This document shows, piece after piece, positions 1-42,152 of a DNA stretch of 42,152 nucleotides. The notes below the pieces were generated by a model. It was not told the DNA's origin. It saw only the letters and a program-made list of their open reading frames with translations, and ran no database searches. The position numbers and the translations under genes were made by a program. How positions within the stretch are numbered: position 1 is the stretch's first letter; each line of letters opens with the position of its first letter. This DNA comes from Chloroflexota bacterium (GTDB taxonomy: Bacteria > Chloroflexota > Limnocylindria > Limnocylindrales > CSP1-4). Where the stretch lies: contig JAKAMV010000004.1 in the NCBI GenBank assembly GCA_021812735.1, forward strand, positions 1-42,152, in the 5' to 3' direction.

Positions 1-383
1 GTGAGCACGATCACGTCGCCGCGGCCGATGTGGCGGCGGCCCCACGAGTAGGCGATGAGGTTCAGGCTCTCGGTGGCGTTGCGCGTCCAGACGATCGTGT
101 GCGGGTCGGACACGCCGATCAGCCGGGCGACCTTCACGCGGGCGCCCTCGTACGCGGCGGTAGCGCGCTCGGAGAGCGCGTAGATGCCGCGGTGCACGTT
201 CGCGTTGTCGTGCCGGTAGTAGTCGTCCATCGCGCGGATGACCGACGTCGGCTTCTGTGAGGTGGCGGCCGAGTCGAGGTAGACCAGCGGGCGCCCGCGC
301 ACTTCCTGGTCCAGGATCGGGAAGTCGGCCCGGAGTGCGTCCGGCTCGAGCGGGGCGGCGACCGGGCGCGTCTGGGTGGTCAT
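1..383 (-). CDS. sufS: Cysteine desulfurase SufS, N-terminal part (cut by window edge)
   Basis: PLP-dependent cysteine desulfurase that would supply sulfur to the SUF iron-sulfur assembly scaffold in the cytoplasm. Read on the minus strand from ATG at 383, the protein begins MTTQTRPVAAPLEP and then shows the typical SufS start: FPILDQEV, PLVYLDSAATSQKP, the DDYYRHDNANVHRG segment and RNATESLNLIAYSWG. Only about 127 residues are inside the window, so the catalytic cysteine and PLP lysine are not visible. It follows sufC by nine bases in the same direction, so it is almost certainly in one operon with sufC and the upstream Rrf2 regulator. The identification is strong because the N-terminal motifs are diagnostic. 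Confidence 0.93.
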   Translation of the reverse strand, partial: MTTQTRPVAAPLEPDALRADFPILDQEVRGRPLVYLDSAATSQKPTSVIRAMDDYYRHDNANVHRGIYALSERATAAYEGARVKVARLIGVSDPHTIVWTRNATESLNLIAYSWGRRHIGRGDVIVL

Positions 384-392
384 CGAGGTCCC

Positions 393-1274
393 CTAGCGGC
401 CGGCGGCTGCGGCTTCGGGCTCCTTCGGGACCGCCAAGTCGTCGTCGGACGTCCCGGCGTCGAGGCCGGCCTCGCGCAGGATCGGGCCGTAGCCCTCCTC
501 CTCAAGGCGGAGCGCTAGGTCCTTGCCGCCGCTGGTCACGATGCGGCCTGCGGCCAGCACGTGCACCACGTCGGGCTGGATGTAGTTGAGCAGCCGCTGG
601 TAGTGCGTGATGAGCAGCACCCCCATGTCGGGGTTGAGCTGCGCGTTCACGCCCTCGGCCACGATCCGCAGCGCGTCGATGTCGAGCCCCGAGTCCGTCT
701 CGTCGAGGATCGCGAACTCCGGCTCCAGCATCGCCATCTGGAGCATCTCGAGGCGCTTCTTCTCGCCGCCCGAGAAGCCGTCGTTGACGTACCGGGTGGC
801 GAAGCTGTCCTCCATCCGCAGGAGCGCCATCTTGGCGCGCATCTTCTTGCGGAAGTCGAGCATCGAGACGCCGCCGCGCATTGGGTCGGTGGGGTCGACG
901 GCGGGGTTCTTGTCGATGCCCTGGAGGCGGGCGTTGAGCGCCGAGCGGATGAAGCTCGCGACGCTCAGGCCCGGGATGGCCGTCGGGTACTGGAACGCGA
1001 GGAACAGGCCCAGGCGGGCGCGCTTGTCGGCCGACAGGCCGAGCAGGTTGCGGCCCTTCCAGAGCACCTCGCCGCCCTTGACCAGGTACGCCGGGTGGCC
1101 CATCAGCGCGTACGACAGGGTGGTCTTGCCCGAGCCGTTGGGACCCATGATCGCGTGGGTCTCGCCCTTCCGGATCGTCAGGTTGATCCCCTGGAGAATC
1201 TCGCGCTCCGGGTTGGCCGCCGGGGCGACCCGGAGGTCACGGATGACGATCTCGCGGTCGGTCGCATCGGTCAC
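393..1274 (-). CDS. sufC: Fe-S cluster assembly ATPase SufC
   Basis: ABC-type ATPase of the SUF complex, which drives cluster assembly on SufB/SufD. The 293-residue protein has Walker A GPNGSGKTT (near residue 44), the ABC signature FSGGEKKR, Walker B FAILDETDSGLD and the H-loop LLITHYQR, all in the order seen in SufC. The C-terminal tail after about residue 265 is longer than usual and rich in Ala, Glu and Asp. It lies between the Rrf2 regulator and sufS on the same strand. No sufB or sufD is seen on the left within the window; they may lie beyond its edge. Confidence 0.96.
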   Translation of the reverse strand: MTDATDREIVIRDLRVAPAANPEREILQGINLTIRKGETHAIMGPNGSGKTTLSYALMGHPAYLVKGGEVLWKGRNLLGLSADKRARLGLFLAFQYPTAIPGLSVASFIRSALNARLQGIDKNPAVDPTDPMRGGVSMLDFRKKMRAKMALLRMEDSFATRYVNDGFSGGEKKRLEMLQMAMLEPEFAILDETDSGLDIDALRIVAEGVNAQLNPDMGVLLITHYQRLLNYIQPDVVHVLAAGRIVTSGGKDLALRLEEEGYGPILREAGLDAGTSDDDLAVPKEPEAAAAGR

Positions 1275-1346
1275 GGAAGTGTGCTCCTGGTGGTTCGCGG
1301 GCGCCGGGGGCGTGGCGTGGGCGGAGGGAGTGGTGTCGTCCTCGAC

Positions 1347-1886
1347 CTACGCGAGTCCAGCCTGGGACGTGGCCGGCTCGCGCGGGTCGAGGACGATGCG
1401 GCGGACTGGGACGAGGTCCGCCAGGGTGAGGGAATCTAGGGTGCCCGTGATGGCGTCGCGCACCTTCACCCAGAGCAGGTTCACGGTGCACCGCGCCGAG
1501 CGGGCGCAAGCGGCGTGGTCAGGGTCGTCCGACGCGCAGAACATCGGGGCGATCGGCCCCTCCAGCGCGCGGAGCACCTCGCCCATCCGGATCTCGGTGG
1601 GCGGGGCGGTCAGCTGGTAGCCGCCGTGGGCGCCGCGGGTGGCGCTGACCAGGCCCGCCTCGCGGAGGCTCGTCACGAGCTGCTCCAGGTAGGCGCGCGG
1701 CAGGTCCTCGTCCGCGGCGATCTCGGACAGGCTGGCGGGCCCGTCTCCGTACCGCCGACCGAGCTGCACCATCAGGCGCACACCGTACTCGCCCTTCGTG
1801 GAGAAGGCGACGGCGCCGGTGCCGTGGTGCTTGGCGCGGTGGGAGGCGGTGGCGGTCAGGGCTCGAGTCCTCGGTTGGTCTGGCAC
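1347..1886 (-). CDS. Rrf2-family transcriptional regulator (SufR/IscR-like)
   Basis: Winged-helix repressor that probably senses iron-sulfur status and controls the downstream suf genes. The Rrf2 core is clear: FSTKGEYGVRLMVQLG, LSEIAADEDLPRAYLEQL (recognition helix region), LREAGLVSATRGAHGGYQL, then a cysteine-bearing segment with Cys at MFCAS, AACARS and ARCTV, which fits the three ligands that hold a [2Fe-2S] cluster in IscR-type members. The start is uncertain. I chose GTG at 1886, which leaves an N-terminal extension of about 30 residues before the conserved core; the frame stays open to 2225 but that stretch crosses the promoter and the casposon end. It is the first gene of the suf operon in this window. 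Confidence 0.85.
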   Translation of the reverse strand: MPDQPRTRALTATASHRAKHHGTGAVAFSTKGEYGVRLMVQLGRRYGDGPASLSEIAADEDLPRAYLEQLVTSLREAGLVSATRGAHGGYQLTAPPTEIRMGEVLRALEGPIAPMFCASDDPDHAACARSARCTVNLLWVKVRDAITGTLDSLTLADLVPVRRIVLDPREPATSQAGLA

Positions 1887-1922
1887 GACAGGTTGCGAGT
1901 GTTCGACAGGTTGCGAGTGTTC
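1887..1922. repeat. 18-bp tandem duplication
   Basis: Two identical 18-bp units (GACAGGTTGCGAGTGTTC) lie head to tail just 5' of the chosen GTG of the Rrf2 gene. They lie in its leader if the promoter below is correct. No function is evident. Confidence 0.8.
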
Positions 1923-2043
1923 GGCTGGACGCCCCGGGCCCGGTCTCGCGCGGTCAGCGGGCCTGGCCCGGAAGCGACTCCCCGACCAGTCGGAGTTCCC
2001 CGGGGGGACGCCCGCGGCGAGAGGGCCGCCGCGCCGGGGAATT

Positions 2044-2095
2044 CCGACCATTCGGGTCGGGATTGAGTCTATATCCGTGCCCGCGAGGTCGTCAA
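2044..2095 (-). promoter_or_regulatory. Candidate suf promoter with inverted-repeat operator
   Basis: On the minus strand TTGACG (2095-2090) and TATAGA (2073-2068) are separated by 16 bases, a plausible sigma70-type promoter for the rrf2-suf operon. A perfect inverted repeat, CCGACC-N5-GGTCGG (2044-2060), sits at the expected start point and is a good candidate for autorepression by the Rrf2 protein. The -35 box overlaps the left casposon target duplication (2091-2105), so the mobile element starts within about 15 bases of it. Seen in sequence; promoter and operator function are inferred. Confidence 0.6.
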
Positions 2096-2105
2096 CGAGG
2101 GGGCG
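2091..2105. repeat. Casposon target-site duplication, left copy
   Basis: The 15-bp sequence GTCAACGAGGGGGCG is identical to 15899-15913. It lies immediately outside the left terminal inverted repeat. A C precedes both copies, so the exact edge is ambiguous by one base. A 14-15 bp duplication is the known footprint of Cas1 casposase integration. Confidence 0.93.
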
Positions 2106-2139
2106 GGGGTAGTAGTTAGAGGGTCTGGAAGTTGCCGCT
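2106..2139 (+). repeat. Casposon left terminal inverted repeat
   Basis: Begins with the 15 bases GGGGTAGTAGTTAGA, identical to the right end read inward. After a divergent 7-bp block, GAAGTTGCCGCT is again identical. Overall 29 of 34 positions match the right repeat. The shared pattern is GTAGTAG, 12 bases, GAAGTTGCCG. Confidence 0.92.
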
Positions 2140-2165
2140 CGACTCCGTCCGCTAACGTGGGGGGA

Positions 2166-3023
2166 ATGACCGAGAGCCTCAATACCAGCATCGACGAGAT
2201 GCGGCGCCGTGAGGCCCACAACCACCCAGCTCTGCGGTTCGGCGTCCCGGCACTGAATGCTGCTCGGAAGCTCGCCGAGTCGGAGTCGTCCGAACTCTTC
2301 GACCTCGCGATTGGCAGCCTCGCCACAGATCCCAAAGGCCTCCTCGAACTATCCCACGCACTCGCCTTGTGGACGGAGGTGATGGCCAGACTTGTCGTCT
2401 CGGGCCCCGGCTCGATCGTGGCAGGAGCGGAGGTGCCTGGGGTTCAACGGCCAACCGACCCGGCGAACCATGCGATCGTCGCTGCCGAGGTGGACGCCTT
2501 GACGTTCTTCTCGATTGGCGACCTAGTCCTGGAGGCGTACGCGCGGGCGGAACTCGCGCGGCGGGGTGACAGAGGGCGAAGCTGGCCCGTGCTGATGCGG
2601 CTCGTCGATGCTGGGCCTGCCACGCGGATACGCGACGCTGCGAGAAGACTCGACGTGAGCCTTAGGCTCGGGCGTACCCGCTTGGTTGCGCACCCCCTCC
2701 CAGCGCATTGGAACTTCACGATCTGGTGGGTCGATGGATCTGTTCTCGTCAGCAGACAGGCTGCTGAGCAACGCCCCAGCGGCCACTTGGTGAACATCAA
2801 CGATCAGCTCGACGATCCATGGCAGTCCGACGAGTCGATGGCGATGCTCCGCCACGTGCTGAGCCACGCAGACAAGTTGGACAAGGCAAATCGGGATCAG
2901 CTGGTGAGCGTCGTCGACGATCTTGGGTTCGTGCCGCCGACGTACGCGTTCATGGTCGCGGACGTTCTGGCACTTGTAAGGGGACTCAGGAGTTCTGTCG
3001 CTGCTCCGCCAGCCAACCCGTAG
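2166..3023 (+). CDS. Hypothetical protein, first gene inside casposon left end
   Basis: About 285 residues from ATG 2166, which follows a G-rich ribosome-binding-like stretch; a GTG at 2157 is an alternative start. I do not recognise the family. The protein is largely helical in appearance, with an acidic N-terminal half (LAESESSELFDLAIGSLA), a repeated pattern of Ala/Leu helices, and a region near residue 190 with FTIWWVDGSVLVS that looks like beta structure. No membrane segment, signal peptide or metal motif is seen. GC content is visibly lower than in the flanking chromosome, which fits cargo of the mobile element. It starts only about 26 bases inside the terminal repeat, so its promoter may lie in the repeat or outside the element. 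Function unknown. Confidence 0.72.
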   Translation: MTESLNTSIDEMRRREAHNHPALRFGVPALNAARKLAESESSELFDLAIGSLATDPKGLLELSHALALWTEVMARLVVSGPGSIVAGAEVPGVQRPTDPANHAIVAAEVDALTFFSIGDLVLEAYARAELARRGDRGRSWPVLMRLVDAGPATRIRDAARRLDVSLRLGRTRLVAHPLPAHWNFTIWWVDGSVLVSRQAAEQRPSGHLVNINDQLDDPWQSDESMAMLRHVLSHADKLDKANRDQLVSVVDDLGFVPPTYAFMVADVLALVRGLRSSVAAPPANP

Positions 3024-3138
3024 ACGCGAGACGGATCTCGCCCAGCGGAGCACCAGGAGCGACGACGTGGCCCCGCGTGGGGGGCATCGTCGAATGGGGA
3101 GACCTCAGACGATACGTTCTATAATCCGGCGCTCCCTA

Positions 3139-3166
3139 TTGACAGGGGGGATAAGAGAGCTACGAT
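3139..3166 (+). promoter_or_regulatory. Possible sigma70-like promoter in the gap before the terminator
   Basis: TTGACA (3139-3144) and TACGAT (3161-3166) are spaced by 16 bases on the plus strand. The only thing downstream on that strand before the terminator at 3198 is about 30-60 bases, so if real it would drive a very short RNA. It may be chance. Confidence 0.3.
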
Positions 3167-3197
3167 CGACTGCAGTGGATAGCGGTTTCCGCTATCG

Positions 3198-3228
3198 GCG
3201 CCGAGGTCCCTTGGGCCTTGGCGCTTTT
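3198..3228 (+). terminator. Rho-independent terminator after the first casposon gene
   Basis: A stem formed by GCGCC (3198-3202) and GGCGC (3220-3224), reinforced by AGG/CCT inside, is followed directly by TTTT on the plus strand. It would end transcripts from the gene at 2166-3023 and separates it from the converging DUF3800 gene, whose stop codon overlaps the T-run. Confidence 0.65.
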
Positions 3229-4159
3229 AGTTTCCCGTCATCTGGCCTGACGAGGCGACCACTGCTCTGTGCTCCAAGACTGCTTCGCGGAGATCCGAAT
3301 CCGGGAACACCTTGATGCCGAACTTCCCCATTCGCCCGTCACCACGGCAGTACGTGTGCCGCCCGAAGATCCCCCACCTCCCGGGCGAAGTCTCGCACCC
3401 GTCGCGCACCCATTCGTAGATGTCGCGCGAAAGCATGTCTGCGAGTTCCATCGGATCAGAACCCTGCTTGGGGGTGAAGCGCAGCCCCGTCTCAAGCCAC
3501 TGCCGGAATGCGGAGTCAGCGACCCACTGGGTGCCGTTGAGGAGAATGTCGACGAAATCGCGCTGGTGTTCCGCGTCTTCCCGCGGGCCTTGGCTCTCGA
3601 ACGTGACCCGAGCCAGCGTCCGGTCCGCGCTCGTGCTCGCCAGGTAGTCCACGTACCGCTCGAGCAGCATCTGGATCGAGACGGAGTAGACGTCGGTGGG
3701 CAGATAAGGGTCGATACCCGTCTCTGCGAACTCTCGCCGAAAAGCGGCCTTCCGAATCCCGACGCCGAAGCACGTGAAGGCCGAACCTTCGACGAGTTGG
3801 TCGAGGGCGGCATCGAACTCAGCTTGGCGCTGAGCGTCGCCGCCGAAGTTGAAGATGCCGTCTCGCTGTCGCATCTTGGGTTCGTGGAACGTGAGATCAG
3901 CCCGGCCGAAGAACTCGACCTTCAGCTCGTCGGCTCGGCGCCGGTAGTCGTCCGCGGCCGCCCCACGCATCGAGACGCCGGCGAGGGCGAAGAAGGACCA
4001 TGTCTCATCGTTCGCGATCCCCGACTTGCCCGACTCGTCGAGGAAGAGGTGGTGTCGCTGATCGTCGCTCGCCTGGCGTATCGGGCCACCCTTGAACCGT
4101 TTGCGTGGCTCAATCCGCCCCTCTGCCCGAAGCAGCTCGCTATGCTCCGCTTCCGCCAC
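3227..4159 (-). CDS. DUF3800 family protein
   Basis: The protein carries the DUF3800 hallmark near residue 37, HHLFLDESGKSG, with the conserved Asp-Glu-Ser-Gly that resembles an RNase H-like active-site start, followed by WSFFALAGVSM, then a C-terminal half with charged helices. DUF3800 proteins are frequent in phages and other mobile elements and are suspected nucleases, but no activity is established for this one. The annotated start is GTG at 4159; the frame is open back to about 4380 without an ATG or GTG and the upstream translation looks protein-like (charged helices such as LSRRRAQLLAEAGRLGHALR), so a rare start or a lost start codon is possible. It follows cas1 in the same direction and may be co-transcribed with it. 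Confidence 0.82.
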   Translation of the reverse strand: MAEAEHSELLRAEGRIEPRKRFKGGPIRQASDDQRHHLFLDESGKSGIANDETWSFFALAGVSMRGAAADDYRRRADELKVEFFGRADLTFHEPKMRQRDGIFNFGGDAQRQAEFDAALDQLVEGSAFTCFGVGIRKAAFRREFAETGIDPYLPTDVYSVSIQMLLERYVDYLASTSADRTLARVTFESQGPREDAEHQRDFVDILLNGTQWVADSAFRQWLETGLRFTPKQGSDPMELADMLSRDIYEWVRDGCETSPGRWGIFGRHTYCRGDGRMGKFGIKVFPDSDLREAVLEHRAVVASSGQMTGN

Positions 4160-4398
4160 CGTCGCCAGCAGGGTCCGGAGCCCATCGGAGTCGAAATCGG
4201 CTCGGTCCAGAAGGACCCGCAGCGCATGGCCAAGTCGCCCGGCTTCGGCCAGAAGTTGCGCACGGCGTCTCGACAGCCGTCTGCCTTCCGAATCGCCGAT
4301 CGGCTGTTCAGGCGGCTGTTGCCCGGCAGGCTGCGTGATCGGTATCCCCCGGTTTCGCCAGCGAGAAGTGGGCCTAGATTAGCGCTCGCGCATTGAGA

Positions 4399-6006
4399 TC
4401 AGCGCATCGTGCGTGCACGGGGCTGATCTGCGACAGTCCCCAGCCGCTCCCACCACATGGGGTGCGGCACCACCAGCCCCTTCTTGATGCGCCGGCAGTA
4501 GTTCTCGGACAGCCCCGTCGCCTCCACCAGCTCGCGCACCGGCACATCCGCGAGCCGGGGCAGGACGTCCCGCCCGAAGGCGTCCGGGTCCTTGGGCCAC
4601 TTGTGCCCCCGCTGCCAGTCGCGCGCCTCGGCGACCCTGTCCGATGCCGCCACCCGCAGGCGGCCCCGCCCCTCTTCGGTGAGCGCAGCCGCCCCCTCGG
4701 CATGGCGCCGCCGGAGCACCTCGGTCCCTGCGGCAACGAATGCGCCCAGCCCGTGCGCCCGGGCCGCTTCCTCGCATGCATCAGAGCATGTGCCCCTACC
4801 GCCCCGGGTCGGTGACCCGCACTCCACGCACGATCGGCGGGCGGATACCCGGGGCGCATTGCCGCCCCGGAACGCACCGCCCCGCCCCGCGCTTCGATTC
4901 CGCCCGTTGATCGGGGTGGGCGCCTTGCGGCGCCACGACGGTGCCCGGGCCGGTGGGGGCGCATCCACCGATCCCCGCTCGAGCATGCGGGCCACGTCCT
5001 CGGCGACGCGGCCGACGGCAAAGCCCCACTGCGGGACCGATTGCGCGAGATCACGGGCCAGCGTCGGCGTGATCCGACACACCTCTTGCCGGGTCTCGTG
5101 GAAGTCCGACGCGGCGAAGATGCGCCGCGCGACCAGATCGAGCACGTGCCGGTCAACCTCGGGCCGGACGGGCTCCATCAGGTCGGCCGCCAGGGAGTCC
5201 CGGTTGAGCTGGTCCGCGTGCAGGACCCCGAGCCCAGGGTCGAGCCCGACCACCCGTGCGGCAATCGACGCCTCCCCCTCGAGCAGGGCGTAGAGGTAGT
5301 TCAGGAGGGCGTTCGCCGGGTTCGCGGCGAGCCGCGGACCCCCGGTCAGCGGCGAGCTCCTCGCCCCGAACGTCCGCCAGTGGGCCGGCACCCTCGCCTC
5401 GTCGCGGCGCGCCCAGCGCAGGGGGAGGGCAGACCACGCCGACCAGTAGGCGGCCGCAGCCGCGGCCTCCGTGACCCGCACCTCATCTCGTGAGGTCGCG
5501 ACGCGAAGCCGAGCCTGTGCGCCGTCGATCGCATCGGGGACCCACGCCTCGACCGGGACGAGGCGCCCGAGCTCGTGGAGGGTGCCGGCCTGCCCGGCGA
5601 GCTTGCTGGTGATCAGCTCACGCGCGATTCCATTGCCCAGCGGGGTGTTCAGCGCCACCGCCTGGGCCCGCCGGAGCGGCGGCCGGTCGGTGCCCAGCGG
5701 CCCGAATGCTGCGAGGACCCGACCGTCCTCGTCGAGTTGGAGGTACCCCGCCCCGACATCAGCCAGCCAGCGGATTGCGTCGAAGCTGATCGCGCCGGTG
5801 TGCCCCAGCACGACGAGCCGGCGCAGGCCGCCCGTGGCGCGGTGGACGATCGCCTCCCGGCGGTCGCGACCGATCCCGTCGGCTACTCGGAGCTGGCCGC
5901 GCCAGACGCGGACCGAGAGGCCGTAGCCCGAAAGGGTGAGGACCCCGTGTGGGGGTGTGAGGTCGGCTGGCCAGGCGGCCAGCGAATCGATAGCCTCAGG
6001 GCGCAT
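4399..6006 (-). CDS. cas1: Casposase: Cas1-family integrase with C-terminal zinc finger and HTH
   Basis: A 535-residue Cas1 homologue, the likely integrase of the casposon: it would bind the terminal repeats, cut and join them to a new target with a ~15-bp staggered duplication. The N-terminal beta domain covers about 20-110 (GVLTLSGYGLSV, LRRLVVLGHTGAISFDAIRWL). The catalytic helical domain has NPANALLNYLYALLEGE, GLDPGLGVLHAD and SLAADLMEPVRPEVDR, giving the metal-binding set E245, H263 and E278. After about residue 345 comes a basic linker, then a zinc finger (C393, C396, C407, C411) and a C-terminal HTH (VLPRLADVPVRELVEATGLS, YCRRIKKGLVVPHP). CRISPR Cas1 is normally near 300-350 residues and lacks this tail. 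No cas2 or array is nearby. A 58-bp gap with a hairpin separates it from the gene upstream on the same strand. Confidence 0.95.
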   Translation of the reverse strand: MRPEAIDSLAAWPADLTPPHGVLTLSGYGLSVRVWRGQLRVADGIGRDRREAIVHRATGGLRRLVVLGHTGAISFDAIRWLADVGAGYLQLDEDGRVLAAFGPLGTDRPPLRRAQAVALNTPLGNGIARELITSKLAGQAGTLHELGRLVPVEAWVPDAIDGAQARLRVATSRDEVRVTEAAAAAAYWSAWSALPLRWARRDEARVPAHWRTFGARSSPLTGGPRLAANPANALLNYLYALLEGEASIAARVVGLDPGLGVLHADQLNRDSLAADLMEPVRPEVDRHVLDLVARRIFAASDFHETRQEVCRITPTLARDLAQSVPQWGFAVGRVAEDVARMLERGSVDAPPPARAPSWRRKAPTPINGRNRSAGRGGAFRGGNAPRVSARRSCVECGSPTRGGRGTCSDACEEAARAHGLGAFVAAGTEVLRRRHAEGAAALTEEGRGRLRVAASDRVAEARDWQRGHKWPKDPDAFGRDVLPRLADVPVRELVEATGLSENYCRRIKKGLVVPHPMWWERLGTVADQPRARTMR

Positions 6007-6028
6007 GCGGACTTAACCTCCGTGTGCC

Positions 6029-6062
6029 ATGCCCCCGGGCTGTTAGCGCAGCCGCGGGGGCG
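6029..6062 (-). promoter_or_regulatory. Strong hairpin between the upstream gene and cas1
   Basis: The 58-bp gap before cas1 contains complementary arms GCCCCCGGGCT and AGCCGCGGGGGC around a loop of about 8 bases. No T-run follows on either strand, so it is more likely an mRNA processing or attenuation element, or an inverted repeat bound by protein, than a simple terminator. Confidence 0.45.
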
Positions 6063-6064
6063 CT

Positions 6065-6937
6065 TCAGTTGTCGCTCGAATTGTCCTCCCCCAAGCCTCC
6101 GACGTCACTACCTCCGGAGCGGGTCACCTCCGCAAGCGCCATCCTGAGGTCGAGGCACGATCCGTCCATAACCGGGGCCCGCGGCCCCTCGAGGGCGAGG
6201 AAGCCGGGGTCCGTCAACCACTCCGCGACGCGCAACATGCCTGGGGCCGCTCTGGCTGCCGCCCACTCGACGCGGGCCCGGGCGAACGCGTCGCCGTCGA
6301 GCCGGTCGAAGGCCACGCGCGGGTCCGCCATGGCGAGCAGCACCTCGAGCACCCCCTCCGGGCCGAGCGACGCCGCTCCATCGGACGAGCTCGACCCCGG
6401 CGGCTCCATGACTGCCCGCAAGGCGATGAGGAGCTCCTCGTTCGAGGCTTGGGCCCTGTATGCGAAGTCGGCCTCGAAGAGATCGGCAACACCTCTACGG
6501 AGCCTCTTCACCGCGCGGTCCTCCCTGCCCGGTTCCGCGAGGTGACCGACGACAAGGACGGCATCGCGCTCGGCCGCGGCGCGTGACGAGTGCCGGGGAC
6601 CCTTGGCCCATGTCGCCAGGGCGCGGCGGACCTGCGGGAGCGGCACGGTGGCATCGTCCCCGCGAAGCCAGACCCAGACGGGGAGGTCGCATAGCCGCGC
6701 GTGCCGCGTGTAGGCCGACCGGCTGTGCAGCCACAGCAGCAGGCGCCAGAGTGTGAGCTGCGAGTCGGACCACGCGCGCTGGGCGCGACCCTGCCCGCGC
6801 CCCAGGCCGCGGCCGAGCGCCGGCCGGTCCATGAGTCCCGCGGCGACCCACCGCCGGAGCATCCGCTCGCTGGCGTCGTAGCCCCAGTCCGCCGCGTGGC
6901 GGATGAGGTCGGCAGCCGTGTGTCTGCCGGCCGGCAT
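6065..6937 (-). CDS. Casposon protein with N-terminal MerR-like helix-turn-helix
   Basis: A 290-residue protein from ATG 6937. The N-terminus (HTAADLIRHAADWGYDASER, MLRRWVAAGLMDRP) looks like a MerR-type winged HTH, followed by a Gly/Arg-rich linker (GRGLGRGQGRAQRAW) and a tryptophan-rich helix LTLWRLLLWLHSRSAYTRH. The rest is helical and acidic with a low-complexity stretch (PPGSSSSDGAASLGPEG) near residue 200. I cannot assign a function; a regulator of element genes or an accessory DNA-binding factor for transposition is the most reasonable guess. It is directly upstream of cas1 on the same strand and diverges from the HTH-HNH-polB operon, with a repeat-bearing control region in between. 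Confidence 0.75.
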   Translation of the reverse strand: MPAGRHTAADLIRHAADWGYDASERMLRRWVAAGLMDRPALGRGLGRGQGRAQRAWSDSQLTLWRLLLWLHSRSAYTRHARLCDLPVWVWLRGDDATVPLPQVRRALATWAKGPRHSSRAAAERDAVLVVGHLAEPGREDRAVKRLRRGVADLFEADFAYRAQASNEELLIALRAVMEPPGSSSSDGAASLGPEGVLEVLLAMADPRVAFDRLDGDAFARARVEWAAARAAPGMLRVAEWLTDPGFLALEGPRAPVMDGSCLDLRMALAEVTRSGGSDVGGLGEDNSSDN

Positions 6938-7027
6938 TACAAGTGACCGCGCATCTGCGACCGATTCTTACATGTGACCGCGCGGCTAGGAGGCTCCTGG
7001 AACCGGTTCCGGGCGCATGTTTCGTCC
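6938..7027. promoter_or_regulatory. Divergent control region with direct repeats
   Basis: Two near-identical words, ACAAGTGACCGCGC (6939-6952) and ACATGTGACCGCGC (6970-6983), sit about 31 bases apart, three turns of the helix, between the divergent cas1 and polB gene groups. This spacing fits a cooperative binding site for one of the two HTH proteins that flank it. Regulatory use is inferred. Confidence 0.45.
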
Positions 7028-7489
7028 ATGGCACATCGAGCCCGCCGACCACCCGACCCCGCCGCCCGCGAGCGCGCCCTCGACGCGCTGGCGCTGTCGC
7101 GGCGCACGGGGGTCTCGCTCACGCGGGCCGCCCGCCTGACAGACACCACGCGCCGCACGGTCCTGCGCCACGCGGGGCGCGGCTTCCGCCGCGAGGGGCG
7201 CCGCTGGGCGCCCCGGGCGTTCGACCGCATCCCGCGCGAGATGACCGCGCTCACGCCGCGCGGACCGGAGCTCGTCGTCGTGCGCGACTCCCGGACCGCC
7301 TCGCTCCTGGCAGAGCACGCCAACGCGGTCCGCCACTATCTCCACACCGGCGATGACGAGCGCCTCCGGGAGCTGCGCCGCCGCATGTTCCACCTCGGTG
7401 GCCGCACGGTCGTCTTGGTCGCCGACGAGGAGCTCATCGACCGGCTCGCCGCCGGCGGCGAGCTCCACTACGAACTGTACGCTCGATGA
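7028..7489 (+). CDS. Small HTH protein of casposon polB operon
   Basis: About 153 residues from ATG 7028 (an upstream GTG at 6974 is possible but would overlap the control region). The N-terminal half contains RERALDALALSRRTGVSLT and AARLTDTTRRTVLRHAG, a clear helix-turn-helix of the resolvase/sigma-4 type. The C-terminal half (ELVVVRDSRTASLLAEHANA, VRHYLHTGDDERLRELRR, GRTVVLVADEELIDRLA) has a conserved look I associate with a family of HTH proteins found on high-GC mobile elements. Its stop codon overlaps the start of the HNH gene (ATGA), so the two are translationally coupled. HTH proteins are common partners of PolB and Cas1 in casposons; a role in regulation or end recognition is inferred. 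Confidence 0.8.
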   Translation: MAHRARRPPDPAARERALDALALSRRTGVSLTRAARLTDTTRRTVLRHAGRGFRREGRRWAPRAFDRIPREMTALTPRGPELVVVRDSRTASLLAEHANAVRHYLHTGDDERLRELRRRMFHLGGRTVVLVADEELIDRLAAGGELHYELYAR

Positions 7490-7914
7490 GCACCAAGTCC
7501 ACCCTCCGGGCGGCAGCGAACGAGGAGGTGCGGGCGCAACGACTCCCCGAGGGCGCCCGTTGCGCGATCTGCCGCACCGACCGCTCGCTCGTTCTGGTCG
7601 GCCCTTCTATCCGCTGCTACGCGCACCGCCGCTCGACCGTCCGGGCGGTCGAGGCACATCACCTCGCTGGTGCAGCCAACCTGCCGGGGTTGGTGGCGCC
7701 GTACGCGGCCAACGCTCACCGGGAGTTCCACGACTGGGAACGCGCGCTCGGGCTCGACGAACTGCCGCCCGCCGGCGGCGAGCCCTTGCTCCTGCTCGCC
7801 CACGTGCTCAAGGGCATCGGGCTGCTCGTGCTCCAGCTCTCCCACTGGCTCGCCGCGTACCTCGCGGCCCGCGAGCAGGGCGGGGACGGGCCCGAGTTCC
7901 CGCTCGTCCCGTGA
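7486..7914 (+). CDS. HNH-type zinc protein (probable endonuclease) with C-terminal hydrophobic segment
   Basis: A 142-residue protein with the ligand pattern of HNH nucleases: C26 and C29 (CAIC), C44 and H47 (RCYAH), then VEAHHLAG with H58/H59, N65, and AANAHREFHDW with N76 and H78. The His-Asn-His arrangement between zinc ligands is what makes an HNH active site, and HNH nucleases are a recurrent casposon gene. Residues about 97-126 (PLLLLAHVLKGIGLLVL, SHWLAAYLAA) form an unusual hydrophobic helix or pair of helices, so membrane contact or a hydrophobic interface is possible. It starts on the stop of the HTH gene and ends on the GTG of polB (GTGA), so the three genes form a tightly coupled operon. 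Confidence 0.8.
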   Translation: MSTKSTLRAAANEEVRAQRLPEGARCAICRTDRSLVLVGPSIRCYAHRRSTVRAVEAHHLAGAANLPGLVAPYAANAHREFHDWERALGLDELPPAGGEPLLLLAHVLKGIGLLVLQLSHWLAAYLAAREQGGDGPEFPLVP

Positions 7915-10900
7915 CCCGTCGCCCTCGATCGGGAGGCGACTACCGCGGCCCGATCGCCGTCCGGGCGCACGTGCCGTCCGCCCGCCGCCGCCAGCCCCCG
8001 TCCTCGCTCGGCAGGCCCGGGCTTGTGCTCGTGCTCGACACCGAGACCACGACCGACCCATCGCAGCGGCTCCTGTTCGGCTCGTACCGCGTCCTCCGGG
8101 CCCGAACGGGCAAGCTCATCGAGGAGGGGCTGTTCTACGCGCACGACCTGCCGTCGGGCGATCTCGCCACGCTCGAGCGCTACGTCGCCGAGCACGCCGA
8201 CGACGACGGCGGACAGCTCCGACTCCTGTCCCGTGCCGAGTTCGTCGAGGAGGTGCTCTGGAGGGTCGGCCACCAGGCGCGGGCGCGGATTGTCGGCTTC
8301 AACCTGCCGTTCGACCTGAGCCGCCTCGCCGTCCACGTCGCCCCCGCCCGCGGCATGGGCGGTGGCTTCTCGCTGCGGCTCTGGGAGTGGCGGGACCCGG
8401 CGGGCCGCCGGCTGCTCGACCGGTGGCGGCCGACGATCCGGGTCAAGACGATCGACGCGCGGCGCCAGCTCATCAGCTTCGGCACCCCGGGCTCCCTCGA
8501 CCCGGAGCACCGCGTCGGCCGCGGCTACCGGGGGCGGTTCCTGGACCTCCGGGCGCTCGCCTACGCGCTGACCGATCGGGGCCACTCGCTCGCGTCGGCG
8601 GCGCGGGCCTTCGGCGTCGAGCGCGGCAAGGACCGCGTCGAGCGCCACGGGGTCGTGAGCGAGGCGTACATCGACTACAACCGCCAGGACGTGCGCCTGA
8701 CCTTCGAGCTTCATCAGGCGCTCATGGCCGAGTGGGCGAGGCACCCGGTCGAGCTCGACCCGGAGCGGGCGTTCTCGCCCGCCGCGGTGGGCAAGGCGTA
8801 CCTGCGCGCGATGGGGGTCCGCCCGCCGATGGATCGCCCCAACCACGTCCCCGATGAGGTCTTGGGACGGTCCATGGCCGCCTACTACGGCGGGCGGGCG
8901 GAGTGCCGGGTCCGGCGGGTGCCGCTCCCGGTCCGCTATGTCGACTTCACCTCGATGTACCCGAGCGTGTTCGGGCTCGAGGGCCTGTGGCGCTGGGTCG
9001 TGTGCGACCACTTCGAGGTCGAGGACGCGACCGGGGACGCCCGGGCCTACCTCGCGTCCGCCACCCGCGAGGGGCTCCACGACCCGGCCGCATGGCCGCC
9101 GCTCGCCGGGGTCGTCTGCCGGGTGCGCCCGGCGGGCGAGCTGCTCCCGGTCCGCGCTCGCTACGGGGCGGACCCCGACGGCGGCGCGGGCAACCCCGCC
9201 TGGACGATCGGGCTCAACCGCCTCCACGCGCCGGTCGAGCTCTGGTACACGCTCGCCGACCTCGTCGCGGCCAAGCTCCTCGGCGGCCGGGCGCCCGTGG
9301 TGCTCGAGGCCGTCCGCGTCGTCCCGGTCGGGACCGCCGAGAGGCTGCGCCCGGTGCGGCTCCGCGGGGCCGTCCGCGTCGACCCGCGACGCGACGACCT
9401 GTTCCGCCGCGTGATCGAGGAGCGCCAGAGGATCAAGCGGGACCCCTCGATCCCGGCCCACGAGCGTGACCGGCTCGAGCACTTCCTCAAGGTGTTCGCC
9501 AACGCCGCCAGCTACGGCGTGTTCGCCGAGGTCCGCCAGCTCGACCGGCCGGGCGAGGTCACGGGGTTCGGCCTGTGGCCGTTCACAGCCCGCTTGGCAG
9601 CGCCCGAGGAGCCGGGCGAGTTCAGCTTCCCGCCGCTCGCCGCGACGGTCACCGGCGGCGGCCGGCTCCTGCTCGCGCTGCTCGAGGCCGACGTCGAGGC
9701 GGCCGGCGGCAGCTACGTCGCCTGCGACACCGACTCGCTGCTCATCGTCGCGTCGCCGACGGGCGGGCCCATCGCCATGCCCCACGGCACGCGTCGCGCT
9801 ACGCGCCGGCACGCGCGTGGCAAAGGGGGCACTCGACCGCAACCGCATGACCATAACGACCATGGCGGACCGTGCATAGCGCCCATGCACGTAGGCATGC
9901 CCGTAGTGCCCACCATGCGTATGGATCATGCGCGGAGCGAGGAAATCGACCATGCATGGACCGTGGCACGGACCATACGGGTACGCCCGTAGCCACGCCC
10001 GTAGATATGCCCGTTGCATGCACCATGCACATGGCCCATTGCGGCACCACGCCCACGGACCATGTGCACGCGCTCTCGTACGCCCAGGTCGACGCGATCC
10101 GGGCTGGCCTCAACCGGCTGAGCCCGTACCGGCGGGACGCGGTCCCCGAACTGCTCAAGCTCGAGCCAGAGAACGGCCCGCCGGCGGGCCATCCCGGTGC
10201 CGGCCCGCTCCACGCCGTCGCGCTGAGCGCGAAGCGCTACGCCCTCTACAACCCGAGCCCCGCCGGGCCCGTCATCCGCAAGGCCTCGAACCACGGCCTC
10301 GGGCTGTATCGCCGGCCGTTCGCGGATCTCGAGCCCGACGTGGGGCAGGAGGGGCGCGCCTGGCCGGCCTGGGCCGAGGAGGTCTGGCAGCGGGTGATCG
10401 CCGAGGCCGAGGGGCGCGACCCGGCCCCCGAGCCCGACTGGTTCGGGCTGCCCGCGGTGAGCCAGATCCACGTCTCGAGCCCACACGTCCTGCGCCCGTT
10501 CGCCGCGCTCAACGCGGGCAAGAGCTACGCCGACCAGGTCAAGCCGTTCAACTTCGGCCTGCTCGCCCACCGCGACCCGCTGTGCGCGCTGCCGACCGAG
10601 CTCGAGGGCCGCGAGGTCACCCCGGTCGCGCCGTACACGGGCGAGCCGTCCGAGTACCTGGGGCTCCCGTGGGCGAACCGGGTCGACGGGCGGCCCCTGC
10701 GCGTGACCACCGGCCGGCCGCGGTCAGGGGAGGTGCGCGTCACGACGTACGGCGACGTTGTCGCCGACTACCGGCTGCACCCCGAGCACAAGAGCGGCGA
10801 CCCGCGCGGCGGCCCCGGGGTCCGGGGCAGCGTCGGGGTCCTGCCGAGGCTCCACGTCGTCGCGACCGAGGTCCGGCACATCGGCAAGGAGTCCAACCGA

Positions 10901-11155
10901 CTCGAGGAGGTCGAGAACGGGGAACTGTCAGCGGCCGACGAGGTGTACACGGAGTATCGCGACCCATCGGCGGAGTGGGAGCACGAGGTGCTGCCGCGGC
11001 TGCGGGAGATGGGCGCCGCGCGAGTGGCGGAGCTCACGGGCACCCCCGAGCGGACGGTTCGCTCGTGGCTGCGCGAGGGGCGGGTGCCTCGGGAGCCGGT
11101 GCGGGGACGGCTCGCGGATCTTGCTCGAACACACGCAGCGCCGACCGCGTCCTGA
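7911..11155 (+). CDS. polB: Casposon family B DNA polymerase, reading frame interrupted
   Basis: Replicative-type DNA polymerase expected to copy or fill in the casposon. From GTG 7911 the exonuclease motifs are LDTETTTD (D43, E45), GFNLPFDL (D135) and YNRQDVRLT (Y256, D260). Polymerase motif A is DFTSMYPSVF (D345), motif B is KVFANAASYGVF (K527) and motif C is CDTDSLLI (D606, D608). All catalytic residues are present. Just after motif C the frame enters a repeat-rich insert and stops at 9992; the thumb and C-terminus (HALSYAQVDAIRAGL, AVPELLKLE, AKRYALYN) continue in another frame to 11155. The two frames overlap only in 9857-9992 and no classic slippery site is seen there. The last 60 residues form an HTH like that of the Cas1 protein. 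Either disrupted, frameshifted, or misassembled at the repeat. Confidence 0.88.
9788..10051. repeat. CCATGC/GCATGG-rich palindromic insert in polB
   Basis: This ~270-bp block differs from the rest of polB in base and word use. It is full of degenerate copies of ACCATGC-N-ATGG words (for example around 9911, 9949, 9970 and 10021) and local palindromes such as CCATGCATGG (9949-9958), plus three CCCGTAG-like repeats at 9987-10014. It is bracketed by CCCACGG at 9781-9787 and 10052-10058. Family B polymerases normally have a short loop here, so it looks like an insertion, although removing exactly one repeat period (271 bp) does not restore the frame. Confidence 0.7.
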
Positions 11156-11266
11156 GTCGAACGAGCTCCGCCGGGCGTCCCGCCCTCGGCTGGCCGGTGG
11201 GCTTCGTCGTGCCACAGCCGGGATCGACGGGGCGGGCGCGTTGCCGGGGTACAGGCGAGTGTCGTG

Positions 11267-11488
11267 CTAGCCGCTTATCCGGCGCTTACGCCGCATGTCG
11301 ATCCATTCGGCCGAGCCGTCCCAGAACGCCGCCGATGCTGGGTCGCGGCCGAGCGCTGTCGCGTGTGCCTCCCAGACGGCCACGAGCGCCTCGGCCATGT
11401 CCTCGGGCATCCCGGGTCCAGTCAGGCGGCGCAGGACAGCGACGTGGCGGGCCGTGTAGATGCGCGGAGGGTCGGGTCGGTGGTTCAT
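11267..11488 (-). CDS. Small hypothetical protein
   Basis: A 73-residue frame (MNHRPDPPRIYTARHVAVLR...) with a plausible amphipathic middle (EDMAEALVAVWEAHATALGR) and a basic C-terminus ending RRKRRISG. No family recognised. It lies on the strand opposite polB, 111 bases beyond its end, within the casposon. It is the best coding candidate in the stretch between polB and the tRNA-like gene, but the case rests on composition only. A second overlapping frame upstream (11485-11709) has the Ser/Arg/Pro composition of noncoding DNA. Confidence 0.45.
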   Translation of the reverse strand: MNHRPDPPRIYTARHVAVLRRLTGPGMPEDMAEALVAVWEAHATALGRDPASAAFWDGSAEWIDMRRKRRISG

Positions 11489-11921
11489 GGGGTCATGATG
11501 TCCGGCGGTGTGCCAGCTAGACCGTCACGACGGCAAGCAAGCCGTTCTATAGTCACAGGCGGCCGACCACCACTACGGACAGAAGTCACGCCGCCGGACG
11601 ATTCCGCTGGCCCATGGGTCGAGGCCATGGCACCCGGCCGGGTCGAGCGTCGCGCGGTCGCCGCCAGAATCGGTGGTGCCTTGTACGACAGTTCCGATGG
11701 GCTCTGCACTCAGGGCTGATCGGCGGGCGCCGGACCGGCAACGTTGAGACTCCAGCCAGGGGCAGTGTCTAGGTTTGAGCGGGGGGCAAGGGCCATAGAA
11801 CGGACGTTCTATTAGAAGCACCCGACCAGTCGCCGGGCCAAGCACGGATTACGCACGCGAGCGTGTATTGACACCGGCATGCCCGGAGCTGTCCACTATG
11901 CGCGATCCCTAGGGATCGGAT
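11489..11921. other. Gene-poor stretch inside casposon
   Basis: No convincing protein gene. It holds a LexA-like box at 11798-11809 and a perfect 16-bp palindrome CGATCCCTAGGGATCG at 11903-11918 just before the tRNA-like gene. The GC content is lower than that of the chromosome. Confidence 0.5.
11795..11812. promoter_or_regulatory. LexA-like SOS box candidate
   Basis: ATAGAACG-GA-CGTTCTAT is a perfect inverted repeat whose core GAACGGACGTTC matches the Gram-positive type LexA consensus GAAC-N4-GTTC. The nearest downstream feature on the plus strand is the tRNA-like gene at 11922. LexA binding is an inference and the consensus of this organism is unknown. Confidence 0.45.
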
Positions 11922-11997
11922 GGGCCGGTGGCGAAGAGGAAACGCGCCGTTCTGGCAAGCTCGGCATGCAAGGGTTCGATTCCCTTCCGGCCCTCCA
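11922..11997 (+). tRNA. tRNA-like gene with encoded CCA and abnormal anticodon arm
   Basis: Seventy-six bases with a perfect 7-bp acceptor stem (GGGCCGG/CCGGCCC), discriminator T and encoded CCA. The D-arm is GCG...CGC with GG in the loop, and the T-arm is AAGGG-TTCGATT-CCCTT, a canonical T-loop. The anticodon arm (11947-11964) pairs only over CCG/CGG, leaving a 12-base loop. If read as CTGGCAA the anticodon would be GGC (Ala), but stem pairing does not support it. A diverged or mobile-element tRNA, or a tRNA mimic, fits best. Confidence 0.62.
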
Positions 11998-11999
11998 AA

Positions 12000-12322
12000 A
12001 CCACAGATGTACCGAATTCTTACTAGGAGTTTGGTCGTAGGATCTTGACACGAGAAACGATGCGACCGAAGATCGCCGTTGCCAGAACGGCCTTCGGAGC
12101 GATCCGTTGGCATGACCGAGCGGAAGAGCCGGTAGGTCCCAAACATCTAGCTAGATGGGGCCGCCGGCTTTTCTTGTGTCTCCGATCAACCGAGGAGCGC
12201 CGCGATCTCCCTGCACGTCCAGACATGGTCTGAGAGCTCCGCAGCCACCGCGCGGGTGCACGGGTAATCGCCTCACAGCACGTCCTCCCGAAGCGGGTTC
12301 GCTGTGAGGGCTACCGGATTGG
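12000..12322. other. Noncoding stretch with several inverted repeats
   Basis: No convincing gene. It contains the palindrome CATCTAGCTAGATG (12145-12158) inside larger complementary arms AGCCGG (about 12127) and CCGGCT (about 12167) followed by TTTCTT, a terminator-like arrangement on the plus strand. A perfect 8-bp inverted repeat CTCACAGC/GCTGTGAG lies at 12272-12279 and 12301-12308, just past the stop codon of the XRE gene, and may be its terminator. A structured RNA between 12030 and 12175 is possible but unproven. Confidence 0.45.
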
Positions 12323-12568
12323 CTAGCCGGTCATCCCCGCCCGCACCTCCGCCACCACGGCGTCGGCGTCGAGGCGGAGGACCGCGGCCACCTCGAGGAA
12401 CTCCACCAGGTCGAGCCGCCGCTCGCCGCGCTCATACTTGGCGACGAACGACTGCGGGCGGCCGAGGGCCTGGGCGACGTCCGCCTGGGTCATCCCCTGC
12501 GCGCGCCGTCCGGCGATGAGCAGCTCGCACATGCGCGCGTACGCGACGGTGAACACGGACCTGGTCAT
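12323..12568 (-). CDS. XRE-family (Cro/CI type) repressor
   Basis: An 81-residue protein consisting almost wholly of an XRE helix-turn-helix: LLIAGRRAQGMTQADVAQAL, GRPQSFVAKYERGERRLDL, then a short helix VEFLEVAAVLRLD. The fit to the family is clear and the length is normal for stand-alone XRE proteins. It is transcribed away from the secreted peptidase gene at 12662, and the 93-bp divergent gap contains a perfect inverted repeat (12615-12629) that is the natural candidate operator. The simplest model is a repressor of its own gene and of the peptidase gene. Confidence 0.88.
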   Translation of the reverse strand: MTRSVFTVAYARMCELLIAGRRAQGMTQADVAQALGRPQSFVAKYERGERRLDLVEFLEVAAVLRLDADAVVAEVRAGMTG

Positions 12569-12614
12569 CGCGCCCTGCCAGCCACGGGCCCGACGCTAAG
12601 TCCGTTTCGGGATC

Positions 12615-12629
12615 ATCCCAAAATGGGAT
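12615..12629. promoter_or_regulatory. Inverted-repeat operator candidate between XRE and peptidase genes
   Basis: ATCCCA-AAA-TGGGAT is a perfect 6-bp inverted repeat with a 3-bp centre in the divergent gap. Its position, 33 bases before the peptidase ATG and 46 bases from the XRE start, fits binding by the XRE protein. Inferred. Confidence 0.55.
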
Positions 12630-12661
12630 ACTTGGCGAGGAGTCGCGGTCTGGGGGAACAG

Positions 12662-13900
12662 ATGGCACGTTGGAGAGATCGGCCCAGGGCAGGGTCGTGG
12701 GCCCGCATCGCCGCCCTCGCCCTCGCCGGCGTGCTGCTCGCGGCGTGCACGCCATCGCTGCCCCCCGAGTCACCGTCTGCAGCGGATCGCACGCACCCCG
12801 CGACCGAGGCGCCACCAACCATGGCCCTCCAGGCGGAGCCGAGCACGCCGCCAAGTCTCTTGCCGACCGCCCCAACACCCAGGCCGACACCCTCCGCGAT
12901 CGCGACGCCCCCTTCGCCGCGTCTCGTCACTACGCCTCGACCTACCGCGACGGGCGACATGTGGGCGCCCACGCCACCGCCGCTCCAGGCGTTCCAGGCG
13001 CCCACGTCGGCGACCACCATCCCAACGATCTTCACGACGCCACCCGGCTGGGTTGTCACGATCGGCCAGCAGGCCTCGCCTGGCGCGACCGTGGAGTTCC
13101 AGGAGTCCTCCGACCTCGTCACCTGGGACACGCTCGCGACTGTCGTGGCCGACGCGTCGGGCTCGGCAACCTGCACGGTCCGGCCGGTCCGCACCGCGTA
13201 CTACCGCGCGTACGTCGCCGGCCAGCTCACGGCCCCGGCCCGCGGCGTGGTCGTGCCGACCGGGGAGTGGACCGGCTGGGTGGTGGGCAACGGCCCCTAC
13301 TCCGGCGTTACGGGCACGTTCACGGTGCCCAACCTCGTGGTGCCCACGCAAGCGCGGACCGTCGTGTCTGAGTGGGTCGGCCTCGACGGGGTGGCGGGCT
13401 CCTCGCTCATCCAGGCCGGGGTCTCGGAGGTCACCACGCCCGGCTCCCAGGAGGTGACCTGCCTGGAGGGGTGGGAGATCCTGCCCGACGCACCGACCTA
13501 CATCGACTGGAACCGGCTGTCGGTCCTCCCCGGCCACCGCGTGACCGCCACCATCTGGCGGGTGTCGGGGACGCAGTGGGGCATCGAGCTCACGGACGGC
13601 ACGACGGGACAGACCTTCGTCACCACGCAGCCGTACGGTGGCTCCGGGACGTCAGCGGACTGGATCGTCGAGGCGCCCGCCGACACCGCCACCGGGAGCG
13701 TGGTCACGCTCGGCCACTTCACGCCCGCGATCACGTTCACCGGTGCCCGGTTCAGCGGGGAACCGGGCGCCGTCTCCAGCACCGTCCCCGAGAAGCTGGG
13801 GCCGATCGTCCAGGCCGGGTTGACGGTGGCCGTCCCGTCGGACCTGTCGGGTGACGGCTTCGCGGTCGCCTACGGCAGCTCGGTCCCGGCGGCGCCGTAA
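12662..13900 (+). CDS. Lipoprotein with glutamic peptidase (G1, eqolisin) domain
   Basis: A 412-residue exported protein. The N-terminus is a lipoprotein signal (ARIAALALAGVLLAACTP, lipid Cys29), followed by a Pro/Thr-rich linker to about residue 120 and an Ig- or FnIII-like segment (ASPGATVEFQESSDLVTWDT). The peptidase domain from about 200 matches family G1: WTGWVVGNGPYSGVTGTF, VVSEWVGLDGVAGSSLIQ, GWEILPDAP, TSADWIVEAP. Gln251 and Glu337 align with the catalytic Gln-Glu pair of scytalidoglutamic peptidase, and their spacing is close to that of the fungal enzyme. It would act at low pH outside the cell. An in-frame ATG at 12623 would overlap the operator, so I prefer 12662. G1 peptidases are mainly fungal, so a bacterial copy as casposon cargo is notable. 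Confidence 0.83.
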   Translation: MARWRDRPRAGSWARIAALALAGVLLAACTPSLPPESPSAADRTHPATEAPPTMALQAEPSTPPSLLPTAPTPRPTPSAIATPPSPRLVTTPRPTATGDMWAPTPPPLQAFQAPTSATTIPTIFTTPPGWVVTIGQQASPGATVEFQESSDLVTWDTLATVVADASGSATCTVRPVRTAYYRAYVAGQLTAPARGVVVPTGEWTGWVVGNGPYSGVTGTFTVPNLVVPTQARTVVSEWVGLDGVAGSSLIQAGVSEVTTPGSQEVTCLEGWEILPDAPTYIDWNRLSVLPGHRVTATIWRVSGTQWGIELTDGTTGQTFVTTQPYGGSGTSADWIVEAPADTATGSVVTLGHFTPAITFTGARFSGEPGAVSSTVPEKLGPIVQAGLTVAVPSDLSGDGFAVAYGSSVPAAP

Positions 13901-14164
13901 CGGCACGAGGCGACCCGGGCTGCATGGAAACCTAGTGCCGGGCCGGTCAAGCGGGGCCGGCGTTGGCGGGCCCGATGCGGCGGAAGGCGCTTGCCTCGCA
14001 CCGCCTGATCACCCGTCGCGCTCCCAAACGCACTTGGGATTCTTCGGCGCTCTCATCCGTACCTCGGGGATAACCCGCTTGACGGGAGCGCATCTCTGGC
14101 GGACCTTGCTCATAAAGGAAGGTGAGCCCATCCCTCGGGCAGGGGGCAGCATCTGGAGTCGATC
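13901..14164. other. Intergenic stretch, nothing recognised
   Basis: About 260 bases between the peptidase and the next small gene. I see no gene, terminator with a T-run, or strong promoter. Confidence 0.5.
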
Positions 14165-14353
14165 ATGACCGAGACCGCATACACCCAGAAGGACCACGAG
14201 TACGGTCGGGTGGTCCTCGACGCGCTGAGGCTGCAGCACAGCTGCGAGCTCGCGGGGATGTCTGTGCAGGCAGCAATGGCTCGCGAGATCCGCAGGCATG
14301 CGACGGAGCGGCAGGTTGCGCTCTACATCACCAGCGGACCACATCTGAAGTGA
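14165..14353 (+). CDS. Small hypothetical protein, possibly DNA-binding
   Basis: A 62-residue frame from ATG 14165 with an AGTCGATC leader and no strong ribosome-binding site. The middle (RVVLDALRLQHSCELAGM, VQAAMAREIRRHATERQ) is helical and could be a small HTH or ribbon-helix protein, but no family is recognised. It is followed closely by the gene at 14391 on the same strand and shares its lower GC content. Coding status is moderately likely from its normal amino-acid composition. Confidence 0.5.
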   Translation: MTETAYTQKDHEYGRVVLDALRLQHSCELAGMSVQAAMAREIRRHATERQVALYITSGPHLK

Positions 14354-14390
14354 GAGTCCGCGGTGGCCACCCGCCGCGTGGGTGCCAGCG

Positions 14391-15185
14391 ATGACCGAGC
14401 CATCCGTGCGAGTCGCACCGATCCCCGGCAAACGGCCGAACGCCGCATGCCGTCTGATCGACGAAGTCACCGGGCACACGTTCAGAGCTATTCCGCGTTC
14501 AACGATCGGCGGGCCCGACGTGCAGGTCGCGCGCCGTGTCCACAGCCGCTGCGTGTCGCGCTACCAGGCGATCGGCCTCCTGCTCGCGTTCAACCAGCCC
14601 GACGACGGCTACGCGCTGCTGCGCGGCCTCATGCTCGACGCCCAGCGGCTCCAGGTCATGGCGCGACGCCCGACGGCCCGGGTCGCCCTGGCCATCGGAT
14701 GGATGGAAGGAGCCGTGCGGGACTTGGAGGACAGGGCGGCGACGGCGGACCGCGTCGGCGAGAGGCGGTTCGCGGCAGCGATCCGGGCGATCACCGTCCC
14801 GCAACGCGAGGCGCTCGACCGCGTCCAGCGCGAGTCCGGCGTTCGGCGTCGGCTGCACCTCCCCGACGAAGGGAAGCCGCTGGCCGTCGCGGCCGGCCAC
14901 CCCGAGGACGAACTGGACTACGTGATCGGGTCCGACCCGACGCACGGGTCCCTGCCAGCGTCGCTCTGGCACGACCGAGGCGTCGCGGGAGGCGGTGCCA
15001 TCGTCGTCGGTGGCAGCGATGCCGGATGGCGCAACACGGTCGCCGACCGGGCGACGCGGCACATGGTGCGCGCGACGGCGGCCCTCGCCGCGATCTGCGG
15101 CTTCCCGAACTCGGCCGACGTGTCCGCGTACGCCGCCGACATCGAGCGCCGCCTGGATGCCGAGGATCTTCCGGGGAAAGACTAG
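14391..15185 (+). CDS. Hypothetical helical protein (possibly DUF5677-like)
   Basis: About 264 residues from ATG 14391 (GTG 14382 is an alternative). The segment RYQAIGLLLAFNQPDDGYALLRGLMLDAQRLQVMA, quoted here only in part, has the feel of the DUF5677 helical domain (paired helices with conserved Arg/Glu near a Leu-Leu-Arg), as does the C-terminal HMVRATAALAAICGF. The middle, from about 140 to 215, is charged and contains HPEDELDYVIGSDPTHG. No signal peptide or membrane segment. DUF5677 proteins are sometimes found beside abortive-infection genes, but the match is weak and I treat the protein as unknown cargo of the casposon. Confidence 0.65.
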   Translation: MTEPSVRVAPIPGKRPNAACRLIDEVTGHTFRAIPRSTIGGPDVQVARRVHSRCVSRYQAIGLLLAFNQPDDGYALLRGLMLDAQRLQVMARRPTARVALAIGWMEGAVRDLEDRAATADRVGERRFAAAIRAITVPQREALDRVQRESGVRRRLHLPDEGKPLAVAAGHPEDELDYVIGSDPTHGSLPASLWHDRGVAGGGAIVVGGSDAGWRNTVADRATRHMVRATAALAAICGFPNSADVSAYAADIERRLDAEDLPGKD

Positions 15186-15332
15186 GGCTGGAAGCCTCTT
15201 CATCGCAAGGGTGTCCAGGGGCAGGCAGGGCCGCGGATCTTGATGTGGGCGCGTTCGTGACAGTCAACCGTACCTAGACTCTTTCTACCATTGCGTGACC
15301 GGCGGGCCACGCCGCACTAACAGGAGACGGGG

Positions 15333-15842
15333 ATGGGCTGGTACGGCACGGAGCGCGAGAACTACTACGACACGGCGCAGGTATGCCTGAGCGGTCACAT
15401 GGTCAACTCGAGGTCGTCGAGCAGCCCCCAGCACAACGAATCGTTCTGCGAGAAATGCGGCAGAACGACCACGACCACCTGCGCGTCATGCGGTGCGGCC
15501 ATCCGCGGCTACTACCACAGTTCGGTCGTCGTTATTGGGGGCGCCGAGGAACAAGCCCCGACCTTCTGTTACTCGTGCGGCGGCTCGTTCCCTTGGACCG
15601 ATGCGAAGCTCGCCGCCGCGCGAGAGCTCGCAGACGAGATGGATGGTCTGAGCGACGAGGAGAAGGAGCGCCTCAAGGCAAACCTCGCCGATCTCGTCGC
15701 GGAGACGCCACGGACCGAGGTCGCGGTCATCCAAACGAAGAAGCTGCTCGCCAAGGCCAGAGGCGAGGCGGTCGGTCTATTCGTAGACGTGCTCAGGCAG
15801 CTCGCACGTGAGGCCGTCAACGGTGCCCTCTTCGGACCCTGA
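15333..15842 (+). CDS. DUF2321 zinc-binding protein
   Basis: A 169-residue protein with a good ribosome-binding site (AGGAGA, 8 bases before ATG). It matches DUF2321 along its length: NYYDTAQVCLSGHMVN, then zinc ligands in FCEKCG, TCASCG, IRGYYH and FCYSCGGSFPWTDAK, giving three CXXC knuckles, followed by a helical C-terminal half (LADEMDGLSDEEKERLK, TKKLLAKARGEAVGLFVDV). The family's function is unknown to me. It is the last gene of the casposon, ending 22 bases before the right terminal repeat, and would be read out towards the flanking DNA. Confidence 0.85.
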   Translation: MGWYGTERENYYDTAQVCLSGHMVNSRSSSSPQHNESFCEKCGRTTTTTCASCGAAIRGYYHSSVVVIGGAEEQAPTFCYSCGGSFPWTDAKLAAARELADEMDGLSDEEKERLKANLADLVAETPRTEVAVIQTKKLLAKARGEAVGLFVDVLRQLAREAVNGALFGP

Positions 15843-15864
15843 ACGCACGCCCCCCAAGCGCGGC

Positions 15865-15898
15865 AGCGGCAACTTCTGGATGGTCTAACTACTACCCC
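15865..15898 (-). repeat. Casposon right terminal inverted repeat
   Basis: Read inward on the minus strand it starts GGGGTAGTAGTTAGA, then a 7-bp variable block, then GAAGTTGCCGCT, matching the left end at 29 of 34 positions. Confidence 0.92.
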
Positions 15899-15913
15899 GT
15901 CAACGAGGGGGCG
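15899..15913. repeat. Casposon target-site duplication, right copy
   Basis: GTCAACGAGGGGGCG, identical over 15 bp to 2091-2105, immediately outside the right terminal repeat. Confidence 0.93.
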
Positions 15914-15947
15914 AGCGTAGTAGATGGGCCAGCGCGAAGTTGCCGGG
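15914..15947 (+). repeat. Third casposon terminal repeat, abutting the right target duplication
   Basis: GTAGTAG (15917-15923), exactly 12 bases, then GAAGTTGCCG (15936-15945) reproduces the spacing and both conserved blocks of the casposon ends, in the orientation of a left end facing right. It directly follows the 15-bp duplication. It is best read as the left end of an older casposon at the same site. No matching right end was found further right. Confidence 0.75.
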
Positions 15948-16314
15948 CTGGCCGCCATCAACAACGCCGTCTGGGGGCAAACCACTCGGAGTCGATCTGC
16001 GGCCCTACGGTCCTGCCCCAGGGTTGACTCGAGCCGTGCCACGACCGCTGTCGGCGACATAAGCGGGGAATAAGGGACACGGCCTAGCGTCTCGCCAGTC
16101 GCTCTTCGGGCTGCGGCCGATAGATCCGCCCGGCCGAGGAACACGGCGACGAACGCAGGGGAGAGACGCTGGACCGTGAACTTCGAACACTGTCCGGCGG
16201 GGTTGCTCTGCCTAGCAGGCCCAATTGGTCCGTGCCTGTCGTCGCATCTGCCGGTCGGTCTGCCGAGCGCGCGCCCACGCACAGGTGCACTTCCCGTCAG
16301 AGGAGAACCTCTTC
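15948..16314. other. Intergenic stretch right of the casposon, nothing recognised
   Basis: About 365 bases following the third terminal repeat. I find no gene, no second right-end repeat and no array. Confidence 0.5.
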
Positions 16315-16890
16315 GTGGCAAACCGAGCATCTCGTCCAGTTGTTGCGATCGCGCTAGGGCTCATGCTTCTGATCACGGCATCCCCGGTGGCAGCCGCAGG
16401 TCCCAAGGGGACGCCGTCCGCCGTGGACGCCGCGGGAGGCGCCGGGGGTGCAGCTCAGACGACCTCAGCTGCCGCGACATCATCGGTCGAGCTGAACCCA
16501 TGGGGGTGTACCACCACGACCGACAACCCGCATCTGTCGACCCACTTCCCCGGGACCGTTGCGGCGCACGGCTACCACAGCTGCACCGGGTACTGGGGGA
16601 CGAACTACAGCATCCCCACATGGCCCGACTACCAGACGCTTGAGGTATGGCTCTATTACGAGAGCTGCTTCCTCATCTTCTGCGGGTGGAACCAAGTCGA
16701 CCACTGGGCCTCTGGCGCCAACTACGTCGCTACCAAGTTGGACTGGGTTGTCGAGGCCAACTGCAACAACAGCAACAGCACTCGCTGGCGGATCTACGCG
16801 GCCGGCTCCTCCTACGGTTTCGGGGGCTCGTCGAAGCAGCTCTACACGTCATCGTCCGAGAAGATCGCCACGGTGGGGTGTGGCCACTAG
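16315..16890 (+). CDS. Small secreted protein of unknown function
   Basis: About 191 residues from GTG 16315, which is preceded by AGGAGA at 16301-16306. The N-terminus is a classical signal peptide: basic ANRASRP, hydrophobic VVAIALGLMLLITA, cleavage near SPVAAAG. The mature part starts with an Ala/Gly/Ser-rich linker and continues as a domain rich in Trp, Tyr, Asn and paired Cys (NPWGCTTTT, YHSCTGYWG, ESCFLIFCGWN, EANCNNSNSTRW, ATVGCGH). The even spacing of six or more cysteines suggests disulfide bonds outside the cell. I do not recognise the family. It lies in the zone that would belong to the older casposon if the third terminal repeat is real. Confidence 0.72.
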   Translation: MANRASRPVVAIALGLMLLITASPVAAAGPKGTPSAVDAAGGAGGAAQTTSAAATSSVELNPWGCTTTTDNPHLSTHFPGTVAAHGYHSCTGYWGTNYSIPTWPDYQTLEVWLYYESCFLIFCGWNQVDHWASGANYVATKLDWVVEANCNNSNSTRWRIYAAGSSYGFGGSSKQLYTSSSEKIATVGCGH

Positions 16891-16964
16891 TTAGCTCTCG
16901 ACTGTCATCGCCGGTCGCCCGCTGCGTGGGCGACCGGCGGCGCCTGCATGCGTCGCGCTCCTGC

Positions 16965-17663
16965 TCAGGCGTTGATGATGTCTTCGCCCGAGCTGATGCC
17001 GTCAGCCGACGAGACCTCCCACGCCTCGATGCGGGCTTCGGCTGTCAGGGAGGACACGAGAGATCGTGAGCCGCCGACATATGTCGAGTCTTGATCGACA
17101 TCGCTGGCCACGAACCAGGCGCGGTCGGCTGGGAAGATCAAGCTTGGCGGTTCCCGCCTGAAGTTGCCGCTCGGTCCAGTCCAGCCGAGGGATCCGACTG
17201 CGCTAAGAGGTCCGGCCAACGCGAGATACGTCCGTTCCGGCAGGACGATGGTCGGTAGCGTGCCCAAGGCCGCAGCCCAGGAGTACCCCTCCCAAACTCC
17301 GAACACCACGTCCCTTGGCGTGCGCGTGTGCGCCGATAGGTGGACGCACAGAGCGTCAAGCACGAACAGCGGCGCTCTGCCCAGGTCCGGAGGCTGAACA
17401 TATGGCGCCGTTGTCCGCGGGGCGGAGTCGGAGGGAACTGCAATGCGGTCGAACTCGGCGAGGGAATGCATGCGCCGCCCCGACCATCGGGCCACGGCTT
17501 CCCACCGAACGGACTCGCCATCGCGGCCCCACGCGGGGTGGAGTACCCGTGCGTACGCCGCGAAGCCTGCGGGAACGAGGGACGCGACCTGGAACGCACC
17601 GAAGGGTCCGATCCCATGCTGGACCCACTCGACGTTCGGGTCGGCAACTGCAGGCCGCAGCAC
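16965..17663 (-). CDS. Conserved hypothetical protein
   Basis: A 232-residue protein from GTG 17663 that has the look of a conserved high-GC family: PNVEWVQHGIGPFGAFQVAS, LVPAGFAAYARVLHPAW, a central PPDLGRAPLFVLDALCVHL, VVFGVWEGYSW, and near the C-terminus PSLIFPADRAWFVASDVDQD, STYVGGSR. The Trp/Gly/Asp-rich motifs are typical of globular cytosolic proteins and no signal or membrane segment is present. No activity can be assigned. It stands alone, converging with the secreted protein gene. Confidence 0.75.
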   Translation of the reverse strand: MLRPAVADPNVEWVQHGIGPFGAFQVASLVPAGFAAYARVLHPAWGRDGESVRWEAVARWSGRRMHSLAEFDRIAVPSDSAPRTTAPYVQPPDLGRAPLFVLDALCVHLSAHTRTPRDVVFGVWEGYSWAAALGTLPTIVLPERTYLALAGPLSAVGSLGWTGPSGNFRREPPSLIFPADRAWFVASDVDQDSTYVGGSRSLVSSLTAEARIEAWEVSSADGISSGEDIINA

Positions 17664-17931
17664 TCAGTCCTCCTGCTCGCCAGCGTCGATCCACATAGCC
17701 AGCGTGCGCCTTCTAGGGAGTCTAGAGCCCTCGGCCACTGTCCGGGCGGCATCCGCGCCACACGTAGCCGGCCAGGAGGCGGCGCAGTCTACTAGCAGGC
17801 TCCGGCGCAACTTCGCCGAGCCCGCGGCGACCGCAACACGTGGACGGGTCCTGGCCGTCCCGTGCAAGGGCGGGCCACGCAGCTCTGCGCGATGTTCCTG
17901 AGCCCCCGGCCTTCGCTGTGGTCAAGGGGGT
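17664..17931. other. Intergenic stretch, nothing recognised
   Basis: About 270 bases without a credible gene in any frame. Confidence 0.5.
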
Positions 17932-18243
17932 TAGCCACTCCGCGGTCTTGCGTCAGACCTCGAAGCCGATTGGGACGAGACTCCGAGTACGACCAAGAGC
18001 GAGCGGGTGGTCGAGCTCACCGGGTATCTTGACCGCCGCGGTCGGTTGAGTGATTTGCTCGATGTGGTCGACAGGGACCGTCTTGGGCTGCTCGACTCGT
18101 TCCACGAGAGCTGGCTGACCAGCCTCTTCGCCGCGGAGGGGGGAATCGGTCCCGCGGCCACTCAAGCGGTCAGGAATGCGGGCTCTTCGCTCGCCACAAC
18201 TTGTCGCGCTGCCGTGCTCGCGCCTCGAGTTGTCTTCGTATAG
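17932..18243 (+). pseudogene. Effector-associated domain fragment
   Basis: The plus frame reads RGLASDLEADWDETPSTTKS, then ERVVELTGYLDRRGRL and SDLLDVVDRDR. The pattern of a D/W acidic loop, a Lys/Ser turn, then ELxxYLxRRGRLxxLLxVV matches the second half of effector-associated (death-like adaptor) domains seen at the N-termini of bacterial conflict-system proteins. The frame is closed by stops at 17899 and 17929, so the first helices are missing, and no effector domain follows: the frame soon runs into the antisense of the rel fragment. A decayed remnant is the simplest reading. Confidence 0.5.
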
Positions 18244-18910
18244 CGGCAACATCGCCCACATATGGCTGGAACTTCCGTTGCTGCCGAGGGGAGTTCCCTG
18301 CTTCGCGGTACACCCAGTGGGCTGCGAGTCCGTACTCGGCGACTTCGTGCATTGCGTGGGTCCGCAGCTGCACCTCGACCAATCGATCCTCGAATTCGAT
18401 AGTCGTATGGATCGACTGGTAACCGTTGGGCTTCGGTCGTTCGATCCAGTCCCGGTAGAGCTTCCCCGCCTCGTAGACGCCCGAGACGAGGCCGAAGTGC
18501 CGGCTAAGTGCGCCAAGAGCCGCGTAGCAGTCCGCCTCAGACCTAGTGATAATCCGCACGCCCGTCGCGTCGTTCACTTCGGCGATCTGCATGCCCTGGC
18601 GGACTTTCCTGCTCAGTCCGTGGATGTGCTTCGGCCGACCCGTTATGTCGGCGGCGAGCCCCTCGCTCGCCAAGGCGGCACGTATCGCCGCTATCGCGCG
18701 GTTGGTTCGGGCCAGCCTCTCCGACAGTCTCTCCCGGAGGTCGTCCGCGATCGCAGCGAAGAGTGCAGGCTCGAGGATCTTCAGCGACGCATCTTCCATT
18801 TCCGCCTTGACAGTCCACAGTCCCACGGCTTCAGCGACAGGTGCAAATGTGTCGAGCGTGCCGCGCGCGATCCGCTTCTTGGTCTCGTCGTCCATACCGA
18901 TCGTGCCCAC
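18170..18910 (-). CDS. RelA/SpoT synthetase-domain protein lacking HD and C-terminal domains
   Basis: About 246 residues with a clear (p)ppGpp synthetase domain: RIARGTLDTFAPVAEAVGLW, LEPALFAAIADDL, DITGRPKHIHGLSRKVRQG, VNDATGVRIITRSEADCYAA, RPKPNGYQSIHTTI, VEVQLRTHAMHEVAEYG, LAAHWVYREAG. The start keeps the linker that normally follows the HD hydrolase domain, but the HD domain itself is absent, and so are TGS and ACT. Starts at GTG 18910 or ATG 18895. The IS110 transposase begins 18 bases beyond, on the other strand, so the gene was probably truncated by the insertion. It could still make alarmone if expressed, or be a pseudogene; sequence alone does not decide. Confidence 0.75.
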   Translation of the reverse strand: MGTIGMDDETKKRIARGTLDTFAPVAEAVGLWTVKAEMEDASLKILEPALFAAIADDLRERLSERLARTNRAIAAIRAALASEGLAADITGRPKHIHGLSRKVRQGMQIAEVNDATGVRIITRSEADCYAALGALSRHFGLVSGVYEAGKLYRDWIERPKPNGYQSIHTTIEFEDRLVEVQLRTHAMHEVAEYGLAAHWVYREAGNSPRQQRKFQPYVGDVAAIRRQLEARARQRDKLWRAKSPHS

Positions 18911-18927
18911 GGGAGGCGGAGGCGTAG

Positions 18928-19947
18928 GTGCTGCAGGCGATCGGGATCGACACGCACAAGGCCACGCTCGCGGCGTGTGCCGTGGCCGAGCTCGGCCGGC
19001 CGGTGGCCGAGCGGACGTTCGCGAACGATCGTGCGGGCCATGCGGCGCTGCGCGATCGGGCCCGCGCCGTGGCCCCGGGCACCCGGATCGGGGTCGAGGG
19101 CTCGGGCGGCTTCGGCGCGGCAGCCGCGCGCTCGCTGCTGGCCGCGGGCGAGGACGCCGTCGAGGTGCCCGCGCAGCCCAGCCACAGGGAGCGCTCCCGC
19201 GCCAGGCGTGCCGGCAAGAGCGACCCCGGCGACGCCCTCGCCATCGCCCGGGTGACGCTCCGCGAGCCCGCGCTCCCGCCCGTGCGGACCGCCGGCCCGA
19301 CCCGCGAGCTCCAGCTGCCCGTCGAGGCGAGGGAGGACGCGGTGGCCGAGGCGACCCGGGTCCGCAACCGGGTCCACGCCGACCTCCTGGTCCTCGCGCC
19401 GGGCCATGCGGCGGCCGCCGCCAACCTGGTGGCGCTCCGCCGCCGGCGGGCGGTCGGTCGCCTCCCGCGCGGGCAGGCGGACGTCCACGCCGGCCTCGCC
19501 CGGGACCGCCTGGCGCGCCTCGGCCGGCTCATGGCGGAGGCGCGGGCACTCGAGACTCGGATCGGGGACCTCGTCCAGGGCCACCCGCTGCTCTCCCTCC
19601 CTGGCGCGGGGGCGCTCACGACGGCCAGGCTCATCGGCGAGGCGGGCGACATGCGCCGCTTCCGGTCGGCCGACGCGTTCGCGATGCTCGCCGGCGTGGC
19701 GCCCATACCCGCCAGCTCGGGGCAGACCTCCAGGATGCGCCTCAACCGCGCCGGCAACCGCCAGCTCAACAGGACGCTCCACACGATCGCGCTCACCCAG
19801 GCCTGGCACCACCCGCCCGCCCGGGCATTCGTCGCCCGCAGGCGCGCCGAGGGCAAGACCTGGCGGGAGGCGATCCGCGCCCTCAAGCAGCACCTGGCGC
19901 GGGTTGTGTTCCGGCTGCTCGCGACTGGATCGCCGACGAGGGCTTGA
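18928..19947 (+). mobile_element. IS110-family transposase (insertion sequence)
   Basis: A 339-residue DEDD transposase. The RuvC-like N-terminal half shows GIDTHKATLAACAV (first Asp), VEGSGGFGAA (Glu) and KSDPGDALAIARV (two Asp). The C-terminal Transposase_20 half shows LLSLPGAGALTTARLIGE, FRSADAFAMLAGVAPIPASS, NRAGNRQLNRTLHTIAL and a Ser nucleophile region near SSGQTSRMR. All parts are present in one frame, so the protein looks intact. IS110 elements have no long terminal inverted repeats and carry a guide (bridge) RNA in a noncoding end. Only 18 bases separate the start from the rel fragment, so the bridge RNA, if present, would have to lie in 19948-20200. Exact element ends cannot be seen. 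Confidence 0.9.
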
Positions 19948-20297
19948 CAAGTAGGAGCTTGATCTTCTGGCCAGCCGACCGCACTAGTTGGATCGAGACG
20001 TCTCAAGCCATCATCTTCCGGAACATCGACGGGGCCGTCACGACGGCTCAAGATGGCGATCACGTTGTTGTCGGCGTCGGCGGTGACAGCTCGGCCGAAA
20101 GCGGCGTGCCGGGTAACGACTGGGCGGGACGGATGGAGTGGGTGTCGGCCCCGGGGCCATCCTGCTTCCTCGATCGTCGGTGGGGCGTGGGGGATCTCAG
20201 GCGATGACCATTCGCGCGGAGTGTGCTCGCGGAGACGCGGGAGCCTCCCGTATTCCGGGAGGCTCCCGGGGAGAACGGGAGTAGGCACGACGGCGTC
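19948..20297. other. Noncoding stretch after the IS110 gene
   Basis: No gene recognised. It may hold the right noncoding end of the IS110 element, including a bridge RNA, but I cannot define a structure by eye. Confidence 0.4.
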
Positions 20298-20485
20298 GCC
20301 GACCCACCGCCGCGCCCGTGCAGGTGGGGCAGGTGCCGTCGGGCGAGTTGAAAGAGAAGGGACGGGGCTCCAGCTCGTCCATCGTGGTGCTGTCGTAGGG
20401 GCAGGAGCAGCGCTCGCCGTACCGGTGCTCGTCGAAGGACAGCGGCTCGCCCTCTCGAGGGACGGGCGCCACGACAGTCACGCCC
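20298..20485 (-). pseudogene. uvrA fragment
   Basis: The minus frame reads EGVTVVAPVPREGEPLSFDE, then CSCPYDSTTMDELEPRPFSF and NSPDGTCPTCTG. The CPxC-like pair, ELEPRxFSFNSP and GxCPxC are diagnostic of the zinc-bearing region of the UvrA excinuclease subunit. Only about 60 residues are left; sequence before and after is not UvrA-like. It is a remnant, probably a leftover of a larger gene broken by the rearrangements around the IS element. Confidence 0.7.
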
Positions 20486-20596
20486 TCGCCCAGGCTGCAG
20501 GCCGAGCCCTCGTACCCCTCGGCGCGGCGCAGGCATGCCGCCAGGCCTGCGTCTTCGCTGCAATCGCCGGGGGGAGCCCAGTTCGGGACCGTCGGC

Positions 20597-21241
20597 TCAG
20601 GGGCCCCAGCGGTACAGGGGGTGCAGCTCGGCCCAGCCGCTGTGGTCGAGGTCGAGCACGTACCGGCCCTCCATCCAGACGTGGTCGCCCACGGCGGGGA
20701 AGCTGTTGGGCAGCGGGTCGGGGTCGGACCAGCAGACGTCGACCGCATCGGCCTGGCTCACCCTGCCCACGCACACCGGCTCGATCACGAGGTCACCCAG
20801 CTCCTCGCCCTGGTTGGCCGGCCGCAGGAGGCTGCGGTACGGCCCGTCGAGCGCCAGCAGGATGTGGAGGTCGCCGTCGGCCTCGCGGCGGACCGCCTCG
20901 ACGGTGCCCCAGACCCGGACGCAGGCCCGCACCACCTGCAGCCGCCACGGGTGGTAGACATAGCGGTCCTGATCGGTCGGCCTGCAGGCGGCGGTCTTGG
21001 GGCTCGGCGTGGCGCGCGCGATGGCCCGCGAAGGCTTCGGTGTGGCGACGGCCGAAGTCGAGGCATCCGGGGCCGCCGACGCGCCGACGCCATCGTCGGT
21101 CGCCTCGCTCGAGTTCGTCACCGTCGAGCCGGGCGACGATTCAGCCGAGCCTGCGTTCGAGGACCCGATCGCGTACAGCGCAGCGAGCGCGACAACCACG
21201 ATCAGGGCGGCCGGCCGGCGAGATGGCGACGATCGGGCCAC
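20597..21241 (-). CDS. Exported OB-fold-like protein
   Basis: A 214-residue protein with an N-terminal signal or anchor (RRPAALIVVVALAALYAIGS), a Ser/Thr/Ala-rich linker to about residue 80, and a compact domain: RYVYHPWRLQVVRACVRVWG, TVEAVRREADGDLHILLALD, PYRSLLRPANQ, LVIEPVCVG, VGDHVWMEGRYVLDLDHSGW, AELHPLYRWGP. The order of strands, the ACVRVWGTV start and the DHGW-AELHP end fit a family of secreted OB-fold-like proteins of unknown role. The Cys pairs could form disulfides. It is transcribed alone, next to the uvrA remnant, and is probably chromosomal. Confidence 0.75.
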   Translation of the reverse strand: MARSSPSRRPAALIVVVALAALYAIGSSNAGSAESSPGSTVTNSSEATDDGVGASAAPDASTSAVATPKPSRAIARATPSPKTAACRPTDQDRYVYHPWRLQVVRACVRVWGTVEAVRREADGDLHILLALDGPYRSLLRPANQGEELGDLVIEPVCVGRVSQADAVDVCWSDPDPLPNSFPAVGDHVWMEGRYVLDLDHSGWAELHPLYRWGP

Positions 21242-21574
21242 GGGATCCCTTGCGACAGGTCGGCGCTCCGGCCCTGCGGCGGATCATACTCCGTGGTTCG
21301 GTGCCGAGGCGGAGCGCGCCCCGTGCCCGTGCCCGTGCCCGCGGCGCACCGCTCCGCGGGCCGGCGCATCGCGCCTTCCTGGGGTCATTCACGGGACGGC
21401 GCTGTGCGCCAGCACAGCGCCCGGCCGGCCATCGCGAGCACACAATAGGCCACCCAGCGGGTGGAATGGAGGCGCAGGCGCCCGTAAGGCCGCTCAGTGG
21501 CCGATCGCGTTCGCCACGCCGTGGCCGCGCCGTGCCGTGCGCCGCGCCGTGCCGTGCGCCGTGGCTGCGCTCGG
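21242..21574. other. Intergenic stretch, low-complexity
   Basis: About 330 bases. It contains GTGCCC and GCCGTGC-type short tandem words (about 21320-21345 and 21520-21560). No gene or terminator is clear. Confidence 0.45.
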
Positions 21575-22180
21575 CTACCCCTCGGAGACCGCGAACGCCA
21601 CCGTGCGGCCGTGCACCTGGGCGAGTGCCATCCAGACCTTGACCATCTCCTCGAGGACCTTGGCGTTGGGCAGGCCGCCAGCGTCCTCGGCCCGGAAGCC
21701 GATCTCGGACGCCAGCGCCATGGCCACCCGCTTGGCGTCGGCGTCGTCGCCCGCGACGAACATGGCGGCGGGAACGGCCCGAGCGGCGGCGGACGGGTAG
21801 TTCTCGAAGCCGATGGTGTTGAACGCCTTCGCAAGCTTCGCGCCCGGCAGCAGCTGCACCAGATCCTGGGTGGTCGAGTGCGCAGTGGCTTCGGCGTCGA
21901 AGCGGTTCATGGCGTCGATCACGATCCGCCCGGCCAGGGAGGGCAGCTCGCCGACCGTCGCGTTGATCGCCACCGGCCGCACGGCGAAGACCACCACGTC
22001 CGCGCCGTCGACCGCCTCGCCCGGCGGGAGCGCCACCGCGTCGGGGATCTCCGCAAGCGCCAGCTGGGTCTTGGTGCTGTCGGGATCGCGCACGCCGAAC
22101 ACGACGTCATGGCCCACCGCCGCGAACGCCTTGCCCAAGCCGCCCCCGACGTTGCCGGCTCCGAGGATCGCGATTCGCAT
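21575..22180 (-). CDS. NADPH-dependent F420 reductase-like oxidoreductase
   Basis: A 201-residue Rossmann protein. It opens with the dinucleotide-binding motif MRIAILGAGNVGGGLGKAFA, continues with VVFGVRDPDS, VVFAVRPVAI, VIDAMNRF and the conserved AKAFNTIGFENY, and ends with helices KVLEEMVKVWMALAQVHG. This is the pattern of the F420-dependent NADP reductase / YrxY-type NAD(P)-binding family. The substrate is not clear from sequence; F420 or another hydride carrier is possible. ATG at 22180 is preceded on the minus strand by a purine-rich stretch (GGAGGCAGCC). It diverges from the large signalling gene at 22451. Confidence 0.85.
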   Translation of the reverse strand: MRIAILGAGNVGGGLGKAFAAVGHDVVFGVRDPDSTKTQLALAEIPDAVALPPGEAVDGADVVVFAVRPVAINATVGELPSLAGRIVIDAMNRFDAEATAHSTTQDLVQLLPGAKLAKAFNTIGFENYPSAAARAVPAAMFVAGDDADAKRVAMALASEIGFRAEDAGGLPNAKVLEEMVKVWMALAQVHGRTVAFAVSEG

Positions 22181-22450
22181 GGCTGCCTCCGCACGGCCCG
22201 GCGCCCAGCGGCGCCGCCTCCCCCCATTCTGGCCCGCCCGTGGACGTCATGCAGCCCCCAAGTCGGGCAATCGGGCGCCCAGGTCGCCGCCGTGCGCCGC
22301 CGCGTGGCGCGCTCCCCGCGTCCAGTCGACCGATCAGGGGGGGACCTCTGTACCGTCGATTCCGCGACCGCCGGCCGCGTAAGGTGCGCGCAGGCACCTC
22401 GGCGACGGCTGCCTTGGTGCCTCCGGTTCCGGGGGCCCCGAAGTCCAGAC

Positions 22451-25400
22451 ATGGCGCTCGTGCTCGACGACACCGCAGAACCGACTCGAGGGAGGCGTTC
22501 GCGCGCCCGAGGACGTCGTGGCGGCCACCCGGCCGACCGTGACCTGGCGCTGCGGCGCATCACCGGCCGCATCCGCGCCGACCAAGACCTCGAGCACGTC
22601 CAGCGCATCGTCGTCGCGGGCGCCCGGACCCTGTTCGGCGCCGACGTCACCGGCCTGTGGCTGCACGAGCAGGGCGCCCGCCCGCTGCGGCTCGCCGCGC
22701 ACGAGGGGCTCAGCGCGGAGTTGATCGAGGCCGTTTCGAAGATCACCCGACGCGACGACTTGACCGGCGTGCGGGCGATCGTGGAGCGCGGCGCGGTCGC
22801 GGTCGAGGAGCCGGAGCACGACCCCCACTTCGGCGACATCTACGGGCGGATGGGCGTCCGCACGGTGATGTACGTGCCGCTCGTGGCCGGCGAGGAGTCG
22901 GTCGGACTCCTGATCCTCGGCCATCTCGCCCCCTTCAGGTGGGACGACACCGGCCTCGACCTGTGCGCCGCGTTCGCCGGCCAGATGGCGGCCGCAGTGT
23001 CGACGGCCCGCCTGTCCAGCTCAGTCCGCACCGGTGCCGAGCGGCTGCGGGCCATCCAGGAGCTGTCGGCCCGCCTCAACCGGATCCAGGATGTCGAGGG
23101 CATCGGCGAGGCGATCGTCGCGGGGATGGACCGCCTCATCCGTCACGACACGATCCGCGTGTACCGCGTGGACGACGCCAGCCAGTCGTGCGAGCCGGTC
23201 GCCTTCCAGGGAGAGTTCATGGGCATCGGCCGACCCACGACGGAGATGCTCCGCCTCCCGGTGGGCTCCGGCCTCACCGGGTGGGTCGCCCGGCACAACG
23301 CCCCCGTCCGGCTGGGCGATGCCGCCTCGGATCCGCGCTCGATCCAGGTCGGCGAGCGCCGCGGCGCCGAATCCATCCTCGTGGTCCCGATGAGCTGGGA
23401 GGACCGGGTGATGGGCGTCATCGTCGTGTCCACCGAGGGCCACGACCAGTACACCGACGACGATGAGCGGATGCTCGAGATCTTCGCGGGCTACGCCGCC
23501 CAGGCGCTGGCCAACGCCGAGGCGTTCGGCGAGATCCGGCGCCAGCGCGCCGAGCTGCAGCATCGGCTCGAGAGCCAACGCCGCCTGCTCGAGGTCAACG
23601 AGCGGCTGCTCTCGACCCTGGACCCCGGCGGCGTGCTGGAGATGATCGCCGACTCGCTCAAGGCGGTTGTGGCCTACGACGCGCTCACGATCTACCGCAT
23701 CGACTGGGCGACCCGCCGGCGCCGGGCCGTGGTGGCCCGAGACCGCTACGCCGAGCTGATCCTGCGGCACGAGAGCGGGGTGGACGACGGGCTCACTGGA
23801 TGGGCGGTCCGCAACGGGGAGGCGGTCCTGGCCAACGACGCCCACCTGGACCCCCGCGTCATGCAGATCCCGGGCACGCCCGAGGATCCCGAGTCGATGA
23901 TCGTGTGCCCTCTGATCGTCGGCAGCGTGACCGTGGGCACCCTCAACGTGTCGCGGACGGGCGGCGAGGAGTCGCACTTCACGCGCGACGAGTTCGAGCA
24001 GGTCCAGCTGTTTGCGGCCCAGGCGTCCATCGCGCTGCGCAACGCCGAGGCCCACGGGGAGGTCGGCGGCGGGCGGGCCATCGTGATCGACGACTACGCC
24101 GAGTACAGCGGTCGCGCCCCTGATCTCGCGGGTGGTGAGTTCGGCGCGGTGTGCGCGGTGCCGCTGACGTCGAGTGACGAGGTGGTGGGGCTGATCGGCC
24201 TCGCGTCGGGCGACACGGGGCGGTCGTTCTCCGAGAGGGAGATGGGGGCGCTCGCTCGGTTCGCGCAGCTGGCGTCGGTGGCGCTCGACAATGGCCGGCT
24301 TTTCGAGCGCACCCAGACCGAGGTCCGCCAACGGACCCACGCGGCGCTCCACGACACGCTCACGGGCCTCCCCAACCGGACCCTGCTGCTCAACCGGCTC
24401 GCGGACCAGCTCCAGCCGGACGGCCGGTTGGGCGCCTCGCGCGAGAGCCGATCGTCGGGCGCCCGGGTGGCGCTCGTCCTCCTGGACCTCGACCGATTCA
24501 CCCTGGTCAACGAGACGCTGGGCCATGCGGTCGGCGACCTGCTGCTCAAGGAGGTGGCCCGCCGCGTGGTGGGGGCAGCCCGGACCACCGACACCGTGGC
24601 GCGGCTGGGCTCCGACGAGTTCGGCGTGCTGCTGGGCACCGTGCGCTCGGTGCGCGAAGCCGAGCGCGTCGCGCTGCGGATCGAGCGCGAGCTCGCGGTG
24701 CCGTTCGACCTCGGCGGCCGGGAGGTGCAGATCACCGCGTCGCTGGGCCTGGCGATCGGGCGGACGTCCACCACCAATCCCAACGATCTGCTCCGGGAGG
24801 CGGAGATCGCCCTCCACCGGTCGAAGGCGGACCTCGTCCTCGGCACCGTGCTGTTCGACCCCGAGATGCGCGCCCAGACCCTCGAGCGGGCCGAGCTGGA
24901 GCACGACCTCCGCCGGGCGATCGAGCGCCGCGAGCTCCGGCTCCACTACCAGCCGCTGGTCAGCCTCGCCTCTGGCACGGTGGTGGGCATGGAGGCGCTG
25001 CTCCGCTGGCAGCACCCGACCCGCGGGCTGATCCCGCCGCTGTCGTTCATCCCGCTGGCGGAGGAGACGGGGCTCATCCTGCCCATCGGGCGCTGGGTGC
25101 TCGAGACCGCCTGCACGCAGTTCCGCGACTGGCAGCGGCGGCTTCCGGCGGCGGAGGGCCTGGCGCTGGCGGTGAACATCTCCGCCCGGCAGTTCGCCCA
25201 GTCGGACCTGGTGGGCACGGTGGCGCAGATCCTGGACCACACCGGGATCGCCCCGGCGCGGCTGGAGCTGGAGATCACCGAAAGCGTCGTGATGGACCAG
25301 AGCGAGGCGTCGGTGGCGCGGTTCCAGGGGCTGCGGGGGCTGGGTGTCCGGCTCGTGCTCGACGACTTCGGCACGGGCTACTCGTCGCTGGCGTACCTGC

Positions 25401-25684
25401 GCCGCCTGCCGCTCGACACGATCAAGATCGACCGCTCGTTCGTGTCAGGGCTCGCCGAGGAGCCGGTCGACCGGCCGATCGTCAAGACGGTCATCGCGCT
25501 GGCGCACGGCCTCGGGGTGGACGTGGTGGCCGAGGGGATCGAGACGCAGACCCAGCTCGAGGAGCTGCGTGCGCTCGGGTGCGGCCGCGGCCAGGGCTAC
25601 TGGTTCGCCCGGCCGCTGCCCGTCGACGAGATGGAGCGCCTCCTGTCGGGGGCGTCGGGACGGGAGGTGGCCCTGCCAGGCTGA
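22451..25684 (+). CDS. Cyclic-di-GMP signalling protein, GAF-GAF-GAF-GGDEF-EAL
   Basis: A 1077-residue cytosolic sensor from ATG 22451. Three GAF domains are arranged in series (about 35-180, 195-365 and 385-580; for example MYVPLVAGEESVGLLILG, SILVVPMSWEDRVMGVIVVS and MIVCPLIVGSVTVGTLNVS). A GGDEF domain follows (DTLTGLPNRTLLLNRL) whose signature is GSDEF at 720-724, and an EAL domain with EALLRW at 848, ISARQFAQSDL, LEITESVVMDQ, DDFGTGYSSLAYL and DRSFVSGL. The EAL catalytic residues look complete, so phosphodiesterase activity is likely; the changed GGDEF may be allosteric or weakly active. No membrane segment is visible. It stands alone between divergent and convergent neighbours. Confidence 0.92.
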   Translation: MALVLDDTAEPTRGRRSRARGRRGGHPADRDLALRRITGRIRADQDLEHVQRIVVAGARTLFGADVTGLWLHEQGARPLRLAAHEGLSAELIEAVSKITRRDDLTGVRAIVERGAVAVEEPEHDPHFGDIYGRMGVRTVMYVPLVAGEESVGLLILGHLAPFRWDDTGLDLCAAFAGQMAAAVSTARLSSSVRTGAERLRAIQELSARLNRIQDVEGIGEAIVAGMDRLIRHDTIRVYRVDDASQSCEPVAFQGEFMGIGRPTTEMLRLPVGSGLTGWVARHNAPVRLGDAASDPRSIQVGERRGAESILVVPMSWEDRVMGVIVVSTEGHDQYTDDDERMLEIFAGYAAQALANAEAFGEIRRQRAELQHRLESQRRLLEVNERLLSTLDPGGVLEMIADSLKAVVAYDALTIYRIDWATRRRRAVVARDRYAELILRHESGVDDGLTGWAVRNGEAVLANDAHLDPRVMQIPGTPEDPESMIVCPLIVGSVTVGTLNVSRTGGEESHFTRDEFEQVQLFAAQASIALRNAEAHGEVGGGRAIVIDDYAEYSGRAPDLAGGEFGAVCAVPLTSSDEVVGLIGLASGDTGRSFSEREMGALARFAQLASVALDNGRLFERTQTEVRQRTHAALHDTLTGLPNRTLLLNRLADQLQPDGRLGASRESRSSGARVALVLLDLDRFTLVNETLGHAVGDLLLKEVARRVVGAARTTDTVARLGSDEFGVLLGTVRSVREAERVALRIERELAVPFDLGGREVQITASLGLAIGRTSTTNPNDLLREAEIALHRSKADLVLGTVLFDPEMRAQTLERAELEHDLRRAIERRELRLHYQPLVSLASGTVVGMEALLRWQHPTRGLIPPLSFIPLAEETGLILPIGRWVLETACTQFRDWQRRLPAAEGLALAVNISARQFAQSDLVGTVAQILDHTGIAPARLELEITESVVMDQSEASVARFQGLRGLGVRLVLDDFGTGYSSLAYLRRLPLDTIKIDRSFVSGLAEEPVDRPIVKTVIALAHGLGVDVVAEGIETQTQLEELRALGCGRGQGYWFARPLPVDEMERLLSGASGREVALPG

Positions 25685-25773
25685 GGGGGGGCGCCTCGAG
25701 GACCGGGAAACGAAGCGGGGCCCGGCCGAACCGCCGAGCCCCGTCGCGCAGCTGCCGTCAGCGGCGGCTCCTG

Positions 25774-26487
25774 TCAGCGGCGGCTGCCGAAGAGCTGGAG
25801 CAGGAACAGGAACAGGTTGACGAAGTCGAGGTAGAGGTGCAGCGCGGCGAGCACCGACGCCCGCTCGGCCGACCTGACCATGGCCGCGTACTGGCCGCTG
25901 GTGATGCGCTGGACGTCCCAAGCGGTCAGCACCACGAACACCAGCACGCCGACGATCGAGATGATCCAGCCCACCTGCGTGGAGTGCAGGAACATGTTGA
26001 CCACGATCGCCACGAGCAGGCCGATCAGCGCCATCGTCATGATGCCGCCGATGCCGGAGATGTCGCGCTTGGTGACCGCGCCGTACGCTGCGGCGGCGCC
26101 GAACATGGCGGAGCTGGACAGGAACGCCACGGCCACCGACTCGGTCGTGTAGAGCTGCACGATCACGCCGATCGTGAGGCCCATCATCGCCGCGTAGGCG
26201 AAGAACAGGAGCAGGCTGACCGTCGGCGAAAGGCGGTTGATCGCGCCCTGGATCACCATCGCCAGCGCGAACAGGCCGATGAGCAGGGGCAGCCACAGCG
26301 ACATCACGCCCTGCGTGATCGCCGTGCTGGTGCTGACCAGGTACGAGACGCCCGCGGTCAGCAGGAGCCCCGCGAACATCCAGCTGAATGCGCCCACGAG
26401 GAGCTGCTGGACGAGCGCGGGCGCCGGGCGGGCGCCGTAGGTTGCGGGGTTGAACGCTCGAGGCGGGGGAGGCGGGTACTGGTTCAT
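25774..26487 (-). CDS. BAX inhibitor-1/YccA family membrane protein
   Basis: A 237-residue integral membrane protein with a Pro-rich N-terminus (NQYPPPPPRAFNPATYGA) and about seven hydrophobic helices, including LLLTAGVSYLVSTST, LLIGLFALAMVIQGA, LLLFFAYAAMMGLTIGVIV, MTMALIGLLVAIVVNMFL and IISIVGVLVFVVLTAWD. The last matches the family signature, with D next to VQRI and the C-terminal LHLYLDFVNLFLFLLQLFG. BI-1 homologues conduct calcium or affect membrane stress, but the bacterial role is unsettled. It follows the signalling gene in the opposite direction and precedes nothing co-directional closely, so it is probably monocistronic. Confidence 0.92.
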   Translation of the reverse strand: MNQYPPPPPRAFNPATYGARPAPALVQQLLVGAFSWMFAGLLLTAGVSYLVSTSTAITQGVMSLWLPLLIGLFALAMVIQGAINRLSPTVSLLLFFAYAAMMGLTIGVIVQLYTTESVAVAFLSSSAMFGAAAAYGAVTKRDISGIGGIMTMALIGLLVAIVVNMFLHSTQVGWIISIVGVLVFVVLTAWDVQRITSGQYAAMVRSAERASVLAALHLYLDFVNLFLFLLQLFGSRR

Positions 26488-26510
26488 GGAAGGCTCCTTC
26501 GAAACGCCGT

Positions 26511-27209
26511 CTACACGGAGTTCGACTGCTTCTCGGGCCGCGGATCTCCGGGGTCAGCGCTGGGGCGCCTAGCGCCCGCCTTGGCCCGGCCGTGGACGCG
26601 GGAGGTGGTGGCCCGGCGCGACTCTGCCTGCTCCGCCACGCGGGCGAGGATCCACAGCAGGTCGGCGAGGCGGTTGAGGTACGGGATCATGACCCCGTCG
26701 CGGATGGCGAAGTCGTGGTAGGCGAGGGTGACGGCCCGGCGCTCGGCCCGACGGACGATGGTCCGGGCGAGCTCCAGCGCGGCCGAGACGCGGGTCTCGC
26801 CGGGGACGACGAACTCGCGGGGCAGCTCGATGGCGGCCTCAGTGTCACGCAGCACCTGCTCGATGCCCTCGAGCATCCCGCGCGAGACGCGCGTCTTCCC
26901 GTCGAGCTGCCTGTGGCGCGACTCGGGCGCGGTGGCGAGCTCGGCGCCGGCGACGAACAGCTCTCGCTGGATGCGCAGGATCAGCTCGCGCAGCTGGCCG
27001 AGGCTGGGGTTCAGGACGCCGTACTGCTCCTTCGACGCCAGTTCCGCGCGTGCCAGGCCGAGCGCCGCGACCGCCTCGTCGACCGTGCCGAACGCCTCGG
27101 TGCGGAGGTCGTCCTTCTGGACGCGGATGTCGTCGAACAGGAGGCCGGTCATGCCGTCGTCGCCGCGGCCGGTCGCCACGGCGCTCACGAAGGGGAGGCG
27201 GCTGCTCAT
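26511..27209 (-). CDS. pduO: Corrinoid adenosyltransferase, PduO type
   Basis: ATP:cob(I)alamin adenosyltransferase, which makes adenosylcobalamin. The 232-residue protein shows the PduO fold: LFDDIRVQKDDLRTEAFGTV, DEAVAALGLARAEL, LILRIQRELFVAGAELATAP, and the C-terminal signature helices VVPGETRVSAALELARTIVR, RAERRAV and IPYLNRLADLLWILAR. The TGLLFDD-type N-terminal ATP loop is altered compared with the usual TRTGDxGxT, so nucleotide binding there deserves attention. The tail after about residue 190 is basic and disordered. It is on the same strand as the MIP18-type gene, 31 bases downstream of it, so they may share a transcript. ATG 27209 is the only good start; an internal Met at about residue 20 is possible. 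Confidence 0.85.
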   Translation of the reverse strand: MSSRLPFVSAVATGRGDDGMTGLLFDDIRVQKDDLRTEAFGTVDEAVAALGLARAELASKEQYGVLNPSLGQLRELILRIQRELFVAGAELATAPESRHRQLDGKTRVSRGMLEGIEQVLRDTEAAIELPREFVVPGETRVSAALELARTIVRRAERRAVTLAYHDFAIRDGVMIPYLNRLADLLWILARVAEQAESRRATTSRVHGRAKAGARRPSADPGDPRPEKQSNSV

Positions 27210-27240
27210 CGAGTTCGCTCGCGGGTCGTCAGGCGCCCGC

Positions 27241-27591
27241 TCACCACATCAGGCCCGCATCGCGCGGGTCCCAGCGCTCGGCGAGGAGCGTCACCTTCAC
27301 ATCGTGCTCGACGACGCTCTCCGCCTGCTCCTTCACCTGCTGGATCATCGCACCGGCGTAGGGGCAGAACGGCGTGGTCAGGATCATCTTGACCTCGGTG
27401 GAGTCCGGGCCGAGGACGATCTGCTTGATCAGCGCCAGCTCCACCACGTTCATCCCGATCTCGGGGTCAACCACCGCGCGGAGGGCGTCGAGGATGGCGT
27501 ACTCGGTGGCGCGGCGCTGCGCGTCGAACACCGGGTCCGCGGCGGGCGATACGGGGGCGGCGGCGATGGGTTCGATCTCGGTCATGGCCAC
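27241..27591 (-). CDS. MIP18/SufT-like (DUF59) protein
   Basis: A 116-residue protein with the DUF59 core: AILDALRAVVDPEIGMNVVE, LALIKQIVLGPDSTEVKM, ILTTPFCPYAGAMIQQVKEQ. The DPEIGxNVVELALI and the conserved Cys in TPFCPYA are typical of the family, whose members assist iron-sulfur cluster maturation (SufT, MIP18) or phenylacetate oxidation (PaaD). The N-terminus has an Ala/Pro tail. It lies upstream of pduO on the same strand. It is far from the suf operon at the left of the window, so a link to that system is only by family. Confidence 0.85.
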   Translation of the reverse strand: MAMTEIEPIAAAPVSPAADPVFDAQRRATEYAILDALRAVVDPEIGMNVVELALIKQIVLGPDSTEVKMILTTPFCPYAGAMIQQVKEQAESVVEHDVKVTLLAERWDPRDAGLMW

Positions 27592-27733
27592 GAAATCCTA
27601 GCACCGGGCTGGGAAATGGCCAGCCACCGCCTGCTCGCGGGCGGGGCAGGCGTGGCGAGCGTCGCCCGCTCCAGCGGCGGGCGGGACCCGGCAGGGGGAC
27701 CCTGGCCCCGGCGTCCACCCGCCCGGCGCCCCA

Positions 27734-27797
27734 CTCTCCCGCGTTGGCCCGACCCGTGCTCCCTGCTCTCCCGCGTTGGCCCGACCCGTGCTCCCGC
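27734..27797. repeat. 32-bp tandem duplication
   Basis: Two units starting CTCTCCCGCGTTGGCCCGAC lie 32 bases apart in the gap between the MIP18-like gene and the HTH-nuclease-like gene. Function unknown. Confidence 0.7.
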
Positions 27798-27810
27798 GCG
27801 GACCCGACCC

Positions 27811-27971
27811 GTCACCTATGCGCACCAGGACTCTTCGCCGCCGTCGGATCCGCTGTCCCCGCCAGTGATGCGCCGGATGCATGCCTGGTGGGCGAAGGTT
27901 GCGATCTCGACCGCCTGACCCGTCTCCTGGGCCCGAGCCGTCGGCTACCAGTCCTGTCAGGCATAGGTGAC
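27811..27971. repeat. 161-bp dispersed element, copy A
   Basis: Begins GTCACCTATGC and ends GCATAGGTGAC, i.e. terminal inverted repeats, and equals copy B (34721-34881) in length. Shared internal blocks include CTCTT at 21-25, ATGCCTG near 81, CGAAGGTTGCG near 93 and GGCTACCAGTCCT near 133. On the minus strand it encodes the tail of the HTH-nuclease-like protein, and copy B encodes a similar peptide. Confidence 0.65.
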
Positions 27972-28633
27972 AGGAACGCGAGCAGCCCGGCGCTCCCGGA
28001 AGGGGAGCGGAGCCACTCGCGCGCCGCACGACCGCGCGTCGGATAGGCGCCGACGAGCACGCGCGCGTGGCGGGCCACACGGCGGCGCGCCGTCGACGCG
28101 TCGGGCAGGACCAGCAGGCGTGCCGTCGCACCCGCGTTCCAGCCGAAGCGCTCCCGGGCGACTCCCGGGGCCAGGCGCGCCTTGACGTCGTGCCGTCGGA
28201 GCGTCTCCTCGATCGAGGTCAGCGCGGTCTTCACCTCAACCACCAGCAGGACCCGGGTCGACGGATTCCAGGCAAGCAGGTCGATCGAACCCCGCTCGCC
28301 GTAGACCGAGAACGAGACCTCCGCCCGCGTCTCCCATCCCAGCGCGCCGAGGAGCGTTGCGATCATCCCCACCAGCGCCGCATGGTCTTCGTCGGCCAGC
28401 CGGTCCAGATCCCCGCCGCGCCACCGCGGCACGAGCTCGAGGTCTATCTCGAGGGCGCCGAGGATCCGGCGGATCGACCGCAGGGTCATGTGGTCCAGCT
28501 GCCCGCGCTCGACGCGACACACCGCCGACTGGCTGACACCGCTTCGCTCGGCGACGTCAGCCTGGCGCCAGCCAAGTCGAAGCCGGACCGCGCGGACCTT
28601 CGACCCCACCTGGACATCGTGCATCAGGGGCAT
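27812..28633 (-). CDS. XRE helix-turn-helix protein with nuclease-like C-terminal domain
   Basis: A 273-residue protein. Residues 1-65 form an XRE HTH (VRLRLGWRQADVAERSGVSQ, SAVCRVERGQLDH, LRSIRRILGALEIDL). Residues about 85-200 contain ALGWETRAEVSFSVYGERGS, IDLLAWNPSTRVLLVVEVKT, ERFGWNAGATARLLVLPD, with a D-x(n)-E-x-K arrangement (ID..VEVK) that looks like a PD-(D/E)XK nuclease fold. This HTH plus nuclease-like architecture is common in high-GC bacteria and its role is not known to me; a link to DNA defence or repair is plausible. The last ~52 residues (from SPMPDRTGSRR) are basic and lie wholly in the 161-bp dispersed element. Upstream is a 59-bp tandem duplication. Confidence 0.75.
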   Translation of the reverse strand: MPLMHDVQVGSKVRAVRLRLGWRQADVAERSGVSQSAVCRVERGQLDHMTLRSIRRILGALEIDLELVPRWRGGDLDRLADEDHAALVGMIATLLGALGWETRAEVSFSVYGERGSIDLLAWNPSTRVLLVVEVKTALTSIEETLRRHDVKARLAPGVARERFGWNAGATARLLVLPDASTARRRVARHARVLVGAYPTRGRAAREWLRSPSGSAGLLAFLSPMPDRTGSRRLGPRRRVRRSRSQPSPTRHASGASLAGTADPTAAKSPGAHR

Positions 28634-28640
28634 GGTGTCG

Positions 28641-28758
28641 CCGGCCGCTTGGCGCCGACTTGGCGCTGGCTCATCCCCGACTTACAGGGACACGCGGCCC
28701 CGGCCGCTTGGCGCCGACTCGGCGCTGGCTCATCCCCGACTTACAGGGACACGCGGCC
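28641..28758. repeat. 59-bp tandem duplication in the HTH-nuclease gene leader
   Basis: Two units of 59 bp (28641-28699 and 28700-28758) differ at one position (ACTTGG versus ACTCGG). They lie just 5' of the HTH-nuclease-like gene (start 28633) on its leader and upstream of the divergent DUF302 gene. Contains GGCGCCGACT and CATCCCCGACTTACAGGG words that may be regulator sites. Confidence 0.85.
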
Positions 28759-28891
28759 GCGCCGTCGCATCCGCCGCTCCAACCATCCCAAGGCGCCGCG
28801 CACGCCTCGCGCCCGAAATCTCATGCTTGCGCAAATACGCAAGCGATGGCACCATTGGCGGCCGCCAGACCAGCCGAGTCAGGAGCGTCCC

Positions 28892-29314
28892 GTGCAGCAG
28901 CGCGCTTTCACGTTTACCACCCGCCTCCCCCACCGGGAGCTCGCCGAGTACCGTCCGGGCGTCGAGGCGGCCATGAAGGCCGAGGGTTTCGGCGTCCCGA
29001 CCGAGATGGACGTCCAGGCGATCGTGCGGGACAAGCTGGGCGTGGACCGCGCGCCGTTCCTGATCCTCGGCGGCTGCAACCCCTCGCTGAGCCACCGGAT
29101 CCTGGAGCTGGCGCCCGAGGTCGGCGCCCTGTTGCCGTGCAACGTGGTGCTGCGCGATGACGGCGATGCGGTGATCGTGGAGATCGTGGACCCGCGCGCG
29201 ATGCTGGGGCTCGTGCGCGAGAACGCCGCGGTGGCCGAGCTGGCGGAGGACGCGCGCGCCAAGCTGCTCCGCGCGATGGCGGCGATCGAGGCGGAGTTCG
29301 GGGCCGCCGACTGA
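28892..29314 (+). CDS. DUF302 domain protein
   Basis: A 140-residue cytosolic protein from GTG 28892, preceded by AGGAGCG at 28881. It matches DUF302 over its whole length: FTFTTRLPHRELAEYRPGVE, AAMKAEGFGVPTEMDVQAIV, LILGGCNPSLSHRILE, GALLPCNVVLRD and VEIVDPRAMLGLV. The conserved Cys residues at GGCNP and LPCNV are the family's hallmark. DUF302 proteins are found in many aerobes; some occur with sulfur or metal genes but the activity is not established. An upstream ATG at 28823 in frame would add 23 residues that are rich in Trp and Arg and are less likely to be translated. Confidence 0.88.
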   Translation: MQQRAFTFTTRLPHRELAEYRPGVEAAMKAEGFGVPTEMDVQAIVRDKLGVDRAPFLILGGCNPSLSHRILELAPEVGALLPCNVVLRDDGDAVIVEIVDPRAMLGLVRENAAVAELAEDARAKLLRAMAAIEAEFGAAD

Positions 29315-29341
29315 GTCGGCCGACCGCGAAGGCGCCGAAGC

Positions 29342-29650
29342 CTAGACCACGACCCCCTCGACCCGGAGGCTCGGCGGCAGGCGATCGGCCTCGTCGGCCG
29401 AGAGGCCCGGGCCGACCAGCGTCCCGTCGGCGGCGAAGAACTCGGCGTACTGCTCGCGGTGGGAGCCGGCGTACGCGTACACGTGCGCGACACCCAGCAG
29501 CCTGAGCTCGGGGTTGTCCTTGAGCAGGTCCGTCAGCGTGGCGCCCGCGGCGCGCATCTGGAGCACTTGGCGCACCGTCAGCCGGGAGCCGTAGCAGAAC
29601 GGCTCGCCGTTCATCACGAGCGGGTCGGTCTTGACCCACTTGATCGTCAT
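29342..29650 (-). CDS. DUF433-like protein
   Basis: A 102-residue protein from ATG 29650. The N-terminal half is IKWVKTDPLVMNGEPFCYGS, RLTVRQVLQMRAAGATLTDLL, which fits the DUF433 pattern (Asp-Pro, then GxP.xxGTRlxV, a short HTH). Many DUF433 proteins act as antitoxins or DNA-binding partners. The second half (LRLLGVAHVYAYAGSHREQY) is conserved in appearance. No toxin gene is next to it; it is followed 12 bases later by the helical protein at 29663, on the same strand, so the pair may be an operon. The antitoxin role is only family-based. Confidence 0.72.
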   Translation of the reverse strand: MTIKWVKTDPLVMNGEPFCYGSRLTVRQVLQMRAAGATLTDLLKDNPELRLLGVAHVYAYAGSHREQYAEFFAADGTLVGPGLSADEADRLPPSLRVEGVVV

Positions 29651-29662
29651 CGCGGCTCGCTC

Positions 29663-30145
29663 CTAGATGCCCCTGTAGAGCTTCGAGGTGACCGGGTTCC
29701 ACTCGCGGGCGTCGCCGCGGATGTTGTGGAACCGCTTGTAGACGGCCACGGCCGCGTCGATCCCGCGTCCCGCCGACGCCACCTCGTCCCCCGAGAGCAC
29801 CCCGCGGGCGCTGGCGCGGATCCCCTCCAGCAGCCCGATCACGTCCATCACGGCCACCTTCTTGCGGCGGAACACCGTGGCGGACTGGTCCGCGAACTCG
29901 GCGAGGAAGAACGGATCGTCGCTCGCCACGCACAGCGCCAAGCGGTCCACCAGCACCTCGGCGTCGCGCAGCAGGCCGCGCAGGCCGACCTCGCTGTAGC
30001 GGCGACGCATAGTCGGGTCCGCATCGACCGCGATCTCGAGCGCGCGGCCCGCAATGGTGGTGCGCTCGGCGCGAAGGCGGTCGGCGGCGGCCGGGAAGCC
30101 CGTCTCGAGGCTGCGGGGCGGCTGCCCCAGCGTGGGATGGCTCAC
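29663..30145 (-). CDS. Hypothetical helical protein
   Basis: About 160 residues from GTG 30145; ATG 30196 is possible but would overlap the start of the divergent gene at 30195. The sequence is alpha-helical and charged (AADRLRAERTTIAGRALEI, VGLRGLLRDAEVLVDRLAL, FLAEFADQSATVFRRKKV, GIDAAVAVYKRFHNIR). A four-helix-bundle-like pattern is suggested; no motif or family is recognised. It precedes the DUF433-like gene by 12 bases on the same strand and is probably co-transcribed. A function cannot be given. Confidence 0.65.
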   Translation of the reverse strand: MSHPTLGQPPRSLETGFPAAADRLRAERTTIAGRALEIAVDADPTMRRRYSEVGLRGLLRDAEVLVDRLALCVASDDPFFLAEFADQSATVFRRKKVAVMDVIGLLEGIRASARGVLSGDEVASAGRGIDAAVAVYKRFHNIRGDAREWNPVTSKLYRGI

Positions 30146-30194
30146 GAAGCGAGAGGATACCGCCCAGACCGGCCGCCTGCGTACGATTACGGGC

Positions 30195-30650
30195 ATGAGC
30201 GAGCAGGGAGGCGAGGTTCGGAAGCTCGACCGGGCGCTCGGCGAGCGCTATCGACCGTCCGGGCCGCCGACGGCCAGACCCTCGCGCGGGCGCCGCTTCG
30301 GCATCGCCACCGCGGTCGCCCTTGGGACGGCGGCGATCACGTTCGCGCTCAGCACCTTCGACATCGGGCCCGGGCTCCTCGTCATCGGCCTCGCCGGCGG
30401 CTGGCTGACGGGCCTCGCCCTGGCCGGCGCCCCAGCGGGCAACGGTACGGACGCCGGGACCGGGCGCGCGGCCACGGCCGCCGTGCTGGCGGGCGGTGGA
30501 CTGGCCATCGGCCTGCTGCTCGACGCCCTGCGCGCCTACGCCATCGGCGGCGTCCTGCTGCCCTGGGAGTACGCGCTCGCCCGGTTCGGCGCCCTGGCGC
30601 CCCTCGTCATCGTGCTGGCGGCGGCGGCCGGCGCGCTCCGCGGCCGGTAG
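30195..30650 (+). CDS. Small membrane protein
   Basis: A 151-residue protein with a cytosolic basic N-terminus (EVRKLDRALGERYRPSG, ARPSRGRR) and about four hydrophobic helices: GIATAVALGTAAITFALST, GLLVIGLAGGWLTGLALAG, TAAVLAGGGLAIGLLLDAL, and LAPLVIVLAAAAGALRG. No channel, enzyme or transporter signature is seen. It is followed 19 bases later by the septum-formation-like protein on the same strand, and diverges from the helical hypothetical at 29663. The two plus-strand genes are likely one transcription unit, which hints at a cell-envelope function but does not prove it. Confidence 0.72.
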   Translation: MSEQGGEVRKLDRALGERYRPSGPPTARPSRGRRFGIATAVALGTAAITFALSTFDIGPGLLVIGLAGGWLTGLALAGAPAGNGTDAGTGRAATAAVLAGGGLAIGLLLDALRAYAIGGVLLPWEYALARFGALAPLVIVLAAAAGALRGR

Positions 30651-30669
30651 CGGGGCGGGCCGAACGCGG

Positions 30670-31137
30670 ATGCGGCGCCTCGGGTGGGTCGTCGTCCCCG
30701 TCGTCCTTGTCGGCCTGCTCGTGATCGCCGCCTTCGCCGCGCGAGGTCCCGGCGCCACCACCGCATTCACGCTCAAGCCGGGAGACTGCTTCGACATCCC
30801 GGCCGGCGCGCAGGTGGGCGACATCGCCACCGTCGACTGCGCCGCCCCGCACGACGCCGAGGTCTTCGAGACCGGGGCGCTGACGACGCCGTCGGCTTCG
30901 GCCACCCAGGCCGCCTACCCCGGCGACGCCGCCTTCGGCGACTGGGTGGGGGTGAACTGCGGGGACGCCGCGCTCCGCGGGTACCTGGGCGCCGGGGGGC
31001 GCGCGGATCTCGCGGTCGGCTACTTCTACCCCGACGCCGACGCCTGGGCCCGCGGCGAGCGGCAGGTCACCTGCTACCTGCACACCCCCGACGGCTCGAG
31101 GCTCCGCGCGCCGCTCGCGGGCGCCAGACCGAGCTGA
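30670..31137 (+). CDS. Septum-formation domain protein
   Basis: A 155-residue protein from ATG 30670 with one N-terminal membrane anchor (LGWVVVPVVLVGLLVIAAFA) and an extracytoplasmic domain with the 'septum formation' pattern: FTLKPGDCFDIPAGAQ, IATVDCAAPHDAEVFETGAL, GVNCGDAALRGYLG, YFYPDADAWARGERQVTCYL. The paired Cys and the CxxPHDxEVF motif are typical. Members occur in actinobacteria and relatives, often beside secreted or cell-division-linked proteins, but their role in septation is by name and not by experiment here. It is downstream of and close to the membrane protein gene at 30195. Confidence 0.82.
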   Translation: MRRLGWVVVPVVLVGLLVIAAFAARGPGATTAFTLKPGDCFDIPAGAQVGDIATVDCAAPHDAEVFETGALTTPSASATQAAYPGDAAFGDWVGVNCGDAALRGYLGAGGRADLAVGYFYPDADAWARGERQVTCYLHTPDGSRLRAPLAGARPS

Positions 31138-31142
31138 TCCAC

Positions 31143-31745
31143 CTAGCGCTGCAGCCGCTCGGGGCGCGGGGCGCGACGCTGCGCAGGCGACGAGGTCGCT
31201 TCGGGCGCGTGTCGCGCGTGCTCGGCGGCGGCCCGGCGCACCTCCTCGAGGCGGGCGGCGAGCTCCGGGTCGAGCGGGATCCCGCGGTTGCGGCTGGGCT
31301 CGGGGCGAGGCGTCGCGGGCGCGTCGGCTTCGTCGGCTTCGTCGGCTTCGTCGGCTCCGGCCGCGTCCGGCCCCGCCTTCGCGCTCGGCACCTGGCCCAT
31401 CCCCTGCCCGACACCGATCCCGCCCGTCTCGCCGCGGAACGGCATCCGCTGGCGGTCAACCGCGTCGAGGCTCGTGCGCAGCACTTCGGTCTTGGCCGCG
31501 GCCACCTCGCGGACGTAGGCGGCCTCCTCGTCGACGGTGAGCGAGCGCCCGCGCACCATCGACTTGGGTTTGCCGACCATCAGCCACGCGAGGTGGTACC
31601 GGTCCATCGTCCCCCAGGCGGTCGCGAGCAGGTCGTCCGACAGCTGGAGCCACGTCTGGAAAGAGGTCAGGCTGGGGTCGGCGCCGAGACGCTCGCCCTC
31701 GGCGATGAGCTGGCGGGTGCGTCGGATGAGCTCGTCACGGGTCAC
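31143..31745 (-). CDS. Hypothetical protein with acidic repeat
   Basis: A 200-residue protein whose N-terminal two thirds looks globular and helical (ELIRRTRQLIAEGERLGADP, FQTWLQLSDDLLATAWGTMD, LTVDEEAAYVREVAAAKTEV). A linker with four EAD repeats (GADEADEADEAD) lies near residue 130, and a second helix LDPELAARLEEVRRAAAEHA follows. No family is recognised. It has no signal peptide or membrane segment. The coding frame converges with the septum-formation-like gene, with 5 bases between the two stops. Confidence 0.7.
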   Translation of the reverse strand: MTRDELIRRTRQLIAEGERLGADPSLTSFQTWLQLSDDLLATAWGTMDRYHLAWLMVGKPKSMVRGRSLTVDEEAAYVREVAAAKTEVLRTSLDAVDRQRMPFRGETGGIGVGQGMGQVPSAKAGPDAAGADEADEADEADAPATPRPEPSRNRGIPLDPELAARLEEVRRAAAEHARHAPEATSSPAQRRAPRPERLQR

Positions 31746-31822
31746 GGGGCGAGTTTAGGGGAGAGCGACTACGACGCCTTCCTGAACTCGTCGTACCGCT
31801 TCTGCAGTCGCGCTGGATCGGG

Positions 31823-32221
31823 TCAGTCATCGCGATGGCGCGGCAGGAAGATCGTCTTCTCGTGGATCTGCTGGAGGCCAACCACGAGCATCGGACCGTC
31901 AACTTCGCTCAGGATGGCCGGCCGGACCTCGATCATGTAGTCGGGCCGGATCGCGAAGAACCTCCGATCGAACGCGGCGTGGTGAAGCTTGCAGAGTGCG
32001 ATGCCGTTCGTGACGACTGGGTCTCCTTCATCAACTCTGTCCGGGACGATGTGCGCCGCGTCGAGCAATTCCTGATGCCGCAGCAGGCACAGTGCGCAGC
32101 GCTCTTGACGCCAGAGCCTCGTCGGACCATGGGAAGGACGCGGGCGGGCAAGTCGGTGATGATCGGCGGATAAGCCGACACCAGCACAATCTGCAGGCAC
32201 GATTCTGGTGGTGCGACTCAT
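31823..32221 (-). pseudogene. HNH endonuclease gene remnant
   Basis: The minus frame shows a complete-looking HNH core: CALCLLRHQELLDAAHIVPD, then VVTNGIALCKLHHAAFDRRF, with the Cys pair, the conserved DAAHI, N and H-H-x-A-F-D of the family seen in HNH proteins of restriction-like systems, and the usual C-terminal IEVRPAILSEVDGPML. Residues before the first Cys are not HNH-like in this frame; a neighbouring frame (reading LPARVLPMVRRGSGVKSA) looks like the missing part, so a frameshift and loss of the N-terminal domain is likely. It lies next to a toxin-antitoxin pair. Confidence 0.65.
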
Positions 32222-32278
32222 GCGTCATGTGTCGCACCTTGACAGGTCTAGTACTACTCACATAGCGTTTGTCGTACC

Positions 32279-32551
32279 ATGAGGAAGCCGATGGTCACCA
32301 TCACCGGGCCGATCGAGGCCGACGCACGTCTTCGGACCAAGAACCAGATCACCGTCCCGGACGCGATCATCCGCGCGCTCGGTGCCGCGCCCGACGATGT
32401 CCTGGCGTTCGAGGCCGACCCTGCCGAGCCCGGCGTGGCACGGATCCGGCTGATGCCCCACGACTTCTCGGGCAGCCTCACGGGGATGTGGGGGACGACC
32501 GAGGAAGTGATCGCCTATGTGCGCGCGGAGCGCGAGTCCTGGGGCGAGTAG
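32279..32551 (+). CDS. AbrB/VapB-type antitoxin
   Basis: A 90-residue protein with a SpoVT-AbrB-like N-terminal half: DARLRTKNQITVPDAIIRAL, GAAPDDVLAFEADPAEPG, then a C-terminal tail with an acidic helix (EEVIAYVRAERESWGE) of the kind that contacts the toxin. It starts at ATG 32279 and ends 3 bases before the GTG of the PIN toxin, the normal order of vapBC operons. It would bind its own promoter and neutralise the toxin. The promoter is not obvious, though a TTGACA-like word occurs near 32239. Confidence 0.85.
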   Translation: MRKPMVTITGPIEADARLRTKNQITVPDAIIRALGAAPDDVLAFEADPAEPGVARIRLMPHDFSGSLTGMWGTTEEVIAYVRAERESWGE

Positions 32552-32554
32552 CGC

Positions 32555-33031
32555 GTGTCAGTCGACAGCTTCCTTGGCCTCGTCGCCGAAGGTGATCGGA
32601 TCCTCGTCGACACGACGGTGCTGATCGCTTTCATCGACGCGCGTGACGCCACGCATCCTGTTGCCGACTACCTGCTCAAGGAACTGGTGGCAACCGGTCG
32701 CAATCCGGCGGTGGTGTCCATGGTCTCGGTCATGGAGCTTCTCGTTCGCCCCATGCGTGCCACACCGCCCGGGCACCACACCATGCTCGCCTTCCTGCGG
32801 TCGTTTCCGAACCTCGAGTGCATCCCCATCGAGCTCCAAGTCGCCCAGGAGGCGGCGCACCTGCGCGCCTCGCTCCGGTTCGGCACGCCGGACGCGCTCA
32901 TCGTGGGTACCGGCCTGGCGGCACAGGTCCGCCACCTGGTCACCAACGATCGGGACTGGGCGCCAAGGCTGGCGTTCATGCGCCAGCGGATCGGCGTGGT
33001 GCTGGCGAGCGACCACCTGCCGTTCCCGTGA
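32555..33031 (+). CDS. PIN-domain toxin (VapC-like)
   Basis: A 158-residue PIN nuclease. Residues 14-30 (ILVDTTVLIAFIDARDAT) give the first Asp, VSMVSVMELLVRP supplies the conserved Glu, and FGTPDALIVGTGLA and LVTNDRDW supply the remaining acidic residues (D in TPDAL, D in TNDRD). Together with the AbrB-type partner it makes a toxin-antitoxin pair. VapC toxins cut tRNA or rRNA; the target here cannot be read from sequence. The GTG start is 3 bases after the antitoxin stop, so translation is coupled. Confidence 0.87.
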   Translation: MSVDSFLGLVAEGDRILVDTTVLIAFIDARDATHPVADYLLKELVATGRNPAVVSMVSVMELLVRPMRATPPGHHTMLAFLRSFPNLECIPIELQVAQEAAHLRASLRFGTPDALIVGTGLAAQVRHLVTNDRDWAPRLAFMRQRIGVVLASDHLPFP

Positions 33032-33189
33032 GCTGGCCATGTTCCGCCGAGCGTTCGGCGGAGGTCGTCGAGGAGCAGGACAGCAGCAGGTCGTCCATCG
33101 GCGACGGCTCAACCGGGGCGGCTTGCGCCCCGCTGGGCGGGCGAGGCCCGGGGGAGGAGCTGATCGACGGCTGCGGCGGCCCTACCGCC

Positions 33190-33600
33190 TCCCCGCGATA
33201 CTCGGCGACGGCGCTCACGAACGGCGGGTGGCGGCGGACGTCACGGAGGGCAATCGTGACGTCGCCCTGGCGGCTGTCGCCGTTGCGCGCGGTCTCGGCT
33301 CCGTTGCCGGCGTGGCGCTCGAGGAGCACGATGCCACCATCGGCGACGTGGTCGCGGCACGTGCGGAGGAAGGCGTGGCGCTGGGCGTCGTCGCCGGTGT
33401 TGACCATGTGGCTTCCGAGGACGACGGCGTCGAAGCGGCGGCCGAGCGCGAGGCCCTCGATGTCGGTGCAAACGGTTTCCAACCACGGGACGGACCACCG
33501 GGCGCAGACGCAGCGGATGCTGTCGGGCCGGGGCGCGGCGAAGTACCCGATCAACGACGTCATCCATGCCTGCGAGCACCCGCTGCCGTGGGGACGACGC
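33190..33600 (-). pseudogene. SAM-dependent methyltransferase remnant
   Basis: Part of the minus frame reads DIEGLALGRRFDAVVLGSHM, VNTGDDAQRHAFLRTCRDHV and ADGGIVLLERHAGNG, a class I methyltransferase pattern with the post-II acidic region and the conserved LLERH. The glycine-rich SAM loop that should come before is not in frame, and the C-terminal part after VSAVAEYR is replaced by low-complexity sequence. It looks like a decayed gene between the toxin and the nitrilase gene. Confidence 0.55.
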
Positions 33601-33627
33601 TCCAGGCGGCCGCGCGGGCGGACAGCT

Positions 33628-34569
33628 CTACGCCCTGTCGCCGCCGAAGCGCACCGCCGGCTTCGGCCTCGTGTCCACGTCGAGCCGGAAGATGTCCGGC
33701 CGCGCGTAGTGGCCAACGACGTCGAGGTCGAGGACCGCGCGGTCGATGGCGGCCATGTCCAGGTCCGCGACCAGCACGGCCTCGCCGTCGCGGACCGGTC
33801 CGGCCAGCACCTGGCCCAGCGGGTCCACGATGACGCTGCCGCCGTTGATCAGCACGGCGTCGGGGCCGTCGGCCGCCACCGGGTAGTCGTCGGGGTAGTC
33901 GGACCGGCGCGCGAACTGGCAGGCCGAGAGCACGAAGCACCGCCCCTCGAGGGCGATGTGGCGCATCGTCGCCTGCCACGCCTCGCGGTCGTCCACGGTG
34001 GGCGCGCAGTAGAGCGCGATGCCCTGCGCGTACATCGCGAGGCGCAGCTGGGGCATGTAGTTCTCCCAGCAGATCACCGCGCCGAGGCGGCCCAGCGGGG
34101 TGTCCACCACCGGCAGCGTGGAGCCGTCGCCCTGGCCCCAGATGAGGCGCTCGACGGCGGTGGGCATGACCTTGCGGTGCTTGCCGAGGAGCGTGCCGTC
34201 CGCGCCGAGCAGCAGTGCGGTGCAGTAGAGCGTGCCGCCGTCGCGCTCGATGACGCCGACGACGAGGTGCATGGCGTGGGTCCGGGCGAGCTCGCCGAGG
34301 CGGCTGACGACGGGACCGGGCACGTCGATCGCGGCCTCGCGGTAGCGGCCGAACCACTCCCGCCCCTCCGGCGTGCGGCGACCGACGGTGGCGCCGAAGT
34401 CCGCGCCCTTCGGATAGCCGCCGACCAGCGCCTCGGGCAGGACGGCCAGCTCGGCGCCCTGCGCGGCGGCGTCGGCCACGAGACGCTCGACGCGCTCGAG
34501 GGTCGCTGCGGTGTCGAACGCGGCCGAAGCCGCCTGGATGACCGCGACCCGAACGCTCCGCTGCTCCAT
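33628..34569 (-). CDS. Nitrilase
   Basis: A 313-residue carbon-nitrogen hydrolase from ATG 34569, with GAGGAG on the minus strand shortly before it. The Glu-Lys-Cys catalytic triad is visible: LPEALVGGYPKG (Glu), LGKHRKVMPT (Lys) and VICWENYMPQLRLAMYAQG (Cys in ICWEN). The ICWENYMP context is that of true nitrilases (EC 3.5.5.1), which turn nitriles into acids and ammonia, and differs from amidases. The substrate cannot be read from sequence; aliphatic or aromatic nitriles are both possible. The upstream intergenic region is full of GTCACC/GGTGAC inverted repeats. Confidence 0.9.
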   Translation of the reverse strand: MEQRSVRVAVIQAASAAFDTAATLERVERLVADAAAQGAELAVLPEALVGGYPKGADFGATVGRRTPEGREWFGRYREAAIDVPGPVVSRLGELARTHAMHLVVGVIERDGGTLYCTALLLGADGTLLGKHRKVMPTAVERLIWGQGDGSTLPVVDTPLGRLGAVICWENYMPQLRLAMYAQGIALYCAPTVDDREAWQATMRHIALEGRCFVLSACQFARRSDYPDDYPVAADGPDAVLINGGSVIVDPLGQVLAGPVRDGEAVLVADLDMAAIDRAVLDLDVVGHYARPDIFRLDVDTRPKPAVRFGGDRA

Positions 34570-34631
34570 CCTCACGCCTCCTCGACTGCCTCGTTGGTCT
34601 CGCGCGGCGCCACTTCGGGTCGCCGGTCCGT

Positions 34632-34652
34632 CACCTATGCCTATGGTGACTG
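34632..34652. repeat. GTCACC/GGTGAC hairpin repeat (solo)
   Basis: GTCACCTATGCC-TATGGTGAC is an inverted repeat of 6 bp with a conserved centre. The same 21-bp sequence occurs at 34721-34741, the start of copy B of the 161-bp element. Confidence 0.75.
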
Positions 34653-34720
34653 CCGACTTGCCGTGATCGCCGACTTGCTGCCCAGCCAGCCCGCCAGGGT
34701 CACCTACCGCTCGCCCGTCC

Positions 34721-34881
34721 GTCACCTATGCCTATGGTGACTCTTAGCGCCCGCTCTCGGCCGTGTGTCCACCACCCATGCCTGTGGCGCATGCCTGACG
34801 CCCGAAGGTTGCGGCTGGCGCCGGATTCGGCGACGCTGGCCGGCAGCCTTCCGGCTACCAGTCCTCACAGGCATACCTGAC
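34721..34881. repeat. 161-bp dispersed element, copy B
   Basis: Same length as copy A (27811-27971) and the same end motifs (GTCACCTATGC and GCATA--TGAC), with shared internal blocks such as ATGCCTG, CGAAGGTTGCG and GGCTACCAGTCCT. It lies between the nitrilase gene and pabC. Read on the minus strand it gives a peptide (MPVRTGSRKAAG...) similar to the tail of the HTH-nuclease-like protein. Confidence 0.65.
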
Positions 34882-35023
34882 GGACCGCCAGCGGACCACG
34901 CGTCCGGAGCGCAGCTCGCGGACCACGTGCCGGGGCGCAGCTCGCGGACCACGCTTGGGTGCCCGGGGCGCCCAGGGCCCCACAGCAGAAGCACGAAGAC
35001 CAGCGTACCGCTGCCCCACCCGG
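34882..35023. other. Intergenic stretch after copy B, short repeats only
   Basis: It contains two GGACCACG-type words spaced about 40 bases apart (GCAGCTCGCGGACCACG). No gene. Confidence 0.4.
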
Positions 35024-35932
35024 CTATCCCCGGCCGAACACCGCCTCGCGGTCGGCACGCGCTCGCCGGGTCCAGGGTCCCGGCATCCCGTCGCCGATCG
35101 GGTGGCCGTTGAACCGCGTGACCGGCAGGATGCCCGCCACCGACGACGACACGAAGGCCTCGTGCGCGGCGGCCAGCTCGTCCGGGGTGAGCCAGCCCTC
35201 GACCGCGCGCAGCCCGACGCCGCCGGCCCAGCGGAGCAGCCACGAGCGCGTGGTGCCCGGCAGGATCGCGCAGTCGAGGGCGGGAGTCGCCAGCTCCAGC
35301 ACGGCGTCGGTCGCGGTGCGGACGAGGAAGACGTTCGCCGTGGTGGCCTCGGACAGGTGGCCGGTGATGGTCAGGAAGATCGCGTCGTCGGCGCCGGCCC
35401 GGCGGGCCTCGATGCGCGCGTAGACGTAGTCGGCGCGCGACGTGGTCTTGAGCGTGGCGATGGGGTTCTGCGGGTCGCGGCGCACCGCCGAGGCCACCAG
35501 CGCGATGCCGTGCTCGAGGTGGTCGGCGGGCGGCGGCTCCACGGGCCATGCCTGGATGACGATCGTGGGGGTGAGGTGCACGTCGCGCGGCGGGAGCAGG
35601 CCCCGCGAGGCCCAGACTCCCCGCGATGCGGTGATCCGGATGGACGCGTCGCCGTCGGGCCCGTCGAGGTCCTCCGCCGCCAGCAGCTTCGCGATCCCGT
35701 CGGCGAGGCGCACGTCCACGTCGTCGGGCAGCTCGAAGGCCAGCCCGGCCGCCGACCGGTGGAGCCGGGCCACGTGCTCGGGCAGCTCGGTGCAGCGGCC
35801 GGCCTTCGCGCGGAGCGTCTCGAAGATGCCGTCGCCCAGCTGGAAGCCGCGGTCGGTGACGGAGAGGTGCGGCGCGTCGGCAGGCAGCACCTCGCCGTCC
35901 ACCCACACGAATCTGGGCCCCGACGCGCTCAC
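35024..35932 (-). CDS. pabC: Aminodeoxychorismate lyase-like class IV aminotransferase
   Basis: A 302-residue fold-type IV PLP enzyme. The substrate loop FVWVDGEVLPADAPHLSVTD, RGFQLGDGIFETLRAKAGR, the lysine-bearing ATLKTTSRADYVYAR (PLP Lys) and ATTANVFLV, and LDCAILPGTTRSWLLR all match the family. It follows pabB and its GTG overlaps the pabB stop (GTGA), so the genes are translated together. With component I it would make p-aminobenzoate for folate. The same fold includes branched-chain aminotransferases, but the pabB coupling strongly favours the lyase. Confidence 0.9.
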   Translation of the reverse strand: MSASGPRFVWVDGEVLPADAPHLSVTDRGFQLGDGIFETLRAKAGRCTELPEHVARLHRSAAGLAFELPDDVDVRLADGIAKLLAAEDLDGPDGDASIRITASRGVWASRGLLPPRDVHLTPTIVIQAWPVEPPPADHLEHGIALVASAVRRDPQNPIATLKTTSRADYVYARIEARRAGADDAIFLTITGHLSEATTANVFLVRTATDAVLELATPALDCAILPGTTRSWLLRWAGGVGLRAVEGWLTPDELAAAHEAFVSSSVAGILPVTRFNGHPIGDGMPGPWTRRARADREAVFGRG

Positions 35933-37497
35933 GGTTGCACCTCCACGCCGCCGACCGACGACAGCGGTCCGCGCGCCTTCGCCACGGTCTCGTCCCACTC
36001 CGCCTCGGCATCGCTTCGGTGCGTGATCCCGCCGCCCACGTGCAGCGTGAGGCGAGCCCCGTCCGCCACGAAGGTCCGGATCAGGATCGACGAGCCCATC
36101 CGCCCGTCGGCGCCGAGCCACACCATCGCACCGCAGTACGGGCCGCGGCGCACCGGCTCCAGGCGCTCGATGACCTCCATCGCGCGGATCTTCGGCGCGC
36201 CCGTGATCGACCCGCCGGGGAACGACGCCGCCAGCAGGTCGAAGGCGTCCCTGCCAGCCGCGAGCCGGCCCGTGACCGTGGTCACCAGATGCTGGACGCT
36301 CGCCGTCCGCTCCAGGCGCAAGAGCCGTGGCACGCGCACGGTGCCGGGCACGCACACCCGACCGAGGTCGTTGCGGAGCACGTCCACGATCATCACATTC
36401 TCGGCTTGGTCCTTGCGGCTGGCCAGCAGCTCGCGCGCCAGCGCGCGGTCGTCCTCGCGCGTGCGGCCGCGCGGCCGGGTGCCCTTGATGGGGTCGGTGC
36501 TGACGTTGCCGTGGGCGTCCACAGACAGGAACGGCTCGGGCGAGGCGGACAGGAGCGCTCGCGGGTGGCCCGTGCGCGGGTCCGCCCCCAGGTCGAGATA
36601 CCCGGCGAACAGCGCCGGGTCCCCCGTGCGCAGGCGCCGGAAGACGGGCCACGGGTCGTCGGCGAACGGCGCCTCGAGGCGGCGCGTCAGGTTGGCCTGG
36701 TAGATCTCGCCCTCGGCGATGGCGTCGCGGACCGCCGCCACCCTGTCGACCCACTGCGCGTGTGTGGTGCCGGAGACGAAGATGAGCGGTGCCAGACGAT
36801 CGACGCGGGCGAGGAGCGGCGTCGCCGGGCGGGGAGATGCCAGCCGGGCGCGGACAGCCGCCAGACGCCGATCGAGCCCGGCGGCATCCCCGTCGAGCGC
36901 CCGGCCGCCCAGCCAGGCGCGCCCGGTCCGGCGGTCCCACGCGATCGCCCAGTCGTGGAGCGCCAAGCGGAGTTCGGGGAGCGGCTGGTCCGCGGCCGCG
37001 ATCGACGGCACGCGCTCGAGGCGGCGACCGAGGTCGTAGGAGAGGTACCCGATGAGCCCGCCGAAGAAGGGGGGCAGCTCGCCGGCGCCATGGGCTCGCG
37101 CGCCGGCCGGGTCGCCGGCATCGTCGGCCGCCGCTGCATCGCCGGCCTCCCGCGCGCCGCCGTCGGTGGCCCGGGCCTCGTCCCCGCCCACGACATCGTC
37201 CCCGCCGCCCGCAAGCCTCGCCAGCAGCCGTCGTGCGTCGGCGAACAGGTCCGGACCCCGGGACGGCGCCTCGAGAACGGCCATCGGATCGGCCGTCAAC
37301 AGGCTCCACCGGCCGGTGCGGCCGGGCCGCGCGCTCTCGAGCAGGACGAGGCCCGGCAGCTCGCGGAGTGCCTCGGCCGCGTCCATGGGCGCAACCCCGT
37401 CCAGCTCCGGGAGGCGATCCGCGCGCGCGGTCGCGGCCCGGGCCACGGCGCTGCCACGGCCTGTCGCGGGGCGGCGGTCGGGATGGGAGTCCGGCAT
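35929..37497 (-). CDS. pabB: Aminodeoxychorismate synthase component I
   Basis: A 522-residue chorismate-binding enzyme that aminates chorismate to aminodeoxychorismate. The N-terminal domain has LPGLVLLESARPGRTGRWS, FFGGLIGYLSYDLGRRLE and ELRLALHDWAIAWDR. The catalytic domain has AVRDAIAEGEIYQANLTRRL, ASPEPFLSV, DPIKGTRPRGR, ENVMIVDVLRNDLGRV, SVQHLVTTV, FPGGSITGAPKIRAMEVIE and the C-terminal VGGGITHRSDAEAEWDET. ATG 37497 is preferred. An acidic linker at about 100-140 (GGDEARATDGGAREAGDAA) is an odd insertion. It needs an amidotransferase partner (pabA), which is not in the window. The gene diverges from the DmpA-type peptidase gene. Confidence 0.95.
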   Translation of the reverse strand: MPDSHPDRRPATGRGSAVARAATARADRLPELDGVAPMDAAEALRELPGLVLLESARPGRTGRWSLLTADPMAVLEAPSRGPDLFADARRLLARLAGGGDDVVGGDEARATDGGAREAGDAAAADDAGDPAGARAHGAGELPPFFGGLIGYLSYDLGRRLERVPSIAAADQPLPELRLALHDWAIAWDRRTGRAWLGGRALDGDAAGLDRRLAAVRARLASPRPATPLLARVDRLAPLIFVSGTTHAQWVDRVAAVRDAIAEGEIYQANLTRRLEAPFADDPWPVFRRLRTGDPALFAGYLDLGADPRTGHPRALLSASPEPFLSVDAHGNVSTDPIKGTRPRGRTREDDRALARELLASRKDQAENVMIVDVLRNDLGRVCVPGTVRVPRLLRLERTASVQHLVTTVTGRLAAGRDAFDLLAASFPGGSITGAPKIRAMEVIERLEPVRRGPYCGAMVWLGADGRMGSSILIRTFVADGARLTLHVGGGITHRSDAEAEWDETVAKARGPLSSVGGVEVQP

Positions 37498-37571
37498 CGA
37501 AGGCACGCGGCGATGATAGGGTGCACGGAGGGCGTCCCTGCAATGACGACCGGCGGCCACGCGGAGGAGCG

Positions 37572-38831
37572 ATGCGCGCGCGAGAGCTCGGGATCAAGAT
37601 CGGCCTGCTCGAGCCCGGCGAGCTGGACACCATCACGGACGTGCCCGGCGTGCAGGTGGGCCACACCACGCTGATCTCCGGCGACGGCCCGTTGGCGGTG
37701 GGCCGGGGCCCGGTGCGGACCGGGGTGACGGTGGTTGTCCCGCATGGGGACGACGTGTGGACGGAGCCCGTCTTCGCTGGCTGCCACCGCCTCAACGGCA
37801 ACGGCGAGCTCACGGGGCTGGAGTGGGTCCGCGAGTCCGGGTTCCTCGGCGGGGTCATCGGCATCACCAACACGCACTCGGTGGGGGTGGTCCACGACGC
37901 GCTGATCGCCCACGCCGCTCGATCGCGTGCCAACGAGTCCGTGTTCTGGTCGCTGCCGGTGGTGGGCGAGACCTATGACGGCGCGCTCAACGACATCAAT
38001 GGGTTTCACGTGAAACCATCGGACGTGGACGCGGCGCTGGCGTCGGCCTCGGGCGGTCCCGTGGCCGAGGGCAACGTGGGCGGCGGGACCGGGATGATCT
38101 GCCACGAGTTCAAAGGCGGGATCGGCACGGCGTCGCGTCGAGTCGCGGACAAGGACGGCAGCTGGGTCGTGGGCGCGCTGGTCCAGGCGAACTACGGCTC
38201 GCGCGAGCTGCTCCGGATCGACGGCGTCCCTGTGGGCCAGGAGATCCCGACCTCTGCGGTGCCGAGCCCGTGGGATCAGGTCGAGCAGCTCGAGGACGCC
38301 GCGCGGAAGGCGCTCGCGAGGCCGGGCGGGCGGTTGCCGACATCGGCGCGGACCGGGCCCGAGGGCGGGTCGATCATCGTGGTCCTCGCGACGAACGCCC
38401 CGCTGCTCCCCCACCAGTGCACGCGCCTCGCGCAGCGGGCGGGCCTCGGCATCGCCCGGATGGGGAGCATCGCCTCGCACGGCTCGGGCGACCTGATCGT
38501 CGCCTTCGCCACCGGCAATCGGGGCCTGTCCCGGACGGCGGGCGAGGAGGATCCGCGCCGGACCGTTGCCGCGCAGATGGTGGTGGACAAGGCAATCAAC
38601 CCGATCTTCCAGGCCGCGGTCGAGGCCACCGAGGCCGCGATCGTGAGCGCGCTGCTGGCCGCGGAGACGCTGGTGGGGCGCGACGGGATCACCGCCCACA
38701 AGCTGGACCACGGGCGCCTGGTCGACATCATGGCCCGATACGGCAGGGGGCCCAAGACGCTTGCGGCGCGCGCGAACCTGGGGCGGGCGCCGAGGCCAAG
38801 GCCCGAGCCGCCGAAGGCGACCCTCGGCTGA
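37572..38831 (+). CDS. P1-family aminopeptidase/esterase (DmpA-like)
   Basis: A 419-residue N-terminal nucleophile hydrolase. The motifs TITDVPGVQVGHTTLISGD, VFAGCHRLNGNGELTGLEWV, VIGITNTHSVGVVHDALI, VAEGNVGGGTGMICHEFKGG and the cleavage region PEGGSIIVVLATNAPLL (Gly-Ser, the self-processing site that frees the catalytic Ser) are all those of DmpA / L-aminopeptidase D-esterase. The enzyme would release N-terminal D- or L-amino acids from peptides or amides in the cytoplasm. ATG 37572 is well placed after GGAGGAGCG. It diverges from pabB with 74 bases between the two starts. Confidence 0.93.
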   Translation: MRARELGIKIGLLEPGELDTITDVPGVQVGHTTLISGDGPLAVGRGPVRTGVTVVVPHGDDVWTEPVFAGCHRLNGNGELTGLEWVRESGFLGGVIGITNTHSVGVVHDALIAHAARSRANESVFWSLPVVGETYDGALNDINGFHVKPSDVDAALASASGGPVAEGNVGGGTGMICHEFKGGIGTASRRVADKDGSWVVGALVQANYGSRELLRIDGVPVGQEIPTSAVPSPWDQVEQLEDAARKALARPGGRLPTSARTGPEGGSIIVVLATNAPLLPHQCTRLAQRAGLGIARMGSIASHGSGDLIVAFATGNRGLSRTAGEEDPRRTVAAQMVVDKAINPIFQAAVEATEAAIVSALLAAETLVGRDGITAHKLDHGRLVDIMARYGRGPKTLAARANLGRAPRPRPEPPKATLG

Positions 38832-38978
38832 GCCCGACACTCGCCGATTGCGCGGTCCGTGCGGGCTGACGCCGCGCGGCGCGAATCGCGGCGACCACGC
38901 GTCGGGGTTGCGCGGGGTCCGCGTTGGGTTGACACTGCGCGGCGGTGGCACGGCGGTGGAGCGGAGGGCCAGGAAACC

Positions 38979-39875
38979 GTGGCAGACGACAGCGGGCCGG
39001 CGGCCGTCATCCGGCTGGCGACGCCCGACGACGTCCCGGCGATCCGCGCAATCCTGGCGGCCCACGGCAACGACGACCCGCCCGGGCAGCTGCGCGGGCC
39101 CGACATCGTGGGGCCATACCTTCGGCACCTGATCGCTCGGCAGCGTCCGATGGTCAGCGAGCTGCCCGGCGCGGGGGTCGTGGCGTTCGGCGCCGTAGCG
39201 GATGTGGATGTCTCGTGGCATCTTGCGGACCTGTTCGTCCACCCCGCGCGACTGGGCCAGGGGCTCGGCAAGCCGCTGCTCCAAGCACTGTTCGGCGATC
39301 GCCAGCCGCGGACCACCTTCGCCTCGGACGACCCGCGCGCGCTGCCCCTCTACGTGCGGACGGGCATGGCGGCCCGATGGGTGTTGCTGTACCTGCGCGG
39401 CGGGCAGGAGCACGCGCGGCGCGCCGCTGCCGACCCGCGAGCCGGACGGCTCGAGGTTGTGGACGGCGCGCCTTCGGACCTGGCGGCACTGGAGCTGGCC
39501 TGGACCGGCGCCGACCGAACCCGCGACTACGAGCTCTTCGCCGCCTGGCCGGGCGCCGACCCGTTCGTCATCCAGGACGCCGATGGCCCGGTGGCGGTGG
39601 GCTCCGGTCGCGACCGGCAGGTGGGGCCCGCAGCCCGCGCGGTCGACCGCCTGGTGGTGCGGCCGGGTGCCGAGCCGGTGGGCCCCGTGCTGGCGGCAGC
39701 CGCCCGCTCATTGGCCGGGGGCGCCGTGCTGGACGTCGCGGTGCCGGGGCCCAATCCGGCCCTGCCGATGCTGCTGGAGCTCGGCTTCGTGATCGACGAC
39801 CGCGACGTCTACTGCGCCGGTCCGACTGACCCGGTGGATCCGCGCCTTCGCCTCGTGAACGGCGGACTGCTGTAG
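38979..39875 (+). CDS. GNAT acetyltransferase with two domains
   Basis: A 298-residue protein from GTG 38979 after GGAGGGCCAGG. The first GNAT domain (about 10-135) has VIRLATPDDVPAIRAILAAH, the central beta strands and the coenzyme A loop VHPARLGQGLGKPLLQALFG (R/Q-x-x-G-x-G/A). The second half has PDAPVRE-type secondary structure and VDRLVVRPGAEPVGPVLAAAARSL, ending with a conserved ELGFVIDDRDVYCAG, so a pseudo- or second GNAT fold is likely. Substrate unknown. An earlier start at 38859 adds a basic low-complexity stretch and is unlikely. Confidence 0.85.
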   Translation: MADDSGPAAVIRLATPDDVPAIRAILAAHGNDDPPGQLRGPDIVGPYLRHLIARQRPMVSELPGAGVVAFGAVADVDVSWHLADLFVHPARLGQGLGKPLLQALFGDRQPRTTFASDDPRALPLYVRTGMAARWVLLYLRGGQEHARRAAADPRAGRLEVVDGAPSDLAALELAWTGADRTRDYELFAAWPGADPFVIQDADGPVAVGSGRDRQVGPAARAVDRLVVRPGAEPVGPVLAAAARSLAGGAVLDVAVPGPNPALPMLLELGFVIDDRDVYCAGPTDPVDPRLRLVNGGLL

Positions 39876-40130
39876 CGGCCGCGCGCAGTGGCAGCCGTCT
39901 GGTGGGCGGCGCGGCGGGGATGGGGCGGCGGCTCTCGCTGCTGCGAGCACACCGCGTCCGTAGTGCAGATCTGGCTCGAGGCGGTCTGCGTCGCCCAGCT
40001 GTATGGTCGGCATCGGGTCGATCCGACCCGATGCGCCTCCCGTCAGGGCGCGCAGTCGCCAGGCGACCCGGCAGGACTTGGAGGAGGCGGACCGGCCACC
40101 CGTCCTGGGAGGCCGTGTGGCAGCAGTGGG
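39876..40130. other. Intergenic stretch with a strong hairpin
   Basis: No gene. It contains the 11-bp perfect inverted repeat GCATCGGGTCG/CGACCCGATGC with a 3-base loop at 40010-40034. There is no T-run, so it is either a factor-dependent terminator for the two converging genes or an operator. Confidence 0.6.
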
Positions 40131-40544
40131 TCAGCCGTAGGCGACGAGGGTCGGGACGCCCGTTGCCTGGTTCACCTCCACCCAGTAGTGCGCCGGGTAG
40201 GTCCCGCCCCGCACGGCCTCCCTCGCATCAATCTGGACGAGCCAGACGGGCTGCCCGGCGTTCGGGCCCCTCGGCTCCCCGGTGCCCTCCTTCACACTTG
40301 AGGTGAGATCGGTGATCGTGACGGTGATCGATGACGCGTCAGGGGTCGCGGCGCAGGATCGGATCAGCGCCACCGCGGTCTGCTCGGCCGAGCCGGCCGA
40401 CATCGGGCCCGACGCAAAGGAGAAGGTGATCGGGGCCGGGCTGTAGCCGTATGGCTGGCAGGAGACCTGGGCAGGCCGCGGGCTCGCCGTGTTCGCGCAG
40501 CCCGCGAGGAGGGCCAGCGGGAGCAGGAGGCAGCACAGGCGCAT
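40131..40544 (-). CDS. Small lipoprotein
   Basis: A 137-residue exported protein. The N-terminus (LCCLLLPLALLAGC) is a lipoprotein signal with the lipid Cys in LLAGC, followed by ANTASPRPAQVSC. The mature domain has VALIRSCAATPDASSITVT, a Gly-rich turn KEGTGEPRGPNAGQPVWLVQ and HYWVEVNQATGVPTLVA, with a beta-rich look (WLVQIDAREAVRGGTYPAHY). I do not recognise the family. It converges with the double-GNAT gene across the hairpin at 40010-40034 and stands alone. Confidence 0.75.
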   Translation of the reverse strand: MRLCCLLLPLALLAGCANTASPRPAQVSCQPYGYSPAPITFSFASGPMSAGSAEQTAVALIRSCAATPDASSITVTITDLTSSVKEGTGEPRGPNAGQPVWLVQIDAREAVRGGTYPAHYWVEVNQATGVPTLVAYG

Positions 40545-40761
40545 GGCAACCCCCAGACTGCGCGATGCCAGCGCGAGTTCCGCACGCGCTGACGCCCTCT
40601 CGGGGCAGGCTCTGAGCTCAGAGGCCCGGCGGCTTGATGCTCGGCAGGCTGCAGCTTCCGATGGTGCCCAGCAGCAGCCCGCCCAGCGCCAGCAGCCGCG
40701 GCGGGATCCGGAGAACGCGGGGGCGCCGGGGCATCCTGAGGCCGCCCACTTGAGTCAACGC
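40545..40761. other. Intergenic stretch, nothing recognised
   Basis: No convincing gene or signal; the GC-rich stretch around 40660-40730 is low in complexity. Confidence 0.4.
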
Positions 40762-41205
40762 CTACCCTCCCTTCGCGAGCCGGTCTCGGCGCGCGAACTC
40801 GTCCAGCGCTTCGCGACACTCGGCCGCCTGGCGCAGGGCCTGGCGCACGATCCATGGGTCGACACGCGACGAGTCCTCCACCGTCACGGTGGCCCCGCCG
40901 GGCCCCTCGTCGAGCACGATCCCCGAGCCGTTTCGATAGTCCGCCAGCCAGTTCGCCTGGAGCGCGACCAGCGTCGACACGACCACGGCCCGCGTGAACA
41001 GCCAGTCAAGGTGCGAAGCGTTGAGGTGCGCCACCAAGGCATCGATGGCGACGGGCCGGCCGCGCTCCATCCGGGCCACCGCGTCGACGACGCGCAGCGA
41101 GGTGAAGGGGTCGCCAGACTCCGCGATGACCGGGGGCGCGGGCCGCTCGGCGGGGAACCCGACCGGCGCCGCCCGCCCGAAGGTGCCCGCACCGGGGCCC
41201 GTCAC
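40762..41205 (-). CDS. Hypothetical protein (downstream gene of a coupled pair)
   Basis: A 147-residue protein from GTG 41205, whose first bases overlap the stop of the gene before it (GTGA), so translation is coupled. It is helical: ESGDPFTSLRVVDAVARMER, IDALVAHLNASHLDWLFTRA, VVVSTLVALQANWLADYRNG, and a final WIVRQALRQAAECREALDEF. The Ala/Leu/Val content and a possible amphipathic helix with DWLFTRAVVV suggest a folded domain, but no family, signal or membrane segment is recognised. Confidence 0.68.
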   Translation of the reverse strand: MTGPGAGTFGRAAPVGFPAERPAPPVIAESGDPFTSLRVVDAVARMERGRPVAIDALVAHLNASHLDWLFTRAVVVSTLVALQANWLADYRNGSGIVLDEGPGGATVTVEDSSRVDPWIVRQALRQAAECREALDEFARRDRLAKGG

Positions 41206-41762
41206 CGTGCTGCCTCCGCGTCGTCGGCGCCGTTGGCGTGCTCTGGGCCCGGAACCGCGGCGGGGCCGGCGGTCGCGACGTTGGGCGCGTCGGCCGCTCC
41301 AGAGGCGGCCGCTCCGGCGGTCGCGACGTCGGCCGCGTCGGCCGCTCCAGAGGCGGCCGCTCCGGCGGTCGCGACGTCGGCCGCGTCGGCCGCTCCAGAG
41401 GCGGCCGCTCCGGCGGCGGTCGCGTCGCGGTGAGCAGCCCGTCGATCATCCGCGTTCCGCTCCGCCGTGGCGTCCACCGACGGCAGACACACCCCGTCCG
41501 GACCGCACCAGACGTCCGAGGCGAGTGTCGCGTCGTCTGGCAGGACGAAGGTGAGCATCGTTCCGTCGCCCGCGGGCACTGGCGAGTCCGGCCGTGCGTG
41601 GTGGACGAACTCCTGCGGAGGCGGCGCGGTGCGCCAGACCTGCTGCTCGAACCCGAACAGCACCCCGCCCACCGTCTGCGCCGCAGACGGACGTCGCCTG
41701 CGCACCTTCGCGGGCAGAGCGGCACCATCGGGCTCGGGTTCGTCAGCGCTCGTGTGGGACAT
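41202..41762 (-). CDS. Hypothetical protein with 16-residue repeats
   Basis: About 186 residues from ATG 41762, chosen because upstream sequence is the noncoding repeat array. The N-terminal half (MSHTSADEPEPDGAALPA, SAAQTVGGVLFGFEQQVWR, FVHHARPDSPVPAGDGT, MLTFVLPDDATLASDVWCGP) looks like a small folded domain with two Cys. The second half is three copies of an Ala-rich 16-residue unit, AGAAASGAADAADVAT, produced by a 48-bp minisatellite. Overlaps the next gene by 4 bases. Function unknown; a secreted or surface low-complexity arm is possible, though no signal peptide is seen. Confidence 0.65.
   Translation of the reverse strand: MSHTSADEPEPDGAALPAKVRRRRPSAAQTVGGVLFGFEQQVWRTAPPPQEFVHHARPDSPVPAGDGTMLTFVLPDDATLASDVWCGPDGVCLPSVDATAERNADDRRAAHRDATAAGAAASGAADAADVATAGAAASGAADAADVATAGAAASGAADAPNVATAGPAAVPGPEHANGADDAEAAR
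41285..41418. repeat. 48-bp coding minisatellite
   Basis: Nearly three units of 48 bp (marked by CCAGAGGCGGCCGCTCCGG at 41299, 41347 and 41395) in frame in the gene at 41202-41762, giving a 16-residue repeat. Copy number is likely variable. Confidence 0.85.
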
Positions 41763-41846
41763 CGGCCCGATTCTACGCAGCCGAGGATCGAGCGCCTCGG
41801 GGCGGCCGAACGGCGCGCCCGCCGCCCTCCACTGCGGAGGCACGCT

Positions 41847-42071
41847 GCCCGCCCAGCGGGCACACCGTTGCACCTGCCCGCCCAGCGGGCACACCGTTGC
41901 ACCTGCCCGCCCAGCGGGCACGCTGCCCGCCCAGCGGGCACACCGTTGCACCTGCCCGCCCAGCGGGCGGCTGGTTGCGTGGGCGATCGGGCCAGAGGCC
42001 TGATCGGCCCGGCTTGCGGCACAACCTGCCCGCCCAGCGGGCACACGCGCCGCATCGCCCGCCCAGCGGGC
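41847..42071. repeat. Array of seven 15-bp hairpin repeats
   Basis: GCCCGCCCAGCGGGC occurs at 41847, 41876, 41905, 41925, 41954, 42028 and 42057, usually 29 bp apart. It folds as GCCCGC-CCA-GCGGGC. Spacers between copies 1, 2, 3 and 5 are mostly the same 14 bases (ACACCGTTGCACCT), so this is a tandem repeat and not a CRISPR array. It lies just 5' of the unknown gene pair at 40762-41762. Confidence 0.85.
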
Positions 42072-42091
42072 ACGCGGTTGCACTTGACCCC

Positions 42092-42152
42092 GGCGCGCAC
42101 GCGCGGCGGCTCGACGGCGCGCACGCGCGGCGGCTCGACGGCGCGACGGCGC
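42092..42152. repeat. 24-bp tandem repeat at window edge
   Basis: Two full 24-bp units (GGCGCGCACGCGCGGCGGCT..., 42092-42115 and 42116-42139) plus a partial copy running off the edge. Function unknown; the array may continue outside the window. Confidence 0.8.

Follow-up and report, generated by a model that had tools for sequence, protein, structure and literature searches.

A bacterial casposon occupies positions 2106–15898 of the window, by which we mean the whole 42,152-nt stretch analysed here, from contig JAKAMV010000004.1 of the Chloroflexota bacterium assembly GCA_021812735.1; it has paired inverted ends, a target-site duplication, a Cas1 of the casposase type, and a core of two HTH genes, an HNH-like gene and a family B polymerase gene (polB). 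We consider it quite probable that the element's own Cas1-type casposase carried out the insertion, at the −35 box of a predicted promoter of rrf2/suf (iron-sulfur) genes and directly in front of what is likely the remnant of an earlier casposon at the same site.

Ends, casposase and core genes of the window element

The features of the element and its flanks are as follows (TIR, inverted repeat at an element end; G001 and G002 are related genomes, L003 a related Cas1 locus).

2066–2095, minus strand: promoter-like site of the rrf2/suf genes, putative leader (TTGACG, 18 nt, TAGACT; consensus match)
2091–2105, plus strand: left target-site duplication GTCAACGAGGGGGCG, perfect 15-bp repeat
2106–2139, plus strand: left TIR, 29/34 identical to the right TIR
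2157–3023, plus strand: ORF of unassigned function, cargo; no Pfam match
3227–4159, minus strand: DUF3800 protein, cargo (PF12686, E 1.1e-6)
4399–6006, minus strand: casposase with Cas1 domain (PF01867, E 2.4e-40), zinc-finger cysteines and C-terminal HTH-like helices
6065–6937, minus strand: conserved HTH-like core protein; homologues at the same position in G002 and L003; no Pfam match
6974–7489, plus strand: conserved HTH-like core protein; homologues in G002, G001 element D and L003; no Pfam match
7486–7914, plus strand: HNH-like core protein; homologues in G002 and G001 element D; HH..N..H pattern
8001–9785, plus strand: polB, exonuclease and palm part to the DTDS motif (N-terminal part open to 9992)
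9770–10070, plus strand: low-complexity, CATGCCCGTAG-rich insert of about 300 bp that breaks the polB frame; borders approximate
10040–11155, plus strand: C-terminal part of polB with HTH, in another frame, inside ORF 9872–11155
11922–11997, plus strand: tRNA-like gene, anticodon Ala or Cys (Rfam, 46.1 bits)
12323–12568, minus strand: small HTH_3 regulator, cargo (PF01381, E 2e-9)
12623–13900, plus strand: peptidase A4 family protein, cargo (PF01828, E 1.3e-22)
14382–15185, plus strand: ORF of unassigned function, cargo (ORF list)
15333–15842, plus strand: ORF of unassigned function, cargo (ORF list)
15865–15898, minus strand: right TIR, 29/34 identical to the left TIR
15899–15913, plus strand: right target-site duplication, perfect 15-bp copy of 2091–2105
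15914–15947, plus strand: third TIR, likely left end of an earlier casposon of which the rest has decayed; exact core match

Re-measurement of the 34-bp ends gave the same identity as an earlier note on this DNA had reported, and the perfect duplication that it described was found at both flanks. When direct repeats flanking inverted ends were searched for blindly, the element's pair came out at rank 1, with 14/14 end positions and a 16-nt repeat, the best pair in a single shuffle having 12/14 end positions and a 10-nt repeat. Three copies of the TIR core lie in the window against 0.02 expected, and the core is also present in five other genomes.

In CRISPR systems Cas1 is the enzyme by which fragments of invading DNA are stored, and both Pfam and NCBIfam label the window protein as Cas1. 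Its residues E245, H263 and E278, as named in the earlier note, are invariant in 27/27 aligned sequences, and the zinc-finger cysteines C393, C396 and C411 are likewise invariant in the alignment. A structure-based search with Foldseek places the predicted fold closest to the casposase 6opm. In a Cas1 tree the window casposase and its relatives form their own clade (support 100), outside the few CRISPR Cas1 references included; the single casposon reference, 6opm of M. mazei, pairs with the CRISPR Cas1 of A. fulgidus. Neither cas2, nor an array, nor effector genes had been noted in the window before, and in agreement with this the type I-E genes cas1, cas2, cas3, cas5, cas6 and cas8 gave no tblastn match there, and the list of its tandem repeats contains nothing like a CRISPR array of repeats and spacers. 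What is present is a stand-alone cas1 with intact catalytic residues (no cas2 by tblastn with I-E Cas2), and not the cas1 beside cas2 and an array of a CRISPR adaptation module. The database labels and the pairing of 6opm with a CRISPR Cas1 would also fit a stray adaptation gene lying between accidental inverted ends, but the recurrence of the TIR core within the window and in other genomes, the lack of other I-E cas genes, and a casposase as best structural match make such an accident exceedingly unlikely.

The description of the casposon as complete does not hold, because its polB is broken. All motifs of a family B polymerase can indeed be read, but the gene is not intact: it is split over two frames at about 9770–10070, with the last ~370 codons behind ~300 bp of low-complexity DNA. 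In the relatives L001, L002 and L003 polB is a single open frame, and the predicted fold of an intact PolB of a relative is that of a family B polymerase. The DNA that breaks the gene has no match in plasmids, and short matches of 30–47 nt in 2/12 genus genomes. The HNH-like gene and one HTH gene were identified by pattern and synteny; the earlier designation of the former as HNH-type agrees with its HH..N..H pattern and its position, and Pfam, NCBIfam and PHROG returned no match for it. Core gene order is common to the window, G002 and element D of G001, and in part to L003. The window element's own cargo gave no clear defence match; a homologue of its peptidase A4 protein lies inside an element remnant of another genome (G007, C70).

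Affinities and distribution

By published description, the closest known architecture appears to be that of the bacterial family 3, and not of family 2 as had been suggested. The family 3 element AceAut-C1 (PMC4046053) has a bacterial host, a Cas1 with a zinc-binding domain and a C-terminal HTH, and HNH, HTH and PolB genes; the window element corresponds in its host, in its Cas1–zinc finger–HTH arrangement, in its HNH-like, HTH and PolB genes, and in having TIRs and a duplication. It differs from AceAut-C1, which was compared by description, in its suf promoter site, in stacking, and in the restriction and CRISPR-Cas cargo of the window's relatives. With family 2 (M. mazei MetMaz-C1, casposase 6opm) it shares the five-gene core, a C-terminal HTH in both Cas1 and PolB, and the closest solved fold, whereas family 2 is archaeal and targets tRNA genes, and the portion of its description consulted names no zinc finger. 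The family 5 casposons of hot springs, as described in PMC9755687, lack a C-terminal HTH and mostly a DNA polymerase; the window element has an HTH-like Cas1 C-terminus and a polB.

The casposase is rare in the genomes examined. At E 1e-20 it is found in 4/107 family genomes, the matches in G055 and G101 being weak ones that fall with type I-C Cas1 in the tree, and at E 1e-60 in 3/177 class genomes. Among viral contigs, 17 stretches fit a pattern for relatives of the window Cas1 and none was confirmed, and no match was found at E 1e-5 in PLSDB plasmids or INPHARED phages. The sole TIR-core match in the viral contigs (L093, scoring 17.6 of 54.7) looks like chance. When eleven other Cas1 loci (L003, L004 and L007–L015) were searched blindly in the same way, no ends stood clearly above one shuffle, and stacking is therefore established only for relatives that share the window TIR or repeat.

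The predicted suf promoter site in related genomes

The insertion site is predicted to be the −35 box of the rrf2/suf promoter; 2066–2095 is the only promoter-like match within positions 1850–2160, with 0.0 matches in shuffles. The motif GTCAACG lies no more than 24 nt outside the TIR in 15/18 TIRs, the sites of the C74 and C51 TIRs being without it, and leader and repeat are common to rrf2 and sufU sites. Promoters of sufU were located in 30/30 cases, with GTCAAC within 140 bp in four and absent in 26; three of these four loci are occupied (G001, G085 and G086), and the fourth, in G087, is empty, the site leading from the promoter into a non-cas ORF. Nine same-genus sites were read, of which four (G013–G016) are empty and without any TIR. 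These empty sites, together with different occupants of the same site, are indirect evidence of mobility. The other copies and empty sites that the earlier note had proposed to look for thus exist, and its reading of a bacterial casposon with defined ends is borne out by its anatomy, by the recurrence of these ends in relatives, and by the empty sites.

Two things at this site were overlooked even though its duplication and TIRs had been described correctly, namely its repeated use and the third TIR directly behind the right duplication. This third TIR scores 37.2 of 54.7, with no hits in shuffled sequence, and starts with AGC, not GGGG; no right end or third repeat of an older element was found behind 15914–15947. 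Its position and the missing right end would suit a stretch of host DNA that resembles a TIR and served the casposase as a target, but we regard this as highly improbable and have rejected a host origin, since the four same-genus empty sites lack the third TIR, since in G002 it is followed by two cas1 fragments, and since complete elements follow each repeat in G001. We favor the explanation that it is the end of an earlier casposon.

G002 carries a different casposon at the same site. At a second suf promoter, that of sufU, the stack of G001 comprises three complete elements and one end of a fourth, with one 14-bp repeat between them. Junctions of the form end-repeat-end, as in the window, are found again in Chloroflexota relatives: in G002, in G012, and three times on contig C86 of G001; the best-preserved element adjoins the promoter in the window, G002 and G001, and the promoter-side element of G012 is a remnant without its left end. 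A scan for the junction pattern gave matches in 5/107 family genomes, convincing in G001, G002 and G012; those in G032 and G097 resemble chance hits. With the pattern reversed as a control, G044, G050, G106 and G108 matched, and a stricter pattern matched in 1/107 family genomes. TIRs and repeats could recombine, a caveat named for M. burtonii in PMC4046053, and stacks might then stem from segmental duplication or TIR recombination rather than repeated insertion. This seems improbable to us, as the stacked G001 elements B, C and D are unlike in TIR type and cargo, and as the cores of the window and G002 elements are 71.8% identical where their hosts are 84.3% identical (all listed blocks, seven element and 17 host). 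We therefore prefer repeated insertion.

In the mechanism that we propose, the casposase would take the promoter side as leader and join the element 3′ ends to both strands of the adjacent 14–15 bp, and repair would then duplicate this stretch; as the −35 box is restored by the left of the two copies, the promoter would not be disrupted. With each further insertion at the repeat next to the leader, older elements would be moved farther away, so that the locus would lengthen by alternating repeats and elements in much the way that a CRISPR array gains spacers. Because its polB is broken, the window copy could at most integrate, and its polymerase would have to come from another source.

Tandem casposons of Methanosarcina and Nitrosopumilus have already been published (PMC9939771, PMC6563490, PMC10359463; the first for the M. 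mazei arrays). The stacks described here are similar in having several elements per target site with the duplication between them, but they are bacterial, lie at a promoter, include three complete elements and one end with different TIRs, and carry defence cargo.

The G001 stack and its type I-E genes

The promoter-proximal element of the G001 stack, D, is 19,422 bp long with ends matching 33/36, and is flanked on both sides by the same repeat, with one base differing. It holds a casposase, polB, a 23-repeat CRISPR array and type I-E cas effector genes, among them a Cas3 with HD and helicase domains, and is without I-E cas1 and cas2. Its neighbours in the stack carry restriction genes, and type I restriction genes are among the defence genes that relatives have in such elements. 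Nine of the 23 repeats deviate, which points to a fossil array, and among the loci scanned the spacers have only 14–20-nt matches outside the array itself. No published casposon with CRISPR-Cas effectors as cargo came up in the literature searches.

This cargo was seen in one metagenome-assembled genome, and I-E loci occur elsewhere in the family, as would suit a resident locus beside a casposon or a misassembly. We think this unlikely: casposase, polB, array and effectors lie in one stretch between matching ends and the same repeat, the empty sufU site of G087 leads into a non-cas ORF, and in the three other I-E loci cas1-cas2 are still present and no casposon ends were seen, although two of these loci (G059) are on 9–10-kb contigs. 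Taking the genes as cargo, defence is more likely than guided transposition, because Cas3 with both domains is present. Element D resembles CRISPR-associated transposons (CASTs, PMC11656645) as a transposon with effector genes and an array, CASTs being mostly without adaptation genes, but it has a casposase where CASTs use Tn7/Mu proteins. The stack in turn resembles a CRISPR array in that its repeat-separated units would be placed by Cas1 beside a leader, but the units are 8–19-kb elements with their own ends, and there is no Cas2.

The idea that CRISPR arrays arose from casposon insertion draws on in vitro experiments and on archaeal casposons that lie in tandem. A broader reading, which we offer tentatively and hold to be possible but doubtful, is that suf promoters serve bacterial casposons as leaders, beside which elements with repeats between them accumulate in growing arrays ordered from the leader; such an array would correspond to a CRISPR array on a large scale and would give the host a defence island that can expand. 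One of the elements would have taken up a type I-E system now without its own cas1-cas2, and the casposases, as the only Cas1 found in G001, may act on arrays of either kind by insertion. The system described here is natural and bacterial, and in it a single leader can be traced through related genomes in empty, occupied, stacked and decayed states; since the G001 casposon carries I-E effectors and an array without adaptation genes, the relation of casposase and CRISPR can be tested directly. Tn7-like elements carry defence systems, and the restriction and CRISPR genes found here suggest that casposons do so too.

Ends and gene content of the window casposon

The window carries a new casposon that is partly broken. 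It occupies positions 2106-15898, with 34-bp inverted ends that are identical at 29 of 34 positions and the perfect 15-bp duplication GTCAACGAGGGGGCG as its boundaries; these ends and this duplication had been proposed in an earlier note, and both are borne out in the sequence. The core of its terminal inverted repeat (TIR), GTAGTAG-N12-GAAGTTGCCG, has three copies in the window against 0.02 expected; two of them are the casposon ends and the third lies at 15914-15947, right behind the right duplication and oriented like the left end. The junction at this third TIR is weaker than those of relatives, having AGC in place of GGGG.

Features of the window casposon
4399-6006, minus strand: casposase gene (Pfam Cas1)
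Core besides the casposase: two HTH-like proteins, an HNH-like protein, a family B polymerase
Cargo: DUF3800, a peptidase A4 protein, a small HTH regulator, a tRNA-like gene, unknown ORFs

The cargo gave no clear match when searched for defence genes. The tRNA-like gene is at 11922-11997, and its anticodon loop is ambiguous (Ala or Cys).

Of the genes listed in the earlier note, Cas1 with E245/H263/E278 is borne out, the HTH proteins and the HNH-type protein are putative, and the polymerase is not intact. The polB gene is a single open frame in the related genome G002, in element D of a second relative (G001) and in locus L003, whereas in the window the reading frame changes between the part through DTDS and the part from LSYAQVDAIR onward. 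Between these parts lie some 300 bp of CATGCCCGTAG-rich DNA, and compared with the relatives the window gene is longer by about 245 bp net. The window copy is therefore not the complete casposon that it had been taken for. The CATGCCCGTAG-rich stretch within polB (9770-10070) is of low complexity and contains numerous imperfect repeats, both direct and inverted, and a search for its source in plasmids and genus genomes gave short matches only. The predicted fold of the intact G002 PolB (mean pLDDT 90.2) resembles family B polymerases (among them E. coli Pol II, Pol alpha, KOD and phi29).

The window casposase matches Pfam Cas1 (E 2.4e-40), and E245, H263 and E278 are invariant across 27 aligned sequences. 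The same holds for cysteines 393, 396 and 411 of the zinc finger, and nearly so for cysteine 407. There are 3726 homologues at E<=0.001 from 7992 scored candidates, and among the 120 matches listed the sole named organism is a Chloroflexota MAG. In the structure search that the earlier note had suggested, the AlphaFold model (mean pLDDT 84.3) has the M. mazei casposase 6opm as its top match, at ranks 1-3. In a Cas1 tree of 45 sequences and 281 columns the window family forms its own group (support 100), apart from I-C and Synechocystis Cas1, from the Cas1 of relatives G055 and G101, and from loci L012-L016; because 6opm groups with A. fulgidus CRISPR Cas1 (support 94), this tree does not part casposases from CRISPR Cas1 in general.

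Insertion at a predicted rrf2 promoter

The left flank of the casposon holds rrf2 (PF02082, E 1.8e-37) and an ABC ATPase gene (PF00005) that we take to be sufC. The interval 1850-2160 contains one promoter-like site, TTGACG-N18-TAGACT on the minus strand (0.0 in shuffles), and the -35 box of this predicted rrf2 promoter overlaps the start of the duplication. A long G+C-rich inverted repeat (1989-2048), with paired changes among relatives as judged by eye, lies between rrf2 and the insertion site.

The region was matched in 11 of 12 same-genus genomes and the insertion site could be read in nine. A search of relatives for the same ends and for empty sites, also proposed earlier, found a TIR after the leader in G002, G006 and G007 and an empty site in G013-G016; in G013, homology to the window resumes in host DNA 251 bp behind that site, at window 21585. 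The G008 contig stops inside the start of a TIR, and G012 has the leader without a TIR, a second repeat copy lying between two TIRs about 1.6 kb further. G002 (contig JAJYLZ010000004.1) carries a different casposon at the matching position, and the element core is less identical to that of the window (71.8%, 7 blocks) than are the host blocks (84.3%, 17 blocks), which speaks for separate insertions. GTCAACG is found within 24 nt outside 15 of 18 TIRs. Elsewhere in the window, a RelA/SpoT-domain gene beside an IS110-type transposase gene (18170-19947) lies somewhere between the casposon and the conserved host genes, and 41840-41968 is a head-to-tail tandem repeat with periods of 29/49 bp.

Stacked casposons at a predicted sufU promoter

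Contig C86 of G001 (PLZO01000043.1) has three junctions of end, repeat and end (TACCCC, GTCAACG..., GGGGTA), and such junctions are also present in G002 and G012. On C86 the repeat GTCAACGCCGG[C/T]GG recurs at 38253, 18817, 8184 and 128.

Casposons stacked on G001 contig C86
Element D (promoter-proximal): 19,422 bp, ends 33/36
Element C: 10,619 bp, ends 29/34
Element B: 8,042 bp, ends 23/34
Element A: end only, at contig edge

G001 contigs C158 and C66 have a window-type end and the repeat, followed by GGGGATATAG or GGGGTACAG, which we take for the ends of other elements. The C86 array starts at the promoter of a PF01592 gene, presumably sufU, and its leader shares AATTCCGA-N8-GTCGGGATTGA-N24-GTCAACG with the window rrf2 leader; among the other rrf2 leaders that were read, most deviate from this motif by a few bases. 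GTCAAC lies within 140 bp at 4 of 30 sufU loci, those of G001, G085 (with the B-type end GGGGTAAAGAGCAAGCGG) and G086 being occupied; that of G087 is empty and is followed by a non-cas ORF. A 1,568-bp element on G001 contig C74 (L033 local 8650-10217) has matching TIRs, a 14-bp duplication and a target without GTCAACG; a search for cas1 within it gave no match, and it is possibly a non-autonomous mini-casposon. The TIRs of D, C and B differ from each other, with GGGGTA common to all three; in A. boonei just five terminal residues are critical, according to PMC6614799.

From element anatomy and published casposase biochemistry we infer that the casposase would recognise the leader and join the element in staggered fashion across 14-15 bp, that repair would duplicate this target, and that the site could be used over and over. 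Two papers describe a requirement in A. boonei for two border residues and for a leader motif located 8 bp upstream of the segment that is duplicated (PMC6614799), and a tandem produced by mini-casposon insertion at the original M. mazei site (PMC10359463). The state of preservation of the elements suggests a possible ordering by age in the window, in G002 and in G001; G012 does not fit it.

CRISPR-Cas and restriction cargo of relatives

What is new about the group is its stacking at suf promoters, together with a relative that bears CRISPR. Casposons, bacterial family 3, and Cas1 with zinc finger and HTH are already published (PMC4046053), as are tandem casposons (PMC6563490 and PMC9939771), and the review PMC11656645 names casposons as the origin of the adaptation module. 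In the open-licence literature we found no report of window-type Chloroflexota casposons (including part of PMC9755687), of promoters as casposon targets, or of casposons carrying CRISPR-Cas effectors (including passages of PMC11656645), which does not prove absence.

Element D has a core of casposase and polB genes together with HTH-like and HNH-like ones. Beyond polB, in L035 (G001 C86 20001-40000), are a CRISPR array with 23 repeats, of which 9 differ from consensus (local 9163-10546), and I-E effector genes (local 10581-18134) for Cas6e, Cas5, Cas7, Cse2, Cse1 and Cas3, each above its Pfam cut-off. A tblastn search of 50 kb of C86 with I-E cas1 and cas2 from three family loci gave no match; cas3, cas5, cas6 and cas8 were matched in tblastn of C86. 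PF01867 occurs in the G001 draft on C86 and C158 only, both casposase-type, and no I-E Cas2 family member was found in the G001 and G002 drafts, in a search whose positive control matched in 2 of 14 genomes. Among 107 family genomes, 3 have Cse1. Three of its loci lie outside casposons, one of them in G007 and two in G059; I-E cas1 and cas2 accompany it in all three, and no casposon ends were seen there. L144 (G007 C36 60001-80000) is an ordinary I-E locus with cas1-cas2, in which one 16-mer of the repeat has 57 copies. In element C the cargo includes R, M and S of type I restriction; this element has a truncated polB and no cas1. Element B encodes an AbiJ-like (PDC-S32) protein and one resembling type I R, and the casposon of G002 encodes R and M along with an Mrr-like nuclease.
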